This document shows, piece by piece, positions 1 to 64,000 of a stretch of DNA of 64,000 nt. The translations under genes and the position numbers were made by a program. How positions within the stretch are numbered: the first letter of the stretch is position 1; every line of letters begins with the position of its first letter. The stretch is from the NCBI GenBank assembly GCA_001800975.1, contig MGWK01000043.1, forward strand, positions 1-64,000. Direction: 5' to 3'. The notes under the pieces were generated by a model. The model was not told the DNA's origin. It searched no databases and saw only the letters and a program-made list of their open reading frames with translations. Source of the stretch: Flavobacteria bacterium RIFCSPLOWO2_12_FULL_35_11 (GTDB lineage: Bacteria > Bacteroidota > Bacteroidia > Flavobacteriales > Flavobacteriaceae).

Positions 1-143
1 TAAATAATTTCCAGCAACGTACTTTTTCCCGAACCACTTTCGCCAAGAATTGCAATATAATCACCCTTATTGGCTTTAAAACCAATATTTTTTATGACTT
101 CTTTTGAAGTGTACCCAAATGATATGTTTGCTATTTTTAACAC
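1..143 (-). CDS. ABC transporter ATP-binding protein (N-terminal fragment, cut by window edge)
   Basis: Reading leftward from a GTG at 143-141, the frame is open to the window edge (47 codons). It gives the start of an ABC ATPase: a short beta-strand lead, then the Walker A loop GESGSGKSTLL near residues 33-43. The start lies 5 bp after the stop of the aspartoacylase-like gene, so it is probably the last visible gene of the RimB-RimK-hydrolase operon. The rest of the nucleotide-binding domain, including the signature motif and Walker B, is outside the window, so substrate and direction of transport cannot be inferred. GTG as start is chosen because no ATG is in frame before the conserved region. 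Confidence 0.75.
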   Translation of the reverse strand, partial: MLKIANISFGYTSKEVIKNIGFKANKGDYIAILGESGSGKSTLLEII

Positions 144-148
144 AGGTT

Positions 149-1117
149 TTATTCGAATCCGATATACAACAGTGCATCTCCCTGTATGACAATCGGAGAG
201 TGGTTTGAATTTAAAATATACCCTTCCTGTTTGTTTTTAAAAATTTTTTCAAATTCTCCAAACGGATCGGAAATACTTCCCAATTTAACGCCTTTTTCAA
301 CCTTTTGCCCAACGCTAATATATGACCTGTACATTCCGGAATTAGTGGCTCTTATCCATCTCGAATTCCTAATTATTATTGGTGGGGCTTCCAAATTTGG
401 TTTTGAAATTTTTGAAGTAAAGTCTCTCATTCCCAAATGATGCATAATATTAATAGCGCCCTGAATTCCGGATTTTGTAACATTTTTATCCAAACTAAGT
501 GATTTTCCGCCTTCAAAAAGCAACACTTTTTTTCCCAAATCAACCATGGATTTCCTAAATGTTTTCTCTTTGCTTTTGCTGTACACAATAAATGGTGTAC
601 CAAATATTTTCGCCAAATTTAAAATTTCTTCATCATTTTCGTCAATTCTTAGCTGAGAATAGTTAAATCGTTGTGCGCCACCGGTATGATAATCAATGCA
701 ATAATCTACTTTTGGAATCACTTTACTCATTAAATGATAAGCGAATCTGCTTGCCAATGAGCCTTTATTAGAACCTGGAAATACCCTGTTTAGATCCCTT
801 CCGTCCGGAAATTCTCTTTTCTGGTTTAAAAAACCAAATACATTCAATAACGGAATACAAATGACCGTTCCTTTTTGCGGTTTATTTTGTCCGCTGGCAA
901 TTATTTGGCGCACAATTTCAACCCCATTGGTTTCATCTCCATGAATTCCGCCAATTAACAACAAACAAGGTCCGTCTGTGTGTCCTCTAGAAACAATGAT
1001 AGGCACTTCAATTTTGGAATGCGTATTTAAACGGGCAATATCCATTTTAATTTGAACCGTTTCGCCAAATCCAACTTTTTGATAAAGAATTTTAAAATCA
1101 CTAGGCATGCCGCTCAA
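149..1117 (-). CDS. Succinylglutamate desuccinylase/aspartoacylase family hydrolase
   Basis: A 322 aa zinc-dependent hydrolase of the AstE/AspA (M14-like) family. Visible metal-site motifs are [10 protein letters not shown] (His and Glu ligands, about residues 56-65), the [10 protein letters not shown] region and DYHTGG (third His ligand, about residue 143). Family members cleave N-acyl amino acids or amide bonds; the exact substrate is not readable here. The gene overlaps the end of rimK by 17 bp, so the two are translationally coupled. Genomic association of this family with RimK-type ATP-grasp ligases suggests it trims or reverses glutamate or amino-acid addition made by RimK; that is an inference. 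A second ATG three codons in (1108) is an equally possible start. Confidence 0.85.
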
Positions 1118-1982
1118 TATAATGGATTATTTTTCCTGCAATATCAACTCCTGTAGCGCCTTCAATGCCTTCCAATCCGGGAGAAGAATTTACTTCTAAA
1201 ATAAGAGGGCCTCTGGCCGATTGCAATAAATCAACCCCGGCAATTCCCAGACCCATAATTCGGGCTGCTTTTAAAGCCGCATTTTCTTCATCAATAGATA
1301 ATTTTATGAGTTCTGCCGTTCCGCCTCTGTGCAAATTTGAACGAAATTCACCTTTTTTGGCTTGCCTTTTCATGGCGCCAACAACTACGCCATCCACAAT
1401 AAATACGCGAATGTCTGCGCCTCCGGCCTCTTTAATGAATTCCTGTGCAATTACCCTCGCCTGAAGTCCGTTAAAAGCTTCCAATACGGATTCTGCTGCA
1501 TTGTCATTTTCAGCCAAAACCACACCCAAGCCTTGCGTTCCTTCCAAAAGTTTTATGACCAAAGGTGTTCCTCCAACATCTTTAATAATATCTTTAACAT
1601 TTTTTGAATAGTTGGTAAATACAGTTTTAGGCAAACCCAAACCCGCTCTTGACAATACCTGCAAACTTCTCAATTTATCTCTTGAGCGCATTAAAGCCTG
1701 TGATTCAATGGCGGTAAAAACCTTCATCATTTCAAATTGACGCACCACTGCAGTTCCGAAAAAAGTTACGGAAGCGCCAATTCTCGGGATTACTGCATCA
1801 ACATCCAGAAGCAATTCGTGTTTATATCTTATGGCTGGCTTCTTCTTTTCAATAATGATATCGCATTTTGTATGGTCAACAATTAGCATTTCATGATTTC
1901 GCGCCTTTCCGGCTTCAACAAGTCTCTTTGTTGAATATAAATTGGGATTTCTTGATAAAACAACAATTTTCATACTTTGCAT
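1101..1982 (-). CDS. rimK: RimK-type alpha-L-glutamate ligase (ATP-grasp)
   Basis: An ATP-grasp ligase of 293 aa, close to the 300 aa of E. coli RimK, which adds glutamates to the C terminus of ribosomal protein S6 and also makes poly-glutamate. The N terminus [14 protein letters not shown] matches the family start, so the second ATG (1973) is a good alternative to the ATG at 1982. The ATP-grasp core includes [19 protein letters not shown] (about residues 140-158), the loop with RSNLHRGG, and the metal-binding end [16 protein letters not shown]. The gene sits 4 bp after the RimB-like protease gene and overlaps the downstream hydrolase. Substrate in this organism (S6 or another protein or peptide) is not shown by the sequence. 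Confidence 0.92.
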
Positions 1983-1986
1983 TTTC

Positions 1987-2430
1987 TTAAATTTTTATCA
2001 TTATGTTTTTAAATGACAGATTTTTTTTTGCAGTATCTACCATAAATTTCTTTGATAGAAACTTTCTTCCCAACAACACTGGAAATTTCATAGAACCTCT
2101 TTCTGTTAGGGTAAGTTCAATGGAATGAATTTCATTAAATATAAGTATTTCAGTTTTAATCAAATACCGATTTTCTGCAATTCCATTGGAACTTTTTATC
2201 ATTTTTTGGGTAAACTCATCGAATATAAAATATTTTTCGTGGTATTTCTCATGCTTAGGATCCAAAAACTGACATTTTAAAACATTGTTTTCTTCTTGAA
2301 TGCTATGACAGTGAAAACTAGATGTATTCGCGCCTGAATCGACTTTAATATCAATATCAAACAGCTCAAGTTTAGGAAAATCAACAATGTCTGTTCTGCC
2401 GATAAGTGTTTTTATGTTACTTTTTTTCAA
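1987..2430 (-). CDS. rimB: RimB-like retropepsin-fold protease (ATP-dependent zinc protease family, PF05618)
   Basis: A 147 aa protein of the family often labelled ATP-dependent zinc protease, which structural work places in the retropepsin (aspartic protease) fold. The decisive motif is [13 protein letters not shown] near residue 30: the D-S-G-A is the aspartic-protease active-site signature, and the single copy implies a homodimer as in viral retropepsins. The start codon is TTG (2430-2428); no ATG precedes the conserved IGR start. A TAnnTTTG-like box lies at 2489-2496 on the minus strand, about 60 bp upstream. It is the first gene of the operon with rimK. In other bacteria RimB acts with RimK on S6 glutamate tails, which is the likely role here. 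Confidence 0.85.
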
Positions 2431-2591
2431 AAGGAATTGGAAGGGCTAATGTTAGAGTAAAATATTTTGGATCGTATTTTATTTTTGACAAAGTTAATCT
2501 ATTATTGGTTATTAAAAATTTTTTGAAAATTTTTGTTTTTTAGCTTAAACTTTCCAATTCTACTTCTGTTTTTGGCTTGTAAAAACCAAAA

Positions 2592-2620
2592 AAGGAAGTG
2601 AATCATTAATTCACTTCCTT
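2592..2620 (-). terminator. Rho-independent terminator of recA
   Basis: A perfect 12 bp inverted repeat (AAGGAAGTGAAT / ATTCACTTCCTT, 5 nt loop) lies 34 bp after the recA stop. On the minus strand it is followed by a T-rich tract, as expected for an intrinsic terminator of recA. It also separates recA from the rim operon. Confidence 0.85.
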
Positions 2621-2653
2621 CTATTTTTATGCTAATTTCAAAAAATAAGTTTC

Positions 2654-3670
2654 CTAATCATTTTTAATCATGGCATTGATGTTTTCTTTAATTTTCGTTT
2701 CCAGTTCGTCGGACAATTCAGGATTGTCTTTTATCAGTACTTTCACAGCATCACGACCTTGACCTAATTTTGTTTCGCCATAACTAAACCAAGAGCCACT
2801 TTTTTTCACAATGCCCAATTCTACGCCCAGATCCAGTATTTCTCCATCTTTAGAAATACCTTCACCGTACATAATATCAAATTCAGCCGTTCTAAAAGGC
2901 GGGGCAACTTTATTTTTAACCACTTTAACTTTAGTGGCATTTCCTATTACTTTTTCGCCATCTTTAATTTGAGTTTTTCTTCTGATGTCTAAACGAATAG
3001 ACGCATAAAATTTAAGTGCATTTCCACCGGTGGTGGTTTCTGGATTTCCAAACATGACACCAATTTTATCACGCAACTGGTTGATAAATATGACGGTACA
3101 ATTTGTTTTATGAATAGTTCCTGTCAATTTACGAAGTGCTTGTGACATTAATCGTGCGTGCAATCCCATTTTAGAATCTCCCATTTCACCTTCAATTTCA
3201 CTCTTTGGCGTTAATGCGGCAACAGAGTCAATTACAACAATGTCAATGGCGCCTGAACTAATTAAATTGTCGGCAATTTCCAACGCTTGTTCACCGTAAT
3301 CTGGTTGAGAAATAATTAAATTGTCAATATCAACACCTAAATTTTTAGCGTAAAAACGGTCAAAAGCATGTTCCGCATCAATAAATGCAGCAATTCCTCC
3401 CGCTTTTTGAGCTTCGGCAATGGCATGCAATGCCAAAGTTGTTTTCCCTGATGATTCCGGTCCGTAAATTTCAATAACTCTTCCACGAGGATAACCGCCA
3501 ACTCCCAAAGCGATATCTAATCCCAATGAGCCTGTTGAAATGGCATCTATATCACTTATGGCAACATCGCCCATTTTCATTACAGTTCCTTTTCCGTAGG
3601 TTTTGTCTAATTTATCCAATGCTAGTTGCAATGCTTTTAATTTTGCAACTTTTTCTTTGTCTTCTGCCAT
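2654..3670 (-). CDS. recA: Recombinase RecA
   Basis: A 338 aa RecA, normal length. It forms nucleoprotein filaments on single-stranded DNA and drives strand exchange and the SOS response. Visible motifs are Walker [15 protein letters not shown] (about 70-83), the MAW-type segment near [10 protein letters not shown], Walker [14 protein letters not shown], loop L2 around [17 protein letters not shown], and the [10 protein letters not shown] segment. The start ATG at 3670 is preceded by an AT-rich 100 bp gap. It has its own terminator and appears monocistronic. I did not find a convincing LexA-type operator upstream. The C-terminal tail is shorter and less acidic than in E. coli, as usual for Bacteroidetes. 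Confidence 0.98.
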
Positions 3671-3770
3671 AATTTTAATAAAATGAGTTAAAATAGTTTG
3701 CCGCTAAATTATAAAAAAGTATGGTAGCTTTCACCATACATAAAAAATAAGTATGAACAAAAAATACCGT

Positions 3771-4352
3771 TTATGCCAAGTTGTTCAGTTTTGCGTATTG
3801 CAACAACACCACTGTTTTGGCATCGTTTATTTCCCCTTTTAACACCATTGTCAGCGCGGTTTCAAAATTAATTTCAAGCACCTCAATTTCTTCATGTTCT
3901 TCTTCTAAACCGCCTCCGGCACTTATTTTCATGTCATCACTGTATTCAGCAATAAAATAATGTATTTTTTCTGTGACGGCTCCCGGTGTTGAGTACAATT
4001 CGAATACCTTTTTGGGATTGGAAATTTTAAAACCTGTTTCTTCTTCAACCTCTTTTATGATGCAGGCTTTAGGATTGTTTTCATCTAACAAACCGGCACA
4101 AACTTCAATCATCATTCCGGTGGTATTGCCATTTAAATAGCTTGGCATTCTGAATTGTTTGATGAGTATTACCGTTTTTTTGGTTGAATTGTATAGTAAA
4201 ATCGCCGCACCGTCGCCGCGGTCGTAACATTCCCTGCATTGGGTTTGCCAACTGCCGTTATTTGTTTGATACTCAAATTCTACCTTATCAAGTTTGTAAT
4301 GCGCGTTCGACAAATTTTTAATGCCAATAATTTTAACTTTCGGATTGCTCAT
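3771..4352 (-). CDS. nudK: NudK-type Nudix hydrolase (GDP-mannose pyrophosphatase family)
   Basis: A 193 aa Nudix hydrolase, very close in layout to E. coli NudK (191 aa), which hydrolyses GDP-mannose and related nucleotide sugars. Shared blocks are YDRGDGAAILLYN (about 43-55), the QFRMPSYLNGN segment, the Nudix box ending KEVEEETGF (about 100-108), YSTPGAVTEKIHYFIAEYSD and the AGGGLEEEHEEIEVLE tail. The Nudix box is one residue shorter than the general consensus, as in NudK itself, and has Asn where the first conserved Glu is usual. The gene ends the nudK-elaA-CDF cluster, with 1 bp between the upstream GNAT stop and its start. Confidence 0.88.
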   Translation of the reverse strand: MSNPKVKIIGIKNLSNAHYKLDKVEFEYQTNNGSWQTQCRECYDRGDGAAILLYNSTKKTVILIKQFRMPSYLNGNTTGMMIEVCAGLLDENNPKACIIKEVEEETGFKISNPKKVFELYSTPGAVTEKIHYFIAEYSDDMKISAGGGLEEEHEEIEVLEINFETALTMVLKGEINDAKTVVLLQYAKLNNLA

Positions 4353-4353
4353 T

Positions 4354-4800
4354 TTATTGGTTTTTTATCATAGCAATATGCGGAATGTCATCCTCTAAAT
4401 ATCCTTCGCCAACCTGAAAAAATCCGTGCGATTCATAAAATTTTTTCAAATATAATTGTGCCGATATTTTTATGGAAGTTTCCTTGAAATGAGTTTCAAC
4501 AGCATCCATTGAATGTTGAAATATGATATGCCCATACCCAAATTTACGTTCCTTTTGAGCAACCACCACACGGCCGATGCTCGCTTTTTCAAAATAATCG
4601 CCAGGTTTAAAAATGCGGCAATAAGCCACAATTTTATCGTTTTTAAATCCGATGACATGCAAAGCTTTTTCATCTTTTCCGTCGATATCCTGATACACGC
4701 AATTTTGTTCAACCACAAAAACTTCAGCGCGCAACTGCAAAATATCGTAGAGTTCTTTGGTTGATAATTCAGAAAATGATTTTGTTAAAATAGTGAGCAT
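4354..4800 (-). CDS. ElaA-like GNAT family N-acetyltransferase
   Basis: A 148 aa GNAT protein of the ElaA type. The N-terminal signature is LQLRAEVFVVEQNCVYQDID (about 22-41), followed by the acetyl-CoA binding region IGRVVVAQKERKFGYGHIIF (motif A, about 77-96) and LKKFYESHGF near the C terminus, where the Tyr is the usual general acid. The substrate of ElaA proteins is not known. The gene is packed between a cation-efflux gene (3 bp gap) and nudK (1 bp gap), so the three are likely co-transcribed, though no shared pathway is obvious. Confidence 0.85.
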   Translation of the reverse strand: MLTILTKSFSELSTKELYDILQLRAEVFVVEQNCVYQDIDGKDEKALHVIGFKNDKIVAYCRIFKPGDYFEKASIGRVVVAQKERKFGYGHIIFQHSMDAVETHFKETSIKISAQLYLKKFYESHGFFQVGEGYLEDDIPHIAMIKNQ

Positions 4801-4803
4801 TTT

Positions 4804-5712
4804 TTAGTCTTGGATTATAATTTCTTTAAGATCGTTTCTTCTGTATTCGGGCTGTAAATTACAATGCTGGATATGAAATTTTTCAAACAACAATTTTTCA
4901 ACTGCTTCACAAATCAAGTCAAACTCAGATAATTTAATGTCACTTTCAAATTCTAAATGTGCTTCAAAATGACATTCAACATCGTTCAATTGCCAAATAT
5001 GGATATGGTGGATATTTTTTACCCCTGACACTTTTTGCACTTCATCAACAACTTCTTTTATCTTAATTTGTGAAGGCGCAAATAGCATCAATATTTTTAA
5101 GGAATCAATTAAAATCGTCCAGCTCATATATATTAAATAGAACGAAATTAATAAGGTTAATAAGGCGTCAATCCAGTAAATCTGATAATATTTCATCAGC
5201 AAACCACCAATTAAAACAGCCACTGATGTTAGCATATCCGACAATAAATGGAGGTAGGCGCTTTTCATGTTCATGTTGTGCTTCGCGTCATTTTTTAACA
5301 ACAAAACACTCAATCCATTTGCGGCGATTCCTAAAATAGCCAGCCAAATCACCAAGCCACTTTCTATTTCCTTAACTTCATAGAAACGTTTAATCGCTTC
5401 AATTCCTAAAAAAACACCGATGACAATTAAGGATGCGGCATTAAAAAAAGCGGCGATCATTTCGGCTCTTTTAAAGCCAAAAGTATATTCTAAAGTTTGT
5501 TTTTTTCTATGGGTAAGTAAATTTGCGCCATAACTTATGATTAAGGAAACAACATCGGAAAAATTATGGACTGCATCGGAAATTAATGCCAAACTTCCAG
5601 AAACAAGACCTCCAATAATTTGGGCAACCGTAATTACAATATTTAAAATGATGGAGAAAAGTAAATTTTTACCAGTTAACGTTGGATGTTCGTGGCTATG
5701 ATTTTGACCCAT
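4804..5712 (-). CDS. Cation diffusion facilitator (CzcD/ZitB-type Zn2+/divalent metal exporter)
   Basis: A 302 aa inner-membrane CDF transporter exporting Zn2+ or similar divalent cations in exchange for protons. The His-rich N terminus (MGQNHSHEHP) precedes six predicted membrane segments. The metal-site signatures are LISDAVHNFSDV (about 43-54, H and D ligands) and LHLLSDMLTS (about 154-163). The cytoplasmic C-terminal domain follows, with NIHHIHIWQL and a final segment rich in His and Cys (KFHIQHCNLQPEYR), typical of zinc binding. It lies 3 bp before the ElaA-like gene. Metal specificity cannot be assigned from sequence alone; Zn is the most likely. Confidence 0.92.
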   Translation of the reverse strand: MGQNHSHEHPTLTGKNLLFSIILNIVITVAQIIGGLVSGSLALISDAVHNFSDVVSLIISYGANLLTHRKKQTLEYTFGFKRAEMIAAFFNAASLIVIGVFLGIEAIKRFYEVKEIESGLVIWLAILGIAANGLSVLLLKNDAKHNMNMKSAYLHLLSDMLTSVAVLIGGLLMKYYQIYWIDALLTLLISFYLIYMSWTILIDSLKILMLFAPSQIKIKEVVDEVQKVSGVKNIHHIHIWQLNDVECHFEAHLEFESDIKLSEFDLICEAVEKLLFEKFHIQHCNLQPEYRRNDLKEIIIQD

Positions 5713-5713
5713 T

Positions 5714-5818
5714 TTTGAATTACGATTTACGATTTTTGAATTACGATTCTTCTAACTTTTAACCTACCTCCGGCAGGCAAGCTTTTTTACTTTTAGTATT
5801 TAATATTTAACTTTTCAG
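5714..5818. repeat. Intergenic degenerate repeats with CAGGCAAGC palindrome half
   Basis: The gap between rpiB and the CDF gene holds reiterated ATTACGATT-type words (5720-5750) and an imperfect GC-rich inverted repeat at 5763-5783 ending CAGGCAAGC. The same 9-mer occurs in the palindrome at 59059-59078. It looks like dispersed intergenic repeat material, not coding sequence. Confidence 0.4.
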
Positions 5819-6247
5819 TTAACAACATATTTTATCAATTCTGGTTTGATGGCGTCCGCCTTCAAATTCAGTTGTTAAAAAAATATCCACAAAATCCAAG
5901 GCTTGTTGTTCGGTAACAAAACGTGCCGGAATGCTCAATATATTGGCATTGTTGTGTGCGCGGGCAAGCGCCACCAATTCATTGTTCCAACAAAGTGCAG
6001 CTCTAATTCCTTGATGTTTATTGGCTGCCATTTGAGCACCGTTTCCGCTGCCGCAAATGGTAATTCCAAAATCTGCTTCACCGCTTTCCACCGCATTTGC
6101 GACTGGATGAATCGAATCTGGATAATCCATGCTTTCATCAGTGTCTGTTCCAAAGTTTAACACTTTATACCCTTTCTTTTCCAGAAATTTTACAATTTCA
6201 AATTTGTACTGAGTTCCTGCGTGATCGTTTCCTATTGCGATGGTCAT
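5819..6247 (-). CDS. rpiB: Ribose-5-phosphate isomerase B
   Basis: A 142 aa RpiB, normal length, interconverting ribose 5-phosphate and ribulose 5-phosphate in the non-oxidative pentose phosphate pathway. The N terminus IAIGNDHAGTQYK and the catalytic loop ITICGSGNGAQMAANK (about 63-78, with the active-site Cys) are clear, followed by IRAALCWN and ARAHNNANILSIPARFV. The family can act on allose 6-phosphate when His/Arg residues differ, but the simplest call is RpiB. It is the last minus-strand gene before the long gene-free stretch at 6248-6773. Confidence 0.95.
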   Translation of the reverse strand: MTIAIGNDHAGTQYKFEIVKFLEKKGYKVLNFGTDTDESMDYPDSIHPVANAVESGEADFGITICGSGNGAQMAANKHQGIRAALCWNNELVALARAHNNANILSIPARFVTEQQALDFVDIFLTTEFEGGRHQTRIDKICC

Positions 6248-6773
6248 AAGTAGATTTATTAATGCGTTAGTGCGTTACAAAAATACAAATTCATAGTTAT
6301 TAACAGTGAAAAATATAATTGTTAATAGCATTTTTTAATTTATTGATTAACAACTACTTTATGATAAAATGAAATTGTGAATAACTAAAGACTTAAAAAT
6401 GAAAAGTAATTTTTGAAATGTGATTTGAAAGTTGTAATGCTAAAATTGATAATTACTGTGCAACTATTTTTATCTTTTTTTAAATTTAGTTTTAAACATT
6501 TTGAAATGCCATTATGAACATTTTGAAATGAAATACTTATTAAACAATTGGTTATTTATATCTTTTTAAAGATTGTTTATAACCCATTTAATTTTATTGA
6601 TTTTTAATGAGTTAAATTTTGATAAACTGTTTATATCTTTTGATAAGTGTGTCGTAAAAATTAAAACACATAAATTTATTGTACTTATTAACACACTACC
6701 ATAAACAGAAATAGTTTTTAAATTTTTTAAATAAACTTTTTTATATAATATAGGTTGTTGATAACATTAAATA
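6248..6773. other. Gene-free AT-rich region with DnaA-box-like 9-mers: candidate oriC
   Basis: No ORF of note occurs in these 526 bp. Several words match or nearly match the DnaA box TTATNCACA in either orientation: TTATTAACA (6297-6305, 6685-6693), TGTTAATAG (6320-6328), TGTGAATAA (6376-6384, an exact TTATTCACA complement), TGTTTATAA (6574-6582), TGTTTATAT (6628-6636) and TGTTGATAA (6756-6764). The intervening DNA is extremely AT rich. All genes to the left point left and 11 of the 14 genes between here and 24.6 kb point right. Two parS-like sites lie 14-16 kb to the right. In such AT-rich DNA some near-matches are expected by chance, so this is a candidate only. Confidence 0.4.
6278..6285 (-). 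promoter_or_regulatory. Putative -7 box of rpiB
   Basis: Minus-strand TATTTTTG matches the Bacteroidetes -7 consensus TAnnTTTG and lies 30 bp upstream of the rpiB ATG. No good -33 element was found at the usual 19 nt spacing. Confidence 0.4.
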
Positions 6774-7694
6774 TTAAAATTTAGGAACAATAAAATTTAA
6801 AGCGGTCGGAATGATTTCGGCTTCAAAACTTCCCGAACCCACCAATTCTCCATCAGCCTGAATATAGGTAATATGCGTATCCAAATCTTTTATATTTAAT
6901 TTAGAAGTTTTATAATTTGTAACCAATTTGTGATTTGTTATTTTGCCATTAAACAATCCGCCTATATTTCCTAAAAGCGTAAATAAACCTATTTTGTTGA
7001 TGTGAGAAATATCAAAAAGTCCGTCAGTCGGATTTGCATTTTTGGTCAATTGCATTCCGCCACCAGAATATTTACAGATTCCGATTAAAAGCATCAGGGT
7101 TTTTTCTCTAATTTCAGTATTGTTAAAACTGATTTTTAAAGCACTTTTATTATAACTGGCAATACTTAATAAAGCGCCTGTTAAATAAGCTAAAAATCCT
7201 AAGTATTTAAATTTATGGACTTTATTTACCACATAACCGTCGAAACCAATTCCGGCTAAATTATTAAAGTATATTGTGGAATTATTTTCATTTATAAGCA
7301 GTTTTCCAATATCTTGTTTTATGGTAAATTCAGCTTTAATTATTTGAATGGCTTTTTTAAGATTCTTTGATATTTTATATGTTTTTACCCAATCGTTTCC
7401 AGTTCCAACAGGGATTATTCCAATTTTTATTGCTGAAATATTTACCGGATTTAAACTTAAAATTCCGTTGACCATATTATGCAGCGTTCCGTCTCCGCCA
7501 ACACAAATAAATTTTGTAATTCCTTGTTTTATGGCTTTTTCAATTAATGTTACAGAATGTTTTTTATATTCAGTAAGGCTAAAATCGAAATTAAATTTTT
7601 GTTTTATCAATTCATTATAGATAGTAATCCATTTTTTTTTAGCAGCTCCATTTCCCGACGTCGGATTTATAATAACAAACCATTTTTCATCCAT
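6774..7694 (-). CDS. Diacylglycerol/lipid kinase family protein (DAGK catalytic domain)
   Basis: A 306 aa soluble lipid kinase of the DgkB/YegS type, phosphorylating diacylglycerol or a related lipid head. The N-terminal phosphate-binding pattern is VIINPTSGNGAAKK (about 7-20), followed by the nucleotide-binding FICVGGDGTLHNMVNGI (about 60-76) and the GIIPVGTGNDWVKTY segment. The C-terminal half carries the usual second lobe with DGLFDI and IQADGELVG. The start is placed at the ATG 7694; the longer frame would begin with TTG. The gene borders the candidate origin and faces away from rnr. Confidence 0.88.
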   Translation of the reverse strand: MDEKWFVIINPTSGNGAAKKKWITIYNELIKQKFNFDFSLTEYKKHSVTLIEKAIKQGITKFICVGGDGTLHNMVNGILSLNPVNISAIKIGIIPVGTGNDWVKTYKISKNLKKAIQIIKAEFTIKQDIGKLLINENNSTIYFNNLAGIGFDGYVVNKVHKFKYLGFLAYLTGALLSIASYNKSALKISFNNTEIREKTLMLLIGICKYSGGGMQLTKNANPTDGLFDISHINKIGLFTLLGNIGGLFNGKITNHKLVTNYKTSKLNIKDLDTHITYIQADGELVGSGSFEAEIIPTALNFIVPKF

Positions 7695-7776
7695 AATAAT
7701 AGTCAAATTTTAAGTTTGAAAAATACAAATTGTTGTTAATATAACCTTGCAATTATCAGTTTAGGCTAAAAAATCG

Positions 7777-7784
7777 TACTTTTG
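7777..7784 (+). promoter_or_regulatory. Putative -7 box of rnr
   Basis: TACTTTTG matches TAnnTTTG and lies 26 bp upstream of the rnr ATG. The -33 partner is not clear. Confidence 0.4.
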
Positions 7785-7809
7785 GGTAAAATAAAAGTGA
7801 AATAAAGCC

Positions 7810-10020
7810 ATGTCGAAAAGAAAAGAATTCCACAAAAAGAGAGGAAATGAGGTTAAAGATCTAACCCAAAAAATAACAAAAATATTAAATCAAGCTCCTG
7901 GCAGCAGCTTCAATTACCGTCAAATCTGTGCAAAATTACAAATTACGGATGCTATTGGAAAAGGTCAGATTATTAAGAATTTGGAAGAATTAAAAGCACA
8001 AAAAAGTATTGAAGAAACCGAACCTGGAAAATATAAAATAGCGTCACTTTCGAGATATTATACCGGTACTATTGATGCTACGGCAAATGGAAACGGCTAT
8101 TTTATTTGCGATGAGTTTGACCATGATATTTATATTCCTGCCCGAAATTTAAACAGGGCATTGCATAAAGACACCGTAAAAATTTATTTATACAATCGCA
8201 AAAAAAATAGCAGGGAAGAAGGTGATGTTGTTGAAATAATTACCCGAGCAAAAACAGAATTTGTGGGTGTATTGCAGTTAAACAATAACTTCGGATTTGT
8301 AATTCCGGATGATTCAAAGATGTATTCAGATATTTTTGTTCCGAAAAGTAAACTTAAAAATGCCGAACACGGCGTAAAAGTGTTGGTAAAAATAACAGAT
8401 TGGCCTGAGAATTCTAAAAATCCGTTTGGAGAAATTTTAGAAGTTTTAGGAAAACCAGGCGACCATGATACAGAAATCCATTCCATACTTTTAGAATATG
8501 GTTTGCCATATAAGTTTGATGAAAAAGTGGAGAATGAAGCCGCAAAACTTCCTATAGAAATCACTGCACAGGAAATTGAAAAGCGAAGGGATATGCGAAA
8601 GGATCTTACGTTTACCATAGATCCAAAAGATGCCAAGGATTTTGATGATGCATTGTCGTTCGAAATATTGGAAAACGGCAATTATGAAATAGGAATTCAT
8701 ATTGCGGATGTTTCCCATTATTTGCATGAAAATACTTTTTTGAATGACGAAGCTTATAACAGGGCAACCTCAGTTTATTTGGTAGATCGCGTTGTTCCAA
8801 TGCTTCCGGAAGTCTTGTCGAATGGTGTTTGTTCTTTGCGTCCAAATGAAGAAAAATTAACTTTTTCCGCAGTTTTCGAAATAAATAACAAAGCCCATGT
8901 CATCAACGAATGGTTTGGAAGAACAATCACTTATTCCGATCAACGATTTGCATATGAAGAAGCACAGGAAATCATCGAATCAAAAAGCGCTGTTATTTCT
9001 CAAAAAATTTCTATAACAGGAAAACAATATACCGTACAGCCAGAAATAGTTGCTGCAGTTTTAAAACTGGATGAACTGGCTAAAATTCTTCGTAAAAAAA
9101 GATTACAGCAAGGCGCCATTACATTTGACAGGGCAGAAGTAAAATTTATTCTGGATGAAAATTCAGAACCAACCGGGGTTTATTTTAAAGAAGCAAAAGA
9201 CGCCAACAAACTGATTGAAGAATTTATGTTGCTGGCGAACCGTAAAGTTGCTGAATTTGTTGGTAAAAGTAAAGGCGTACCAAGTAAAAATACCTTTGTG
9301 TATCGGGTACACGATGAACCAAATGTAGACAAACTGGCGGCACTTCAAACCATTGTGAGCAAATTTGGCTATACCAATAAAATTGATACCACAAGCAAAG
9401 AATCAACCGCAGCTTCCTTAAATAAATTATTGAGCGATGTGAGCGGAAAAAGCGAAGCAAATATGATTGAAACGTTGGCCGTTAGAACCATGAGCAAGGC
9501 GGTTTATACCACCGAAAATATTGGTCATTACGGATTGGCTTTCGATTATTACAGTCATTTTACGTCACCCATCAGAAGATATCCCGATGTGATGACCCAT
9601 CGTTTATTGCAACATTATTTATTGGGAGGTAAATCTCCAAAAGCAGAAATGTATGAAGATAAATGCAAACATTCTTCAGAACGGGAACAACTTGCCACAA
9701 ATGCAGAGCGTGATTCTATCAAGTATATGCAGGTTAAATATATGGAAAAACACATGGATCAAGAGTTTAAAGGTGTTATTTCCGGCGTGACAGAATGGGG
9801 CATTTATGTTGAAATTATTGAAAACGGATGTGAAGGAATGTGCAGAATTCGCGAAATTAAGGATGATTTTTATATTTTTGATGAGAAGCAATATGCTTTG
9901 GTGGGCCAGTCTTCCAACAATCTTTACCAGCTTGGCGACCAAGTTTTAATTAAAGTGAAACACACCGATTTAGAACGTAAACACCTAGATTTTACCTTAT
10001 TGGAAAAGATTAATAAATAA
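7810..10020 (+). CDS. rnr: Ribonuclease R
   Basis: A 736 aa 3'-5' exoribonuclease of the RNB family that degrades structured RNA and takes part in RNA quality control. Order of domains: N-terminal winged-helix (about 15-80), two cold-shock OB domains (about 85-230), the RNB catalytic domain beginning near DLTFTIDPKDAKDFDDALSF (about 264-283, with the Asp cluster that binds Mg2+), the RNB continuation with HFTSPIRRYPDVMTHR (about 582-597), and a C-terminal S1 domain from about GVISGVTEWGIYVE to the end. The length is normal. It is the first plus-strand gene to the right of the candidate origin. Confidence 0.97.
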   Translation: MSKRKEFHKKRGNEVKDLTQKITKILNQAPGSSFNYRQICAKLQITDAIGKGQIIKNLEELKAQKSIEETEPGKYKIASLSRYYTGTIDATANGNGYFICDEFDHDIYIPARNLNRALHKDTVKIYLYNRKKNSREEGDVVEIITRAKTEFVGVLQLNNNFGFVIPDDSKMYSDIFVPKSKLKNAEHGVKVLVKITDWPENSKNPFGEILEVLGKPGDHDTEIHSILLEYGLPYKFDEKVENEAAKLPIEITAQEIEKRRDMRKDLTFTIDPKDAKDFDDALSFEILENGNYEIGIHIADVSHYLHENTFLNDEAYNRATSVYLVDRVVPMLPEVLSNGVCSLRPNEEKLTFSAVFEINNKAHVINEWFGRTITYSDQRFAYEEAQEIIESKSAVISQKISITGKQYTVQPEIVAAVLKLDELAKILRKKRLQQGAITFDRAEVKFILDENSEPTGVYFKEAKDANKLIEEFMLLANRKVAEFVGKSKGVPSKNTFVYRVHDEPNVDKLAALQTIVSKFGYTNKIDTTSKESTAASLNKLLSDVSGKSEANMIETLAVRTMSKAVYTTENIGHYGLAFDYYSHFTSPIRRYPDVMTHRLLQHYLLGGKSPKAEMYEDKCKHSSEREQLATNAERDSIKYMQVKYMEKHMDQEFKGVISGVTEWGIYVEIIENGCEGMCRIREIKDDFYIFDEKQYALVGQSSNNLYQLGDQVLIKVKHTDLERKHLDFTLLEKINK

Positions 10021-10081
10021 TTAACATAAAAGGTACAATTATTGCGCTTGGTGGTGGTTATAGATAAAAAATGATATTCAA

Positions 10082-10756
10082 ATGAAAAAATTGACTTTAT
10101 TACTTATTTTATTTTCCGCAACATTGTTTGCGCAAGAACCCATCACCACAAAGTTAGGGGATTTTAATACCGTAAAAGTTTTTAACGGTTTGACTGTTGA
10201 ACTGAAAAAATCTTCCGGTTCAAAAATAGAAATATCAGGCTCACAAGCTGAAGATGTATCTGTTATAAACTCTGATGGAATATTAAAAATTCGCTTAAAA
10301 TTTCCCGAAAGTTTTATTGCTGAAGATGTAAAAATAGTTCTTCATTATGCACATGACATTGCTGTTTTAGATGCGAATGAAGGCGCTTCAATAGTTTCGG
10401 ATGAAGCAATTAAACAACAACATTTAGAAGTGAGGACGCAAGAAGGCGCCAAAATTAAATTGGATATAGACACAAAATACCTATCGGTAAAAAGTGTTTC
10501 TGGAGGTATCATTTCACTAACTGGCGTTACTGAAAGTCAAACCGTTGAAGCTACCACCGGAGGTATTTACAGCGCATATGGTTTACAAAGCAAACAAGCA
10601 GTAGTGACTTCTGCTTCAGGCGCTAATGTTGAAGTCAAAGCATCAGAATTATTAGATGCAAATGTCCGTTTTGGAGGTTCAATTTATTACAAAGGAACTC
10701 CCGAAGTTTTAAAAACCAAGATTATGATTGGCGGAACCATTAAAGATAAAAATTAA
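10082..10756 (+). CDS. DUF2807 (head GIN domain) secreted protein
   Basis: A 224 aa exported protein. The signal peptide (about 1-18) ends in LFAQ, a typical Bacteroidetes cleavage context. The rest is the DUF2807 beta-helix type: phase-repeating strands with words such as FNTVKVFNGLTVELKKSSG, EGASIVSDEAI, SVSGGIISLTG and TTGGIYSAYGL, in which each turn ends with small residues and Gly. The molecular role of this family is unknown; it is sometimes annotated as putative auto-transporter adhesin. It lies 61 bp after rnr and may be read from its own promoter. Confidence 0.85.
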   Translation: MKKLTLLLILFSATLFAQEPITTKLGDFNTVKVFNGLTVELKKSSGSKIEISGSQAEDVSVINSDGILKIRLKFPESFIAEDVKIVLHYAHDIAVLDANEGASIVSDEAIKQQHLEVRTQEGAKIKLDIDTKYLSVKSVSGGIISLTGVTESQTVEATTGGIYSAYGLQSKQAVVTSASGANVEVKASELLDANVRFGGSIYYKGTPEVLKTKIMIGGTIKDKN

Positions 10757-10777
10757 TGCTAGTTTTGAATTAATTAC

Positions 10778-10785
10778 TATCTTTG
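10778..10785 (+). promoter_or_regulatory. Putative -7 box of tatA
   Basis: TATCTTTG matches TAnnTTTG and lies 21 bp upstream of the tatA ATG. A TTTG at 10764-10767 is too close to be a standard -33 element. Confidence 0.4.
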
Positions 10786-10806
10786 TAACGCTAAAATTTT
10801 AAAATT

Positions 10807-11001
10807 ATGAATGCATTATATATATTTTTAGGAATGGTTGGACCTTGGCAATGGATAATTATTGGCTTGGCAATTTTATTGTTGTTTGGAGGAAAAAAAT
10901 TACCTGAGTTAATGAAGGGTCTTGGAAGCGGCATAAAAGAGTTTAAAAAAGCGACCAAAGATGAAACTGACGAAGATAAAAAAGTTGACGAAACTAAATA
11001 G
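10807..11001 (+). CDS. tatA: Twin-arginine translocase subunit TatA/TatE
   Basis: A 64 aa membrane protein with the TatA layout: a short N terminus, one transmembrane helix (about 11-28), the hinge [20 protein letters not shown] forming the start of an amphipathic helix, and a charged tail rich in Lys and Asp/Glu. TatA forms the pore that exports folded proteins bearing twin-arginine signals. No tatC is in the window. A Tat-dependent molybdenum enzyme is encoded 1.7 kb downstream. The gene ends at a strong terminator shared with the convergent band-7 gene. Confidence 0.93.
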
Positions 11002-11020
11002 TTTTGTAATTTACTTATAT

Positions 11021-11052
11021 AAAAAAACCTGTGCATTTGCACAGGTTTTTTT
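11021..11052. terminator. Bidirectional terminator between tatA and the band-7 gene
   Basis: AAAAAAACCTGTGC-ATTT-GCACAGGTTTTTTT: a 14 bp perfect stem with A-run and T-run arms, so it works on both strands. It sits between two convergent genes, 19 bp after tatA and 13 bp after the minus-strand gene. Confidence 0.92.
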
Positions 11053-11065
11053 GTTTTAAAAATTG

Positions 11066-12007
11066 CTATTTTTTGGGTGTTTTGCGCCCAATACCCTTTT
11101 CTCCGTTAGCTTTTTTCATCGCTTCCCCAATAACATTTGAAGCCGTAAACGAAGCAACCATATTGTTTAGCATATCACTGCCTGCTTGCGGTGAATTAGG
11201 CAATAAAATAAGATTTGAATTTACATGTTCTCCAATGCTTTGAAGCGTATCATAGTGTTGCGTAACCACAATTAATGCCGATGCTTCCTGTGAGTTAATG
11301 CCAACATTGTTCAACACATCAACAGATTCTTCCAAGCCACGTGCAATTTCCCTTCGCTGATCCGCAATTCCTCGGCCTTGCAATCGTTTGCTTTCAGCTT
11401 CAGCTTTTGCCCTTTCCACAATTAGAATACGTTGGGCATCACCTTCGTGTTGCGCGGCAATTTTTTCACGTTCCGCTGCATTGATGCGGTTCATGGCGTC
11501 TTTAACTTTTTGATCTGGATCAATATCTGTCACCAACGCTTTTACGATGTCGTATCCGTAATTGAGCATCGCTTCTTTCAATTCACGTTGAATGGCGTGT
11601 GCTATATCATCCTTTTTCTCAAAAACATCGTCTAAAATCATTTTTGGAACTTCAGCACGAACCACATCAAACATAAAAGCGGTGATTTGTTCGTGCGGAT
11701 TTTGCAATTTGTAAAAGGCATCATAAACCTTATCCTGTAATATTTGAAACTGAACAGAAATTTTTAAATGCACAAAAACATCATCTTTTGTCTTGGTTTC
11801 CACGATTACGTCCAGTTGCGTAATGCGCAAGCTTACACGCCCGGAAACTTGGTCAATTAGCGGAATTTTAAGTTGTAATCCGGCGCCTCTTACGCTGTGA
11901 AATTTCCCAAAACGTTCAATAATGGCGTTTGTTTGTTGTTTTACCGTAAATAAACCGGATAAAATAAGCAACGCCACAATAAAAATAGCAATATACATTC
12001 CAATCAT
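11066..12007 (-). CDS. SPFH/band 7 (stomatin-like) membrane protein
   Basis: A 313 aa membrane protein of the SPFH family (QmcA/slipin type), which forms membrane scaffold oligomers. It has one N-terminal transmembrane helix (about 3-22), then the band 7 domain starting TNAIIERFGKFHSVRGAGLQ (about 26-45), with the segments IPLIDQVSGRVSLRITQLDV and DVFVHLKISVQFQI. A long Ala/Glu/Arg-rich coiled coil follows (about 170-245), then a C-terminal region ending in basic residues. The NfeD partner often found beside this family is not adjacent here. The start could be either ATG 12007 or 11998. Confidence 0.9.
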   Translation of the reverse strand: MIGMYIAIFIVALLILSGLFTVKQQTNAIIERFGKFHSVRGAGLQLKIPLIDQVSGRVSLRITQLDVIVETKTKDDVFVHLKISVQFQILQDKVYDAFYKLQNPHEQITAFMFDVVRAEVPKMILDDVFEKKDDIAHAIQRELKEAMLNYGYDIVKALVTDIDPDQKVKDAMNRINAAEREKIAAQHEGDAQRILIVERAKAEAESKRLQGRGIADQRREIARGLEESVDVLNNVGINSQEASALIVVTQHYDTLQSIGEHVNSNLILLPNSPQAGSDMLNNMVASFTASNVIGEAMKKANGEKGIGRKTPKK

Positions 12008-12240
12008 TTTAATTTTTTTAATGGTTAAATAATATTTTAAAGATACAATGTTTTAAAATTAAATTTAAGATATCTTTTAAGTATTTGTATAAAAAAACAG
12101 TAAATGTTAAAGGTTTTGGTTCAAAAAATAAATTAGAATTATTTTAAATAACAAAACAGATGGTTTTAAAATATGTAATAGCTTGAAATTTCACAATTTA
12201 TTATTTAATTTTAATGAATTAATTATAAGCGATTTAAAAT

Positions 12241-12711
12241 ATGAAGCAAGCTATTAGCTTTAAATTGAACGGAAAACAAGTGACTGTTGCAATTAATGGA
12301 GAGGAATCTCTGTTAACTGTTTTACGGGAATACTTAGATGAAACCGGAACAAAATACAGTTGCGGACTAGGACAATGCGGTGCTTGTACCGTAATACTTA
12401 ACAACCAAACTGCGCAGTCTTGCGTTACCTATGTTGATGATTTTAAAAATGCCGAAATTATTACCATTGAAGGATTATCAAACAACAATAAACTACACCC
12501 AATTCAAGAGGCTTTTGTTGCGTATGATGCTTTACAATGTGGTTTTTGTACGCCGGGTATGATTATGAATGCTTATGGATTGCTACTTAAAAATCCAAAC
12601 CCGTCGCGTGAAGAAATTATTTCGGAAATGGAAGGTAATTTATGCAGATGCGGCTCCTATAATAGAATAATTAATGCAATAGCATCTGCTTCTGAAAAAA
12701 TGTTTAAATAG
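12241..12711 (+). CDS. (2Fe-2S) subunit of a molybdenum hydroxylase (IorA-like)
   Basis: A 156 aa small electron-transfer subunit of the xanthine oxidase family. The plant-type [2Fe-2S] site is YSCGLGQCGACTV (about 40-52) with the fourth Cys in AQSC. The C-terminal helical [2Fe-2S] domain has QCGFCTPGM (about 99-107) and GNLCRCGSYNRI (about 137-148). It passes electrons from the molybdenum cofactor in the partner subunit to an acceptor. It lies 8 bp before the large subunit gene. There is no FAD subunit gene, as in isoquinoline 1-oxidoreductase (IorAB) and aldehyde dehydrogenases of this two-subunit type. Confidence 0.93.
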   Translation: MKQAISFKLNGKQVTVAINGEESLLTVLREYLDETGTKYSCGLGQCGACTVILNNQTAQSCVTYVDDFKNAEIITIEGLSNNNKLHPIQEAFVAYDALQCGFCTPGMIMNAYGLLLKNPNPSREEIISEMEGNLCRCGSYNRIINAIASASEKMFK

Positions 12712-12719
12712 CTATAATT

Positions 12720-14858
12720 ATGGAAGCAGATAAAATCAATCAACTTTATTTTAGCGATGTAAATCAACCAATTAGGTATGATAGACGTAGATTTTTAAAG
12801 CAATTAGGAAGGGGAATTATTGTTATTTTTTCTTTAAGTGAACTCTCCTTATTGCAAGGTTGGAGCCAACCAACCAATGCGCAAGATCAGGAAATAGATT
12901 TTAACGCCTATTTAAGAGTAAAAGAAGACGGAAGAGTAGATTGTTATACCGGAAAAATTGAAATGGGTCAAGGCATTATTACTTCATTGGCACAAGCGCT
13001 GGCCGAAGAATTAGAAGTATCTTTAGACCAAGTGGATATGGTTATGGGCGACACCAAACTTTGTCCGTACGATGCCGGAACCTGGGGTTCCTTAACTACC
13101 CGTTTTGCTGATCCGGTTATACGTGCAGCTGCCGCTGAAGCTCGTGAAATACTCATTGAAATTGCTTCGGAAAAACTGGCAGAACCTATTGAAAATTTAG
13201 AAGCTGTTAACGGAAGTGTTTATGTAAAAGGAGATGTTTCCAGAAATATTGATTATGCAGCATTAACTAAAGGAAAAAAGATTGTTAGAAGCCTAACCAA
13301 AAAGCCTGAAATTAAAAAAGCAGAGGATTTTAAAATAGTTGGAAAATCTTTTATTAGTACCGATGCCGTAGCTAAAGTAACTGGGAGCGCAAAATATGCT
13401 GCAGATATTAAATTACCAGGAATGGTGTATGCTTCAGTTGTCAGACCTAGAATATTTGGCTCAAAAAAAATAGCGGTAGATACAACTGCCTTGCATAATT
13501 TTAGCGGCGCCGAACTTATAGAAGATGGCGATTTGGTTGCAGTTATTCATTCAGAACCTGAAGTGGCATCCAAAGCCGCACAAAGCATTAAAATTACTTG
13601 GGAAGCACCTGAAAGTAAAGCAGATACCGAAACTATTTTTAAGTATTTTGAAAATACCATTACAGAAAACAGCGTTTTTGAAGAAGGCGGCAATTTAGAA
13701 AGCGGAAAGCAAAATTCAGAAAAAATTTTACAGGCAGATTATCATGACGGCTATAAAGCACATGCTTCTATTGAAACACATTGTGCAACTTGCTATTTTG
13801 AAAATGATAAATTAACCATTTGGGCATCAACACAAACACCTTTTGGCACACAAAAAGAATTGGCCGATACCTTTAAAATGCCAATGGAAAATGTTCACGT
13901 TAAACAAATATTTTTAGGTGGGGGTTTTGGCGGAAAAATTTATAATCTTCAAGCTGTAGAAGCTGCAAAAATTGCAAAAATTTCAGGAAAACCTGTGCAG
14001 CTGGTTTGGACCAGAAGAGAAGAGTTTATGTACGACAGGTTTAGACCTGCGTCTTTGGTAAAAGTTACTTCCGGGATAGATACTAATGGTAAATTAAACT
14101 TATGGAAATTTGATATCTACTGTGCCGGTACACGTGGAACAAAATTGTTTTACAATGCACCTAACAACCTAACCAGACATTTTAATAAAAGTGACGCACA
14201 TCCTTTTGGTACAGGTGCGTGGCGTGCTCCGGGCAACAATACAACCACTTTCGCGCGCGAATCTCATATAGATGCAACAGCACACGCTATTGGTCAAAAC
14301 CCGCTCGAATTTCGTCTTAATAATTTAAAAGATGAAAATATGATCGCTACTTTAAAATTGGCGGCTGATACTTTTGGATACAATTCACCTAAAAAAGAGG
14401 GTCATGGTTATGGAATTGCTTTAGGGGAAGATGCCGGAACTTTTGTGGCTATTATTGCTGAAGTAAAAGTGGATAAATCTACCGGAGAAGTACATCCTGT
14501 AAAAATTGTTTGTGCCCAAGATATGGGACAAGTTGTGAATCCGCACGGAGCAACCGTTCAAACAGAAGGCGGCATTACTATGGGTCTTGGATATGCGCTT
14601 TATGAAGAAATTGAATTTGATGGCGGACTGGTAAAAACCAGAACTTTTAGCAATTATCCGTTTACTACATTTTCTAAAACTCCAAAAATTACCTGCGTTT
14701 TTATGGATAAAATGAACTCGAAACCGCAAGGCGGCGGCGAACCGGCAATTATTTGTGTGGGCGGCGCCATTGCAAATGCAGTTTTCGATGCTTGTGGCGC
14801 AAGAGTTAATCGCATGCCAATTACGCCACAAAGGATTCTTGCGGCAATGCCTTTATAA
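12720..14858 (+). CDS. Molybdopterin-binding subunit of a periplasmic molybdenum hydroxylase (IorB-like), Tat-exported
   Basis: A 712 aa large subunit of the xanthine oxidase/aldehyde oxidase superfamily. Near residues 21-29 is RYDRRRFLKQLGRG followed by a hydrophobic stretch: a twin-arginine signal, so the holoenzyme is exported folded, probably with the [2Fe-2S] subunit as hitchhiker. Cofactor-binding segments visible are EMGQGIITSLAQALAEEL (about 81-98), FLGGGFGGK (about 400-408), GTGAWRAPG and the C-terminal CAQDMGQVVNPHGA plus GGGEPAIICVGGAIANA, where the Glu is the likely catalytic base. The substrate (an N-heterocycle or an aldehyde) cannot be read from sequence. Cofactor synthesis genes are not in the window. 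Confidence 0.9.
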   Translation: MEADKINQLYFSDVNQPIRYDRRRFLKQLGRGIIVIFSLSELSLLQGWSQPTNAQDQEIDFNAYLRVKEDGRVDCYTGKIEMGQGIITSLAQALAEELEVSLDQVDMVMGDTKLCPYDAGTWGSLTTRFADPVIRAAAAEAREILIEIASEKLAEPIENLEAVNGSVYVKGDVSRNIDYAALTKGKKIVRSLTKKPEIKKAEDFKIVGKSFISTDAVAKVTGSAKYAADIKLPGMVYASVVRPRIFGSKKIAVDTTALHNFSGAELIEDGDLVAVIHSEPEVASKAAQSIKITWEAPESKADTETIFKYFENTITENSVFEEGGNLESGKQNSEKILQADYHDGYKAHASIETHCATCYFENDKLTIWASTQTPFGTQKELADTFKMPMENVHVKQIFLGGGFGGKIYNLQAVEAAKIAKISGKPVQLVWTRREEFMYDRFRPASLVKVTSGIDTNGKLNLWKFDIYCAGTRGTKLFYNAPNNLTRHFNKSDAHPFGTGAWRAPGNNTTTFARESHIDATAHAIGQNPLEFRLNNLKDENMIATLKLAADTFGYNSPKKEGHGYGIALGEDAGTFVAIIAEVKVDKSTGEVHPVKIVCAQDMGQVVNPHGATVQTEGGITMGLGYALYEEIEFDGGLVKTRTFSNYPFTTFSKTPKITCVFMDKMNSKPQGGGEPAIICVGGAIANAVFDACGARVNRMPITPQRILAAMPL

Positions 14859-14885
14859 AAATTTAATTTAAATAGAAATATAACC

Positions 14886-16424
14886 TTAAGCCGTATGCAG
14901 CAATGCTATGGCTTTTTTTATACGTTCAATAGTTTCTGGTTTGCCAATCATTTCGGCAATATCAAACAAGTGCGGACCTTTTAATTCCCCAACCAGACTG
15001 ATTCTAAAAGGCTGCATCACTTTTCCAAAACCAATTTCTTTGGCGGTAATCCATTTTTTCACTTTGGTTTCAAAATTCAGCGAAGTAAAATCATCCACAT
15101 TTTCAATAACGCCAATCAATTCTTGCATCAATTCGGCTGTGTCTTCTTTCCATTGTTTTTTAACCGCCTTTTCCTCATATTCAGCCGGAGCTTCAAAAAA
15201 GAAATTGCTCAATTCCCAAAAATCTTTCACAAATGTGGCGCGTTCCTTAATTAAGGAAACAACTTTAGTCACAAATGGTTTGTCTTTTTTGATTCCTTTT
15301 TCAGCCAGAATTGGCATATAAAGTTCTGCCAGTTCTTCATCTGATTTTAGCAACATATATTGCTGGTTGAACCAGTTTGTTTTATCAGGACTAAATTTCG
15401 CACCGCTTTTGCTTACGCGTTCTATGGTAAATGCGTCGCAAAGTTCTTCCAAGGTAAAAATTTCCTGTTCCGTTCCGGGATTCCATCCCAAAAGTGCCAG
15501 CATATTTATAAAAGCATCGGCAAAATAACCGTCTTCTCTGTAGCCGCGTGATATTTCTCCGGTTTCATCATTTTTATAGGCCAAAGGAAATACCGGAAAT
15601 CCCAGTTTATCGCCATCACGTTTGCTTAATTTTCCTTTTCCAACAGGTTTTAAAATGAGCGGTAAATGCGCAAATTCAGGCGCTTTCCAGCCAAAAGCCT
15701 CGTACAAAGCAATATGGAGCGGAAGCGAAGGCAACCATTCTTCACCTCGGATAACGTGGGTAATTTCCATTAAATGATCGTCGACAATATTCGCCAAATG
15801 ATAGGTTGGCATACCGTCACTTTTAAACAATACTTTATCATCTAAAATAGCTGTTCTGAAGGAGACATCGCCCCTAATCATATCAACAGTTTCAATAGTG
15901 GCTTCTGTATCTTCAATTATTGGATTATGCATCATAAATCGCACAACGTATTTATCGCCATTCGCCAATCTTTTTTCAACCTCTTCTTTCGACAATGAAA
16001 TTGAATTGGCAAGTTTTGACCTGTTGTGCCAGTTGTAAATGAAGGTTTTCCCTTTTTCTTCGTGGTCAATTCTATGAAAGTCCAATTCTTCATTGGTGTC
16101 GAAGGCATAGTATGCTTTTCCTTTTTCAATTAGTTCCTGAACAAATTTTCCGTAAATATGTTTGCGTTCGGATTGTCGGTAAGAACCAAACTTTTCATTT
16201 TTCCCCGGTCCTTCATCAAAAGGAATGTTGCACCAATTTAAGGCGTCAATAATATACTGTTCGGCATTGGCAACGTAACGGGTTTGATCGGTATCTTCAA
16301 TTCTTAAAATAAAAGTTCCCTTATGTTTTTTGGCAAATAAGTAGTTAAAAAGCGCAGTTCTTACACCGCCAATATGAAGAGGCCCGGTTGGGCTAGGAGC
16401 AAATCGCACACGAACATTATTCAT
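14886..16424 (-). CDS. gltX: Glutamyl-tRNA synthetase
   Basis: A class I aminoacyl-tRNA synthetase of 512 aa charging tRNA-Glu. The HIGH-type motif is PTGPLHIGGVRTALFNY at the N terminus and the KMSKS-type motif is KGKLSKRDGDKLGFPVFP (about 263-280). The open frame extends upstream to 16487, but those 21 codons contain a TAnnTTTG promoter box, and MNNVRVRFAPSPTG at 16424 matches the family start, so the shorter form is chosen. The C-terminal anticodon-binding domain runs to the end. It is convergent with the molybdenum hydroxylase operon. Confidence 0.97.
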   Translation of the reverse strand: MNNVRVRFAPSPTGPLHIGGVRTALFNYLFAKKHKGTFILRIEDTDQTRYVANAEQYIIDALNWCNIPFDEGPGKNEKFGSYRQSERKHIYGKFVQELIEKGKAYYAFDTNEELDFHRIDHEEKGKTFIYNWHNRSKLANSISLSKEEVEKRLANGDKYVVRFMMHNPIIEDTEATIETVDMIRGDVSFRTAILDDKVLFKSDGMPTYHLANIVDDHLMEITHVIRGEEWLPSLPLHIALYEAFGWKAPEFAHLPLILKPVGKGKLSKRDGDKLGFPVFPLAYKNDETGEISRGYREDGYFADAFINMLALLGWNPGTEQEIFTLEELCDAFTIERVSKSGAKFSPDKTNWFNQQYMLLKSDEELAELYMPILAEKGIKKDKPFVTKVVSLIKERATFVKDFWELSNFFFEAPAEYEEKAVKKQWKEDTAELMQELIGVIENVDDFTSLNFETKVKKWITAKEIGFGKVMQPFRISLVGELKGPHLFDIAEMIGKPETIERIKKAIALLHTA

Positions 16425-16445
16425 TTTATCACTTGTTTTAAGGTG

Positions 16446-16453
16446 CAAAGATA
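16446..16453 (-). promoter_or_regulatory. -7 box of gltX
   Basis: Minus-strand TATCTTTG fits TAnnTTTG exactly and lies 21 bp upstream of the ATG at 16424. It falls inside the longer open frame and so supports the shorter gltX start. Confidence 0.5.
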
Positions 16454-16637
16454 AATTATCAATAGGAATAAGCATATTTATTACCAAAAAAAGGTTTTGT
16501 TAATCGCTCCCGTTAAACTTAGTCGCTTTAATTTTATATGATTATAATTTAAACAAACTGGATTACTTTTGAAATAGATTTGAAATCGGATTAAAATATT
16601 GGAAGTAAATTATATATTAGTATCACAAATATAGCAT

Positions 16638-17288
16638 ATGAAAAAAATTGACATTATTATTGTTGATGACCATATATTATTTTCTGAGGCATTAAGCAAC
16701 TTAATTTCCGACTTTGAGGATTTTAATGTGTTGGCTGTTTTGGCCAATGGTGAAGAGCTTGTCAATTATTTTTCATCAGAAAATAAACATCCTGACGTTG
16801 TTTTGATGGATATTCAAATGCCAATAATGAATGGTTTTGAAGCAACAAGATGGCTAAAAAAGCACCAGACTCAAATTAAAGTTTTGGGCCTTTCCATGGA
16901 ATGTGAGGAGAGCACCATTTTAAAAATGCTTCGGGCAGGCGCTAACGGTTATTTGCTTAAAGTCATTCAGCCTTCATTGCTTGAACATGCGTTAAAGGAG
17001 GTTTATACAAACGGCTTTTATTATACTGAGAATGTATCGAACACCTTGATGAATTCCTTGATTGAAACCAATAAAAATGATTATAGAGAAATAATTTTGA
17101 AAGAAAAGGAATTGGAATTTTTGAAATTGGCGTGTACTGAAATGACTTATAAACAAATTGCAGATGAGATGTACCTAAGCCCTAAAACCATTGAAAATTA
17201 CCGTGAGGCTTTATTTTCAAAATTGAATGTTAAAACACGAATCGGACTTGTTTTGTATGCGATTAAAGAGAAAATTGTGACACTATAA
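16638..17288 (+). CDS. NarL/FixJ-type response regulator (orphan)
   Basis: A 216 aa two-domain regulator. The receiver domain (about 1-120) has the acidic pair in IIIVDDHILF and the phospho-acceptor Asp in VVLMDIQMPIMNGF (about 55), the conserved Ser/Thr in VLGLSME and the Lys in YLLKVI. The C-terminal LuxR-type HTH (about 150-212) has LACTEMTYKQIADEMYLSPKTIENYREALFSKL. No histidine kinase gene is adjacent, so its partner is elsewhere. It precedes the DUF4175-like gene by 49 bp and could be co-transcribed with it. Confidence 0.9.
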   Translation: MKKIDIIIVDDHILFSEALSNLISDFEDFNVLAVLANGEELVNYFSSENKHPDVVLMDIQMPIMNGFEATRWLKKHQTQIKVLGLSMECEESTILKMLRAGANGYLLKVIQPSLLEHALKEVYTNGFYYTENVSNTLMNSLIETNKNDYREIILKEKELEFLKLACTEMTYKQIADEMYLSPKTIENYREALFSKLNVKTRIGLVLYAIKEKIVTL

Positions 17289-17337
17289 TTTTTATTTTAA
17301 TTAATTTTAAGTTTCCGAATGTTTAAACCTAAATAAA

Positions 17338-20300
17338 TTGAACGATTTTATTCGCATACGGGAAAAACTTCAAGCATTCATTAAAAAATATTATTTTAAT
17401 GAACTCATAAAAGGACTGCTCTTATTTTTCGCAATTGGCGCGCTTTATTTTATTTTTACGCTTTTTGTTGAATATTTTTTATGGCTGAAACCAGCTTTGC
17501 GTTCCCTCTTATTTTGGCTATTTGTTTTTATTGAATTGGCTTTGTTTGCTGCCTACATCGTTTTTCCGATAACACAAATTCTGGGTTTAAAAAAAGGCAT
17601 TTCCGAAGTTGAGGCTTCTAAAATAATTGGTAATCATTTTCCGGAAGTTAAAGACAAGTTATTGAATATGTTGCAGTTAAATGAGAGTAAGCAAAATTCA
17701 GAACTTATTGAAGCCAGTATTGCGCAAAAATCGAAGGAACTGCAGCCCATTCCCTTTAAAAGAGCCGTTGAGTTTACAAAAAACAGGAAATATTTAAAAT
17801 TTGCGATCATTCCATTTCTCATTTGGCTGTTGGTTTTTATAACGGGAAACATTTCAATTTTTACCGACAGTTTTTCCAGGGTTGTGAATTATGACAAAGT
17901 TTATTTGCCGCCTGCCCCGTTTTCATTTTCTGTTTTAAATGAATCCTTGGCTGTTGTGGAAGGAGAGCCTTTTACGCTTCAGATTGAAACAGTTGGAAAT
18001 ACCGTTCCCGAAAATGTGAAAATCAACTTTTCAAACGAAAGTTATTATTTGGAAAATAGCGCTCTTGGGAAATTTCAATATTCCTTTTCAAAAATTCAAA
18101 AATCAATAAAATTCTATTTGGAAGCCAATGGCGTGACTTCCGAAATTTATCAAATAAACAGTATTGAAACACCCGTTATCAACAATTTAAAAATGGTGTT
18201 GCAATATCCTGTTTATACGGGCAAGCAAAATGAAGTTGTTCAAAATACGGGAAATGTGAGTGTTCCGCAGGGCACAAAAATTACCTGGCAAATTGAAACC
18301 GAAAAAACCGATACCATTGCTTTTATCCCAAACGAGGAACCACCTGTTTATTTCGCAAAAAACGCCAAGGAGTATTTCAGTTTTTCCAAACAGGTTTTTA
18401 ATGCCATAAGTTACAAAATCACCACCTCTAACCAACAATTGCACGACTATGAATCGCTTAATTTTGTCATTCAGGTGATTCCCGATGAACATCCGCAAAT
18501 CAGCGTAAACTCTGATATTGATTCAATTAGCAGAGGTCCAGCGCAGTTTGTAGGTCAGGTAAGTGATGATTATGGGGTGAACAAACTTCAAATGGTGTAT
18601 TACAACAAAAGCAATAAGAAAGCGATTAAATCGCATTTAATCGACATTGTAAAATCTTCCATTTCCGACTTTTATTATGTTTTTCCTGAAGGAATTTCTT
18701 TGGAAGATGGCGTAGACTATGAGCTTTATTTTAAGGTTTTTGACAATGATGCCGTGAACGGAAGCAAAAGTTCCAAAAGCAGGATATTTTCCTATTACAA
18801 GAAAACTGAAAAAGAAATTTCAGAAGAATTGTTGGAAGAGCAAAAGGAAACCATTGGAGAACTTTCTAAACTGGTTGAAAAATCCAAAAAATCAAATGAA
18901 GGCGTCGAAAAGTTTAAAAATGAACTTCAAAAAAATGCTGATATCGATTGGAATGACACCAAGAAATTAGAGGAATTGCTGAAGCGTCAAACGCAATGTC
19001 AGGAAATGATTCAAAATCAAACAAACGAACTTGAAAAAAATCTGAACGAGCAAAAGGATCAAATTGAAACGAAAGAGAATAAAGAGGAATTGCTGAAAAG
19101 AATTGAGGAAACCAAAAAGTTAGCGGAGCAGGAAAAAATGATGGAGGAATTAAAAGCGCTTACTAAAAAATTGGACAAAGAAGATTTGGTGGAGAAGTTA
19201 AAAGAAATGGTTAAAAAGAACCAGCGAAATGAGCAAAGTTTGGAACGCATTTTAGAACTCACCAAGCGTTTTTATGTAGAGCAAAAGGCAAATCAAATTA
19301 GAGAGAATCTTGAAAATTTAGGAAAAAAGGAGGAAAGCCTTTCCAATGAAAATGAGGAAAAAAACACTTCAGAAAAACAACAGGAACTCAACAAAGTATT
19401 TGATGCGATTAAAAAGGAAGCCAATGAATTGCAAAAACAAAATCAAGAGTTAAAACGTCCAATGGCTCTTCCCGAAAATAAGGAGGAAATGAACGATATC
19501 AACAAAGATTTAAACAAGGCTTTAGAACAATTAAAAGCCCAACAAACTGAATCCGCAAAAAAAAGCCAGAAGTCGGCCGCAATAAAAATGCAGCAATTAA
19601 GTAAAAGTATGGCGCAGGATATGATGGCAATGGAGGCGGAATCTATTGATGAAAATATTGAAGATTTGAGAAAAATTGTAGACAACCTTATTATTTTTTC
19701 TTTTGAACAGGAAGATTTACTTGACCGTTTTTCGGCTGCTGACAGTAATCATCCAGAATATCCAAATAATCTAAAAAAACAATATGTTTTAAAAGAGTAT
19801 TTTAATCATATCGACGACAGTTTATATGTGTTGGCTTTGCGTTTGGTTACCATGAGCACAATGATTCAAAAGGAGGTTTCAGATACGCATTATTACTTGG
19901 ATGAATCTTTGCTGAATTTTACCGACGACAAGGCTGATATCGGTATTTCAAATCAACAATTTGTAATTACAGCGGCAAATAATCTGGCCAACTCCCTTAG
20001 TGATTTGCTTGAAAATTTGATGAATGCTTCGCCAAGTTTTGGTCAAGGAATGGGAAAGGGAAATTCTCAATCATTTCGTTTGCCCGACATCATTAAAAAG
20101 CAGGGAGAACTTAACGAGAAAATTAAGGACGGTATTGAAAAGGGAGGAAAAAACCCATGGGAAAATGGCGATGCGATGAGTGAAGAATTGTATGAAATTT
20201 ATAAACAGCAAGAACTGCTCAAGGGAATGTTAAAAGATTTTTTGGGCGATAGCCCTGAAAATTCGGAAAAAGGTGGAGATGCCATTAAGAAAATGGAAGA

Positions 20301-20589
20301 GTTGGAAAAGGAATTGCTGGAGAAAGGTTTTACAAAAGATGTGGTAAAAAAAATCCTGCAGTTAAATTACGAGTTGCTAAAATTGCAAAAAGCGACGCTC
20401 CAACAAGGGGAGGACAATGTCCGAAAATCAGAAACTTCCAAGGTGATTTTTGAAAAGAGAAATTTGGAGGCAATTGAGTTAAAGAATCGGTATTTTAATT
20501 ACAATGAAATATTAAACAGACAATCGTTACCTTTGCGGACTATTTATAAAAAGAAAGTGCAAGAGTATTTTAAAACCGATCAACAATAA
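17338..20589 (+). CDS. Large membrane-anchored coiled-coil protein (DUF4175-like)
   Basis: A 1083 aa protein starting at TTG. Two or three hydrophobic segments lie in the first 85 residues and another near residue 158-175. A beta-rich periplasmic region follows (about 190-480). From about 490 to 830 there is a very long charged stretch of Glu/Lys/Gln heptads, predicted coiled coil. A C-terminal helical part has a Gly-rich loop (SFGQGMGKGNSQSF). The layout matches Bacteroidetes proteins annotated DUF4175; I recognise no enzyme motif and the role is unknown. The gene precedes ybeY by 6 bp, so they are probably one operon with mnmG. Its start is uncertain because no nearby ATG precedes the first hydrophobic helix. 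Confidence 0.8.
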   Translation: MNDFIRIREKLQAFIKKYYFNELIKGLLLFFAIGALYFIFTLFVEYFLWLKPALRSLLFWLFVFIELALFAAYIVFPITQILGLKKGISEVEASKIIGNHFPEVKDKLLNMLQLNESKQNSELIEASIAQKSKELQPIPFKRAVEFTKNRKYLKFAIIPFLIWLLVFITGNISIFTDSFSRVVNYDKVYLPPAPFSFSVLNESLAVVEGEPFTLQIETVGNTVPENVKINFSNESYYLENSALGKFQYSFSKIQKSIKFYLEANGVTSEIYQINSIETPVINNLKMVLQYPVYTGKQNEVVQNTGNVSVPQGTKITWQIETEKTDTIAFIPNEEPPVYFAKNAKEYFSFSKQVFNAISYKITTSNQQLHDYESLNFVIQVIPDEHPQISVNSDIDSISRGPAQFVGQVSDDYGVNKLQMVYYNKSNKKAIKSHLIDIVKSSISDFYYVFPEGISLEDGVDYELYFKVFDNDAVNGSKSSKSRIFSYYKKTEKEISEELLEEQKETIGELSKLVEKSKKSNEGVEKFKNELQKNADIDWNDTKKLEELLKRQTQCQEMIQNQTNELEKNLNEQKDQIETKENKEELLKRIEETKKLAEQEKMMEELKALTKKLDKEDLVEKLKEMVKKNQRNEQSLERILELTKRFYVEQKANQIRENLENLGKKEESLSNENEEKNTSEKQQELNKVFDAIKKEANELQKQNQELKRPMALPENKEEMNDINKDLNKALEQLKAQQTESAKKSQKSAAIKMQQLSKSMAQDMMAMEAESIDENIEDLRKIVDNLIIFSFEQEDLLDRFSAADSNHPEYPNNLKKQYVLKEYFNHIDDSLYVLALRLVTMSTMIQKEVSDTHYYLDESLLNFTDDKADIGISNQQFVITAANNLANSLSDLLENLMNASPSFGQGMGKGNSQSFRLPDIIKKQGELNEKIKDGIEKGGKNPWENGDAMSEELYEIYKQQELLKGMLKDFLGDSPENSEKGGDAIKKMEELEKELLEKGFTKDVVKKILQLNYELLKLQKATLQQGEDNVRKSETSKVIFEKRNLEAIELKNRYFNYNEILNRQSLPLRTIYKKKVQEYFKTDQQ

Positions 20590-20595
20590 CATACT

Positions 20596-21009
20596 ATGAT
20601 TGAATTCAATTACGAAACGGATTTCAAATTAGAGAATGAAGAATTCATCCAAAATTGGATTTCTAATTGTATAGCATCTTATGGTTATAATGAAGGAGAG
20701 CTAAATTATATTTTTTGTGATGATGATTATTTGCTTAAATTGAATGTTGAATTTTTGGAACATGACACCCTAACCGACATTATTAGTTTTGATTATACGA
20801 TGGGAAAATTAATTAGCGGGGATATTTTTATTTCAGTTGAAAGGGTCCGTGAAAATGCTAAATTATTCAATCAAACTGTTGATAATGAATTAAATAGGGT
20901 GATGATTCACGGTGTTTTACACTATATGGGCTTTAAAGATAAAAACGAGAAGGATAAAGAGATCATGCGCGGTGAAGAGGATAAATGTTTGGCAATGTTT
21001 AATGCCTAA
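20596..21009 (+). CDS. ybeY: Endoribonuclease YbeY (rRNA maturation factor)
   Basis: A 137 aa metal-dependent RNase that acts in 16S rRNA 3' processing and ribosome quality control. The core segments are EHDTLTDIISFDY (about 55-67), LISGDIFISVERV and the metal-site motif MIHGVLHYMGFKDKNEKD (about 103-120). In E. coli the third metal ligand is a His ten residues after the first; here it is Asp (GFKD), a substitution that, as far as I know, is common in Bacteroidetes. Spacing is 6 bp after the DUF4175-like gene and 32 bp before mnmG, with a parS-like palindrome in the latter gap. Confidence 0.93.
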   Translation: MIEFNYETDFKLENEEFIQNWISNCIASYGYNEGELNYIFCDDDYLLKLNVEFLEHDTLTDIISFDYTMGKLISGDIFISVERVRENAKLFNQTVDNELNRVMIHGVLHYMGFKDKNEKDKEIMRGEEDKCLAMFNA

Positions 21010-21014
21010 TAAAC

Positions 21015-21028
21015 GTTCCACGTGGAAC
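21015..21028. promoter_or_regulatory. parS-like ParB-binding palindrome, copy 1
   Basis: GTTCCACGTGGAAC, a perfect 14 bp palindrome, in the ybeY-mnmG gap. In 16 bp form (21014-21029) it differs at one position from TGTTCCACGTGGAACA, a known form of the parS centromere site bound by ParB. A second copy follows mnmG. Confidence 0.8.
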
Positions 21029-21041
21029 AAAAAACGAAATT

Positions 21042-22913
21042 ATGTTTAGTACAATATATGATGTTATCGTGGTAGGAGGTGGTCATGCCGGTAGCGAAGC
21101 TGCAGCGGCAAGCGCCAATATGGGTGCGCACACCCTTTTAATTACGATGAATTTGCAAAACATTGCCCAAATGAGTTGCAATCCCGCTATGGGAGGAATT
21201 GCAAAAGGGCAAATAATTCGTGAAATTGATGCTTTGGGTGGCTATAGCGGTGTGGTTACCGATAAGACGGCCATTCAATTTAAGATGTTAAACAAATCGA
21301 AAGGTCCTGCTATGTGGAGTCCGCGCGCACAAAGTGACCGAATGCGATTTGCCGAATGTTGGAGGTTGATGCTGGAGCAAACAAGCAAGTTGGATTTCTA
21401 CCAAGATATGGTGAATGGACTTTTGTTTAAAGGCGACAAAGTTGTTGGCGTTAGAACATCTCTTGGAATTGAAATTAAAGCGAAATCAGTTATTCTAACT
21501 GCAGGAACTTTTTTGAATGGGTTAATTCATATAGGCGATAAAACTTTTGGGGGAGGAAGAGCGGGAGAAAGAGCTTCAACCGGAATTACTGAAGATTTAA
21601 TTAAAGTCGGTCTTGAAGCTGGCAGAATGAAGACCGGAACACCGCCTCGTGTTGATGGTCGATCATTGGATTATTCTAAAATGATTGAACAACCTGGAGA
21701 TGAATTTCCTGAAAAATTCTCCTACTTGGCGACCACCAAGCCATTGGAAATTCAGCGCTCTTGTTATATGACATATACTTCTTTGGAAGTGCACAATATT
21801 CTTCGGGAAGGTTTTGACAGATCACCCATGTTTAATGGCCGAATTAAAAGTATTGGACCAAGATATTGTCCATCAATCGAAGATAAAATTGACCGTTTTG
21901 CGACCAAAGATCGACACCAAATTTTTGTGGAGCCGGAAGGTTGGGATACCGTAGAGGTATATGTAAATGGTTTTTCAACTTCTCTGCCTGAAGAAATTCA
22001 GGACAAAGCACTGCGCAAAGTTGCGGGTTTTGAAAATGTAAAATTCTTCAGATTTGGCTATGCTATTGAATACGATTATTTTCCGCCAACCCAATTAAAA
22101 CATTCCTTGGAAACGAAGCGGATTAAAAATCTTTATTTCGCCGGACAAATAAATGGAACAACAGGCTATGAAGAAGCAGCTGCTCAAGGATTGATGGCAG
22201 GCATAAACGCTGCGCTCAATATTCAGAAAAAAGAACCATTTGTATTAAAACGTGATGAAGCTTATATTGGCGTTTTAATTGACGATTTAATCACAAAAGG
22301 AACGGAAGAACCTTACAGAATGTTTACTTCAAGAGCCGAATACCGAACTTTGTTACGTCAGGATAATGCCGATTTAAGGTTAACGCCAATGGCCTATGAA
22401 CTAGGAATGGTCTCAAAAGAACGAATGGACAGGGTTGTTGAAAAGCAGGATAAAACCGATTTGTTTGTTAAATTTTTATTGGAAACCAGTGTGCTTCCAG
22501 AAGAAATAAACCCGATTTTGGAGGCTAACGATTCTGCTAAAATTGACCAGTCTATGAAGATGTTCAAGATTGCGGCAAGACCCCAATTGAATTTCACCGA
22601 TCTTAGAAAACTGCCAAAAGTGGAAGCGTTTGTTATTGAAAACAATATCGACCGTGAGATTGAGGAGCAAACGGAAATCCATGTAAAATATGCCGGTTAT
22701 ATTGATAAGGAAAGGAACCAGGCCGATAAAGTGAATAGGTTAGAGAATGTTTCTATTCCGCCCAATTTCGATTATTCAAAAGTGAAATCTTTGTCCATAG
22801 AAGCACGCCAGAAACTAACTAAAATACAACCCATAACCATATCCCAAGCAAGCAGGATCAGTGGCGTTTCGCCGAGTGATATTTCTGTTTTGTTGGTTTA
22901 TATGGGGCGATAA
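21042..22913 (+). CDS. mnmG: tRNA uridine-5-carboxymethylaminomethyl synthesis enzyme MnmG (GidA)
   Basis: A 623 aa FAD-dependent enzyme that works with MnmE to modify the wobble uridine of several tRNAs. The dinucleotide-binding start is DVIVVGGGHAGSEAAAASAN (about 8-27), followed by SCNPAMGGIAKGQI, the GTPPRVDGRSLDY segment (about 199-211), GPRYCPSIEDKI (about 270-281) and NLYFAGQINGTTGYEEAAAQG (FAD site, about 365). Length is normal. It is bracketed by two parS-like palindromes, and in many bacteria this gene lies close to the replication origin. Confidence 0.98.
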   Translation: MFSTIYDVIVVGGGHAGSEAAAASANMGAHTLLITMNLQNIAQMSCNPAMGGIAKGQIIREIDALGGYSGVVTDKTAIQFKMLNKSKGPAMWSPRAQSDRMRFAECWRLMLEQTSKLDFYQDMVNGLLFKGDKVVGVRTSLGIEIKAKSVILTAGTFLNGLIHIGDKTFGGGRAGERASTGITEDLIKVGLEAGRMKTGTPPRVDGRSLDYSKMIEQPGDEFPEKFSYLATTKPLEIQRSCYMTYTSLEVHNILREGFDRSPMFNGRIKSIGPRYCPSIEDKIDRFATKDRHQIFVEPEGWDTVEVYVNGFSTSLPEEIQDKALRKVAGFENVKFFRFGYAIEYDYFPPTQLKHSLETKRIKNLYFAGQINGTTGYEEAAAQGLMAGINAALNIQKKEPFVLKRDEAYIGVLIDDLITKGTEEPYRMFTSRAEYRTLLRQDNADLRLTPMAYELGMVSKERMDRVVEKQDKTDLFVKFLLETSVLPEEINPILEANDSAKIDQSMKMFKIAARPQLNFTDLRKLPKVEAFVIENNIDREIEEQTEIHVKYAGYIDKERNQADKVNRLENVSIPPNFDYSKVKSLSIEARQKLTKIQPITISQASRISGVSPSDISVLLVYMGR

Positions 22914-22921
22914 TTTTAAGC

Positions 22922-22935
22922 GTTCCACGTGGAAC
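22922..22935. promoter_or_regulatory. parS-like ParB-binding palindrome, copy 2
   Basis: A second exact GTTCCACGTGGAAC, 9 bp after the mnmG stop and 1.9 kb from copy 1. The flanks give CGTTCCACGTGGAACC, one base from the P. aeruginosa parS form. No parA or parB gene is in the window. Confidence 0.8.
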
Positions 22936-22976
22936 CTTCAAATTAAATCAAGGTAAATACTTCAAACTAATTAAAA

Positions 22977-23846
22977 ATGATTCCTGAAACAACGCATTAT
23001 TTAACTTGTAAAGATTACACGGTATCCGATAAAGATTTCGATTTATTGTATCATTCATCGTTAGATATGCTTGAAACTTTTCCTCAGCCAAAGGCTGAAG
23101 AATTGTCTGGCTATTATGAAAGTGATGACTATATTTCACATACCGATTCTAAAAAATCTGGAATAGATAAGTTGTATCAATTCGTAAAAAAAATAGCGTT
23201 AGCTTCAAAATTAGAACTGCTCAATTCTTTCAAAACTGCCGATAAAAATTTATTGGATGTTGGTTGCGGCACTGGTGACTTTTTACTGACCTGTAAAAAT
23301 AACGGGTGGAAGGTAACAGGAGTGGAGCCAAATGCAAAAGCCAAAATTATTGCAGAAAACAAATTAGCTGGAGAATTTGCTTCAGAAATTTATTCAGAAA
23401 TTCATCATTTAAAAAATGATTTGCAATTTGATGTAATCACCTTGTGGCATGTTTTGGAACATGTTCCGAACTTGGATAATTACATTGCAACACTTAAATC
23501 GAGATTAAAACCCGAGGGCATTTTAATTGTGGCCGTTCCAAATTTCAAAAGCTACGATGCAAACTATTATAAACAATTTTGGGCCGCTTATGATGTTCCA
23601 AGACATTTGTGGCATTTTTCAAAAAAATCGATTCGATTGTTGTTTGAAAAATATGAAATGAGCGTCGTTAAAATTTTGCCGATGTGGTTTGATTCTTTTT
23701 ACGTTTCCTTATTAAGTGAAAAATATAAAAACGGAAAAGGTAATTTTTTAAAGGCTTTTTACATCAGTTTAATCTCTAACATAAAAGCAATCACAACCAA
23801 AGAGCATTCTTCTTTAATTTACCTCCTTAAAAACGTTAAAAATTAA
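22977..23846 (+). CDS. Class I SAM-dependent methyltransferase
   Basis: A 289 aa Rossmann-fold methyltransferase. The SAM-binding motif I is LLDVGCGTGDFLLTC (about 92-106), followed by the acidic GVEPNAKA loop and FDVITLWHVLEHVPNLDNYI (about 151-170). The N-terminal 80 residues and the C-terminal part (DVPRHLWHFSKKS) are typical of Bacteroidetes methyltransferases in this locus with no known substrate. It sits 63 bp after mnmG, across a parS-like site, and may be in the same transcript. Confidence 0.85.
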   Translation: MIPETTHYLTCKDYTVSDKDFDLLYHSSLDMLETFPQPKAEELSGYYESDDYISHTDSKKSGIDKLYQFVKKIALASKLELLNSFKTADKNLLDVGCGTGDFLLTCKNNGWKVTGVEPNAKAKIIAENKLAGEFASEIYSEIHHLKNDLQFDVITLWHVLEHVPNLDNYIATLKSRLKPEGILIVAVPNFKSYDANYYKQFWAAYDVPRHLWHFSKKSIRLLFEKYEMSVVKILPMWFDSFYVSLLSEKYKNGKGNFLKAFYISLISNIKAITTKEHSSLIYLLKNVKN

Positions 23847-24068
23847 TTTTAAAGCGATTTAAGAGTGGTTTTATGACTAAAATGAGTTGTGACATTTCAT
23901 TTTTATAAAGACGCCTGTATTCAGGGATAATGAATCCATTTTTTATCAGAATTTATTATAACGACAACTTTAATGATAAATAAAATCAATATTATAAATT
24001 ATTTTTCAAAACGTTATTTTTTGTTTATATATTCGCACAAAATTAAAGAACAATTCAAAACCTTAAAA

Positions 24069-24575
24069 ATGAAAAAAATACTTATCATCGCCTTTGCTTT
24101 TGCATTGGTATCATGTAACCAAACTAAAATAGCCTATATTGATGTTGAAGTTTTAATGAAGGATTATAACGCTACAAAAGCGTTAGAAGAAAAATTAAAA
24201 GCTAAGCAAGAAGTTTTTGCAAAAGAATTGGACAGTTTGCAAGGTCCTTTTCAATTAAAAGTTCAGGCATATTATAAAGTGGCCCAACAAATGACGCCTC
24301 AAAAAAGAGCGGAAGCAGAAGGAGCTTTGCAACAAGAACAGCAATTTTTGCAAGCGAAACAACAACAAGCCTCAGAAGCGCTTCAAAAAGAGAATCAAGA
24401 AAACAGCGATGCTTTAACTAAAAAAGTGGATAGTTTTGTGGCCGATTACGCAAAAGCTAAAGGTTATCAATTAATCATTGGAACATCTGGAAAAGGAACC
24501 GTAATGTACGGGGATGAAAAACTGAATGTTACCAAAGATATTTTAGAGGTATTAAATAAAGATTATTCAAAATAA
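24069..24575 (+). CDS. OmpH/Skp-family lipoprotein
   Basis: A 168 aa exported protein. The start is placed at ATG 24069 (the frame is open further upstream) because it gives a proper lipoprotein signal MKKILIIAFAFALVSCNQ with the lipobox Cys at about 16. The mature part is the Skp/OmpH type: a short beta segment IAYIDVEVLM, a long Gln/Lys/Ala-rich helical hairpin (about 35-120) and a C-terminal YQLIIGTSGKGTVMY strand region. Skp-like chaperones hold unfolded outer-membrane proteins in the periplasm; a lipidated version would be membrane-tethered. Confidence 0.85.
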   Translation: MKKILIIAFAFALVSCNQTKIAYIDVEVLMKDYNATKALEEKLKAKQEVFAKELDSLQGPFQLKVQAYYKVAQQMTPQKRAEAEGALQQEQQFLQAKQQQASEALQKENQENSDALTKKVDSFVADYAKAKGYQLIIGTSGKGTVMYGDEKLNVTKDILEVLNKDYSK

Positions 24576-24592
24576 TAAATTTTTAAACCGCT

Positions 24593-24630
24593 AAAAAAAC
24601 GCCTAAGGAATATTTCTTAGGCGTTTTTTT
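24593..24630. terminator. Terminator after the OmpH-like gene
   Basis: A 15 bp perfect inverted repeat, AAAAAAACGCCTAAG / CTTAGGCGTTTTTTT, with an 8 nt loop. It starts 18 bp after the stop. A and T runs on both arms allow bidirectional use; the convergent gene ends at 24680. Confidence 0.92.
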
Positions 24631-24679
24631 TATCATTCGAAAAAAGGAGAATTCTAATTTCAAAACAGTCAGTTTTAAA

Positions 24680-25813
24680 TTAAAATTCAACTTTAGCATA
24701 AATTACATCCCGTTCCTTTAAATAATTAAGGAAATAATTAAAGCATTTTTCATGTTTGCCAACCAGTTCGGGCGGGAAAACACCTTTTTCAGAAAACAAA
24801 CCATCCAAAAACAGATTTGCTGCAGCGGTGGCTGTATAACCGGTGGTTCTTGCCATGGAAGAAGTGTTTGTTTTTGGGCAAAATTCATCGTGTAAATTAT
24901 AAATAATGGTCTTGCTCTCGCCAATTTTGTTAGTGCCTTTCAGCGTAATTCGCATCACTGTAATTTCTTCTTCCGTATCGCCCAATTTCCATTCGTTAAA
25001 CAATATTTTTGAGGAGAATTCTAAAGGCGAAACGTCAACTCCATTAATATTTATTTTTTCTTCGTTAAAAAAACCGCTTTTTTTCAACACATTGATATAT
25101 TCAATATGACCCGGATAGCGCAGCGTTTTCTCTTTCATATTGGGAATATGCGCCATGGTGTAAATGATGGATCGCAAACCGTCTGAATTAAAAGATTCCA
25201 AGGTTCCAACACCTTCAAAATCAATAAATTCAACATCAGATAAGGCGTCCTTTACAACAACATTTCCGTTTTCTACATAACGGGCCGGACGTGTATATTC
25301 TTCAATAACGTCAACAGGCGAAAAAGGCGCTTTATAATTAAAAGGCCATTTTTTTATTTTTGGCAATCCGCCTACCAAACATTCAAAATCTGTAATGTTT
25401 AATTTTTCATTGTAATAGCCCAAAATAATATTTCCCATTCCCGGAGCCACGCCACAATCAACAATGGCAGTCACCTTTTTTTGCTTGGCAAGCTCAAATA
25501 AGTCTAACGAGTTTTCAGGGAAAAATGAAATATCTACCACATTTTTACCGGCTTCAATAATGCTTTTTAGCGTTTCAAAACCCAAAAATCCCGGAACGGC
25601 ACAAATTACCAAATCGAAAGGGTTTATTGTTTTTTGAAGTGCCGCTTTATCGGACACATCTAACGCAATTGGCGTAAGTTTTTTGCATTTTTTTACGGCT
25701 TTGTCCAAAGCGCTTTTGTTAAAATCGGTAAGAGTTACCGAATGGCTTTTTGCCATATCTATGGCCATCGTGGAACCAACCATCCCGGCGCCCAATACTA
25801 TAATATTGCTCAT
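24680..25813 (-). CDS. Saccharopine dehydrogenase family protein
   Basis: A 377 aa NAD(P)-dependent oxidoreductase of the LYS9 type. The start at ATG 25813 gives MSNIIVLGAGMVGSTMAIDM, a glycine-rich dinucleotide fold; the longer frame upstream is unlikely. Other blocks are VDISFFPENSLDLFELAKQ, IVDCGVAPGMGNIILGYYN (about 116-134) and RTTGYTATAAANLFLDG near the C terminus. Eukaryotic LYS9 works in lysine metabolism, but bacterial relatives also include carboxynorspermidine and related dehydrogenases, so the substrate is unknown. Confidence 0.85.
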   Translation of the reverse strand: MSNIIVLGAGMVGSTMAIDMAKSHSVTLTDFNKSALDKAVKKCKKLTPIALDVSDKAALQKTINPFDLVICAVPGFLGFETLKSIIEAGKNVVDISFFPENSLDLFELAKQKKVTAIVDCGVAPGMGNIILGYYNEKLNITDFECLVGGLPKIKKWPFNYKAPFSPVDVIEEYTRPARYVENGNVVVKDALSDVEFIDFEGVGTLESFNSDGLRSIIYTMAHIPNMKEKTLRYPGHIEYINVLKKSGFFNEEKININGVDVSPLEFSSKILFNEWKLGDTEEEITVMRITLKGTNKIGESKTIIYNLHDEFCPKTNTSSMARTTGYTATAAANLFLDGLFSEKGVFPPELVGKHEKCFNYFLNYLKERDVIYAKVEF

Positions 25814-26049
25814 AATGTTTTTAAGTTTGAATTTGAAAAAATAAGTTGAATTCAAAGCGTTTAGCTTTATTTTGAAGAAATCTATGGAAATTGACTACAA
25901 TCCCGGAATTAAAATCCACGGCATTTCAGAAATATCTTTAGTTTGGTATAATAACATACGCTAAACTTACAATTTATTTTTGGCAAATGCTATTTGTGGT
26001 AAAATTTACCTAATTGAAATTTAGATTAGGGTAATTTAAAATAAACATT

Positions 26050-28560
26050 TTAAAATGTGACCCTTAAAGATAGGTTTGGGGTAAACGCTAAAGATTTAAT
26101 GTTGATTTCTGTTGCTTTTGACTCATTATCCTGATTAACAACATAGTAAGTATCTAAAATTTGTTGTTTATTAAGTACATTCAGAACGCCAAATTTTAAA
26201 TTCGATTGATAGGTTTGCTTTTTTAGAAACAGGTAGTTTATTGAGAAATCAACTCTGCTGTACCCTTTCAATCTGTCATTATTTAAAGCAGCGTAATTAA
26301 CGACAGTAAAATTTCCATTTTGTGTTGTTTCTTGTTCTTTGTTTATTGATGTAAACGGCTTTCCAGATTTTATGATACCGCTGATTGAAGTGTTTAAGCG
26401 TTCGTTATAATGAAAATTAAATCCAAGGGTTGCAGAATGCCTGATATCATTGTTACTTGGAAAATAGTTTTGGGAAATTTGCTTAAACAGTAAATCACTG
26501 GCACTTAAAGTATAGGATAACCAAAATTCAGTTTTTTTATTTCTTTGGTTTAACAAAACTTCAAGCCCGGTAGATTTTTGTTCGCCATCCAATCTTTTAT
26601 TTTGAATTTGATTTTGAAATCCTTGCCCCGAAATTAAAATACCTGTTATATTTTTATGAAATAAGCTTAGATCCACAAGAAAGTTATTTTTTTTAAAAGT
26701 GCCTCCCAGTGAAAATTGTTGGCTTTTTATTAAAGGTATACTTTCATCGGCCATAACCCATCTTCTGGTTTCAACACCCAAAAAATCATCCAAATAGTCA
26801 ATTACTTGTGAAGTATATTGAGATTTTGTTTCGAATTGGGCGTTTAAATTAAGGTTTTTATTAAATGAATAACTTATATTGATTCTTGGTTCTAATGTAG
26901 TTTGGTTAATTTTTCCAAAATAATTAAACCGGACCCCAGCACGCATGTACCATAGGTTATTTGTGAAATTTAATTCAGTAAATGCACTGTGGTTCAGCAT
27001 TACGCTTCTTTGTACCCTATTATACAAAGGGTCATTTACATTTGTTCTGCTAAGCACGCCTGTTTCATTTAATTGGTACCCGGTTTCTAAAATTAGATTG
27101 TCATTAAAAGCGTAATTTAAAGTTGTTTTTAGAGAGTTCTCAAGCACTTCATTTTCCTGGATTGCCAATTGTTGCTGGTTATTTTGATAGTTGTTGGACA
27201 GTAATGAATATTCAGCATGGTATCCTGAAATTTCAATAGTTGTTTTGCTGTTAATCTTTGCATTATAGGTAACTCCAATGGCATCTGAATTTTGTTTTAT
27301 TTCATCTGCCAAATTACTTCCTTCAGTTTCAAAATACTTAAGATCATTGCTGATTTTAATGTAATTTACTTTAAGATGGTTGCTCGGATTTAAGTTGTAT
27401 AACAAACTGACATTTACATCGTAAAAGCTAAAATCGGAATTTGAAGCACTTGTGCCAACGGCACTATTTTGGAATGTTTTATTGAAGTAGGCTTTATAAG
27501 TTGGGGTATCGAACCAATTATTATTGGAATTTCTGAAAGAGGTTTTAAGTTCCAGTTTATCACTCACGGGCACTTTTATAAATCCATCATAAGAGATGAA
27601 ATTAGCGCCAAATCCGCCACTCAATTTTTTTTGGAAGGTGTCGTCGGTTTCTAACAATATAGTGCTTGAAACACCATCATTATATTTAGTGCTGGTTCCG
27701 TTTTTTATGATTGAAATATTTTTTGTCAAGTAAGGATTTATGGCAGAAATAAGTCCGAAAAAATGTGTTGGATTGTACATTTTAATATTATCCCAATAAA
27801 TAACATTTTGATCGCTGACACCATTTCTTACATTTATATTGGAAATAGATTCGTTTGGACTTTCAACTCCGGGAAGTATTTGAGAGGTTTGCAACAAATC
27901 GGGCTCAACCTGGCCAGATAAAATATTGAAATTTTGGGTGTTTAATTGAATCGTTCCATAGTTTAACTTTGATAAGCTATTGGTAATGTAGTTTTTAATA
28001 AAAACTTCACTTAGCTCAAATTCTTCTTCAATCATTGTTAATTTTATACAGTCAGAAATTGGAGAAATCAGTTCATTCACATTTTTTAGGATTGGTTTAT
28101 ACCCTAAATAACGGAACTCTAAATTGTCTGAAATTTTTAAATTTTCTAAAGTAAATGCACCGTTATCATTTGAAATTGTGCCATAAAATTTACCGGAAAC
28201 AATTATTGTGGCATTGGTTATTGGCTTGGCATCTTTATCAAGTAAAAAGCCACATATTTTAATATTGTCCTGTTTTGGGGCAATCGAAATAAACCGTCCG
28301 TCAATTTTAGTGGCAATTAAAAATGTTTTGGAATTTATATATTCGAGTATTTCGTTTAAAGTTGAAATGTTTGATATCTTTTCTTGAAGTTGGATGTTTT
28401 CAATATTTGAAATCACATAAGAAAATTTAACATCAAACCTATTTTCAATCAACTTCAACTCTTCCAAAAAAGAAAAACTATTTTGTGAGTTGACTTTTAC
28501 AGAAAATAATAAAATAATAAAAAGCAGTATCCGAAGTTTATTTCGATAAAATAATTTCAT
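26050..28560 (-). CDS. TonB-dependent transducing receptor with STN and carboxypeptidase-like domains
   Basis: An 836 aa outer-membrane receptor. Signal peptide about 1-25; STN domain about 30-98, the part that in FecA-type receptors touches the FecR anti-sigma factor; carboxypeptidase-regulatory-like domain about 101-165 (GFLLDKDAKPITNATIIVSG); then plug (NFNILSGQVEPDLLQTSQIL onward) and a 22-strand barrel to the C terminus, which ends in an aromatic LRVTF. The gene overlaps the FecR gene by 23 bp, so it is the third gene of a sigma/anti-sigma/receptor operon. No SusD partner follows, so it is not a classic glycan-utilisation pair. The ligand is unknown. Confidence 0.9.
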   Translation of the reverse strand: MKLFYRNKLRILLFIILLFSVKVNSQNSFSFLEELKLIENRFDVKFSYVISNIENIQLQEKISNISTLNEILEYINSKTFLIATKIDGRFISIAPKQDNIKICGFLLDKDAKPITNATIIVSGKFYGTISNDNGAFTLENLKISDNLEFRYLGYKPILKNVNELISPISDCIKLTMIEEEFELSEVFIKNYITNSLSKLNYGTIQLNTQNFNILSGQVEPDLLQTSQILPGVESPNESISNINVRNGVSDQNVIYWDNIKMYNPTHFFGLISAINPYLTKNISIIKNGTSTKYNDGVSSTILLETDDTFQKKLSGGFGANFISYDGFIKVPVSDKLELKTSFRNSNNNWFDTPTYKAYFNKTFQNSAVGTSASNSDFSFYDVNVSLLYNLNPSNHLKVNYIKISNDLKYFETEGSNLADEIKQNSDAIGVTYNAKINSKTTIEISGYHAEYSLLSNNYQNNQQQLAIQENEVLENSLKTTLNYAFNDNLILETGYQLNETGVLSRTNVNDPLYNRVQRSVMLNHSAFTELNFTNNLWYMRAGVRFNYFGKINQTTLEPRINISYSFNKNLNLNAQFETKSQYTSQVIDYLDDFLGVETRRWVMADESIPLIKSQQFSLGGTFKKNNFLVDLSLFHKNITGILISGQGFQNQIQNKRLDGEQKSTGLEVLLNQRNKKTEFWLSYTLSASDLLFKQISQNYFPSNNDIRHSATLGFNFHYNERLNTSISGIIKSGKPFTSINKEQETTQNGNFTVVNYAALNNDRLKGYSRVDFSINYLFLKKQTYQSNLKFGVLNVLNKQQILDTYYVVNQDNESKATEINIKSLAFTPNLSLRVTF

Positions 28561-29449
28561 TATCTTTTATGCGATAGTTAATATTCAAAGGTAATGTAAT
28601 GGAATTAATTGCCGAATCCAAATCGTTATTGCGAAAGCCTCCGGTAAAAAGGACATCGGTATTTATTGTTTTTGAAATAATTTTTACCTTAAATTGCCTT
28701 TCAAATTCAGCCAAAACCTCAGCGTAAGGCGCTGACGTAAAATAGCTTTCATTGTTTAACCACAAAGGCCCGGAAACTTCTGGGTTATGCAATTTTATTA
28801 AGGTATTGTTTTTTGTGAGTTGCACCCCTTCTCCCTTGGTTAAAATGACTTTGGTGTTGTTATGGGAAACTGCCACGCTGCCCTCATAGCAAAAAACATT
28901 AAATGAATTTTCCCTTGATTTTACATTAAACTTTGTTCCCAATACCTCAATATTTCCCTGTTCGGTTTCAACATTAAAAACACTGCCTTTTTTTACGCTA
29001 AAATAAGCTTCACCATCCAGTTTTAACTGTCTGTTTTTGTTGAAAGAAGTTTTTTTGTACGTTATTTCCGAAACTGCATTTAGCGTAACAACAGACTCAT
29101 CGGGCAACATAAAACTTTTATTTTCGGCAAAATCAGTTTTAAGGGTTTCTGTATTGAAGTCGAAAAAGAAATAAGATATTCCGACCAATAGGGCAATTGA
29201 TGCGGCTATTTTGAAAGCCAAGTTTCTGTTGAATGAAATTACTTTTGACTTTTTCTTCGTGCGATTTGCAATTCTGGCTTTAAAATCTTGCAATGCAACT
29301 GCTTCGTTTATTGAAGTTAAATCTATATTTTTGGCTTCTTCAACAATATTTTTATATAATTTATAGTCATCAGTTTCTTGAAATGAAGCCAACTCTTCGC
29401 CGGTCATCTCATCATTTAACCATTTTAATATGTTTTTAAAGTCTTTCAT
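28538..29449 (-). CDS. FecR-type anti-sigma factor
   Basis: A 303 aa inner-membrane regulator. The ATG at 29449 (MKDFKNILKWLNDEMTGEEL) is preferred to an upstream TTG. The cytoplasmic N-terminal part (about 1-75) would bind the sigma factor. One membrane helix (about 78-95, FKIAASIALLVGISYFFF) leads to the periplasmic FecR domain with FMLPDESVVTLNAVSEITY (about 117-135), FNVETEQGNIEVLGTKFNVK and a C-terminal secretin-like part that contacts the receptor STN domain. It overlaps the receptor gene and follows the sigma factor gene by 37 bp. Confidence 0.92.
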   Translation of the reverse strand: MKDFKNILKWLNDEMTGEELASFQETDDYKLYKNIVEEAKNIDLTSINEAVALQDFKARIANRTKKKSKVISFNRNLAFKIAASIALLVGISYFFFDFNTETLKTDFAENKSFMLPDESVVTLNAVSEITYKKTSFNKNRQLKLDGEAYFSVKKGSVFNVETEQGNIEVLGTKFNVKSRENSFNVFCYEGSVAVSHNNTKVILTKGEGVQLTKNNTLIKLHNPEVSGPLWLNNESYFTSAPYAEVLAEFERQFKVKIISKTINTDVLFTGGFRNNDLDSAINSITLPLNINYRIKDNEIILSK

Positions 29450-29486
29450 TCTGTTATATGACAACTAAATTATACTTTACCCTACC

Positions 29487-29999
29487 TTAGTTAAACTCTT
29501 CAATTTGTGATCTTAAAGCCAACAAAGCCTTGCTCATTCTTTTTTCAACAGCTTTTACTGAAATGCCCAATAATTCGGCAATTTCTTTATATTTTTTGCC
29601 TTCAACCCTATTTAACAGAAATACTTCACGATCGGAATCGGTTAAATTGCCAATGGCTTTTTCAAGTTTATGCTTAAACTCCTTTTGGCGTAAAGTGCTT
29701 TCAGGTGTTTCAGTATCAATATATAAGTCCGTAAAATTATTCTCATAATTTCTGACGACTTTTTCATGTTTTTTAACATTAAGGAATAAGTTGCCGGCAA
29801 TAGAAAATAAATAAGATTTCGCTTTTTGAAGGTCGAATTTATTGCAATTCTCCCATATTTTTATAAATGCCTCCTGCACTATGTCAAATGCCTCATCCTT
29901 ATTCTTATTCTTTATGAGAATAAACCTAAAAACATGATTCACCTCCTGTTTATAAAATACCTCAAATTGTTCCTCATCACATAAATCGGTAAAATTCAT
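29487..29999 (-). CDS. ECF sigma factor (FecI-like)
   Basis: A 170 aa sigma-70 family ECF factor. Region 2 is about residues 15-85, with FRFILIKNKNKDEAFDIVQEAF for core binding and -10 recognition. Region 4 is about 115-165, with LTDSDREVFLLNRVEGKKYK and IAELLGISVKAVEKRMSKAL, the HTH for -35 recognition. It heads the sigma-FecR-receptor operon, so the receptor likely signals ligand through FecR to this factor, which would then switch on its own operon and possibly other targets. Confidence 0.93.
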   Translation of the reverse strand: MNFTDLCDEEQFEVFYKQEVNHVFRFILIKNKNKDEAFDIVQEAFIKIWENCNKFDLQKAKSYLFSIAGNLFLNVKKHEKVVRNYENNFTDLYIDTETPESTLRQKEFKHKLEKAIGNLTDSDREVFLLNRVEGKKYKEIAELLGISVKAVEKRMSKALLALRSQIEEFN

Positions 30000-30027
30000 T
30001 TTGTTCTTTTCTTTTAGTAGTGCCCAA

Positions 30028-30035
30028 CAAAAATA
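30028..30035 (-). promoter_or_regulatory. Putative -7 box of the ECF sigma operon
   Basis: Minus-strand TATTTTTG fits TAnnTTTG and lies 28 bp upstream of the sigma factor ATG. No clear -33 element was found. If real, basal expression uses the housekeeping sigma factor. Confidence 0.35.
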
Positions 30036-30209
30036 GAAATAAAATATGAATGAAGAATCCTCATAAAAATAAACGCGTTTGTGTTTGTTGTAAAAAAATT
30101 AAAATAAATTTTGGGTAGGGTACTTTAAAAGTGAGTTGTCTTAGAAGTGTAAATCGGAATTATTTCGAATTAATCATTAAAAACAAATAACAATTTAAAA
30201 CTTAAAATT

Positions 30210-31151
30210 ATGAAAACAAGAAATTTATTTACAGCAACAATTTTAGTATTGGCAATCACTTTTTTAGCTTCTTGCTCTAATGATGATGGCGCGACGTATG
30301 GTGATGAAAAAAGCCAAACTAATTTTTATATCACAGACGCTCCTTCGGACAATACAAATGTTAAAGGTGTAATTGTGACCGTGGCAGATGTAAAAGTTAA
30401 TGGTGTTTCTATAGAAGGTTTCACAAAAACAACTTTAGATTTAATGCAATACCAAAACGGTGTGACTAAGTTATTGGGAAATCTAGAGTTGAATACAGGC
30501 ACATATTCAAATATTACCCTGGTATTGGATAACCAAACCAATGCAAGCGGTAATGCTCCGGGATCTTATGTATTAATGACCAACGGAACAATAAAAGCAA
30601 TACAAAGTTCATCAAATAGCATTAATATTAGCGATTCTTTTGAAGTGCTATCTTCAAGCAAAAATGATATTATTTTAGATTTTGACGTTAGAAAAGCCAT
30701 TGTTGAAAGTGGAAGCAACGATTTTAAATTTGTTTCTGCCAGCGAACTTTCAAATAGCATAAGAGTTGTGAATGAAGCCAGTGCCGGTGAAATTAAAGGA
30801 ACGGCAACTGATACCCAAAACACTTCAGACAGAATTATAGTTTACGCTTATGCCAAAGGAACTTTTAATTCAAATACAGAAACTAGCGCACAAGGAAGTG
30901 GTGTAATGTTTGCCAATGCAGTAAATAGTTCTAGTGTAAATAATATAACAGGCAGCTACGAATTGAATTTTTTGGCAAAAGGAGATTATGAATTGCATTT
31001 TGTTTCCTATGCAGATACGAATAATGACGGAAAACTTGAATTTAATGGAATTTTAGATGCTGAATCTGTTACGGGTGTTAATTTAAATGATATTTCAATT
31101 GGTTCATCTGTAAACATAAATATTGCAGTTACTTTAAAAGCGAAATTATAA
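30210..31151 (+). CDS. DUF4382 lipoprotein
   Basis: A 313 aa exported protein with signal and lipobox TFLASCSNDDG (Cys at about residue 22). Residues about 38-170 form the DUF4382 domain, recognisable from NFYITDAPSDNTNVKGVIVT and the later TYSNITLVLDNQT. The C-terminal half (about 195-313) resembles a carboxypeptidase-regulatory-like Ig fold (GEIKGTATDTQNTSDRIIVY, and DYELHFVSYADTNNDGKLEF, with a DTNNDGK calcium-type loop). The role of the family is unknown. It is divergent from the sigma-FecR-receptor operon and could be a target of that sigma factor. Confidence 0.82.
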   Translation: MKTRNLFTATILVLAITFLASCSNDDGATYGDEKSQTNFYITDAPSDNTNVKGVIVTVADVKVNGVSIEGFTKTTLDLMQYQNGVTKLLGNLELNTGTYSNITLVLDNQTNASGNAPGSYVLMTNGTIKAIQSSSNSINISDSFEVLSSSKNDIILDFDVRKAIVESGSNDFKFVSASELSNSIRVVNEASAGEIKGTATDTQNTSDRIIVYAYAKGTFNSNTETSAQGSGVMFANAVNSSSVNNITGSYELNFLAKGDYELHFVSYADTNNDGKLEFNGILDAESVTGVNLNDISIGSSVNINIAVTLKAKL

Positions 31152-31185
31152 TAAGACAATTTATTGAAATTTAATATTTATAACA

Positions 31186-31219
31186 AACTGGCTGCAGTAA
31201 CTTTTTTGTGCAGCCAGTT
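31186..31219. other. Hairpin between the DUF4382 and beta-barrel genes
   Basis: AACTGGCTGCA and TGCAGCCAGTT pair perfectly over 11 bp with a 12 nt loop. It ends 14 bp before the ATG of the next gene. No T-run follows on the plus strand, so it is more like an mRNA processing, stability or attenuator element than a standard terminator. Confidence 0.55.
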
Positions 31220-31233
31220 ATAAAAATAAAAAA

Positions 31234-31818
31234 ATGAGAACATTAATTATAATTATGGCGTTTGTATTATCGTATAACATAAATGCACAAAGCACACAAA
31301 AAGCGGATAAAGATTCATCATTTGGCATAAAAGGAGGATATAATCTAGCCTCGGCCAGAAATTCCGATGGCGATGAAACAGATCAAAGACAAGGATTTCA
31401 TATTGGTTTTTTTGGAGAATCATCCCTCAATAACTTTTTAGCTATCGAAACGGGTTTAACGTATTCACAGCAAGGTTATAAAATTGAAAACAGCAATTAT
31501 AAGCTAACACAAAAAATAGATTATATTAATTTGCCTTTAATGTTAAAACTGTATCCAACAAAAGTTTTTTATTTGGAAGCCGGACCACAAATTGGGTATG
31601 CAATTTCACATAAAGAGGAAGTTGAAACGTATGTGCTAAACACCACCAATACTTATGAGCCAAATTCATTAGATTGGGGCGTAAATTTTGGTGCCGGTTT
31701 TAAATCGGAAACAGGCATAATTTTGGGCGCAAGATATCATTATGGTTTGGGAAAAATTCATGAGGAAACCAATTATTATAACAATGTATTGCAATTGTCA
31801 TTAGGATTTGAATTTTAA
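31234..31818 (+). CDS. Small outer-membrane beta-barrel protein (PorT/OMP_b-brl_2-like)
   Basis: A 194 aa protein with a signal peptide (cleavage near INAQS, about 18) followed by alternating beta strands: FGIKGGYNLASARN, QGFHIGFFGESS, IETGLTYSQQGYKI, INLPLMLKLYP, FYLEAGPQIGYA, and a last strand ending in aromatic LSLGFEF, the outer-membrane insertion signal. It fits an eight-stranded barrel of the Bacteroidetes OMP_b-brl_2 group. Ligand and role are unknown. It follows the DUF4382 lipoprotein gene and is probably co-expressed with it. Confidence 0.82.
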   Translation: MRTLIIIMAFVLSYNINAQSTQKADKDSSFGIKGGYNLASARNSDGDETDQRQGFHIGFFGESSLNNFLAIETGLTYSQQGYKIENSNYKLTQKIDYINLPLMLKLYPTKVFYLEAGPQIGYAISHKEEVETYVLNTTNTYEPNSLDWGVNFGAGFKSETGIILGARYHYGLGKIHEETNYYNNVLQLSLGFEF

Positions 31819-31948
31819 TATCTTAAATTTATGAAGTTCACCCTCATTCCAATGTTCGAAAAAATCAAATTTTCAAATATGTTGGGGGTGATACCCATAA
31901 ATTAATCAATTAATAATTAAATTTGTTTTTATAATTCAATACCTATCA

Positions 31949-32629
31949 ATGAATTTCTCTGTTAAAAAAATCGTTACTATATTTCTATTATTACTATTAA
32001 TAAGTGGTTGTATAAAAGAAATTGACCTAACAGAAGGTGAAAATCCAAATACAAACAATAGCAACTCTGAAGCTACAAATCACTACAAAAGAATTGGGAT
32101 GTATGATGGCTCTTTTGATGATTTAATCGACAATAATTCCTGTTCCTCCGTTAATTTGCCAGTATCATTATTGGCAAACAACATTCCTTTAACCATAACA
32201 AATACCGCTGATTATCAGTTGGTATTGAATATTTTTAACCTTTCACCATTTGATGTGGACATCGTTGTTTTTAATTTCCCCATCACAATCTTAAACCAAG
32301 ATTATGGCCAAACATCGATAACAAGTCAAGCACAGTTTGATAATTTATCCGCTGTTTGTGGTTTTGCAATTAATAATAATTTAAGTGCCATTACTTGTGT
32401 AGATATTGCTTACCCTGTCAAAATATCACTATATAACACCGTAACAGAACAAACAACAATTATCTCAGTGGTTAAGGACCAGGATTTATTCAACTTTATG
32501 GCGAATTTGTCCGTAAATGAATTGTACAGCGTTCAGTACCCAATAAATGCTGTAATAACAGGCAATGTTAACATTACGGTTAGCGGTGACAACCAATTGA
32601 AATCAATTATAAATGATTGCGCAAATTAG
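31949..32629 (+). CDS. Hypothetical lipoprotein
   Basis: A 226 aa protein with a clear lipoprotein signal: a Lys-rich start, about 12 hydrophobic residues and LISGCIK with Cys at about 21. The mature part begins with a low-complexity Asn/Glu/Ser linker (about 28-44), then a domain rich in Asn, Ile and Val. It contains four further Cys residues that could form two disulfides. I recognise no family. It precedes a second lipoprotein gene of probable protease function by 177 bp. Confidence 0.7.
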   Translation: MNFSVKKIVTIFLLLLLISGCIKEIDLTEGENPNTNNSNSEATNHYKRIGMYDGSFDDLIDNNSCSSVNLPVSLLANNIPLTITNTADYQLVLNIFNLSPFDVDIVVFNFPITILNQDYGQTSITSQAQFDNLSAVCGFAINNNLSAITCVDIAYPVKISLYNTVTEQTTIISVVKDQDLFNFMANLSVNELYSVQYPINAVITGNVNITVSGDNQLKSIINDCAN

Positions 32630-32806
32630 CTAAAAGTTAGTATTCACGTTGTTTAAAGTTTATCTGTGCAAAGGAAATTAATAGGTTAATTTCTCGTTAT
32701 TTAAATAAAACTCCATAAATGAAACGAGCATTTCAAATTTTGACACATAAAGGAATGATTAATGGCGAACAGCATCTGTTACCGCTAAAAAATAAAATTT
32801 AAACAG

Positions 32807-33574
32807 ATGAAAAATATATTTAAGAGTGTTCTGCTGATTCTCTTTCTAACTATAAGCTGTAATGAAGACGACAGTTTAGGGAATGTTTTAAATACCAACA
32901 ATTATCCTTACAAGCAACAAGTAGGTTATTCTGCAAGCGATATATTGTCAAATAAAAACTTTACGGATATTTACATTGAAGTGATGTATGTCGATGGATT
33001 TAGACCAAGTGCCGAAACATTAACAAACCTTAAAAACTTTATCGGATCCAGAACCTATAAAACCAATATTGTCGTTGAAGAAAGGTTAATTAATATCTCT
33101 AAAAAATCTACCTATACAATTGATGATGTTAGGAATATTGAAGACACCAACCGGGGCAAATTCTCAATTGAAAATCAACTGGTAATTTCAGCATTGTTTT
33201 TAAACGGAAAATCTTCAAATGATACTGAAACAACAACCATATTAGGGACATCATATAGAAATACTTCCTTTGTTATTTTTGAAGAAACTATTCAAGCGGC
33301 TTCAAATGATATTTTGGGGCCAAGCAAAATAATTTTAGAGTCAACCGTAATATTACATGAATTTTGCCATCTTTTAGGTTTGGTAAATCTCGGTACAAGT
33401 ATGGTTGTGAACCATGAAGATGCTGCGCATAATGCACATTGCACTACTGAAACCTGCTTAATGTACTATTTAATTGAGAATGGTAAAAATGCGCCGCATT
33501 GGGTTAAAAATGAGCAAATTCCGCAGTTAGACACTTATTGCATTAATGATTTAAAGGCAAACGGCGGAAAATAA
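32807..33574 (+). CDS. Putative lipid-anchored zinc metalloprotease (metzincin-like)
   Basis: A 255 aa protein with a lipoprotein signal (LFLTISCNEDD, Cys at about 19). The catalytic region is ILHEFCHLLGLVNLG (about 183-197): the extended zinc motif HExxHxxG with Asn at +3 after Gly. It is followed about 30 residues on by HCTTETCLMYYLIE, where the Met lies in a likely Met-turn and the two Cys may form a disulfide. The distance and the HExxHxxG pattern point to a metzincin-type protease on the outer face of the cell. The substrate is unknown. A 27-codon ORF ends 4 bp upstream (32719-32802), of doubtful meaning. Confidence 0.75.
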   Translation: MKNIFKSVLLILFLTISCNEDDSLGNVLNTNNYPYKQQVGYSASDILSNKNFTDIYIEVMYVDGFRPSAETLTNLKNFIGSRTYKTNIVVEERLINISKKSTYTIDDVRNIEDTNRGKFSIENQLVISALFLNGKSSNDTETTTILGTSYRNTSFVIFEETIQAASNDILGPSKIILESTVILHEFCHLLGLVNLGTSMVVNHEDAAHNAHCTTETCLMYYLIENGKNAPHWVKNEQIPQLDTYCINDLKANGGK

Positions 33575-33582
33575 TTATTTTA

Positions 33583-34521
33583 TTAATTGTTTTTGTAATA
33601 TTTCCCCTGCCAGTTATTTTTTTCAACCAGTTTTCGGTCAATTTTGGCCACAATTTCAAAGTTTTTAAGTTGATTCCATTTTGGCGCAATCAATAAATCG
33701 TAGGGCGCTTCGCTTGCAAACCGCTCAATGCTGATATCCGGTCGCAAATAACCCACAAAATCGCTTATAAAATCGATATACGCTTCTGAAGAAAACAAAT
33801 CAAAATTCTCAGGATTTCTTTTGTATTGCACTGCCATAATCGAGTTTTTTACAATTTGTAAATGGTGCATTTTTAATGCCTGAATCGGAAGTTTAGAGAT
33901 TTCTGTGGCATGGTTCAATAGTTCAGCTTTTGTTTCTCCAGGCAAACCAATAATTAAATGGGCGCCCAAATGAATTCCTTTATTGGCGCAACGCTCAAAA
34001 GCAATTTTAGTTTCTTCAAAAGTGTGGCAACGGTTTACTTTCAGTAAGGTTTTGTTTAAGGTACTTTCAACGCCAAATTCAAGAGAAATAAAGTTCTTTT
34101 TCGATAAAAATGACAAGTAATCAATAACATCCTCTGAAATGCAATCGGGCCTCGTTCCAATCACCAATCCAATAACGTTAGGGAAACGCAATGCTTCATC
34201 GTATATTTTTTTGAGCGATTCAATATCGGAATAGGTATTTGTATATGCCTGAAAATAAGCGAAGTACTTTTGAGATTTGTATTTTTTGTCAAAAAATGCA
34301 ATCCCATGTTCTAATTGTTGCGTGATGCTTTTTTCGGGTTCGCAATAGTTCGGATTAAAAGTATCATTGTTGCAATAGGTGCAGCCGCCATATCCTTTAG
34401 AGCCATCTCGGTTCGGACAAGAAAATCCGATGTCCAACGATATTTTTTGAACCCTTTTTCCAAAGGTCGATTTTATAAAAGAGGAATAATCAAGGTATCG
34501 TTTTCCTGTGAATTGCATCAT
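33583..34521 (-). CDS. TIGR01212-family radical SAM protein (YhcC-like)
   Basis: A 312 aa radical SAM protein. The cluster motif is CPNRDGSKGYGGCTYCNN (about 34-51), with the C-x(10)-C-x2-C spacing special to the YhcC family instead of the usual CxxxCxxC. The TIM-barrel segments FAYFQAYTNTYSD, GLVIGTRPDC and LEFGVESTLN follow. The reaction of YhcC is not known. The frame is open to 34566, but the ATG at 34521 (or 34518) gives the family-type start MQFTGKRY. Confidence 0.9.
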   Translation of the reverse strand: MMQFTGKRYLDYSSFIKSTFGKRVQKISLDIGFSCPNRDGSKGYGGCTYCNNDTFNPNYCEPEKSITQQLEHGIAFFDKKYKSQKYFAYFQAYTNTYSDIESLKKIYDEALRFPNVIGLVIGTRPDCISEDVIDYLSFLSKKNFISLEFGVESTLNKTLLKVNRCHTFEETKIAFERCANKGIHLGAHLIIGLPGETKAELLNHATEISKLPIQALKMHHLQIVKNSIMAVQYKRNPENFDLFSSEAYIDFISDFVGYLRPDISIERFASEAPYDLLIAPKWNQLKNFEIVAKIDRKLVEKNNWQGKYYKNN

Positions 34522-34680
34522 AATAAATTGTGCTGCAAAATTATCAAAAGATTTGGATTGGGTCAACTTTAAACACTAATTCTATATTTATGGGTCAATT
34601 CAATTTTTTTTAACTTTCACATTCAATATAATTACGGACTTGAATTTCTTATTTTTGTGCCGCATTAAAGAACGAAACAC

Positions 34681-35484
34681 ATGAATTACCAATTAATTTG
34701 CTCAGATATTGATGGTACGCTTTTGGATAAAAACCGGGAGTTGTCGGCGTTCACCATCCAAGAAATTCAACGTGTTTCTCCCATTCCTTTTGTGCTTATT
34801 TCTTCCCGAATGCCAAAAGCAATGCGGCATTTGCAAAGCCAGTTGGGAAATGTTGGAACGCCGCTAATCGCTTATAATGGCGGCTTGGTGTTGCATAACA
34901 ACCAAGTTTTGCACTCTGTGTTTATCGACAATGCTGTATTGGAGACTATTATTCAACTGTGCGAAAAAACCACGATTCATTTAAGTTTGTATCACCAGGA
35001 CGAGTGGTTTGTGCCCGAGATGGATTTTTGGGCGAAAAGAGAATCCGAGAACACTAAAGTTGCACCCATCGTAAAATCGATCAAATCCGTTTTGTCCCAG
35101 TGGAAAAATGAAGGAAAAGGCGCACATAAAATCATGTGTATGGGCGACGAATCCGAAATAGCTATTTTGTATAAAGTGTTAGAAAATTCATTTTCCAATG
35201 ATATTATGCTCTACCGCTCAAAACCCACTTATATTGAAATTTCGCATTGTTCTGTTTCCAAAAAAACCGCCATTGAAGTGCTGTTAAAAAGTTGTTACAC
35301 AAATATTTCAATGGAAAATATTGTGGCTTTTGGCGACAATTACAACGATATTGAAATGCTGAAAGCGGTTGGTTTGGGCGTTGCCGTTGCAAATGCCATT
35401 GAAGAAGTGCTGCAAATTGCCAATAAAATTACCAATACCAATAAAAACGATGGCGTAGCAAAAACCATTCAAGAATTATTTTAA
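34681..35484 (+). CDS. HAD-superfamily hydrolase, Cof type
   Basis: A 267 aa cytoplasmic phosphatase of the Cof/YidA group (HAD subfamily IIB). Motif I is CSDIDGTLLDKN (about 6-17) with both catalytic Asp residues; motif II is FVLISSRMP; the conserved Lys lies in CSVSKKTAIEVLL; motif IV is VAFGDNYNDIEMLKAVG (about 217-233). Members dephosphorylate sugar phosphates, flavin or pyridoxal phosphates, and single proteins are often promiscuous. A TATTTTTG box lies at 34650-34657, 23 bp before the ATG, and probably belongs to its promoter. Confidence 0.92.
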   Translation: MNYQLICSDIDGTLLDKNRELSAFTIQEIQRVSPIPFVLISSRMPKAMRHLQSQLGNVGTPLIAYNGGLVLHNNQVLHSVFIDNAVLETIIQLCEKTTIHLSLYHQDEWFVPEMDFWAKRESENTKVAPIVKSIKSVLSQWKNEGKGAHKIMCMGDESEIAILYKVLENSFSNDIMLYRSKPTYIEISHCSVSKKTAIEVLLKSCYTNISMENIVAFGDNYNDIEMLKAVGLGVAVANAIEEVLQIANKITNTNKNDGVAKTIQELF

Positions 35485-35774
35485 AATGAGAATTGAAATT
35501 TTGTTTAGGGCGTTGCCGCTAAAAAAAGGGAAGGTCTTTAATGTTATTTTTTTTACCGGTTAAAAGGTAGCATCCATTCTAATCCCTAAACTTTAGATTT
35601 ACAATATTGGATTTTTTTAATTTGACATTACTAATTTTTAATTTTCTATTGTTTTTTCTATTCCCACCCACACCTCATCTGGCAATATTTTTGAATGAAA
35701 TGGAATTTGATTTAGGTTTAAATTCGATATTTTTTTACCCGACTTAAACTTTTACAATCGAACTTTAAATCTCC

Positions 35775-38700
35775 TTATTCAACACTAATTTTCTTGATGG
35801 TCTTTCCTGTTTTGGTATTTATTTGTACAATATAAACTCCGGTCGCTGTATTGATTGGCAAAGAAATTGTTCTTCTGTTAAGGTTTGTATTCCAATTATT
35901 AATGCGTTGTCCTAAATAATTATACAATTCTACACTTAGTATTTCTTCGACACTGTTGTTTTTTATTTGCAGCTCGCCAATGGTATTGTCCATAAATACA
36001 TGAATGCCTTCAACAATGATTTGTTCCTTAACTATCAATACTTCAGCAGACTCATCTTCTGCCACCAATTTTTGCATTTTGAAGATCAGCACAAACCTGT
36101 CAAGATATTGCCCCGCCTCTAAATTAATTTCGAAAGCTTTTTGGGAAATATTGTGGGTTTCACCTGTTAATTTATCTTTTATATGCAATGAAATATTTTC
36201 ATCCAAATTTTCAAGTTCATCAATTTTAATGGTTGCCAATCCGGCTTTCGCAATTTTAATACCCAAAGGCAATTCTTGGTCTGTATTAAAATTATTGACT
36301 GCCTGAATCACAAATTTTGCGCCGTCAAAAATCCAGAACATATCATCCTTATTAACATCGGCCATAGGCGCATCATAACCAATATCAAAATGATTTGTTG
36401 TGTTTTCAGTTAAGCCAACCAATAACTGTCTGACATAACCTTTTGGTGAGCTAAATTGCAAACGTATTTTAGCTTTTTCATCACGGGTTTCTCTTAATTG
36501 TTTAGCATTTGTTTTTTTGCTTCCTTTAAAAAATAAAGAACCATCAGCTATTCCTGCATCTCCCTCTTTTATAAACACGCGTTGACTGTTTTTGAATAGG
36601 ATTTCTCCACCTTCAACAGTTGTTGTAGTGCCTGAAATACCTGGGGGCAATGCGGTAATCACAAAAAATCCTTGATTTACGGGAATGTATCTTTCCGGTT
36701 TTTTGCCCCCGCCAACCGTTGGGGTTGAATTATTTATACGGCTATCTGTTGAATATGCTTCGACACCGCCCATTAAAGTATAGGTGGCATAACCGCCCAC
36801 ATATTCAGCTAAATAATGGGTTGCCCCTGAAAAATGGTGCCAAAAATACAAAGCGCCATTAAAAATATTGACTCCGTTTCTGCCTATTTCATTATTAATG
36901 GTTCCATATATATTGTCTAAAATAAATTCATTGGCATCTATGGCAGATGAATATGGATTACCGATTAACCGATCTACATTAACTAACGGTACGGCAAATT
37001 TAGAATCATTTCTTTTAAGATTTAATGTAATAGTTCCATTGTAGGGTTTTCCTCTAAACTTGTAGTTTTGATTGCTTGTAATCGCTGCTAATTTTGAAGT
37101 TCCTTTCATGGTATAACCTTCTCCAGGTTCTAGAGGGCTGTTTTCATTAATTCGAGGAAACCAAGAGTTGTAATCATCATCCTTACCATAAAACTTATAC
37201 AACCAGTAACCGCTTACAATTAAGTTTGGTGGTGTGTTTACCTCCAAATCAGCGGCATAATAAGCGGGTTGAAAATTAATGGCGTTGGCATTGTCAGCAT
37301 CGCCGTCAAGCATATTTCCTTTTACCGAAAATGGTAAATTTGGACTGGCAACGCCTGTAGCCGCACCGAATGCTGTAATTGGGCCAACCGATGAAGACCA
37401 ATAATTATAATTATAGCTGCTTGCAGTACCTTGTTGGTCTTTGTCTAAATAACCGCCACTTTTTTCATCTAAAATACTGCCTTCATCTTGCATTAGTTGA
37501 GATTCGCCCGCCAAATTAATAACGCCATCTAATTTTAAATAATGGGTAACCCTTAAACCGTGACCGGTTCCAGTACCCGTACCCAAATCCAAAGTACCGT
37601 CAATGGTTATTTTTCCGGAATTGTTTTTTAAACCCAAGACAGTAATATTTCTATTTCCAGAGGAAATATCATGGGATGTTTCCACAATATTCCAGTCAAC
37701 CGTTGTTGTGCCGTCAAGGCCTAGAGCATTTGGCAAGTTTTGGACATTGCTGTTTGCCCAAGTAGCCGCATTGCCCCAAACGCCATCAGCTGCCGAAACA
37801 TAAGGCAATGGCGCTGTTTGAGTGCCGGTTATTGTTTTGGTTTTATCTAAATACTTGATACGTAAAAAATTCCTGTCATCGGTTAAACCCTCAACCGTTG
37901 TCCCGTAGAAAGTATTAAAATCGTAATAGGCTTTAAGTTTATTCCAAGGGATGTTTGCAATTTCATTGCTTGGGCTTGCTTGTGGAAGTGCTTTTCCATT
38001 AACCAAATTACCCGTAACTTTTTCCGTTTCTTGGTTCATGAGGTATCTTACCTGATCTTGGCTTAGCCCTTGATCCCACACATAAACTTCATCAATTTCC
38101 CCTAAAAATGGATTTTTAATGTCATTTTCATCTTTGGAAACATATACCGCCCCAATTGAAAATCGATTATAATTAGGTGTTGGAGGATTCACCCCTTGAA
38201 CCGAACTATCTAATATCCCGTCAATATATAAAAATACCGTTCCGCTTGCATACACAAATGTTATATTGTGCCATTTTCCATCATTCAATATCATATTTGA
38301 TGTAAATCTTGGGGTTATGTCATTATCAACCATGACCTCAATGTTGTTGGTACCGTTTAATCTTAACTGCAATTTAGTTCCCTTAGCCATAATTGTTCTG
38401 GGATCTGCACTAGGGGTTACTCCCCGAACCCAAGCAGAAATGGTGAACGCATTGATATTTAAATTAAGGGCATATTCACCCACCAAATAATCTCCTGTTG
38501 CAATATTTACCGCACTTTTTTCTGTTAATTTAGGCGCTTTTCCAAACGTAAAGTACTTTGTGCCGTCAAAATCGTACCAGGTTTGTAGATTTAAACCCGC
38601 TGGTTTCAAAGGAATTACATCCACAATATCGGCATTGGTAAAATTTTCGGTTTCAGAAACAATTAACACATATTCTTCATCGGGTGTTTTTGCAAAACCA

Positions 38701-40766
38701 CTAAATGCGGCTAACGGAATGCCTACAAATACATTTTCAACATCACCGTCTAATGCTTCTTTTGATTCCACAATTTTCCATCTGCGGTTAATACGGGTTA
38801 ATGAGGTGGTAATTCCGGTAGCGATGGTTACGGTATTAGTGCTCGTGCCTGTATAAGAACCATTGTCACAGCCCCAAACCAAAAAATCTCCATCTTTTTT
38901 AAACTCATTTACATTGGCGCTGTTGGTGGCGGCTATTAATCCCAATCCAATGGTCACTTCATTTGTGTCATTGACACTTTTAGATTGTTTTTGATTTAAA
39001 TCGGAATTGTCTGCCCGTCCAATGCCTGCAATATTGTAATTAAATACTGCATTGACAGCGATATCCCAAATAATAGTTCCTGCGGAATTGACATAGTTTT
39101 TTTCAGCTTGTGTAGCTCCAAGGGTAATCCCATATTTGATCGCCAGATAGGTTTCAATTTTCGGGCGGTCGGCATCTGGTACGCGTTGTGCAAAGGTCAT
39201 GATTTCAGCCACTCGACCATTTAAATTTCCTGGCATACCATAATTTTTACCTATCCAATAAGGAGTTCCCCAAATTAAACCTTCATCAATATAGCCAACA
39301 TTTGTAAATGGGATATCATTAATGAAAGATGTACTTAAAAACTTGGAATTGTATAATAATTCTTGCTTTGTTGCCACTGTTGCATCATTTCTGACATTTA
39401 TAATGCCGGCATTGGCATAGGAAGTGCTTATCTCTGCTGTACTATTAAAAGACGCATCCGTATTTTGACCATAGGTCAACACTTCATTTGTAAAACGGGT
39501 TGTGTAATTTCCAAAACCAACACCTGTAACATCTCCAGCATCAAAGGAAATATCATCAATTGCTTTTTTAGAAACACCTGCAAAAATAGTGTTTCTTGAG
39601 GAAGTGCTTGAAAAAGGGGTGATTGTTGTGACGGGAGTTTTAGGCATCATTACAATAAAAATATCCTGGCTATAAAATCCGTTCTCACTATTGTATAAAT
39701 ACTGTTCAACACCTGTATTGTCGAATTCTATGACTGGGTTAAAATTTATATTTGAAGTAACATCATCTTTATAGGTAGGTTGGTTGGCCTCGATGTCCTG
39801 CATAGCATCCTTGCCGTTAGATCCTAAATCTTTCCATAAATGAACTTTAGAGGCTGTTGCCCTTACGCCTCTTGTCGCTTTTAGCCAAAGCCTAAAGTCG
39901 GCAGTAACGCCTCCGGGGCCAGGTCCTGTAACATCAAATACCTCTGCCTTCACTGTAAAAGTAAAAAGATTTGTGTCAGGAGCAGTATTGTTTGTAATAC
40001 TAATTATTGCTTCGTTATTAGCTGGGTCTCCAGCTGTAAATGTAACATCAAAGTAAAATGCTCCCCCAGGAATGACAGGAAAATAACTAAGAGGGGCAGG
40101 ATAATAAATATCTATTGGAGTAGTTATTGTAAAATTACTTACGGGTACCGGATCAATCGAGGCATTAGTACTTGTTATAGAACTTAGGACAAGATTACAA
40201 CTTCCTGTATTCACAATATAAAATCGTCTTGTTTTTGTCAAGCCCTGTTCCACAACACCAAAATAAGTTCCGTTGGTTGCTGTTGTTGTTATAGCGCCAT
40301 CAATTACATCGGCTAACGGGCTACCCCCCAAAACTGAAATGATGGGGGCTCTATTAACCGTTAAGGTAAAAGTAAAATAGCCTTCATTGGAGAATATAGT
40401 TATTATCGCATTTTCAGTTGTACATGCAGCATCACCTCTGGTAACAGTAAAATTTAGAAAATTTGTGCCATTGCAATCTGAAGGTTTAATATTTTCATTT
40501 GCATTAGTAGGCAAAACTGAAAAGTTAGGATTATTTGTTGTAATACTTTGAACCCTAACAGAACTGCAATTGCCTGTTTCTATATTCGTTATTTGAAATG
40601 TTAAACTGTTACCCGAATTAATAGTCAGAGTTCCGCCACTTGTAACTACCGCGCCCCCTAATATATTCACTTTCATATGCTGTGCATTAACAAGAGAACT
40701 AACTAATAAAGATAAAATTAAGAGGGTTTTAAAATTTAATATTCTTAATAGTAGGGGCTTTTGCAT
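35775..40766 (-). CDS. T9SS-secreted LamG protein, paralogue A (1663 aa)
   Basis: A very large exported protein. Signal peptide about 1-29 (ends LVNAQ). Residues about 30-280 hold two Ig-like (choice-of-anchor type) domains. About 290-550 is a LamG-like region with LWLKATRG, LNGRVAEIMTFAQRV and YLAIKYGITLG. A LamG domain lies at about 750-912 (ISAWVRGVTPS, LGEIDEVYVWD). From about 982 the C-terminal module shared with the genes at 47.9-62.3 kb begins: APLPY, GESQLMQ, YNYWSSSVG, IGNPYSSAIDA, LYFWHH, GGYATYTLMGG, FKNSQRVF. The last 75 residues are a T9SS sorting domain with LYNYLGQ and TATGVYIVQINTKTG. It is the only minus-strand member. Likely a cell-surface or released adhesin-like protein. 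Confidence 0.85.
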   Translation of the reverse strand: MQKPLLLRILNFKTLLILSLLVSSLVNAQHMKVNILGGAVVTSGGTLTINSGNSLTFQITNIETGNCSSVRVQSITTNNPNFSVLPTNANENIKPSDCNGTNFLNFTVTRGDAACTTENAIITIFSNEGYFTFTLTVNRAPIISVLGGSPLADVIDGAITTTATNGTYFGVVEQGLTKTRRFYIVNTGSCNLVLSSITSTNASIDPVPVSNFTITTPIDIYYPAPLSYFPVIPGGAFYFDVTFTAGDPANNEAIISITNNTAPDTNLFTFTVKAEVFDVTGPGPGGVTADFRLWLKATRGVRATASKVHLWKDLGSNGKDAMQDIEANQPTYKDDVTSNINFNPVIEFDNTGVEQYLYNSENGFYSQDIFIVMMPKTPVTTITPFSSTSSRNTIFAGVSKKAIDDISFDAGDVTGVGFGNYTTRFTNEVLTYGQNTDASFNSTAEISTSYANAGIINVRNDATVATKQELLYNSKFLSTSFINDIPFTNVGYIDEGLIWGTPYWIGKNYGMPGNLNGRVAEIMTFAQRVPDADRPKIETYLAIKYGITLGATQAEKNYVNSAGTIIWDIAVNAVFNYNIAGIGRADNSDLNQKQSKSVNDTNEVTIGLGLIAATNSANVNEFKKDGDFLVWGCDNGSYTGTSTNTVTIATGITTSLTRINRRWKIVESKEALDGDVENVFVGIPLAAFSGFAKTPDEEYVLIVSETENFTNADIVDVIPLKPAGLNLQTWYDFDGTKYFTFGKAPKLTEKSAVNIATGDYLVGEYALNLNINAFTISAWVRGVTPSADPRTIMAKGTKLQLRLNGTNNIEVMVDNDITPRFTSNMILNDGKWHNITFVYASGTVFLYIDGILDSSVQGVNPPTPNYNRFSIGAVYVSKDENDIKNPFLGEIDEVYVWDQGLSQDQVRYLMNQETEKVTGNLVNGKALPQASPSNEIANIPWNKLKAYYDFNTFYGTTVEGLTDDRNFLRIKYLDKTKTITGTQTAPLPYVSAADGVWGNAATWANSNVQNLPNALGLDGTTTVDWNIVETSHDISSGNRNITVLGLKNNSGKITIDGTLDLGTGTGTGHGLRVTHYLKLDGVINLAGESQLMQDEGSILDEKSGGYLDKDQQGTASSYNYNYWSSSVGPITAFGAATGVASPNLPFSVKGNMLDGDADNANAINFQPAYYAADLEVNTPPNLIVSGYWLYKFYGKDDDYNSWFPRINENSPLEPGEGYTMKGTSKLAAITSNQNYKFRGKPYNGTITLNLKRNDSKFAVPLVNVDRLIGNPYSSAIDANEFILDNIYGTINNEIGRNGVNIFNGALYFWHHFSGATHYLAEYVGGYATYTLMGGVEAYSTDSRINNSTPTVGGGKKPERYIPVNQGFFVITALPPGISGTTTTVEGGEILFKNSQRVFIKEGDAGIADGSLFFKGSKKTNAKQLRETRDEKAKIRLQFSSPKGYVRQLLVGLTENTTNHFDIGYDAPMADVNKDDMFWIFDGAKFVIQAVNNFNTDQELPLGIKIAKAGLATIKIDELENLDENISLHIKDKLTGETHNISQKAFEINLEAGQYLDRFVLIFKMQKLVAEDESAEVLIVKEQIIVEGIHVFMDNTIGELQIKNNSVEEILSVELYNYLGQRINNWNTNLNRRTISLPINTATGVYIVQINTKTGKTIKKISVE

Positions 40767-41012
40767 TTATTAAAAATTTGTTAGTGGCAGGCAAACATAC
40801 AGAAAAAAATTTGACTGTAAGTATATGAACGGTAGATTATTGCACATAAACGTAAGTATTTTATAAATAAACGGCAATAAATTGATTCTAAACGCGTTTA
40901 AGTCATTTATTTTTGAAGAAAAAGATTGCTATCTAAGCTATTTATTTTAATTTTAACAATTGCCCAGTGGGTAAAAAACAGCATTTTGAAACTTATTTTT
41001 TATGACCATTAA

Positions 41013-41669
41013 ATGGATCTAAATAAAATAACCTTTTACGAACCCAAAGAGGAAAAATTCAATGTAATTTCACATGCAATAGGCTTGGTTTTGAGCATTG
41101 TGGGATTCTTATTATTGGTAACCTATTCAAGTTTAAACGGAAGTGGTTATCATATCGTTAGTTTTAGTATTTATGGTGCAAGTTTAATTCTGTTGTACTC
41201 AGCATCAACTTTTTATCATTATGCTGAAAATCCGAAATTACGTCACCGATTGAATATTTTTGACCATTCGGCAATCTATGTTTTAATAGCGGGAACCTAT
41301 ACGCCGTTTACCTTGGTTGTTTTAAATGGTTGGGTTGGCTGGACCATTTTTGGCGTTTCTTGGGGATTGGCACTTCTTGGCATAGTGTTAAAGCTTTTTT
41401 TTACCGGTAAATATGATAAAATCTCCACCTTTGCCTATATTTTAATGGGTTGGTTAATCATATTTGCAGTGAAACCGCTAATAATGAACTTTTCATTTGA
41501 AGGATTAATGTGGTTGTTAAGCGGAGGAATTTCTTATACTGTTGGCGCCATTTTGTACAGCATAAAAAAGATAAAATACAACCACGCCATCTTCCATATT
41601 TTTGTCCTATTAGGAAGTTTTTTTCATTTTATTGCCGTATTTTTTTATGTTTTACCAATCAAAAAATAG
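41013..41669 (+). CDS. Hemolysin III family (PAQR-type) membrane protein
   Basis: A 218 aa membrane protein with seven predicted helices. Family marks: NVISHAIGLVLSIVGF near the N terminus, SASTFYHYAENPKLRHRLNI (about 63-82) and DHSAIYVLIAGTYTPF (about 84-99), where Ser, His and Asp residues form the zinc site, plus a C-terminal YNHAIFHIFVLLGSFFHF with two more His. Members such as B. subtilis YplQ (hemolysin III) and E. coli YqfA are PAQR relatives; suggested activities include hydrolase functions and membrane fluidity control. There is no direct sign of haemolytic activity here. Confidence 0.9.
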   Translation: MDLNKITFYEPKEEKFNVISHAIGLVLSIVGFLLLVTYSSLNGSGYHIVSFSIYGASLILLYSASTFYHYAENPKLRHRLNIFDHSAIYVLIAGTYTPFTLVVLNGWVGWTIFGVSWGLALLGIVLKLFFTGKYDKISTFAYILMGWLIIFAVKPLIMNFSFEGLMWLLSGGISYTVGAILYSIKKIKYNHAIFHIFVLLGSFFHFIAVFFYVLPIKK

Positions 41670-41827
41670 CAATAATAAACACATAAATTTTTTCGAATTT
41701 TACATTATTATTATAGCGTTTCTTAATAAAAACTCCGCTGGAGATGAATGAAAATTTCAATTAGCCGGCAAAAATAATTTTACGAATAATTATGTTGTAG
41801 GATAAATAAATAAAAAAATCGCAACTT

Positions 41828-41858
41828 TTTGAACATATATTCAAATGTTGTATCTTGC
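41828..41858 (+). promoter_or_regulatory. Promoter of the LytTR two-component operon
   Basis: TTTG (41828-41831), exactly 19 nt, then TATCTTGC (41851-41858). This fits the Bacteroidetes -33/-7 pattern TTTG-N19-TAnnTTTG with one mismatch. It lies 32 bp upstream of the regulator ATG at 41891. Confidence 0.55.
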
Positions 41859-41890
41859 ATACAAATTTAACCAAAGTCAACCCATTAAAC

Positions 41891-42631
41891 ATGCTACAAA
41901 TTTTACTAGTTGATGACGAAAATGATGCTTTAGAAGCATTAGAATGGAAATTAAACAACTACATTGAAAATGTGGAAGTTAAAACATGTAATTCACCCTT
42001 AAAGGCCATAGAAATCATTAATGAGGAAAAACCGGATGTGGTTTTTTTAGACATTCAAATGCCCGAGATGGATGGATTCACAATGATTGAGAAGTTACAA
42101 AATAGGGATTTTAATCTCATTTTTACAACCGCCCATGATGAATTTGCCCTAAAGGCAATTAAAGTTTCGGCAATTGACTATTTATTGAAGCCAGTTGATA
42201 AGGATGAGTTATTGGCAGCAATGGATAAAATAAAAAAGTCCAAAAAAGGAGATTTATTGGAAAACAAACTGCAATTGTTATTGAACAATATTAATGAAAA
42301 TAATGATAAAATTAATATTTCAGCAGATGGCAAGGTGTATTTATTGGACAAAGATGATGTTGTCATGTTGAAATCCGATAAAAGTTATACCACAATTTAT
42401 TTGAAGTCGGAGCAACAAATTTTAGTGTCGAAAACACTTAAAGAAGTGGAGAAAAAATTTATGTTCCCTGAATTTTTTAGGGTTCATAATTCATATTTGG
42501 TAAATTTAAATCACGTTAAGGAATACCTGAAAGGTTTGGGCGGGGAACTAATAATGACCAACGGTTTAACGGCAAGCATAAGCAGAAACAGAAAAGTTGA
42601 ATTGTTTAAAAGATTATACCTCGATAGCTAA
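41891..42631 (+). CDS. LytTR-family response regulator
   Basis: A 246 aa response regulator. The frame is open from 41855, but the promoter lies just before that and the ATG at 41891 gives MLQILLVDDENDALEALEWK, the expected receiver start. Receiver about 1-120: phospho-Asp in VVFLDIQMPEMDGF (about 54), Thr in LIFTTAHDEF, Lys in YLLKPVDKDE. LytTR DNA-binding domain about 145-244, with DVVMLKSDKSYTTIYL and FRVHNSYLVNLNHVKEYLKG. Its stop overlaps the start of the kinase gene (TAATG), so the two are translationally coupled. Targets are unknown; the neighbouring secreted proteins are possible ones. Confidence 0.92.
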   Translation: MLQILLVDDENDALEALEWKLNNYIENVEVKTCNSPLKAIEIINEEKPDVVFLDIQMPEMDGFTMIEKLQNRDFNLIFTTAHDEFALKAIKVSAIDYLLKPVDKDELLAAMDKIKKSKKGDLLENKLQLLLNNINENNDKINISADGKVYLLDKDDVVMLKSDKSYTTIYLKSEQQILVSKTLKEVEKKFMFPEFFRVHNSYLVNLNHVKEYLKGLGGELIMTNGLTASISRNRKVELFKRLYLDS

Positions 42632-43959
42632 TGCTTTTAGATTTTAATTCTGAAATATTTTCTTGGATAAGAGGAGGTTTATTCGTCTTATTTCTTTACC
42701 ACTTTTTAATTTTTTTTCAAAATAAAAATAAACTGTATTTATATTACAGTTTATATTTATTGGCCTTAACCATTTATTTGCTGCAACATGTAGTTTCTGA
42801 AGAATTCAAACCTTTTTACGGCTATGCCAATTTCTCAATTCAATTTTTGGCTTATGCCGCCTATGTGGCATTTGCGAGAGATTTGTTGGATACAAGAACC
42901 CATTTAATTAAATGGGACAAGTATTTTGAGCTTGAAATAAAAGTATTGGTGTTATTGGCGCCTATTTTCATTCTCATTCAATTCTTTTTTGGGTACGACT
43001 TTCAAGTTAAAGCCTTTACGGCAATAATACCTGCTTTAACAATATTTACCCTTGTTTCTTATTATATTGTGCTCACCCAAATTAATGATAATTTCTCCTT
43101 ATATTTTGTTATGGGTTCTTTAATTTACGTTGTTTTGGCCAATGTGAGTTTTTTGGAGGCGTTTGTTGGCAGAGAATTTTTTATAAGTAAAGGTGTTGAA
43201 CCAATGTTTTTTGTTTATCTGGGCGCATTGCTGCAAAGTATTATATTTTCAATTCTTCTTGGATTGATCATTAAAAGAATTGAGCAAAAAAGCAAGAATG
43301 CTGAAGTTAAATTGGCCGTAAAATTAAAGGAAATGGAGGAGCTTAAAATGACAGCGCTGCAAAGTCAGATGAATCCTCATTTTTTGTTTAATTCCTTAAA
43401 TTCAATTAATAATTTCGTTTTAAAAAATGATATAGAAAAAGCTTCAGATTACATTACAAAGTTTTCTAAGTTAATTCGTGTTATTTTAAATAGTTCATCC
43501 AGCCCAACTTCAACGCTTTCAGAAGAATTGGATATTTTAGCATTGTATGTCAAACTGGAACAGATGCGCGTAAACGGAAGTTTTAAATACTTGGTAAAAG
43601 TGGATGAAAAACTGCAATTGGATACCATAAAAGTACCAACATTGTTTTTACAACCTTTTATTGAAAATGCGATTTGGCATGGAATTATGAAAAGCGAAGG
43701 CGCGGATAAAGAGATTCAATTAATTATTAAGGAAGATAACGGTAATGTAGTGTGTATCATTCGAGATAATGGCATAGGAATCAATAAGGCCAAGGAAATA
43801 GACAAGATGTCCCAAAAGCGCAGATTTTTTGGGACAGAAGCAACAGGAGACCGAATAAGAATTTTACACCAAAATAAAGGCGTAAATATTGAAACTAAGG
43901 ATATTTCTGTTGATACAGATACAGGCACTCAAGTTTTGATTAGCTTCCCTTTAGCTTGA
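42631..43959 (+). CDS. LytS-like sensor histidine kinase with membrane sensor domain
   Basis: A 442 aa membrane kinase. Residues about 1-215 contain six or seven hydrophobic helices of the 7TM-DISM type. A short coiled coil (KRIEQKSKNAEVKLAVKLKEMEE) leads to the His_kinase domain with QSQMNPHFLFNSLNSINNFV (about 246-265), where the His is the phospho-acceptor. The ATPase domain has PTLFLQPFIENAIWHG (N box) and CIIRDNGIGINK (G1). The gene pairs with the LytTR regulator by a 1 bp overlap. The signal sensed is unknown. Confidence 0.92.
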   Translation: MLLDFNSEIFSWIRGGLFVLFLYHFLIFFQNKNKLYLYYSLYLLALTIYLLQHVVSEEFKPFYGYANFSIQFLAYAAYVAFARDLLDTRTHLIKWDKYFELEIKVLVLLAPIFILIQFFFGYDFQVKAFTAIIPALTIFTLVSYYIVLTQINDNFSLYFVMGSLIYVVLANVSFLEAFVGREFFISKGVEPMFFVYLGALLQSIIFSILLGLIIKRIEQKSKNAEVKLAVKLKEMEELKMTALQSQMNPHFLFNSLNSINNFVLKNDIEKASDYITKFSKLIRVILNSSSSPTSTLSEELDILALYVKLEQMRVNGSFKYLVKVDEKLQLDTIKVPTLFLQPFIENAIWHGIMKSEGADKEIQLIIKEDNGNVVCIIRDNGIGINKAKEIDKMSQKRRFFGTEATGDRIRILHQNKGVNIETKDISVDTDTGTQVLISFPLA

Positions 43960-44241
43960 GGTAATTTAACAGTTATTGAACTACTTTAATTATTCCGCCA
44001 GGAATTTAATTGAGTAAAGGCAGATGCTAAAAAAGCTGTATTTGAAAAGATCCAAACAAATGGAACTTTAAGCTATTGAAGTGGTTGATTATCAGTAATC
44101 CACATATCTTTCCAAAAAACTGTCAATTTTGAAATCTATAATTATCCATTTATTCATAAAATCTTACCATTTGTATATTTTTTAGGCTCATTCGCAAAGT
44201 TTTAAAAAAAGTAATGGGTATCAATGGTATATTTGATGTGT
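43960..44241. other. Non-coding stretch after the sensor kinase gene
   Basis: I see no ORF, terminator or repeat in these 282 bp apart from a TATATTTG box at 44228-44235. Together with the following candidate RNA it makes a 535 bp gene-free region before recO. Confidence 0.5.
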
Positions 44242-44365
44242 ATTAATGTCAAGAGGGGTTTTGGCACATTACACTAAAAATATTAAATAAGTCTTTGGGG
44301 TTGATTTATTTATTCCTTGAACATTTTAAATATATTTATATATTAGAATGTTCAAGGTTTTTTTT
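44242..44365 (+). ncRNA. Candidate small RNA with intrinsic terminator
   Basis: A TATATTTG box (44228-44235) matches TAnnTTTG, so a transcript could start near 44242. It would end at a strong terminator: CCTTGAACATT (44315-44325) pairs perfectly with AATGTTCAAGG (44347-44357) and is followed by eight T residues (44358-44365). The nearest upstream gene ends 355 bp before the hairpin, which is far for its own terminator. A 14-codon ORF (44246-44290) lies inside. No good -33 element was seen, so the promoter is uncertain, but the terminator itself is convincing. Confidence 0.35.
44315..44365 (+). terminator. Intrinsic terminator upstream of recO
   Basis: An 11 bp perfect stem (CCTTGAACATT / AATGTTCAAGG) with a 21 nt AT-rich loop and an eight-T tail. 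It ends either a long 3' UTR of the kinase mRNA or a separate small RNA. Confidence 0.8.
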
Positions 44366-44501
44366 GCTTAAAATTTTAGAATGATCCCTGACTTTCCAGG
44401 TTACTTCGATTAATGAACACTAATTTATTACTGTTGATTGCTTAAAAGCAATATATTTACACAGGATTCTGCAATAAATAAATGGCAATTAACAATTGGC
44501 G

Positions 44502-45218
44502 ATGATTCAAACTACCAAAGCAATAGTAATTAATACCATAAAATATGGAGACACAAGTTTAATAGCAACTTGTTATACCGAAAAATATGGCGTAAAAACT
44601 TATATGCTCAAAGGAATTTTAACATCAAAAAAATCGACAATAAAACTGGCCTATTTTCAACCTTTAATGGTGCTGAATTTAACCGCTAATCACAATAACA
44701 AAGGCGCTTTAAATTTTATTAAAGATGTTGAGGTGCTTAACTTTAACCATTCCATTTATTCAACGATAAAAAAACAGACAATCGCTTTGTTTTTGGCGGA
44801 AATTGTTTATTATTCAATACGGGAGGAGGAAGAAAATAGTCAGTTATTTCAATACTTGGAAACCTCTTTTTTGTGGTTGGAGACTCATGACAATTGTTCA
44901 AATTTTCATTTACTTTTTTTGTTGAACCTCACTAAATTTTTGGGATTTTATCCTGAAATGAAAGCGGTTAATACCTCTTACTTTGATTTGACAGAAGGAA
45001 GCTTTACAAAAGAGAATAAATTTAATGCAGTTTCCGGTGAGAATTTAGTGCAGTTTAAGAAGCTATTAGGCATAAATTTTGATGTGTTGCATGAGGTTGA
45101 TTTTAGCGCTGCGAATAGGCAAGCCATATTGTCAATTTTAATTCAATATTTTGAATTGCACCTGAGTGGCTTTAAAAAGCCAAAATCATTAACTGTTTTA
45201 AAAGCTGTTTTTAGTTAA
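44502..45218 (+). CDS. recO: DNA repair protein RecO
   Basis: A 238 aa RecO, which with RecF and RecR loads RecA at single-strand gaps. The start is placed at ATG 44502; the frame also has a TTG two codons earlier. The N-terminal OB fold reads TTKAIVINTIKYGDTSLIATCYTEKYG (positions about 4-30), followed by the helical domain with ALFLAEIVYYSI and LLFLLNLTKFLGFYPE. The Cys zinc site found in some RecO proteins is absent here, as in many Bacteroidetes. The TonB receptor gene follows after 2 bp, so they are probably co-transcribed. Confidence 0.9.
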   Translation: MIQTTKAIVINTIKYGDTSLIATCYTEKYGVKTYMLKGILTSKKSTIKLAYFQPLMVLNLTANHNNKGALNFIKDVEVLNFNHSIYSTIKKQTIALFLAEIVYYSIREEEENSQLFQYLETSFLWLETHDNCSNFHLLFLLNLTKFLGFYPEMKAVNTSYFDLTEGSFTKENKFNAVSGENLVQFKKLLGINFDVLHEVDFSAANRQAILSILIQYFELHLSGFKKPKSLTVLKAVFS

Positions 45219-45220
45219 TT

Positions 45221-47674
45221 ATGAGGTTTTTTACACTATTATTACTTTTTCTAATTACATTATCGGCAAAATCACAACAGGTTAAGGTTCTTGATAGGGA
45301 ATCAAATTTTCCAATTCAAAACGTAACCATATATAATGAAAATAGAGATTTGGTTGTTTATACCGATAAAAAAGGGATTGCAGATTTATCCGCTTTTAAA
45401 GAAACTGACGTTATTTCATTCAATCATTTATCTTTCCATGAATTTGAAATTTTAAAAAGGGAGTTGGGCATCATTGAGTTTGTAGTTTACTTAACTAACA
45501 GAGCTGAACAATTGGATGAAATTGTGCTGTCCGCATCAAAAGGAATAGAAACGAGAAGCAGAATTGCCGAAACAATTGCGATTACGGCTAGGGAAGAAAT
45601 AAAAAAATTAGCACCGCAAACTTCAGCAGATTTGTTGGCAAATTTACCCGGCATAAAAGTACAAAAAACCCAATTTGGCGGCGGAAGTCCCGTTTTGCGG
45701 GGAATGGAAGCCAATCGTATTTTATTGGTGGTAGATGGGGTAAGAATGAACAATGCCATTTATAGATCCGGTCATTTGCAAAATTCAATCACGGTTTCTC
45801 CAAACATTATTGAAAGAACTGAGGTTATTTTTGGACCTTCTTCGGTAGTTTATGGTTCCGATGCTTTGGGAGGCGTTATTCATTATTATACCAAAACGCC
45901 AAAAGTGAGTGATAAAAATGAAATACACACCTCCGTTTATTCTCGTTTTAGTTCCGCAAACAATGAGTTTACCAATGAAGGGAATATTGAATTGCGAAAT
46001 AAAAAATGGGCTTCCTTTACCAGTATTTCCCATAGCAAATTTGGGGATTTAAGAATGGGCAAAAACAGAAACCACGGATTTGAGAATTGGGGAAAAATGT
46101 TTGAATATTCCGACAATACAAGCAACTATTATAACGAAAATCCTGTTCAAAATGAAAATCCGGAGATTCAAAAAAATACAGGATACGACCAAACCGATGT
46201 GCTTCAAAAAATTGCAATTCCGCTTTCGGCCAAAACTGATTTAATACTTAACTTCCAATATTCAATTTCTTCAGAGATAAATATATTTGATGACTTAACC
46301 GAGTACTCAGGCAATAAATTAAAGAATGCGGAATCTTATTATGGGCCTCAAAAGAGATTGTTTTTATCATCACAGCTTAAATTGAATCCCGATAAAAAAT
46401 GGCTTCAAAGCGGATCTATAACTGCTGCATTTCAAGATATTGAAGAATCTAGAATGCAAAGGAAATTTTCAAGCTTAGACAAGTCCTTCAGAATTGAAAA
46501 TGTAGATGTATTTAGTTTAAACGGCGATTTTTTTGTGCCATTAACAAAATTGAACAACAGGATATTGTCATATGGCTTTGAAGCAAACCACAATAAAGTT
46601 AATTCCGAATCCTACGGCAAAACCATTGCAGTTCAAGGAAGTAAAGTTGTGGGTTTTACGGATGATTTTAAAGTACAGTCAAGATATCCTGACGGAGGAA
46701 GTACTTATACAAGTTTTGCTTCTTATTTAAATTACCGGCAAGACATCAGTAAAAAATCCACTTTAAATACAGGATTACGTTTCGTAAATACGCATTTAAC
46801 CGCAAATTGGATTGATGACACTTTTTTAACATTACCCGATTCTGATATTTCATTAAATAATACAGCGGTTACAGCAACGGCGGGATATATTTTTAAACCT
46901 TCCGTAAATTGGCAACTAAATAGCGTTATTTCATCGGGATTTAGATCACCAAATATTGATGATGTCGGAAAAATTAGAGAAAAATCCGGAGATGTAACAG
47001 TTCCAAATATTTATTTAAAACCGGAATATGCCTATAGTTTTGAAACCAGTATTTTAAAGTACTTTAACAACAAAAATTTTCAAACAGGAATAAACGTATA
47101 CTACACATTATTGGATAATTACATTACACGAGACTATTTTGAAATAAACAATTCCCCTACAATTTTTTATGATGGAGAAGAAGGCAGGGTTATTGCCAAT
47201 GTGAATAAAAATAACGCCTATATTGTTGGAAGTACCTTCAGTTTTAAAGGAAATTTAAATAAATTATGGTCTACAAAAGGTTCCATAACTTACACAAAAG
47301 GGAAAGCATACGACACCAATTTACCCTTATCGTCAATTCCGCCATTGTTTGGCTCAGCAGAAATTATTTTTGAAAAGGAAAGATTTCAAGCGGGTTTAAG
47401 TTGGAAATTCAATGCAAAAAAAAGGCTGAAAGACTATAATTTAATTGAAGGAATCGATAACTTAGAACAATCTCCTTTTAACCCGGCAACAAATTACTAT
47501 TTTGGAACGCCAAAATGGAATACCTTTAATTTAAATGCCAATTATAAACTCAATCAAAATATCACTTTTTTTGTAAATATTGACAATATTTTGGATGTCC
47601 ATTATAAGGAATTTGCTTCGGCAGTAAATGCATCCGGACGCAATTTATCGGCATCAGTTTTAGTCGGCCTTTAA
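45221..47674 (+). CDS. TonB-dependent receptor (heme/hemoglobin-receptor-like)
   Basis: An 817 aa outer-membrane receptor. Signal peptide about 1-19 (AKSQQ); carboxypeptidase-like regulatory domain about 20-90; plug about 110-225 with SADLLANLPGIKVQKTQFGG, SPVLRGMEANRILLVVDGV and RTEVIFGPSSVVYGSDALGG; then the barrel, with a C-terminal strand ending LSASVLVGL. The plug sequence resembles the hemoglobin/transferrin/lactoferrin-type receptor group, but the ligand cannot be fixed from sequence. No SusD-like or iron-uptake gene is adjacent. Confidence 0.9.
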   Translation: MRFFTLLLLFLITLSAKSQQVKVLDRESNFPIQNVTIYNENRDLVVYTDKKGIADLSAFKETDVISFNHLSFHEFEILKRELGIIEFVVYLTNRAEQLDEIVLSASKGIETRSRIAETIAITAREEIKKLAPQTSADLLANLPGIKVQKTQFGGGSPVLRGMEANRILLVVDGVRMNNAIYRSGHLQNSITVSPNIIERTEVIFGPSSVVYGSDALGGVIHYYTKTPKVSDKNEIHTSVYSRFSSANNEFTNEGNIELRNKKWASFTSISHSKFGDLRMGKNRNHGFENWGKMFEYSDNTSNYYNENPVQNENPEIQKNTGYDQTDVLQKIAIPLSAKTDLILNFQYSISSEINIFDDLTEYSGNKLKNAESYYGPQKRLFLSSQLKLNPDKKWLQSGSITAAFQDIEESRMQRKFSSLDKSFRIENVDVFSLNGDFFVPLTKLNNRILSYGFEANHNKVNSESYGKTIAVQGSKVVGFTDDFKVQSRYPDGGSTYTSFASYLNYRQDISKKSTLNTGLRFVNTHLTANWIDDTFLTLPDSDISLNNTAVTATAGYIFKPSVNWQLNSVISSGFRSPNIDDVGKIREKSGDVTVPNIYLKPEYAYSFETSILKYFNNKNFQTGINVYYTLLDNYITRDYFEINNSPTIFYDGEEGRVIANVNKNNAYIVGSTFSFKGNLNKLWSTKGSITYTKGKAYDTNLPLSSIPPLFGSAEIIFEKERFQAGLSWKFNAKKRLKDYNLIEGIDNLEQSPFNPATNYYFGTPKWNTFNLNANYKLNQNITFFVNIDNILDVHYKEFASAVNASGRNLSASVLVGL

Positions 47675-47741
47675 TTTAATTGCCTAAAAATATAGAAGTT
47701 GAATAAATATTTAATATATTTATTTATTCTAAAAAGCTACT

Positions 47742-47822
47742 ATGAAAAGACAATTGCTATTTACTTCGAAATCCTTAACTATAAGGCGATTTTTTTTATT
47801 TTTTATTTTTTTGAATTCATAA
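47742..47822 (+). pseudogene. Orphan signal-peptide-like ORF, possible remnant upstream of paralogue B
   Basis: A 26-codon ORF with a basic start and a strongly hydrophobic core (RRFFLFFIFLNS), cut by TAA. The next codons in frame read AQTLLF, the usual context just after a Bacteroidetes signal cleavage site. It looks like a leader interrupted by a stop, left from a decayed secreted-protein gene. It is short, so chance cannot be excluded. Confidence 0.3.
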
Positions 47823-47954
47823 GCGCAAACATTACTTTTTAATGTTGTCTTATCTATGAATTTCTATGCCATAAATTTTGCATCCCCTGCGAAATAAACC
47901 GTCAAATAAATTTTTTGTTTGATTTTTTCTATTCCACAAATTAAAATGCACACT

Positions 47955-50900
47955 ATGAAAAAAACAAGAAATTTTTTGCTTTTATATTTATTTGTCATTC
48001 CCGGGTTTTCACAAACCACAACAATAACTGAAACTTTTGAGAAGTTATTTTCCCATAAAAAAAGTCGGACAATCAGGGTGGCTAAAATTGAAGATGAAAA
48101 ATCGTTAAATATTGCAGAAGTACTTTTTTTCGACAGAGATGGCGATAGTATTTTCAACCATATTGATATTGATGACGACAATGATGGCATTACAGATGTT
48201 GATGAAGAATTTTTTTGCAGAAATTCTCCAATTGCAAGTTTAGGAACTTTTTGTGATACAGACAATGATGGCGTTCCAGATGTTTTTGATTTGGATAGCG
48301 ACAACGATGGCATTCCTGATGTTGTTGAAGCAGGCCTTGGAAATTTGAGTAACGGAACAGGCCGGATAGCCGCAACTTGGGTAGACACCAATGGAAATGG
48401 TATGTATGATGCAGCAGAAACAAACACCCTTAGCGATACCGATGGAGACGGCGTTCCAAACTATTCGGATTTAGACAGTGACAATGACAGCATTTTTGAT
48501 GTGGATGAATCCGGCTCAGGAAACACGAATGCTTTTGAGATATATGAAAATGGGGATGGAGATATCAATGGTGACGGGGTTGGTGATGGACCAGATACCG
48601 ATTATTCTCGAGAAAATGATGTGAATTCAGACGGTATTTCAGAATATTATACTGATGGAATATTAGATGTTTATGATTATTTCGAAGGAGTTGATTTTGC
48701 AACTTCTTATGGAAACAGCAGTCAAGGAACAAGTCCGCTTTTTGTTAAAGATACAGATAGTGATGGAGTTCCGGACTATATGGATCTAACTTCTGAGAAC
48801 TCCATATTTGATATTTCTGGAACTTTATATGCCAATTTCGATGCAAATAGCGATGGTTCAATTGATGGCAGCATAGATATTGATCACGATGGAATATTGG
48901 ATGCTTTTGACACCAACACAACTGTTTTTGGCTCGCCAAGAGATTTAAACCAAAAATTGCAGTTGTATTTTGACGGCAGAAACGATTATATAGAAGAAGA
49001 CAATGGAATAAATATTGTGAACGGCCTGGCAGAAGCAACCATGATGGCCTGGATAAAATTAGACCCAAATTTTATGGAGCACGGAGCAATAATGGGACAA
49101 ACTAATTTTTGGATGCGTGTTAACGGCACAAAAAGGTTAAGAGTTGAAGTTCAGGACCAATATTCTATTTTGGCAGCAGAATCAACAGCGCTATCTTTAA
49201 ATAAATGGACTCATATAGCCGTGGTTTATGACGGATCAAATACAGTACAAAAAGTTAAATTATACATAAATGGGGAAAAAGTTGAAAGCTCAAATCCGGC
49301 AGGAATAGGATCCGTTATTGAGACAACAAGCACAAACACTAAATTTAGGATTGGAAGAAACCCATCAAATACCGATATTACTAACACAACTGCCGAATTG
49401 TTTAAAGGTGAAATGGATGAAGTAAGGGTTTTTAACAAAGCTTTAACCGATGACGAACTTAAAAAAATGGTATATCAGGAGCTTGACGAAGTAAACGGAT
49501 TTAACAGAGGTGTTGTAATTCAAAGGGATATTTCCCCAACAATTGGCACTAATTTGGTGAGATATTATAGAATGGATGTATATAAAGATGATATCGTTGA
49601 CAATTTAACAACGCCAACTTTAGATGTTGGTTCAGGGGCAAAAATGTATAACTTCAAAAATATTTATCCGCAAACGGCTCCATTGCCTTATGAAACAAAG
49701 GCTGATGGTGATTGGTCTAATGTCGCAAGTTGGTTGCATGGCGATGTTTGGGATATTGCTTCCGAAGCAACAAATAATGATTGGACCATTGTGCAAGTGA
49801 AAAACAACATAACAACTTCAAACAGCCATAACACATCAGGGCTTATAATTGAAAAGGACAAAAAATTAACGATTAAAGCGAGCCAGGAATTAAAAAATAC
49901 GTGGTACTTGGAATTGGACGGCGCCATAGATTTGGAAGGTGAATCACAGCTGGTGCAAACCGAAGGCAGTATTTTAGACCAAGATAGTGGAGGATTTATT
50001 GAACGCGACCAACAAGGCACCGCAAACAGTTTTAATTACAATTATTGGTCGTCTTCCGTTGGGACAATAACGCTAGATGGCGTTAACCAAAAAGGAAGCG
50101 GCGACGCAAGCTCCAATGAAAGTTATACTTTAAAAAATATTTTGATGGACGGTACAGTCGCCAGTGAAGCTAATAAATATGGCGTAATTAATTTTCAGCC
50201 GGCATATTGGGCGGCAGATTCTGGCATCACCAAACCAATCTTCATCAGTTCCTATTGGCTCTATACTTTTGATGGGACAGACAATAATTATGGCGCTTGG
50301 AAACCAATTAATGAAAACACACCACTATTAGCCGGTGAAGGCTATACCATGAAAGGAACTTCCGGAGGCGTGCCAATCACAAGCCAACAAAATTATGTTT
50401 TTAAAGGAAAACCAAATAATGGAGATTTTACCTTGCCGATTGCAGCAGGAAATAATAGACTTATTGGGAATCCTTACCCATCAGCAATGGACGCCAATAA
50501 ATTTATTGATGACAATATTAAAGATGGAGGAAGCAATACTGAAGGAAATATTTTTAATGGCGCTTTGTATTTTTGGGACCATTTCGGAGAAAAAAATTCA
50601 CATTATTTAGCGGCCTATGTTGGTGGTTATGCAACCTATACTAAAATGGGTGGCGCAAGGGCTTATTCAAATGATGGACGAATAAATAATAATGGAAGCC
50701 ATGGCGACAAAAGACCAGGACAATTCATCCCTGTTGGACAAGGATTTTTTGTCATTGCCGTAACGGATACCTTGAGAAACTCCTTGAGAGAGCAAATAAT
50801 AATCAAAGGCGGAAAGATTGTTTTTAAAAACAGCCAGCGCATATTTATGCCAGAATCAACTAGCAATTCCGTTTTTATGAAAGGCGTGGGTGAAAAATCA

Positions 50901-51656
50901 GCAAATACTTCTGGGGAGAAAGCAAAAGATACTCTGGAAAACATCGATAAAAGACCCAAAATCTGGCTACAATTTGATTCTCCGGCAGGGTATCATCGGC
51001 AGTTATTGGTGGGTGTTGACGAAAACGCCTCCAATTTTTTCGATTTGGGTTACGATGCGCCCATTGCCGATATTGGCAAAGAAGATATGTTCTGGACTTT
51101 TGACGGCGGTAAATTTGTGATTCAGGCCGTAAACAATTTCAGCACCGACCAGGAATTGCCGTTTGGAATGAAGTTAAGCAAAGCGGGATTGGCACGCATT
51201 AAAATTGAGGAACAACAACATGTGGATGAAAATATTTCAGTTCATATAAAAGACAAATTAACAGGGGTAGTGCATAACATTTCACGCAAACCTTTTGAAA
51301 TTAATTTGGAACCAGGAAACTACCTCGACAGGTTTTCACTAACCTTTAAAATGTATAAATTGGTAGAAGAAGATGTAAATGCCGAAATTTTGCTGGCGTC
51401 AGAATCGCCACCAATTATTGAAGGGTTACACATCTTTATGGACAACGCCATTGGAGAACTTCAAATAAAAAATAACAACGGTGATGAAATAACCGGCATC
51501 ACACTATACAATTATTTGGGACAAACCCTTAAAACTTGGAATACAAACCTTAACAGAAGGACAATTTCATTGCCTATAAATATGGCAACGGGCGTTTATT
51601 TTGTCCGGATAAGCACCAAAAACAACATGAATGTAAAGAAAATTGTGAAACTGTAA
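47955..51656 (+). CDS. T9SS-secreted LamG protein with calcium-binding repeats, paralogue B (1233 aa)
   Basis: The start ATG 47955 gives the signal MKKTRNFLLLYLFVIPGFSQ; the longer frame from 47919 adds no leader. Residues about 55-315 contain repeated Asp-rich loops of the thrombospondin type 3 kind (DRDGDS, DDDNDGITDVDE, DTDNDGVPDVFDLDSDNDG), expected to bind Ca2+. LamG domain about 335-495 (YFDGRNDYIEEDNG, KGEMDEVRVFNKALTDDEL). From about 572 the shared C-terminal module: APLPYETKADG, GESQLVQTEGSILDQ, YNYWSSSVG, IGNPYPSAMDANKFI, LYFWDHFG, GGYATYTKMGG, FKNSQRIF. T9SS sorting domain in the last 75 residues with LYNYLGQTLKTWN. Likely a surface or secreted adhesin-like protein. Confidence 0.87.
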   Translation: MKKTRNFLLLYLFVIPGFSQTTTITETFEKLFSHKKSRTIRVAKIEDEKSLNIAEVLFFDRDGDSIFNHIDIDDDNDGITDVDEEFFCRNSPIASLGTFCDTDNDGVPDVFDLDSDNDGIPDVVEAGLGNLSNGTGRIAATWVDTNGNGMYDAAETNTLSDTDGDGVPNYSDLDSDNDSIFDVDESGSGNTNAFEIYENGDGDINGDGVGDGPDTDYSRENDVNSDGISEYYTDGILDVYDYFEGVDFATSYGNSSQGTSPLFVKDTDSDGVPDYMDLTSENSIFDISGTLYANFDANSDGSIDGSIDIDHDGILDAFDTNTTVFGSPRDLNQKLQLYFDGRNDYIEEDNGINIVNGLAEATMMAWIKLDPNFMEHGAIMGQTNFWMRVNGTKRLRVEVQDQYSILAAESTALSLNKWTHIAVVYDGSNTVQKVKLYINGEKVESSNPAGIGSVIETTSTNTKFRIGRNPSNTDITNTTAELFKGEMDEVRVFNKALTDDELKKMVYQELDEVNGFNRGVVIQRDISPTIGTNLVRYYRMDVYKDDIVDNLTTPTLDVGSGAKMYNFKNIYPQTAPLPYETKADGDWSNVASWLHGDVWDIASEATNNDWTIVQVKNNITTSNSHNTSGLIIEKDKKLTIKASQELKNTWYLELDGAIDLEGESQLVQTEGSILDQDSGGFIERDQQGTANSFNYNYWSSSVGTITLDGVNQKGSGDASSNESYTLKNILMDGTVASEANKYGVINFQPAYWAADSGITKPIFISSYWLYTFDGTDNNYGAWKPINENTPLLAGEGYTMKGTSGGVPITSQQNYVFKGKPNNGDFTLPIAAGNNRLIGNPYPSAMDANKFIDDNIKDGGSNTEGNIFNGALYFWDHFGEKNSHYLAAYVGGYATYTKMGGARAYSNDGRINNNGSHGDKRPGQFIPVGQGFFVIAVTDTLRNSLREQIIIKGGKIVFKNSQRIFMPESTSNSVFMKGVGEKSANTSGEKAKDTLENIDKRPKIWLQFDSPAGYHRQLLVGVDENASNFFDLGYDAPIADIGKEDMFWTFDGGKFVIQAVNNFSTDQELPFGMKLSKAGLARIKIEEQQHVDENISVHIKDKLTGVVHNISRKPFEINLEPGNYLDRFSLTFKMYKLVEEDVNAEILLASESPPIIEGLHIFMDNAIGELQIKNNNGDEITGITLYNYLGQTLKTWNTNLNRRTISLPINMATGVYFVRISTKNNMNVKKIVKL

Positions 51657-52067
51657 AGCATTCTTAATAACTGATTAAATCCTGACCAATTTCAGTTAAA
51701 AGAATTGCGCGGAATTTATTCAAAAAAATGTTGGGATCTTTAATGTGCAAAATAGGCGAATTATACCATTTGTTTAATTAAACTTACCGTATATGTTTAA
51801 AATAAACCCATTCATTGGTTTTTTATGAATGAATATTAGGAGGTTAATCATTTTAGTGTTAACTTCGTAAGTTCAAAACCCCCATCATATGAAAATACAA
51901 TTACTCTTAATTTTATCGCCTCTTTTTTTTCAGCCAATTTTTAGAAAATATAGCTAAATTAGGCCGTATTGCGCCCTATAATTCTTTTTGAAATTCGAAT
52001 AATTTCAAAAAGAAGCACCTACAAATTTTATTGAATTTTTTAGTTAACAACACAATCCCTCTGTGTT
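51657..52067. other. Intergenic region between paralogues B and C with an orphan leader-like ORF
   Basis: 411 bp without a full gene. At 51889-51957 a 22-codon ORF (MKIQLLLILSPLFFQPIF and four more residues, then TAA) has the make-up of a signal peptide. A weak inverted repeat, AATTCGAATAATTTC with flanking TTTGAAATT, lies near 51985-52010. I see no other structure. Confidence 0.3.
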
Positions 52068-55000
52068 ATGAAAAAAATAATTACCCTGCTGTTTATCTGT
52101 GGTTTGTCAACATGGATGTTTTCTTTAACTACAAGTGCAAATGATCATTTTGAATCGGGAATTCAAGGCTGGTCAACTAACAGTTTAGATTCCGATGAGA
52201 ATTCAAGCGCCACTTACAACTTGCACGGAGAAAAAATTTATTTTTCCGACAATCTTTCCTTTTTAAATTATTTATGGGAAGATACTAAAACTGCTGAAGC
52301 TGGTTTTAAAAAAGTATTTGAAAAAGTTAATGCGGTTATTTTAAAAGAAAATATTGTTGAGGGCGAAATAGAAGTGGCTTTGAAAAATGATGTGGCGTTT
52401 ACAATTGGTTGTCCTGCACCTATAGTCGTAAACAATAATTTAGGTAAATGTTCCGCAATTGTAATTTATGCTAAGCCAACATCAAGTGCTGGCAACACGG
52501 TTACTCAAACTGCAGGCTTACCCTCTGGTTCAGCGTTTCCTGTTGGGGTAACCACCAATATATTTGAAGAAAAAGACGATCAGAGTGGCGATATTATTGG
52601 CAGTTGTAGTTTTACCGTAACGGTAAATGACACCCAAGCACCAACGATAAGTTGTGTTGGAAATAAAACAAAATCAGCTGAGATAGGAAAATGCTATTAC
52701 ACGGTAGTTGGAACAGAATTTAATCCAACAGTGAGTGGTGACAATTGTGGAGTTGCCTCGGTAACCAATGACTTTAATGCAAGTTCAACTTTGGCAGGAG
52801 CACAAATACCAAATGGAACAATAATTAAGTGGACAGTTACAGATACAGCAGGTTTAAGTGGCGTTTGTAGTTTTACCGTAACGGTAAATGACACCCAAGC
52901 ACCAACAATACCTGTTTTACCAGACTTAATTAGCAGCTGTTCTTTTACTGTCCCAGTGCCTACAACCACCGATAATTGTGGCGGTATTGTTACGGTTACC
53001 ACAAGCACTACCGATTTAAGATTTGATGCCTCGGGGTCAATTTTTTGGACTTTTAAAGATGCTTCAGGAAATTCCACTGCACCAGTTGAACAAAAAGTTA
53101 TCATTAATGATGTTGCTCCTGTGCCAGTTATTGCAACATTACCAACTCAAACCATTACTGGCTGTCAAATTTTAAGTATTTCAGAATTAACAATTCCAAA
53201 AGCTATAGATCAATGTGATGGTGAAATTCTTGGAACATTAAGTCCAGGTTTCGTATTTCCGTTTTCTTTTTATGGAACCAATACTATTGAATGGGAATTT
53301 ATTGATAGCAAAGGTAATAAATCATTACAAACACAAGATATTACACTTATTCCACCTAATATTAATGGAGGAACTATATCAGGGACTTTTAATTCTACCG
53401 TTTTTTCAGATCAAATTGATATTTCTTCATGTGATACCGCAATTTCTATAGCATTGAATTTGGTGGGTGAAATAGGGACTATTATTCAGTGGGAGAAATT
53501 TGCAGTTAATCAAAGTGTTTGGGAAGTGATTCCAAATACCAATACCAAAGATAATTATATCGCATCATTTGGAGTAAGCGCATTGATATCTACCTATTAT
53601 AGAGTGTTGGTTCAAGTGGGAACTTGCACCGAGTATTCCAATAATTTCTATATTAGAGCGCTCCCCGCTGGATCAGCTCCAACTGTTGAAAGTTTAGATC
53701 CCGATGATAAATATTGTTTAGGAGAATCTGTAAATCTTGTTGCAATAAGTACTTATATAGCTACGCAAGAAACAATACCTAATTCGTCAGGAGATTTTAA
53801 TCAAGGGCAACTAAATACGCAAGATCCCGATTCTTGGCTTGTTGATGACAACCCAGGTGGATTTACTGCTGGCGGAAATGCAACGAAGCCTAGAAATTGG
53901 TCTGCAACAAATGATCATCCTTTTGGAGGTATTATTTATGATAGTCAAGAAGGTAAGTTTAGTATAGCTTATGGAGATTATGGTTCTAGTCAATACAAGG
54001 GAAAAAACCCAACAACTTTGGAAAGTCCAATTATGGATTTATCAAATGCGTTATCAGCAAGCCTAGATTTTGATCAAGCTTATTATTTTTCAACCAATGA
54101 TTATGCAAATATTGAAATATCAATTGATGGTGGAGTAACATATGTTCCATTAAGAGAAATGCATGTTGCTGGAAGTCCAAGTACAAATTGGTATACTGCA
54201 GGAACTGCCGCATCATATGTTGGTTCAGACGCCACTCATTATAATTTTGATACAGACAATACATCCATTTCTCTTGAGGCTTATTTAGGCCAAAGCAATG
54301 TTCGAATTAGATGGTCATTTACAGGAACTAGTGATCAAAGTGTATGGGCAATGGATAATATTTTTGTTAATAAAGAGGTTTTTGTTAATACTGAATTGGA
54401 GTTGACAAATGGTATTGGAGATCCTGATGTCCTTCCAATTATAGTTGGACAAACAGATGTAGCGTTTAGTTTTACAGCTGATACTCCCGGGGTTCATGAA
54501 TATGGAGGTACGGCGTTAATAAATGGTTGCAGGACGTACAGTGCAGAGGGTACAGTTTTAATTAATATTTCCGTGTCCAATTCTTATGCTGGTAAAAACA
54601 TTGAATTTACACCTGCCGAATGTGGTCAAAACACGGTGCAGTTAAATGCCTATGACAATTTTATTTCGGCGAATGCCAATGCTGCTAAAGGAGCATATAT
54701 TGCACCGCCCGGTTGTACAGCATGTGACGATCCCGGAACTGAAGATCCAGGAGAATGGTCCTGGGTAAGACAAGGGACTACAACCTCTTGCATACCCGTA
54801 TTTTTTTCTGATCGAAATGATCCTGACGCAACCTTTACTGGAGGAGCAGGAACCTATACCTTGACTTGGACTGTTAATGGATGTTCAAGCGATATAACGG
54901 TAACAATTACTGATTGTAGTGAAGTTAATTTTGATGGCGTTGATGATTATGTCGATTTTAATAATAATTATAACTTAAATGGGGATTTTAGTTTGGAAGT

Positions 55001-57701
55001 TTGGGTTAAACCCGAATCAGTTTCAGGTACACGAACGATTTTTTCAAAACGGGATGCCAATATACCGGCTACAGGATATGATTTGAAATTAAATGAAGAT
55101 AAAATTTCATTTAATTGGAATGCTACAGAATCAATTGTTTCACCTTATCCAATTACAACAAATAGGTGGTGCCATATTGCTGTTACACACACCGGAAGCT
55201 TGTATAATTTATATATTGACGGTATTTTGATCAGCAAAGCAGGAGGTGCAACACCTGCCATTAATACTAATAATTGTATTCTTGGCGCCAATAAATCTGG
55301 CAGTAATCCAGTCAATTATTTTAATGGATATATGCAGGAATTACGCATTTGGAATAAAGTTTTAACACCCGAGCAATTACACCAAATGATGAATCAAAAA
55401 ATTAAAAAAAGCGGAACTGTTGACGTTATTGGTGAAGTTGTTCCTATAGTAATTAATGGCTTGTCTTGGTCCAATTTAGCCGGGTATTATCGCATGGACA
55501 CTCAATGTGGTCATATCATGCCATCTGCAGGTGCAATCAAAGGCAGATTAAGAAATATATTCACGCCTCAACCATTAACTGCGCCATTGCCTTATACAAC
55601 TAAAGCAGGAGGCTCAGGTTCTTGGGATGATCCTTTAACTTGGACAGAACCTGTTTGGAGCATTCCAAATGCTGCTGGTATTGGAAAAGACATCAATGAT
55701 TTAGACCCAAGTCATTCTGCAAACTATAAAACTCCAATAGATTGGAATATTGTTCAAACTTCACATAATATAATAGCAAATAGAGATATAACCTTGTTAG
55801 GTTTAATTTCGGAATCTGGAAAATTAACAATGGATGGAGTTACTTCGATGGATCCTTTAAATAATCCGGGAACGGGAACGGGTCAAGGCTTATGGATTAC
55901 GCATTATCTAAAATTGAATGGTGTTATTGATTTACAAGGAGAATCACAATTGGTGCAGAAAAGATATGGATATTATGATGTTGACGATAACTTTACAACT
56001 ATCCAATTTAGTGAAAGTATTTTTGAAGAAACTAGCATTGGTTATATTGAACGCGACCAGCAAGGCCAAAAAAACAGTTTCAGTTATAATTATTGGTCAT
56101 CTCCGGTTACACTTCAAGGTGCAGCAAATAATGCACCATATAAACTTCCTAATGTTTTAAAGGATGGTACAAATCCGGCTACTCCAATAAATATTAATTT
56201 TGTTGATGGGGCTTTTTCGGCTGATAGAGCGCTCTCAAGTCCAATAAAAATAACCAGCAGATGGATTTGGACCTACAAGGCGACCGTAAGTGCTGACCCT
56301 TGGGCCAATTATTATCAGTGGACTAACGTTGGGTATTGGGGTAATATTAGAGCGGGAGACGGATTTACCATGAAAGGAACCGGTGGTGCTGCTGCAATAA
56401 ATGCATTGCAAAATTATGTTTTCGTCGGAAAACCAAATTCAGGGGATATTCAAACAACACTGTTAACTCCCGGCCAAATTTATTTGATAGGAAATCCTTA
56501 TCCTTCGGCGTTGGATGCAGATGAATTTATTAAAGATAACATTAAGGAAACCATTAATGGTAAAGTAGGGCGAAATAACGTAAATGTTTTTAATGGTGCT
56601 TTATATTTTTGGGATCATTTTACGTTATCCAACAATCATTTATTGGCAGAATATGAAGGAGGTTATGCAACTTATAACTTAATGGGTGGTGTTATTGGTA
56701 TAGCAAATGTTCTATTAGCTGCAAATACAGGTAAATCAGGCACAAAAGTGCCTGAACGCTATATACCTGTTGGACAAGGATTCTTTGTGGAGGCAATTTT
56801 AGATCCTCTTTTAAGTACAACAAATACAACAATTACTGGAGGAAATTTAAATTTCAAAAACAGTCAGCGGGTTTTTAAACGTGAAGGTTTTACCGGAACA
56901 AACAATGGATCTTTATTTATGAAAACAGCAGCATCTAAAAAATCGAAAACGCAGGAATCGCAAGAAACAACTACCGATACCAGATCAAAAATTAGATTGA
57001 TATTTGATTCTCCAACAGGCTATCACCGTCAGATATTGGTTGGTGTTGACGAAAATGCCTCAAACCATTTCGATTTGGGCTATGATGCGCCAATTGCCGA
57101 CATTAACAAAGAAGACATGTTCTGGAATTTTGACGGAAGCAAATTTGTAATTCAGGGCGTTGACAATTTTGATAAAAAGCAGGAATTGCCCTTGGGATTG
57201 GTCATTTCAAAAGCAGGTTTGGCAAGCATAAAAATTGATGCTGCAGTAAATTTAGATAAAAAAGCCACTGTTTATATATTGGATAGGTTAACCGGAATTT
57301 CTTATGAAATCAGTAAAAATCCTTTTGAAATTACTTTAGAACCTGGCGAATATCTAGACAGATTTTCCGTGACATTTAAGCCGGGAAAAAAGAATGACCA
57401 AGATGATGATGATGATGATGATGAAAACCATCAAAAAAGCAATACAGATTCATTGATTGCAGCTGGAGAATTTCTTGTGTATATGAATAACAGAACTTCC
57501 GAATTGCAAATTACCAAACCTGTTGATACCGAAATACTGATGGTTAATTTATACAATTATTTAGGACAATTGGTTAATGCCTGGAACACGAATCTTAATG
57601 AATCAGCTACTTATCTGCCGATAAAGGTATCCGCAGGGGCTTATATTGTTCAAATAAATACCAAAAACGGGCCGGTGGTTCAAAAGGTAATTGTGGAATA
57701 A
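52068..57701 (+). CDS. T9SS-secreted HYR/LamG protein, paralogue C (1877 aa)
   Basis: The largest member of the family in this window. Signal peptide about 1-25. Residues about 108-370 are HYR-like Ig domains with repeated CSFTVTVNDTQAPTI and DNCG words. About 430-900 is a region with Ig-like and jelly-roll features (SFTGTSDQSVWAMDNIFVN, Cys pairs). LamG domain about 951-1115 (VNFDGVDDYVDFNNNYN, MQELRIWNKVLTPEQL). The shared module begins near 1165: APLPYTTKAGG, GESQLVQ, YNYWSSPV, IGNPYPSALDADEFI, LYFWDHF, GGYATYNLMGG, FKNSQRVF. A run of seven Asp codons (about 1779-1785) links it to the T9SS sorting domain (about 1797-1877), where LYNYLGQLVNAWN is visible. Confidence 0.87.
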   Translation: MKKIITLLFICGLSTWMFSLTTSANDHFESGIQGWSTNSLDSDENSSATYNLHGEKIYFSDNLSFLNYLWEDTKTAEAGFKKVFEKVNAVILKENIVEGEIEVALKNDVAFTIGCPAPIVVNNNLGKCSAIVIYAKPTSSAGNTVTQTAGLPSGSAFPVGVTTNIFEEKDDQSGDIIGSCSFTVTVNDTQAPTISCVGNKTKSAEIGKCYYTVVGTEFNPTVSGDNCGVASVTNDFNASSTLAGAQIPNGTIIKWTVTDTAGLSGVCSFTVTVNDTQAPTIPVLPDLISSCSFTVPVPTTTDNCGGIVTVTTSTTDLRFDASGSIFWTFKDASGNSTAPVEQKVIINDVAPVPVIATLPTQTITGCQILSISELTIPKAIDQCDGEILGTLSPGFVFPFSFYGTNTIEWEFIDSKGNKSLQTQDITLIPPNINGGTISGTFNSTVFSDQIDISSCDTAISIALNLVGEIGTIIQWEKFAVNQSVWEVIPNTNTKDNYIASFGVSALISTYYRVLVQVGTCTEYSNNFYIRALPAGSAPTVESLDPDDKYCLGESVNLVAISTYIATQETIPNSSGDFNQGQLNTQDPDSWLVDDNPGGFTAGGNATKPRNWSATNDHPFGGIIYDSQEGKFSIAYGDYGSSQYKGKNPTTLESPIMDLSNALSASLDFDQAYYFSTNDYANIEISIDGGVTYVPLREMHVAGSPSTNWYTAGTAASYVGSDATHYNFDTDNTSISLEAYLGQSNVRIRWSFTGTSDQSVWAMDNIFVNKEVFVNTELELTNGIGDPDVLPIIVGQTDVAFSFTADTPGVHEYGGTALINGCRTYSAEGTVLINISVSNSYAGKNIEFTPAECGQNTVQLNAYDNFISANANAAKGAYIAPPGCTACDDPGTEDPGEWSWVRQGTTTSCIPVFFSDRNDPDATFTGGAGTYTLTWTVNGCSSDITVTITDCSEVNFDGVDDYVDFNNNYNLNGDFSLEVWVKPESVSGTRTIFSKRDANIPATGYDLKLNEDKISFNWNATESIVSPYPITTNRWCHIAVTHTGSLYNLYIDGILISKAGGATPAINTNNCILGANKSGSNPVNYFNGYMQELRIWNKVLTPEQLHQMMNQKIKKSGTVDVIGEVVPIVINGLSWSNLAGYYRMDTQCGHIMPSAGAIKGRLRNIFTPQPLTAPLPYTTKAGGSGSWDDPLTWTEPVWSIPNAAGIGKDINDLDPSHSANYKTPIDWNIVQTSHNIIANRDITLLGLISESGKLTMDGVTSMDPLNNPGTGTGQGLWITHYLKLNGVIDLQGESQLVQKRYGYYDVDDNFTTIQFSESIFEETSIGYIERDQQGQKNSFSYNYWSSPVTLQGAANNAPYKLPNVLKDGTNPATPININFVDGAFSADRALSSPIKITSRWIWTYKATVSADPWANYYQWTNVGYWGNIRAGDGFTMKGTGGAAAINALQNYVFVGKPNSGDIQTTLLTPGQIYLIGNPYPSALDADEFIKDNIKETINGKVGRNNVNVFNGALYFWDHFTLSNNHLLAEYEGGYATYNLMGGVIGIANVLLAANTGKSGTKVPERYIPVGQGFFVEAILDPLLSTTNTTITGGNLNFKNSQRVFKREGFTGTNNGSLFMKTAASKKSKTQESQETTTDTRSKIRLIFDSPTGYHRQILVGVDENASNHFDLGYDAPIADINKEDMFWNFDGSKFVIQGVDNFDKKQELPLGLVISKAGLASIKIDAAVNLDKKATVYILDRLTGISYEISKNPFEITLEPGEYLDRFSVTFKPGKKNDQDDDDDDDENHQKSNTDSLIAAGEFLVYMNNRTSELQITKPVDTEILMVNLYNYLGQLVNAWNTNLNESATYLPIKVSAGAYIVQINTKNGPVVQKVIVE
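52604..52645 (+). repeat. 42 bp exact direct repeat in paralogue C, copy 1
   Basis: The same 42 bp, coding for the end of an HYR domain (CSFTVTVNDTQAPT), occurs again at 52865-52906 in the same frame. It indicates recent duplication or gene conversion of one HYR unit. Confidence 0.9.
52865..52906 (+). repeat. 42 bp exact direct repeat in paralogue C, copy 2
   Basis: Second copy of the repeat at 52604-52645, 261 bp (87 codons) further on, matching one HYR domain length. Confidence 0.9.
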
Positions 57702-57709
57702 TAATGTAG

Positions 57710-57729
57710 GGACAGGTCGCTACCTGTCC
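57710..57729. repeat. GC-rich palindrome after paralogue C
   Basis: GGACAGGT-CGCT-ACCTGTCC: a perfect 8 bp stem with a 4 nt loop, 8 bp after the stop. Its GC content is far above the surroundings. No T-run follows, so it is more like a dispersed intergenic palindrome than a standard terminator. Confidence 0.6.
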
Positions 57730-58106
57730 GTTCTGTTCGTTCAAAATGTTAAAAAATCGTAAAGCGTCAATATAGCATTTTAAGCTTTTTAAGTGATATT
57801 TATTTTTTAAATGGATCTATTATTACATCAAATAGCAAGTATTATATAGTAAACGGTAATTTTTTTGAATTTTTATCTTTTTATTGAAATTTGTTTATTA
57901 CCTTTAGTAAGCAAATTAAAAACAACTTGCTTACTATGAAACTGAACACTCACGCCACTGAATTACACTTTTCCCAAAAAAGTGAATTTACTTTAATATT
58001 TATTTAAAAATTAAATTAATCACTTTTTGTGAACATTCTTGTTGCGTTTAATGTGACATTTATTTAGGTTTCTTCTGTTTTCAATAACATTTTAAATTTT
58101 AATGTT
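57730..58106. other. AT-rich intergenic region between paralogues C and D
   Basis: 377 bp without a supported gene. It holds an inverted repeat AGTAAGCAA (57906-57914) / TTGCTTACT (57927-57935) with a 12 nt loop, followed at once by a 23-codon ORF (57936-58007) of doubtful meaning. No terminator T-run is seen after the hairpin. Confidence 0.4.
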
Positions 58107-58928
58107 ATGTTTAAAACAAATCTTTTTACGTTGCTGTTTTTAACATTGGGAGTGTTTTCCTTTTCACAGCCAATTGATTTACGACCAAAATTCAGAATTG
58201 GTTTTGATGCGCCAAAAATTGACCACCGACAAATACTGTTAACCATAGACCAAAGAGCTTCCTACGGAATTGACTGGGGATTTGATGCCTTAATGTACCA
58301 GGTTTTTGAAGATGATATGTATTGGATGCTTGAAAACAAGAAGTATTGTATTCAGGCTGTAGATTCTATTATTTTCGAAAAACAAATTGCCTTGGGCGTT
58401 CAAACATTGACAGGCGGCGAAATCACCATAAAAATTGACAAGCTTGAAAATGTTCCCGAAGAAATGGACGTTTTTTTAATGGACAAAGAAACAAGTACAT
58501 TTTACAATCTTAGGGAAAACAATTACACCGCCACTTTGCCGGCTGGTGAATACCACAATAAATACGCTATTTTATTTGATGCAAAAAAAATAAATCCTGA
58601 TGAGAATGCGGTTTTAATCATTGAAGATATTGATGAGGCATTTACAGATGCCAGCGAAATTTTGGTTGCCAATGAAACCGAAATATCCTATCCTGCCATT
58701 AATATGTATTTAGACCAAGAGAATGCAATTATTTCGATTAAAAATCCGGAATTGGTTGCCATGAACACGGTTGTTTTATACAACATGTTGGGTCAAATGG
58801 TGCAAAGCTGGGAGACCAATGTAAACACTCAAACTTTAAACATCTCAAATATGCCTGTTTCAGGCGTTTATGTGTTGCATGCTTACACTGAAAATGGAAA
58901 ATTAACCAAGAAAATAGCCATAAATTAA
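58107..58928 (+). CDS. Short T9SS cargo-like protein, paralogue D (273 aa, C-terminal module only)
   Basis: Signal peptide about 1-21 (GVFSFSQ) joined directly to the last part of the shared module: DLRPKFRIGFDAPKIDHRQ (about 25-43), whose first 15 residues are identical in paralogue E. Then the MYWMLENKKYCIQ segment, the KIDKLENVPEEMDVFLMDKE block and AGEYHNKYAILFD. The T9SS sorting domain is about 195-273, with LYNMLGQMVQSWE and VSGVYVLHAYTENGK. All N-terminal ligand-type domains of the other members are missing. It may be a stub left by internal deletion that kept its signal and anchor, or a small functional protein. The reading frame is intact. Confidence 0.8.
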   Translation: MFKTNLFTLLFLTLGVFSFSQPIDLRPKFRIGFDAPKIDHRQILLTIDQRASYGIDWGFDALMYQVFEDDMYWMLENKKYCIQAVDSIIFEKQIALGVQTLTGGEITIKIDKLENVPEEMDVFLMDKETSTFYNLRENNYTATLPAGEYHNKYAILFDAKKINPDENAVLIIEDIDEAFTDASEILVANETEISYPAINMYLDQENAIISIKNPELVAMNTVVLYNMLGQMVQSWETNVNTQTLNISNMPVSGVYVLHAYTENGKLTKKIAIN

Positions 58929-59058
58929 GTTAAAAGTACAAAGTTAAAAGTCGAAAGTAAAATAATAGGTTATTAAAGATAGGGATTATATTTCTTTGGT
59001 TGCAAATTAAACACATCTCCAAAACACAATAATTGTATCTTTCAAAACTATTTTCTCC

Positions 59059-59078
59059 CTTGCCTGCCGACAGGCAAG
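59059..59078. repeat. GC-rich palindrome between paralogues D and E
   Basis: CTTGCCTG-CCGA-CAGGCAAG: a perfect 8 bp stem. It shares the CAGGCAAGC word with the element near 5774 and the TGCCTG/CAGGCA arms with 62461-62480, so it belongs to a dispersed intergenic repeat family. Confidence 0.65.
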
Positions 59079-59256
59079 CTTTAGGGCGAAAAAAAATAAT
59101 TAAAAGTTAAAAAATTCGTAAATCAAAAATCAAAAAATTCGTGAACCAAAAGGTTTCTTGTATTTAATAAATTGATATTCAAAATCTTAAATCTGTGACA
59201 TCCTTATTCCAAAATCCAAAAATTATAATTCAAAATCCAAAATCGTCTTTTTTGAT

Positions 59257-59322
59257 TTTCAGGCGTTTATGTGTTACATGCTTACACTGGAAATGGAAAA
59301 TTAACCAAAAAAACGCTGTAAA
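59257..59322 (+). pseudogene. Duplicated 3' tail of paralogue D (gene relic)
   Basis: About 66 bp nearly identical to 58858-58927, the last 22 codons of paralogue D (SGVYVLHAYTENGKLTKK and on). It differs at only a few bases and ends in its own stop, TAA at 59320-59322. There is no start or signal upstream in frame. It is a relic from recombination that copied or left behind a gene end. Confidence 0.75.
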
Positions 59323-59460
59323 TAAGTTATATAATAAGCCATTTAATAACACTATTAAACCATTTGTTTTCAACATGCAGCCATTTGCTTAATAAGCGCT
59401 CTATGGATATCAAGATACTTCAAAAAAAAGTATTTTTGGATATCCCAAGAACGCTTTAAT

Positions 59461-62343
59461 ATGGTTAAAAATTACCCCATTCTTAAAAAATCAACACCCC
59501 TGTTTTTTTTATTTTTTGCATTATCTTATTTTAAACATTCTGTAAAAAAAGTTCGATTACTTTCTTTGCTTGTTTTTGTGGTGTTTTCATTTAAAGGAAA
59601 TGCTCAGTGTACCATCACAGGTTTAACAGTAAATTCAAGTACTATTACTTGTGCTTCATTATCAGGTTGTTCAATTGTTTATGTAGGGGACGGAGTAAAC
59701 TCTACAACTTTGGTAATGAATCAAAATTTAGATTTGACTTGTTTAGGTGCTATTCAGTTTATTATTAGAAACAATGCTGATATTGATTTTTCTAGTGGAA
59801 ATTTTGATTTAAGACTTGCAGCAAATTCTTCTATAATAGTTGAAAATGGGGGGAATATTAGTGCTGGCAGTAATTGCAGCGCCTCTGATTTGATAAGAAT
59901 AGGTAGTGTAAAAGTGGCTTCTTGTAATGGAGGAGGTGGCGCTATAACTGATTTCCCAAATTTAGTTTCTGGAGGAGGATATAATACAGTTAATGCAACA
60001 TCTACAATTGTGTGTAATCCAGGAACATCAACTATTACAGCGGTTAAAAATCCAACACCAACAAGTGGAACCAATTATAAACTATATGATGTAGCAACTG
60101 GAGGAACAGCTATTCAAACAATAATTGCTTCAAGCGCTCCTTATATAGCATATTTCATAACACCTACTTTGACTTCGACAACAAACTATTTTATTGAAGC
60201 AACAGAATCAGGAGTAACTACTCTTAGACGACAAGTTATTGTTACAGTCAATCCGTTACCTGCAGCACCAACATTAGGAACAATTACGCAGCCAACTTGC
60301 TCAACCGCGACAGGAAGTGTTTTCTTAAGTGGTTTGCCAGCGACAGGAACCTGGACATTAACAAGATCGCCAGGAGCAATAACCAGCACGGGAACGGGAA
60401 CAAGCACAACAATTTCAGGGCTTGCAGCCGGAACCCATACTTATACGGTTACAAATGCAGCTGGATGTACTTCAATAGCTTCGGCAAATCTGGTTATCAA
60501 TTCTCAGCCATCTAATAACGTTTGGATCGGCTCGGTAAGTACAGACTGGAATAATGCAGCAAACTGGTGTATTGGTGTTCCAACTATCGGTATGGCAAAC
60601 ACTTTAGATGTTTTAATCCCATCAGCATTAACTACAACTTACTCTCCAACATTAAGCACAGGCCTTTATGGATATGTTGAAAACATTCTGTTTGAAAGTG
60701 GATCCATATTAACAGTTGAAGGAAATTACTTATTTGTTAAAACGAACTTAACCCTAAACGGCATCATTGATTTAGAAGACGAATCCCAATTATTGCAAGA
60801 TACGGGAAGTGTTTTAGATGCAGCCAGCACAGGAACCATAGAAATAGACCAACAGGGAACAGGAAATAGTTTTAGGTACAATTATTGGAGTTCGCCAGTG
60901 AATTCAAGAGGAACAAAATTTACAGTTGATGAGGTTTTAAGAGATGGAGACGGAACAGGCACCATAATCAATAAAAATATTACTTATGGCACAGCGTATG
61001 CTTTTGCTGATGGTGCCACAACGCCAAAAATTAAATTAAGCACCTATTGGATGTACGTATTGAGAAATTCTGGATTGGGCTATAGCGCCTGGTTTCGGGT
61101 CGGCAATACCGGTGAAGTATCGTTAGGTGAAGGATATACCATGAAAGGGTCAAACACCAGTTCGGCAGAACAAAATTATACTTTTGCGGGTAAACCAAAT
61201 AATGGAGATATCACATTGCCTTTAAATGCGGGTTTTGATTATTTGGTGGGGAATCCTTTCCCATCAGCCATTGATGCGGATCAATTTATCTTAGACAATG
61301 CAACTTCTATTACCGGCTCCATTTATTTTTGGGAACATTATGGTGGCGACACCCATAATTTGGCAGGTTACCAGGGAGGTTATGCAACTTATAGTTTGGG
61401 TGGCGGTGTTCAGGCATCTGCATTTCCTGGATTGGGTGGCGGTATTTCGGTAAAAGGAGCACCGGGGCGTTATATTCCGGTTGGACAAGCTTTTTTTGTG
61501 GTTGGCGATGCAGTTAGCGGAAATATTGAATTTAACAACGGACAACGTGTTTTTGTGAAGGAGTCTCCAGGCTCTTCTGTTTTCATGAAAAGTAGCAATG
61601 CAAAATCAAAATCTGCCAATAATTCAGGTGATGATCTAAGGCCTAAATTCAGGATTGGTTTTGACGCCCCTAAAATTAGCCATAGACAATTGCTGTTGAC
61701 CATTGATGAAAGAGCAACAAAAGAGGTCGATCGAGGCTTTGATGCGGAAATTTATGAAATTTTTGTGGATGATATGTATTGGATACTCAACAATAAAAAA
61801 TATGTGATTCAGGGTACCAACGCCGAAGGTTTAAACTCAGAAGTGACGCTTGGCTTGCAGCTTTCAAAAACAGGTGTGGTAACGGTTAAAATAGATGCGT
61901 TAGAAAATGTGGATGATGACACTTCTATTTATCTAAAAGACAAATTAACAGGAGAATACTTTAATATGAAGGACAAACCTGTGCAACTAAATTTAACTGC
62001 AGGAAAATATACCGACAGGTTTGCTTTAACCTTTAAAACACAAAAATTGGTGGCTGAAGATATTTCTGCAGAAGTATTGATACCGGCAGCAACACAACCC
62101 ATTATTGAAGGCATTCATGTATTTATGAACAACGCCATTGGTGAGCTGCAAATAAAAAACAACAGCAATGATGAAATATTGAGGGTGGCTTTAATAAATT
62201 CATTAGGCCAAACCGTTAAAATCTGGAACTCCAATTTTAACATAAGAACCATTTCTTTGCCAATAAGCATAGATACAGGTGTTTATATAGTTCAGATAAA
62301 TACTAAAACCGGAAATACGGTTAAGAAAATTAGTGTGGAATAG
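59461..62343 (+). CDS. T9SS-secreted protein with Ig-like domains, paralogue E (960 aa)
   Basis: The N terminus has two hydrophobic stretches (about 14-21 and 35-46) before the cleavage context FKGNAQC at about 50, longer than a normal signal; no ATG lies between them. Residues about 180-350 hold Ig-like domains (FIEATESGVTTLRRQVIVTV, then LSGLPATGTWTLTRSPGA and AAGTHTYTVTNAAGCTS). The shared module runs from about 353: VWIGSVSTDWNNAANW, DESQLLQDTGSVLD, YNYWSSPVN, VGNPFPSAIDADQFI, IYFWEHYGG, GGYATYSLGGG, FNNGQRVF, DLRPKFRIGFDAPKI. T9SS sorting domain about 880-960, ending VYIVQINTKTGNTVKKI. There is no LamG domain. Likely surface-attached or secreted. Confidence 0.86.
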   Translation: MVKNYPILKKSTPLFFLFFALSYFKHSVKKVRLLSLLVFVVFSFKGNAQCTITGLTVNSSTITCASLSGCSIVYVGDGVNSTTLVMNQNLDLTCLGAIQFIIRNNADIDFSSGNFDLRLAANSSIIVENGGNISAGSNCSASDLIRIGSVKVASCNGGGGAITDFPNLVSGGGYNTVNATSTIVCNPGTSTITAVKNPTPTSGTNYKLYDVATGGTAIQTIIASSAPYIAYFITPTLTSTTNYFIEATESGVTTLRRQVIVTVNPLPAAPTLGTITQPTCSTATGSVFLSGLPATGTWTLTRSPGAITSTGTGTSTTISGLAAGTHTYTVTNAAGCTSIASANLVINSQPSNNVWIGSVSTDWNNAANWCIGVPTIGMANTLDVLIPSALTTTYSPTLSTGLYGYVENILFESGSILTVEGNYLFVKTNLTLNGIIDLEDESQLLQDTGSVLDAASTGTIEIDQQGTGNSFRYNYWSSPVNSRGTKFTVDEVLRDGDGTGTIINKNITYGTAYAFADGATTPKIKLSTYWMYVLRNSGLGYSAWFRVGNTGEVSLGEGYTMKGSNTSSAEQNYTFAGKPNNGDITLPLNAGFDYLVGNPFPSAIDADQFILDNATSITGSIYFWEHYGGDTHNLAGYQGGYATYSLGGGVQASAFPGLGGGISVKGAPGRYIPVGQAFFVVGDAVSGNIEFNNGQRVFVKESPGSSVFMKSSNAKSKSANNSGDDLRPKFRIGFDAPKISHRQLLLTIDERATKEVDRGFDAEIYEIFVDDMYWILNNKKYVIQGTNAEGLNSEVTLGLQLSKTGVVTVKIDALENVDDDTSIYLKDKLTGEYFNMKDKPVQLNLTAGKYTDRFALTFKTQKLVAEDISAEVLIPAATQPIIEGIHVFMNNAIGELQIKNNSNDEILRVALINSLGQTVKIWNSNFNIRTISLPISIDTGVYIVQINTKTGNTVKKISVE

Positions 62344-62367
62344 CCCCCTAACCCCCGAAGGGGGAAC
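62341..62367. repeat. C/G-run palindromic repeat overlapping the stop of paralogue E
   Basis: TAGCCCCCTAA followed by CCCCC-GAA-GGGGG. The stop codon of paralogue E is its first triplet. The word CCTAACCCCC recurs inverted at the right edge of the window (63986-63996). It may serve as a terminator-like hairpin, but its composition marks it as a dispersed intergenic element. Confidence 0.6.
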
Positions 62368-62460
62368 AAAGCGTTAAGAAATCGAAGATTCACGAACACC
62401 TATTTATATAAATAATAAGTGTCGTGAGCTAAAATATTCTGTGAACATTTTAAGAGAATG

Positions 62461-62480
62461 TGCCTGCTGGCGGACAGGCA
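62461..62480. repeat. TGCCTG/CAGGCA inverted repeat
   Basis: TGCCTG-CTGGCGGA-CAGGCA, a 6 bp stem with an 8 nt GC-rich loop, related to the palindrome at 59059-59078. Confidence 0.5.
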
Positions 62481-62538
62481 ATAAAAGACAAAAGAATAAT
62501 TGAATATTCTAAAATCTCGAATTAATTGAAATCAACCT

Positions 62539-62557
62539 CCCTTTCCTTCGGAAAGGG
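62539..62557. repeat. CCCTTTCC/GGAAAGGG hairpin
   Basis: A perfect 8 bp stem with a TTC loop, 18 bp from the stop of the acyl-CoA dehydrogenase gene. Followed by CTGGGGATAGG. It could act as a 3' hairpin for the minus-strand gene, although no clear T-run follows. Confidence 0.55.
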
Positions 62558-62574
62558 CTGGGGATAGGAATTTC

Positions 62575-63753
62575 CTACTTAAACGCTGAAATTCCTGTAA
62601 TATCCATTCCTGTAATTAGCAAGTGAATATCGTGGGTTCCTTCATAAGTAATCACGCTTTCTAAATTCATCATATGGCGCATAATGGAATATTCGCCTGT
62701 AATTCCCATAGCGCCCAAGATTTGACGGGCTTCTCTTGCAATATGGATTGCCATATCAACATTGTTTCTTTTCGCCATGGATATTTGAGCGGTTGTTGCC
62801 CTGTTTTCATTTTTTAAAACGCCCAAGCGCCAAGTCAATAATTGCGCTTTGGTGATTTCAGTAATCATTTCGGCCAATTTTTTTTGTTGCAATTGCATTC
62901 CGGCAATCGGTTTATCAAACTGAATGCGTTGTTTGGCGTAACGCAATGCGGTATCGTAACAGTCCATGGCAGCGCCAATCGCTCCCCAGGCAATTCCATA
63001 ACGGGCAGAATCCAGGCAGCCAAGCGGCGCACCCAATCCGTCTTTGTTAGGCAAAATATTTTCCTTCGGAATTTTAACATTGTCAAAAATCAACTCTCCG
63101 GTTGCAGAAGCTCGTAACGACCATTTGTTATGTGTTTCAGGCGTTGAAAATCCGGCCATGCCGCGTTCAACAAGCACGCCTTTAATTCTTCCTTCTTCAT
63201 TTTTGGCCCAAACAACGGCAACATCGGCAAAAGGCGCATTTGAAATCCACATTTTGGCGCCGTTTAGCAAATAATAATCGCCCATATCTTTAATATTGGT
63301 GGTCATTCCGCCCGGATTGGAACCGTGATCAGGTTCTGTCAATCCAAAACAGCCTAAAAGTTCACCACTTGCCAGTTTTGGCAAATATTTTTGTCGTTGT
63401 GCTTCATTGCCATATTTCCAAATAGGATACATCACTAAAGAAGATTGTACGGATGCAGTTGAACGAACGCCGGAATCACCGCGTTCAATTTCTTGCATAA
63501 TCAATCCATAGGAAATTTGATCCAATCCGGCACCACCGTATTCTTCAGGAATATATGGTCCGAAAGCACCTATTTCAGCCAACCCGGAAATAATTGATTT
63601 TGGGAATTTTGCATTTTGCGCAGCCTCTTCAATAATTGGGGAAACTTCTCTTTTCACCCATTCTCTTGCGGCATCGCGCACTAAAAGATGCTCTTCCGAC
63701 AATAATTCATCTAACTGATAATAATCCGGAGCCTGAAATAAATCTTGTGACAT
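62575..63753 (-). CDS. Acyl-CoA dehydrogenase, glutaryl-CoA dehydrogenase type
   Basis: A 392 aa FAD enzyme. Flavin and substrate segments are visible: YIPEEYGGAGLDQISYGLI (about 73-91), CFGLTEPDHGSNPGGMTT (about 135-152), WISNAPFADVAVVWAKNE, and WSLRASATGELIFDNVKIP (about 211-229). RASATG is typical of glutaryl-CoA dehydrogenase. The catalytic base is Glu in VITYEGTHDIHLLI near residue 372. The enzyme would oxidise and decarboxylate glutaryl-CoA to crotonyl-CoA in lysine and tryptophan breakdown, passing electrons to electron-transfer flavoprotein. A related short-chain acyl-CoA substrate cannot be ruled out. It appears monocistronic. Confidence 0.9.
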   Translation of the reverse strand: MSQDLFQAPDYYQLDELLSEEHLLVRDAAREWVKREVSPIIEEAAQNAKFPKSIISGLAEIGAFGPYIPEEYGGAGLDQISYGLIMQEIERGDSGVRSTASVQSSLVMYPIWKYGNEAQRQKYLPKLASGELLGCFGLTEPDHGSNPGGMTTNIKDMGDYYLLNGAKMWISNAPFADVAVVWAKNEEGRIKGVLVERGMAGFSTPETHNKWSLRASATGELIFDNVKIPKENILPNKDGLGAPLGCLDSARYGIAWGAIGAAMDCYDTALRYAKQRIQFDKPIAGMQLQQKKLAEMITEITKAQLLTWRLGVLKNENRATTAQISMAKRNNVDMAIHIAREARQILGAMGITGEYSIMRHMMNLESVITYEGTHDIHLLITGMDITGISAFK

Positions 63754-63861
63754 TTGGTTTTATATTTTGTTGCTTACAAATTTACTAATTAAAATCTTTT
63801 ATTCCTTACATTTGTGTGTTGTAAATAAGTGCCTAAACTGAAGTTTGAAAGTTTGAAGTCC

Positions 63862-63893
63862 GAAGACCGAAGTCAGAAGACCGAAGTCAGAAG
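63862..63893. repeat. 14 bp tandem repeat, 2.3 copies
   Basis: The unit GAAGACCGAAGTCA occurs twice head to tail, plus GAAG. It is flanked by similar degenerate words (GAAGTTTGAAAGTTTGAAG). It is upstream of the acyl-CoA dehydrogenase gene and looks like intergenic repeat expansion. Confidence 0.75.
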
Positions 63894-63947
63894 TTAAAAA
63901 GCCTGTTTTCGGAATAAGTTAAAAGGCCAAAGTACAATGCAAACAAA

Positions 63948-64000
63948 AAATTCCCCTCTTGAGACCTGTGCTGAGCGGAGTCGATGCGGGGGTTAGGAGT
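63948..64000. repeat. Partial dispersed intergenic repeat at the window edge
   Basis: GC-rich sequence containing GCTGAGCGGAGTCGA and GGGGGTTAGG. The latter is the reverse complement of CCTAACCCCC at 62347-62356. The element is cut by the window end. Confidence 0.5.

Follow-up and report, generated by a model that had tools for sequence, protein, structure and literature searches.

The window analyzed here, a stretch of 64,000 nucleotides, contains the gene mnmG (gidA; 21042–22913, forward strand) between two copies of the same palindrome, for which the gene serves as both landmark and spacer. The upstream copy, site 1 (21015–21028), lies in the gap between ybeY (20596–21009, forward strand) and mnmG, after the ybeY stop codon at 21009 and 13 bases before the mnmG ATG at 21042. 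The downstream copy, site 2 (22922–22935), is separated by 8 bases from the mnmG stop at 22913 and precedes the ATG at 22977 of a gene for a class I SAM-dependent methyltransferase (22977–23846, forward strand). Both are exact copies of GTTCCACGTGGAAC, and neither was assigned a strand. The identities of YbeY and MnmG were taken from the NCBIfam equivalog models TIGR00043, matched above its cut-off, and TIGR00136, matched at 836 bits (cut-off 525), and the methyltransferase was assigned from a match above cut-off to Pfam PF13489 (Methyltransf_23). The initial annotation, which had reported identical palindromes flanking mnmG at these positions and no further copy in the window, was accurate in both respects: the only exact copies are these two, and when up to two mismatches were allowed there was one extra match, at 14127, which has two mismatches. 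Among the named MnmG proteins in the matches listed, the closest was from Lutibacter sp. E21, at 96% identity, and on sequence grounds we take Lutibacter (Flavobacteriaceae) to be the source genus. The window also encodes four very long proteins (35775–40766, reverse strand; 47919–51656, 52068–57701 and 59461–62343, forward strand) with signal-peptide-like starts and C-terminal stretches that appear similar by eye; we presume that these are probably secreted type IX substrates.

Both window sites match the parS core GTTYCACGTGRAAC exactly. As 16-mers they read CGTTCCACGTGGAACA and CGTTCCACGTGGAACC, so neither is a complete TGTTCCACGTGGAACA; their outer bases, C...A and C...C, likewise depart from the full 16-mer TGTTYCACGTGRAACA, which is common in parS and is not a requirement. 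In 100 dinucleotide shuffles the mean number of matches with up to two mismatches was 0.11 and no shuffle reached three, in agreement with the earlier judgement that a double occurrence by chance was very unlikely. A scan of the whole genome gave exactly two exact copies of GTTCCACGTGGAAC, 1.9 kb apart, in the draft assembly (3,556,264 bases, 98 contigs), with none scattered elsewhere, and two copies with two mismatches, one of which is the match at 14127. The copies are thus few and clustered, as is typical of parS, and the number of exact copies expected by chance from base composition is ~0.003 per genome.

The sites are strongly conserved within the genus. An exact site was present in 37 of 38 Lutibacter genomes, the one genome without it being a 69%-complete assembly, and 33 of the 38 have exactly two exact sites, which in 32 of these are spaced 1,839–1,911 bp apart. 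One genome (G007) has two exact sites 46 bp apart and a site with one mismatch 1.9 kb further, two genomes have three exact sites (G022 and G024) and two have one (G028 and G035). Among 22 distinct upstream stretches of the genus, obtained from the 27 of 42 loci that had enough upstream sequence, the bases that flank the 14-mer vary. The intactness of the 14-mer itself in these stretches is by construction, because the loci were fetched via an exact match, and the independent figure for it is the 37 of 38 genomes given above.

Beyond the genus, sites within one mismatch of GTTYCACGTGRAAC were counted at the 80 best named mnmG loci among the matches listed (loci L036–L064 and L157–L164 lie outside the analyzed set). 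A site was identified within 500 bp of mnmG in 78 of these loci, upstream of the gene in 77, downstream in 75 and on both sides in 74; the two loci with no site at mnmG were from Capnocytophaga and a Saprospiraceae MAG (L228 and L243). Across the same 80 loci, 192 sites were found in the 79 kb adjoining mnmG versus 34 in 1.50 Mb elsewhere, that is, 2.4 per kb versus 0.02 per kb. The outer bases vary among the conserved sites (T is first in 150 and A last in 152 of the 192), and constancy at the other positions of our positional table is partly by construction, because the table was built from sites preselected as lying within one mismatch of four parS forms. In Chryseobacterium the form beside mnmG is TGTTTCACGTGAAACA, the consensus used for parS in PMC10197239, and GTTTCACGTGAAAC is on both sides of the gene in all six Chryseobacterium loci. 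The gene neighborhood is also kept, in that ybeY adjoins mnmG upstream in 73 of the 80 loci and the methyltransferase gene starts 610–1,150 bp away in 15 of the 16 downstream-site loci that have no match to it within 600 bp, and therefore attachment of the sites to mnmG itself is inseparable from conservation of the neighborhood at these loci.

It is the broader form GTTYCACGTGRAAC that is widely conserved, and not the exact Lutibacter form GTTCCACGTGGAAC, which occurs in only 58 of 296 phylum genomes. The broader form was detected in 58 of the 61 genomes of a phylum sample, mostly in two copies, and was absent in three. For 33 of these genomes, which were the first listed of the 61 and not a random draw, coordinates were mapped, and in 32 of them GTTYCACGTGRAAC is within 1 kb of mnmG. 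By site, 68 of the 75 listed are within 1 kb of the gene (including one in G054 that falls within mnmG), or 68 of 70 without the five sites on a second contig (C1) of G062. Sites on each side of mnmG within 1 kb were found in 18 of the 33, a count that leaves out G042, in which the second site is 1,957 bp away, and G054. The conservation disposes of the notion that the palindromes are a chance occurrence or a shared repeat with no function: their placement is kept in 78 of the 80 best named loci while the flanking bases vary and, with ~0.003 exact copies expected per genome, we give this reading a vanishingly small probability.

Several other configurations were observed near mnmG. In Flavobacterium sp. 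MC2016-06 (L198) there are 12 parS-like sites (≤1 mismatch) in ~1.1 kb, from about 1,190 to 77 bp upstream of the gene, and four of them are GTTCCACATGGAAC at steps of 116–118 bp, which would fit tandem duplication of a unit carrying parS; site arrays upstream of mnmG were present in other Flavobacterium loci as well. Sites of the GTTCCACATGGAAC type (GTTCCATGTGGAAC on the other strand), in which the central CG is changed, were identified beside mnmG in six loci (L169, L172, L173, L198, L206 and L223) and recur in Tenacibaculum, Kordia and others. It is possible that GTTCCACATGGAAC is a lineage-specific variant of parS that could co-vary with ParB. A candidate third site, which has two mismatches and was seen ~2.8 kb upstream of the gene in several genomes of Lutibacter and Tenacibaculum, falls inside the coding sequence of a DUF4175 protein and was set aside as a coding motif; the corresponding position in the genome of the window has four mismatches.

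The location of the palindromes also raises the question of whether they are operators or attenuators of mnmG, at which a regulator or an RNA hairpin would control mnmG and the downstream gene with no role in segregation. Such a role would suit the placement of site 1 just 13 bases before the mnmG ATG, and each site could form a hairpin of five pairs in the forward-strand RNA. Terminator-like matches were slightly more numerous than in shuffles (four versus a mean of 2.2, sd 1.5), one of them being site 1 on the minus strand, and promoter-like matches were at the shuffle level (nine versus a mean of 8.7). However, the RNA of the two sites folds hardly better than shuffled sequences (z −0.79 and −0.97), and in 38 of the 192 conserved sites the fourth pair sets a C against an A, so that RNA pairing would be lost there. 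Several genomes also have further sites arrayed on the upstream side of mnmG (twelve in the one Flavobacterium), which would be odd for an operator. Given in addition that the sequence of the sites is that of parS and that their place is the skew origin described below, we consider control of mnmG to be a very unlikely function for them.

The parS reading had been made to depend on a ParB homolog in the genome, and a chromosomal ParAB pair was found, with parA adjoining parB on contig C89, a different contig from the one with the parS sites. The ParB has the Pfam domains ParB_N and HTH_ParB, scores above the cut-off of TIGR00180 and has ParB and Spo0J as its closest PDB chains, with Noc chains close behind. 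The stretches GERR and ENIQR, which we take to be its CTP-binding motifs, are both kept. In Caulobacter numbering, anchored on Noc and Spo0J alignments, its residues Q162, G170, K171, R173, N178, G201 and R204 are Spo0J-like and not Noc-like. Of these, R173 and G201 are the parS-type residues and their Noc-type counterparts are Q173 and R201 (PMC7383237); as judged by these two residues and the HTH_ParB domain, the genome is predicted to encode a ParB able to read parS. That the sites are instead bound by a Noc-like nucleoid occlusion protein is an idea that draws on the same comparisons, since the Noc model TIGR04285 gives a match to this ParB too and the near PDB relatives of the protein include Noc chains. 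That match, at 240 bits, is nevertheless below the cut-off of 315, the reader of the Noc site NBS has Q173 and R201 where this protein has R173 and G201, and there are only two exact sites in the genome, whereas Noc sites are reported to be scattered over the chromosome (PMC4331003). We therefore regard Noc-type binding as extremely improbable. A second pair of ParA-like and ParB-like proteins is encoded on another contig of this genome (C55, L006, at about 126.4–129.6 kb); only the N-terminal ParB domain was matched in Pfam in its ParB-like member, and the pair is probably from a mobile element.

Because the genome of the window is a draft, placement of the origin relative to the palindromes rests on relatives. 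The third-codon GC skew was computed per gene strand, which removes the effect of gene direction, in 100 blocks of 20 kb from three single-contig genomes of the genus Lutibacter and two of other genera of the family, with sampling steps of 5–10% of the circle in four of the five. In all five genomes the skew changed from negative to positive at parS, within resolution, which leads us to conclude that parS marks the origin. The best-fit origin was no more than 4% of the circle from parS in each of the five (near-equal fits reach 6%), and the reverse change was nearly antipodal to parS. In the most densely sampled genome, G010, the skew stayed below zero until 34 kb ahead of parS and was clearly above zero from 54 kb past it, and between those points it was close to zero apart from one negative block at 34 kb past parS; further blocks of opposite sign were seen in G026 at +0.20 and in G171 at +0.45. 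The origin bias that the initial annotation had anticipated for the sites is accordingly borne out in these relatives. In the window itself the raw GC skew is small and noisy, as is the third-position skew pooled over distances up to 10 kb from mnmG, and neither places an origin alone.

The genes that are commonly expected at an origin were located elsewhere. In the five skew-sampled genomes the distance between parS and dnaA is 0.35, 0.28, 0.34, 0.39 and 0.44 of the circle, and in the ten single-contig genomes in which dnaA and parB were mapped, which include those five, dnaA is at 0.19–0.45 and the best parB match at 0.15–0.42 of the circle from parS (the far stronger match was used in G235 and G263, which have two ParB-type matches). 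The closeness of parAB to parS and the origin that is common, and not universal, in bacteria was thus not seen. No cluster of DnaA boxes was identified within 10 kb of mnmG at 62 loci, where there were at most three boxes (≤1 mismatch) per 400 bp, and none was seen in the blocks sampled from three single-contig genomes, where there were at most three per 500 bp; as a result, oriC itself was not located. The start of a deposited chromosome is often set at dnaA, on the presumption that the origin is there, and six of the ten mapped genomes start at dnaA. For Lutibacter profundi LP1T, the authors state that the chromosome start was moved to dnaA (PMC5219744).

An SMC-loading centromere would be expected in a genome with ScpA. 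ScpA (PF02616) was not matched in any of the six genomes searched for it (G000, G010, G025, G026, G140 and G171), in which parS is nonetheless conserved, and in a control PF02616 was matched in 9 of 14 genomes. Since ScpA was found in none of the six, the usual partner of SMC may be missing. A search for SMC_N gave strong matches in frames of 551–558 and 359–365 residues, which by their size we presume to be RecN and RecF, and weaker matches in frames of 929–973 residues, among which a divergent condensin is possible. That no ScpA was matched fits the report of no known condensin in two Bacteroidetes in PMC10197239.

Taken together, these results make us highly confident that the two palindromes are parS sites and constitute a chromosomal centromere at the replication origin. 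The recognition of the palindrome as a parS core in the initial annotation is upheld by the parS-type residues of the ParB, by the restriction of exact copies to two and by the skew origin in relatives. ParB is known to nucleate on parS and spread, with ParA moving the complex (PMC7333895), and its spreading in vitro requires CTP (PMC7053999). At this locus, we infer that a ParB dimer would read each palindrome and close as a CTP clamp, that clamps would then slide off over mnmG and its neighbors, and that the 1.9 kb stretch flanked by these loading points would form the core of a ParB–DNA complex, which ParA would move, separating the new origins. The link between parS and mnmG is most simply explained if mnmG stayed beside the origin, with parS kept in the short gaps that flank it, and dnaA and parAB came to lie elsewhere. 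Retention of mnmG would be in keeping with the standing of gidA as a classical origin gene; it has been grouped with dnaA, parA and parB among the genes often near the origin (PMC2099444). The further proposal of a functional meeting between ParB loading and transcription of mnmG is neither supported nor refuted, since its sole evidence is positional. We speculate, as a doubtful extension, that parS–mnmG–parS is an origin cassette over much of Bacteroidota, in which ParB crowding might couple mnmG expression to the number or state of origins and which would work without SMC–ScpAB and without parAB or dnaA nearby. If true, the cassette would have two loading points for ParB clamps, facing one another with a single expressed tRNA-modification gene between them.

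A practical consequence is that parS at mnmG marks the skew origin and can be located by plain string matching, with dnaA more than a quarter of the circle away in the five sampled genomes. Where the origin is placed matters for growth-rate estimates based on coverage, for gene-dosage work and for studies of rearrangement. The arrangement also raises the questions of why sites on both sides of the gene have been kept in so many lineages and what the ParB–parS complex recruits where no ScpA is found. The parS site itself is well known. Among the literature matches listed, which covered few subscription papers, none described mnmG as bracketed by parS; the tables of the 2007 parS survey by Livny may include the arrangement.

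Several published origins can be compared with the one described here. In gut bacteria, including a Bacteroides and a Muribaculum, origins were placed by parS and GC skew and were not systematically at dnaA (PMC10197239); mnmG/gidA and the bracketing of a gene are unmentioned in the parts of that study examined. Within the same family as the window, Ori-Finder together with GC skew predicted an oriC next to mnmG in Mariniflexile litorale (PMC11278836), in which dnaA is at odds with the skew, and in Algorimicrobium (PMC12843772), so that the predicted origin is at mnmG as it is here; parS is not described in these two papers. PMC11278836 is inconsistent on this point, its text placing oriC at mnmG and ter at leuB and the legend of its Figure 3 giving the reverse. 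The picture reported for the reduced endosymbiont Blattabacterium, which lacks both dnaA and gidA, is different, with the skew origin in dapB (PMC2768785). Relative to the classical gidA origin region as outlined in PMC2099444, mnmG is at the origin here and dnaA and parB are not. Compared with the chromosomal ParABS systems of Bacillus, Caulobacter, Pseudomonas and others, the 14-bp core is common to both, with C or T as its fourth base as in two known forms, and the parS-type residues of ParB, the small number of sites and their proximity to the origin in relatives are also alike. The differences are that ScpA was not found in any of the six genomes, that in the ten single-contig genomes parB and dnaA are separated from parS by no less than 15% of the circle, whereas a cluster of origin, parS and parAB is common elsewhere, and that the sites bracket mnmG in many Bacteroidota. 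Thus parS, an origin away from dnaA and a predicted oriC beside mnmG were already known, and what is unusual is the highly conserved parS–mnmG–parS arrangement.
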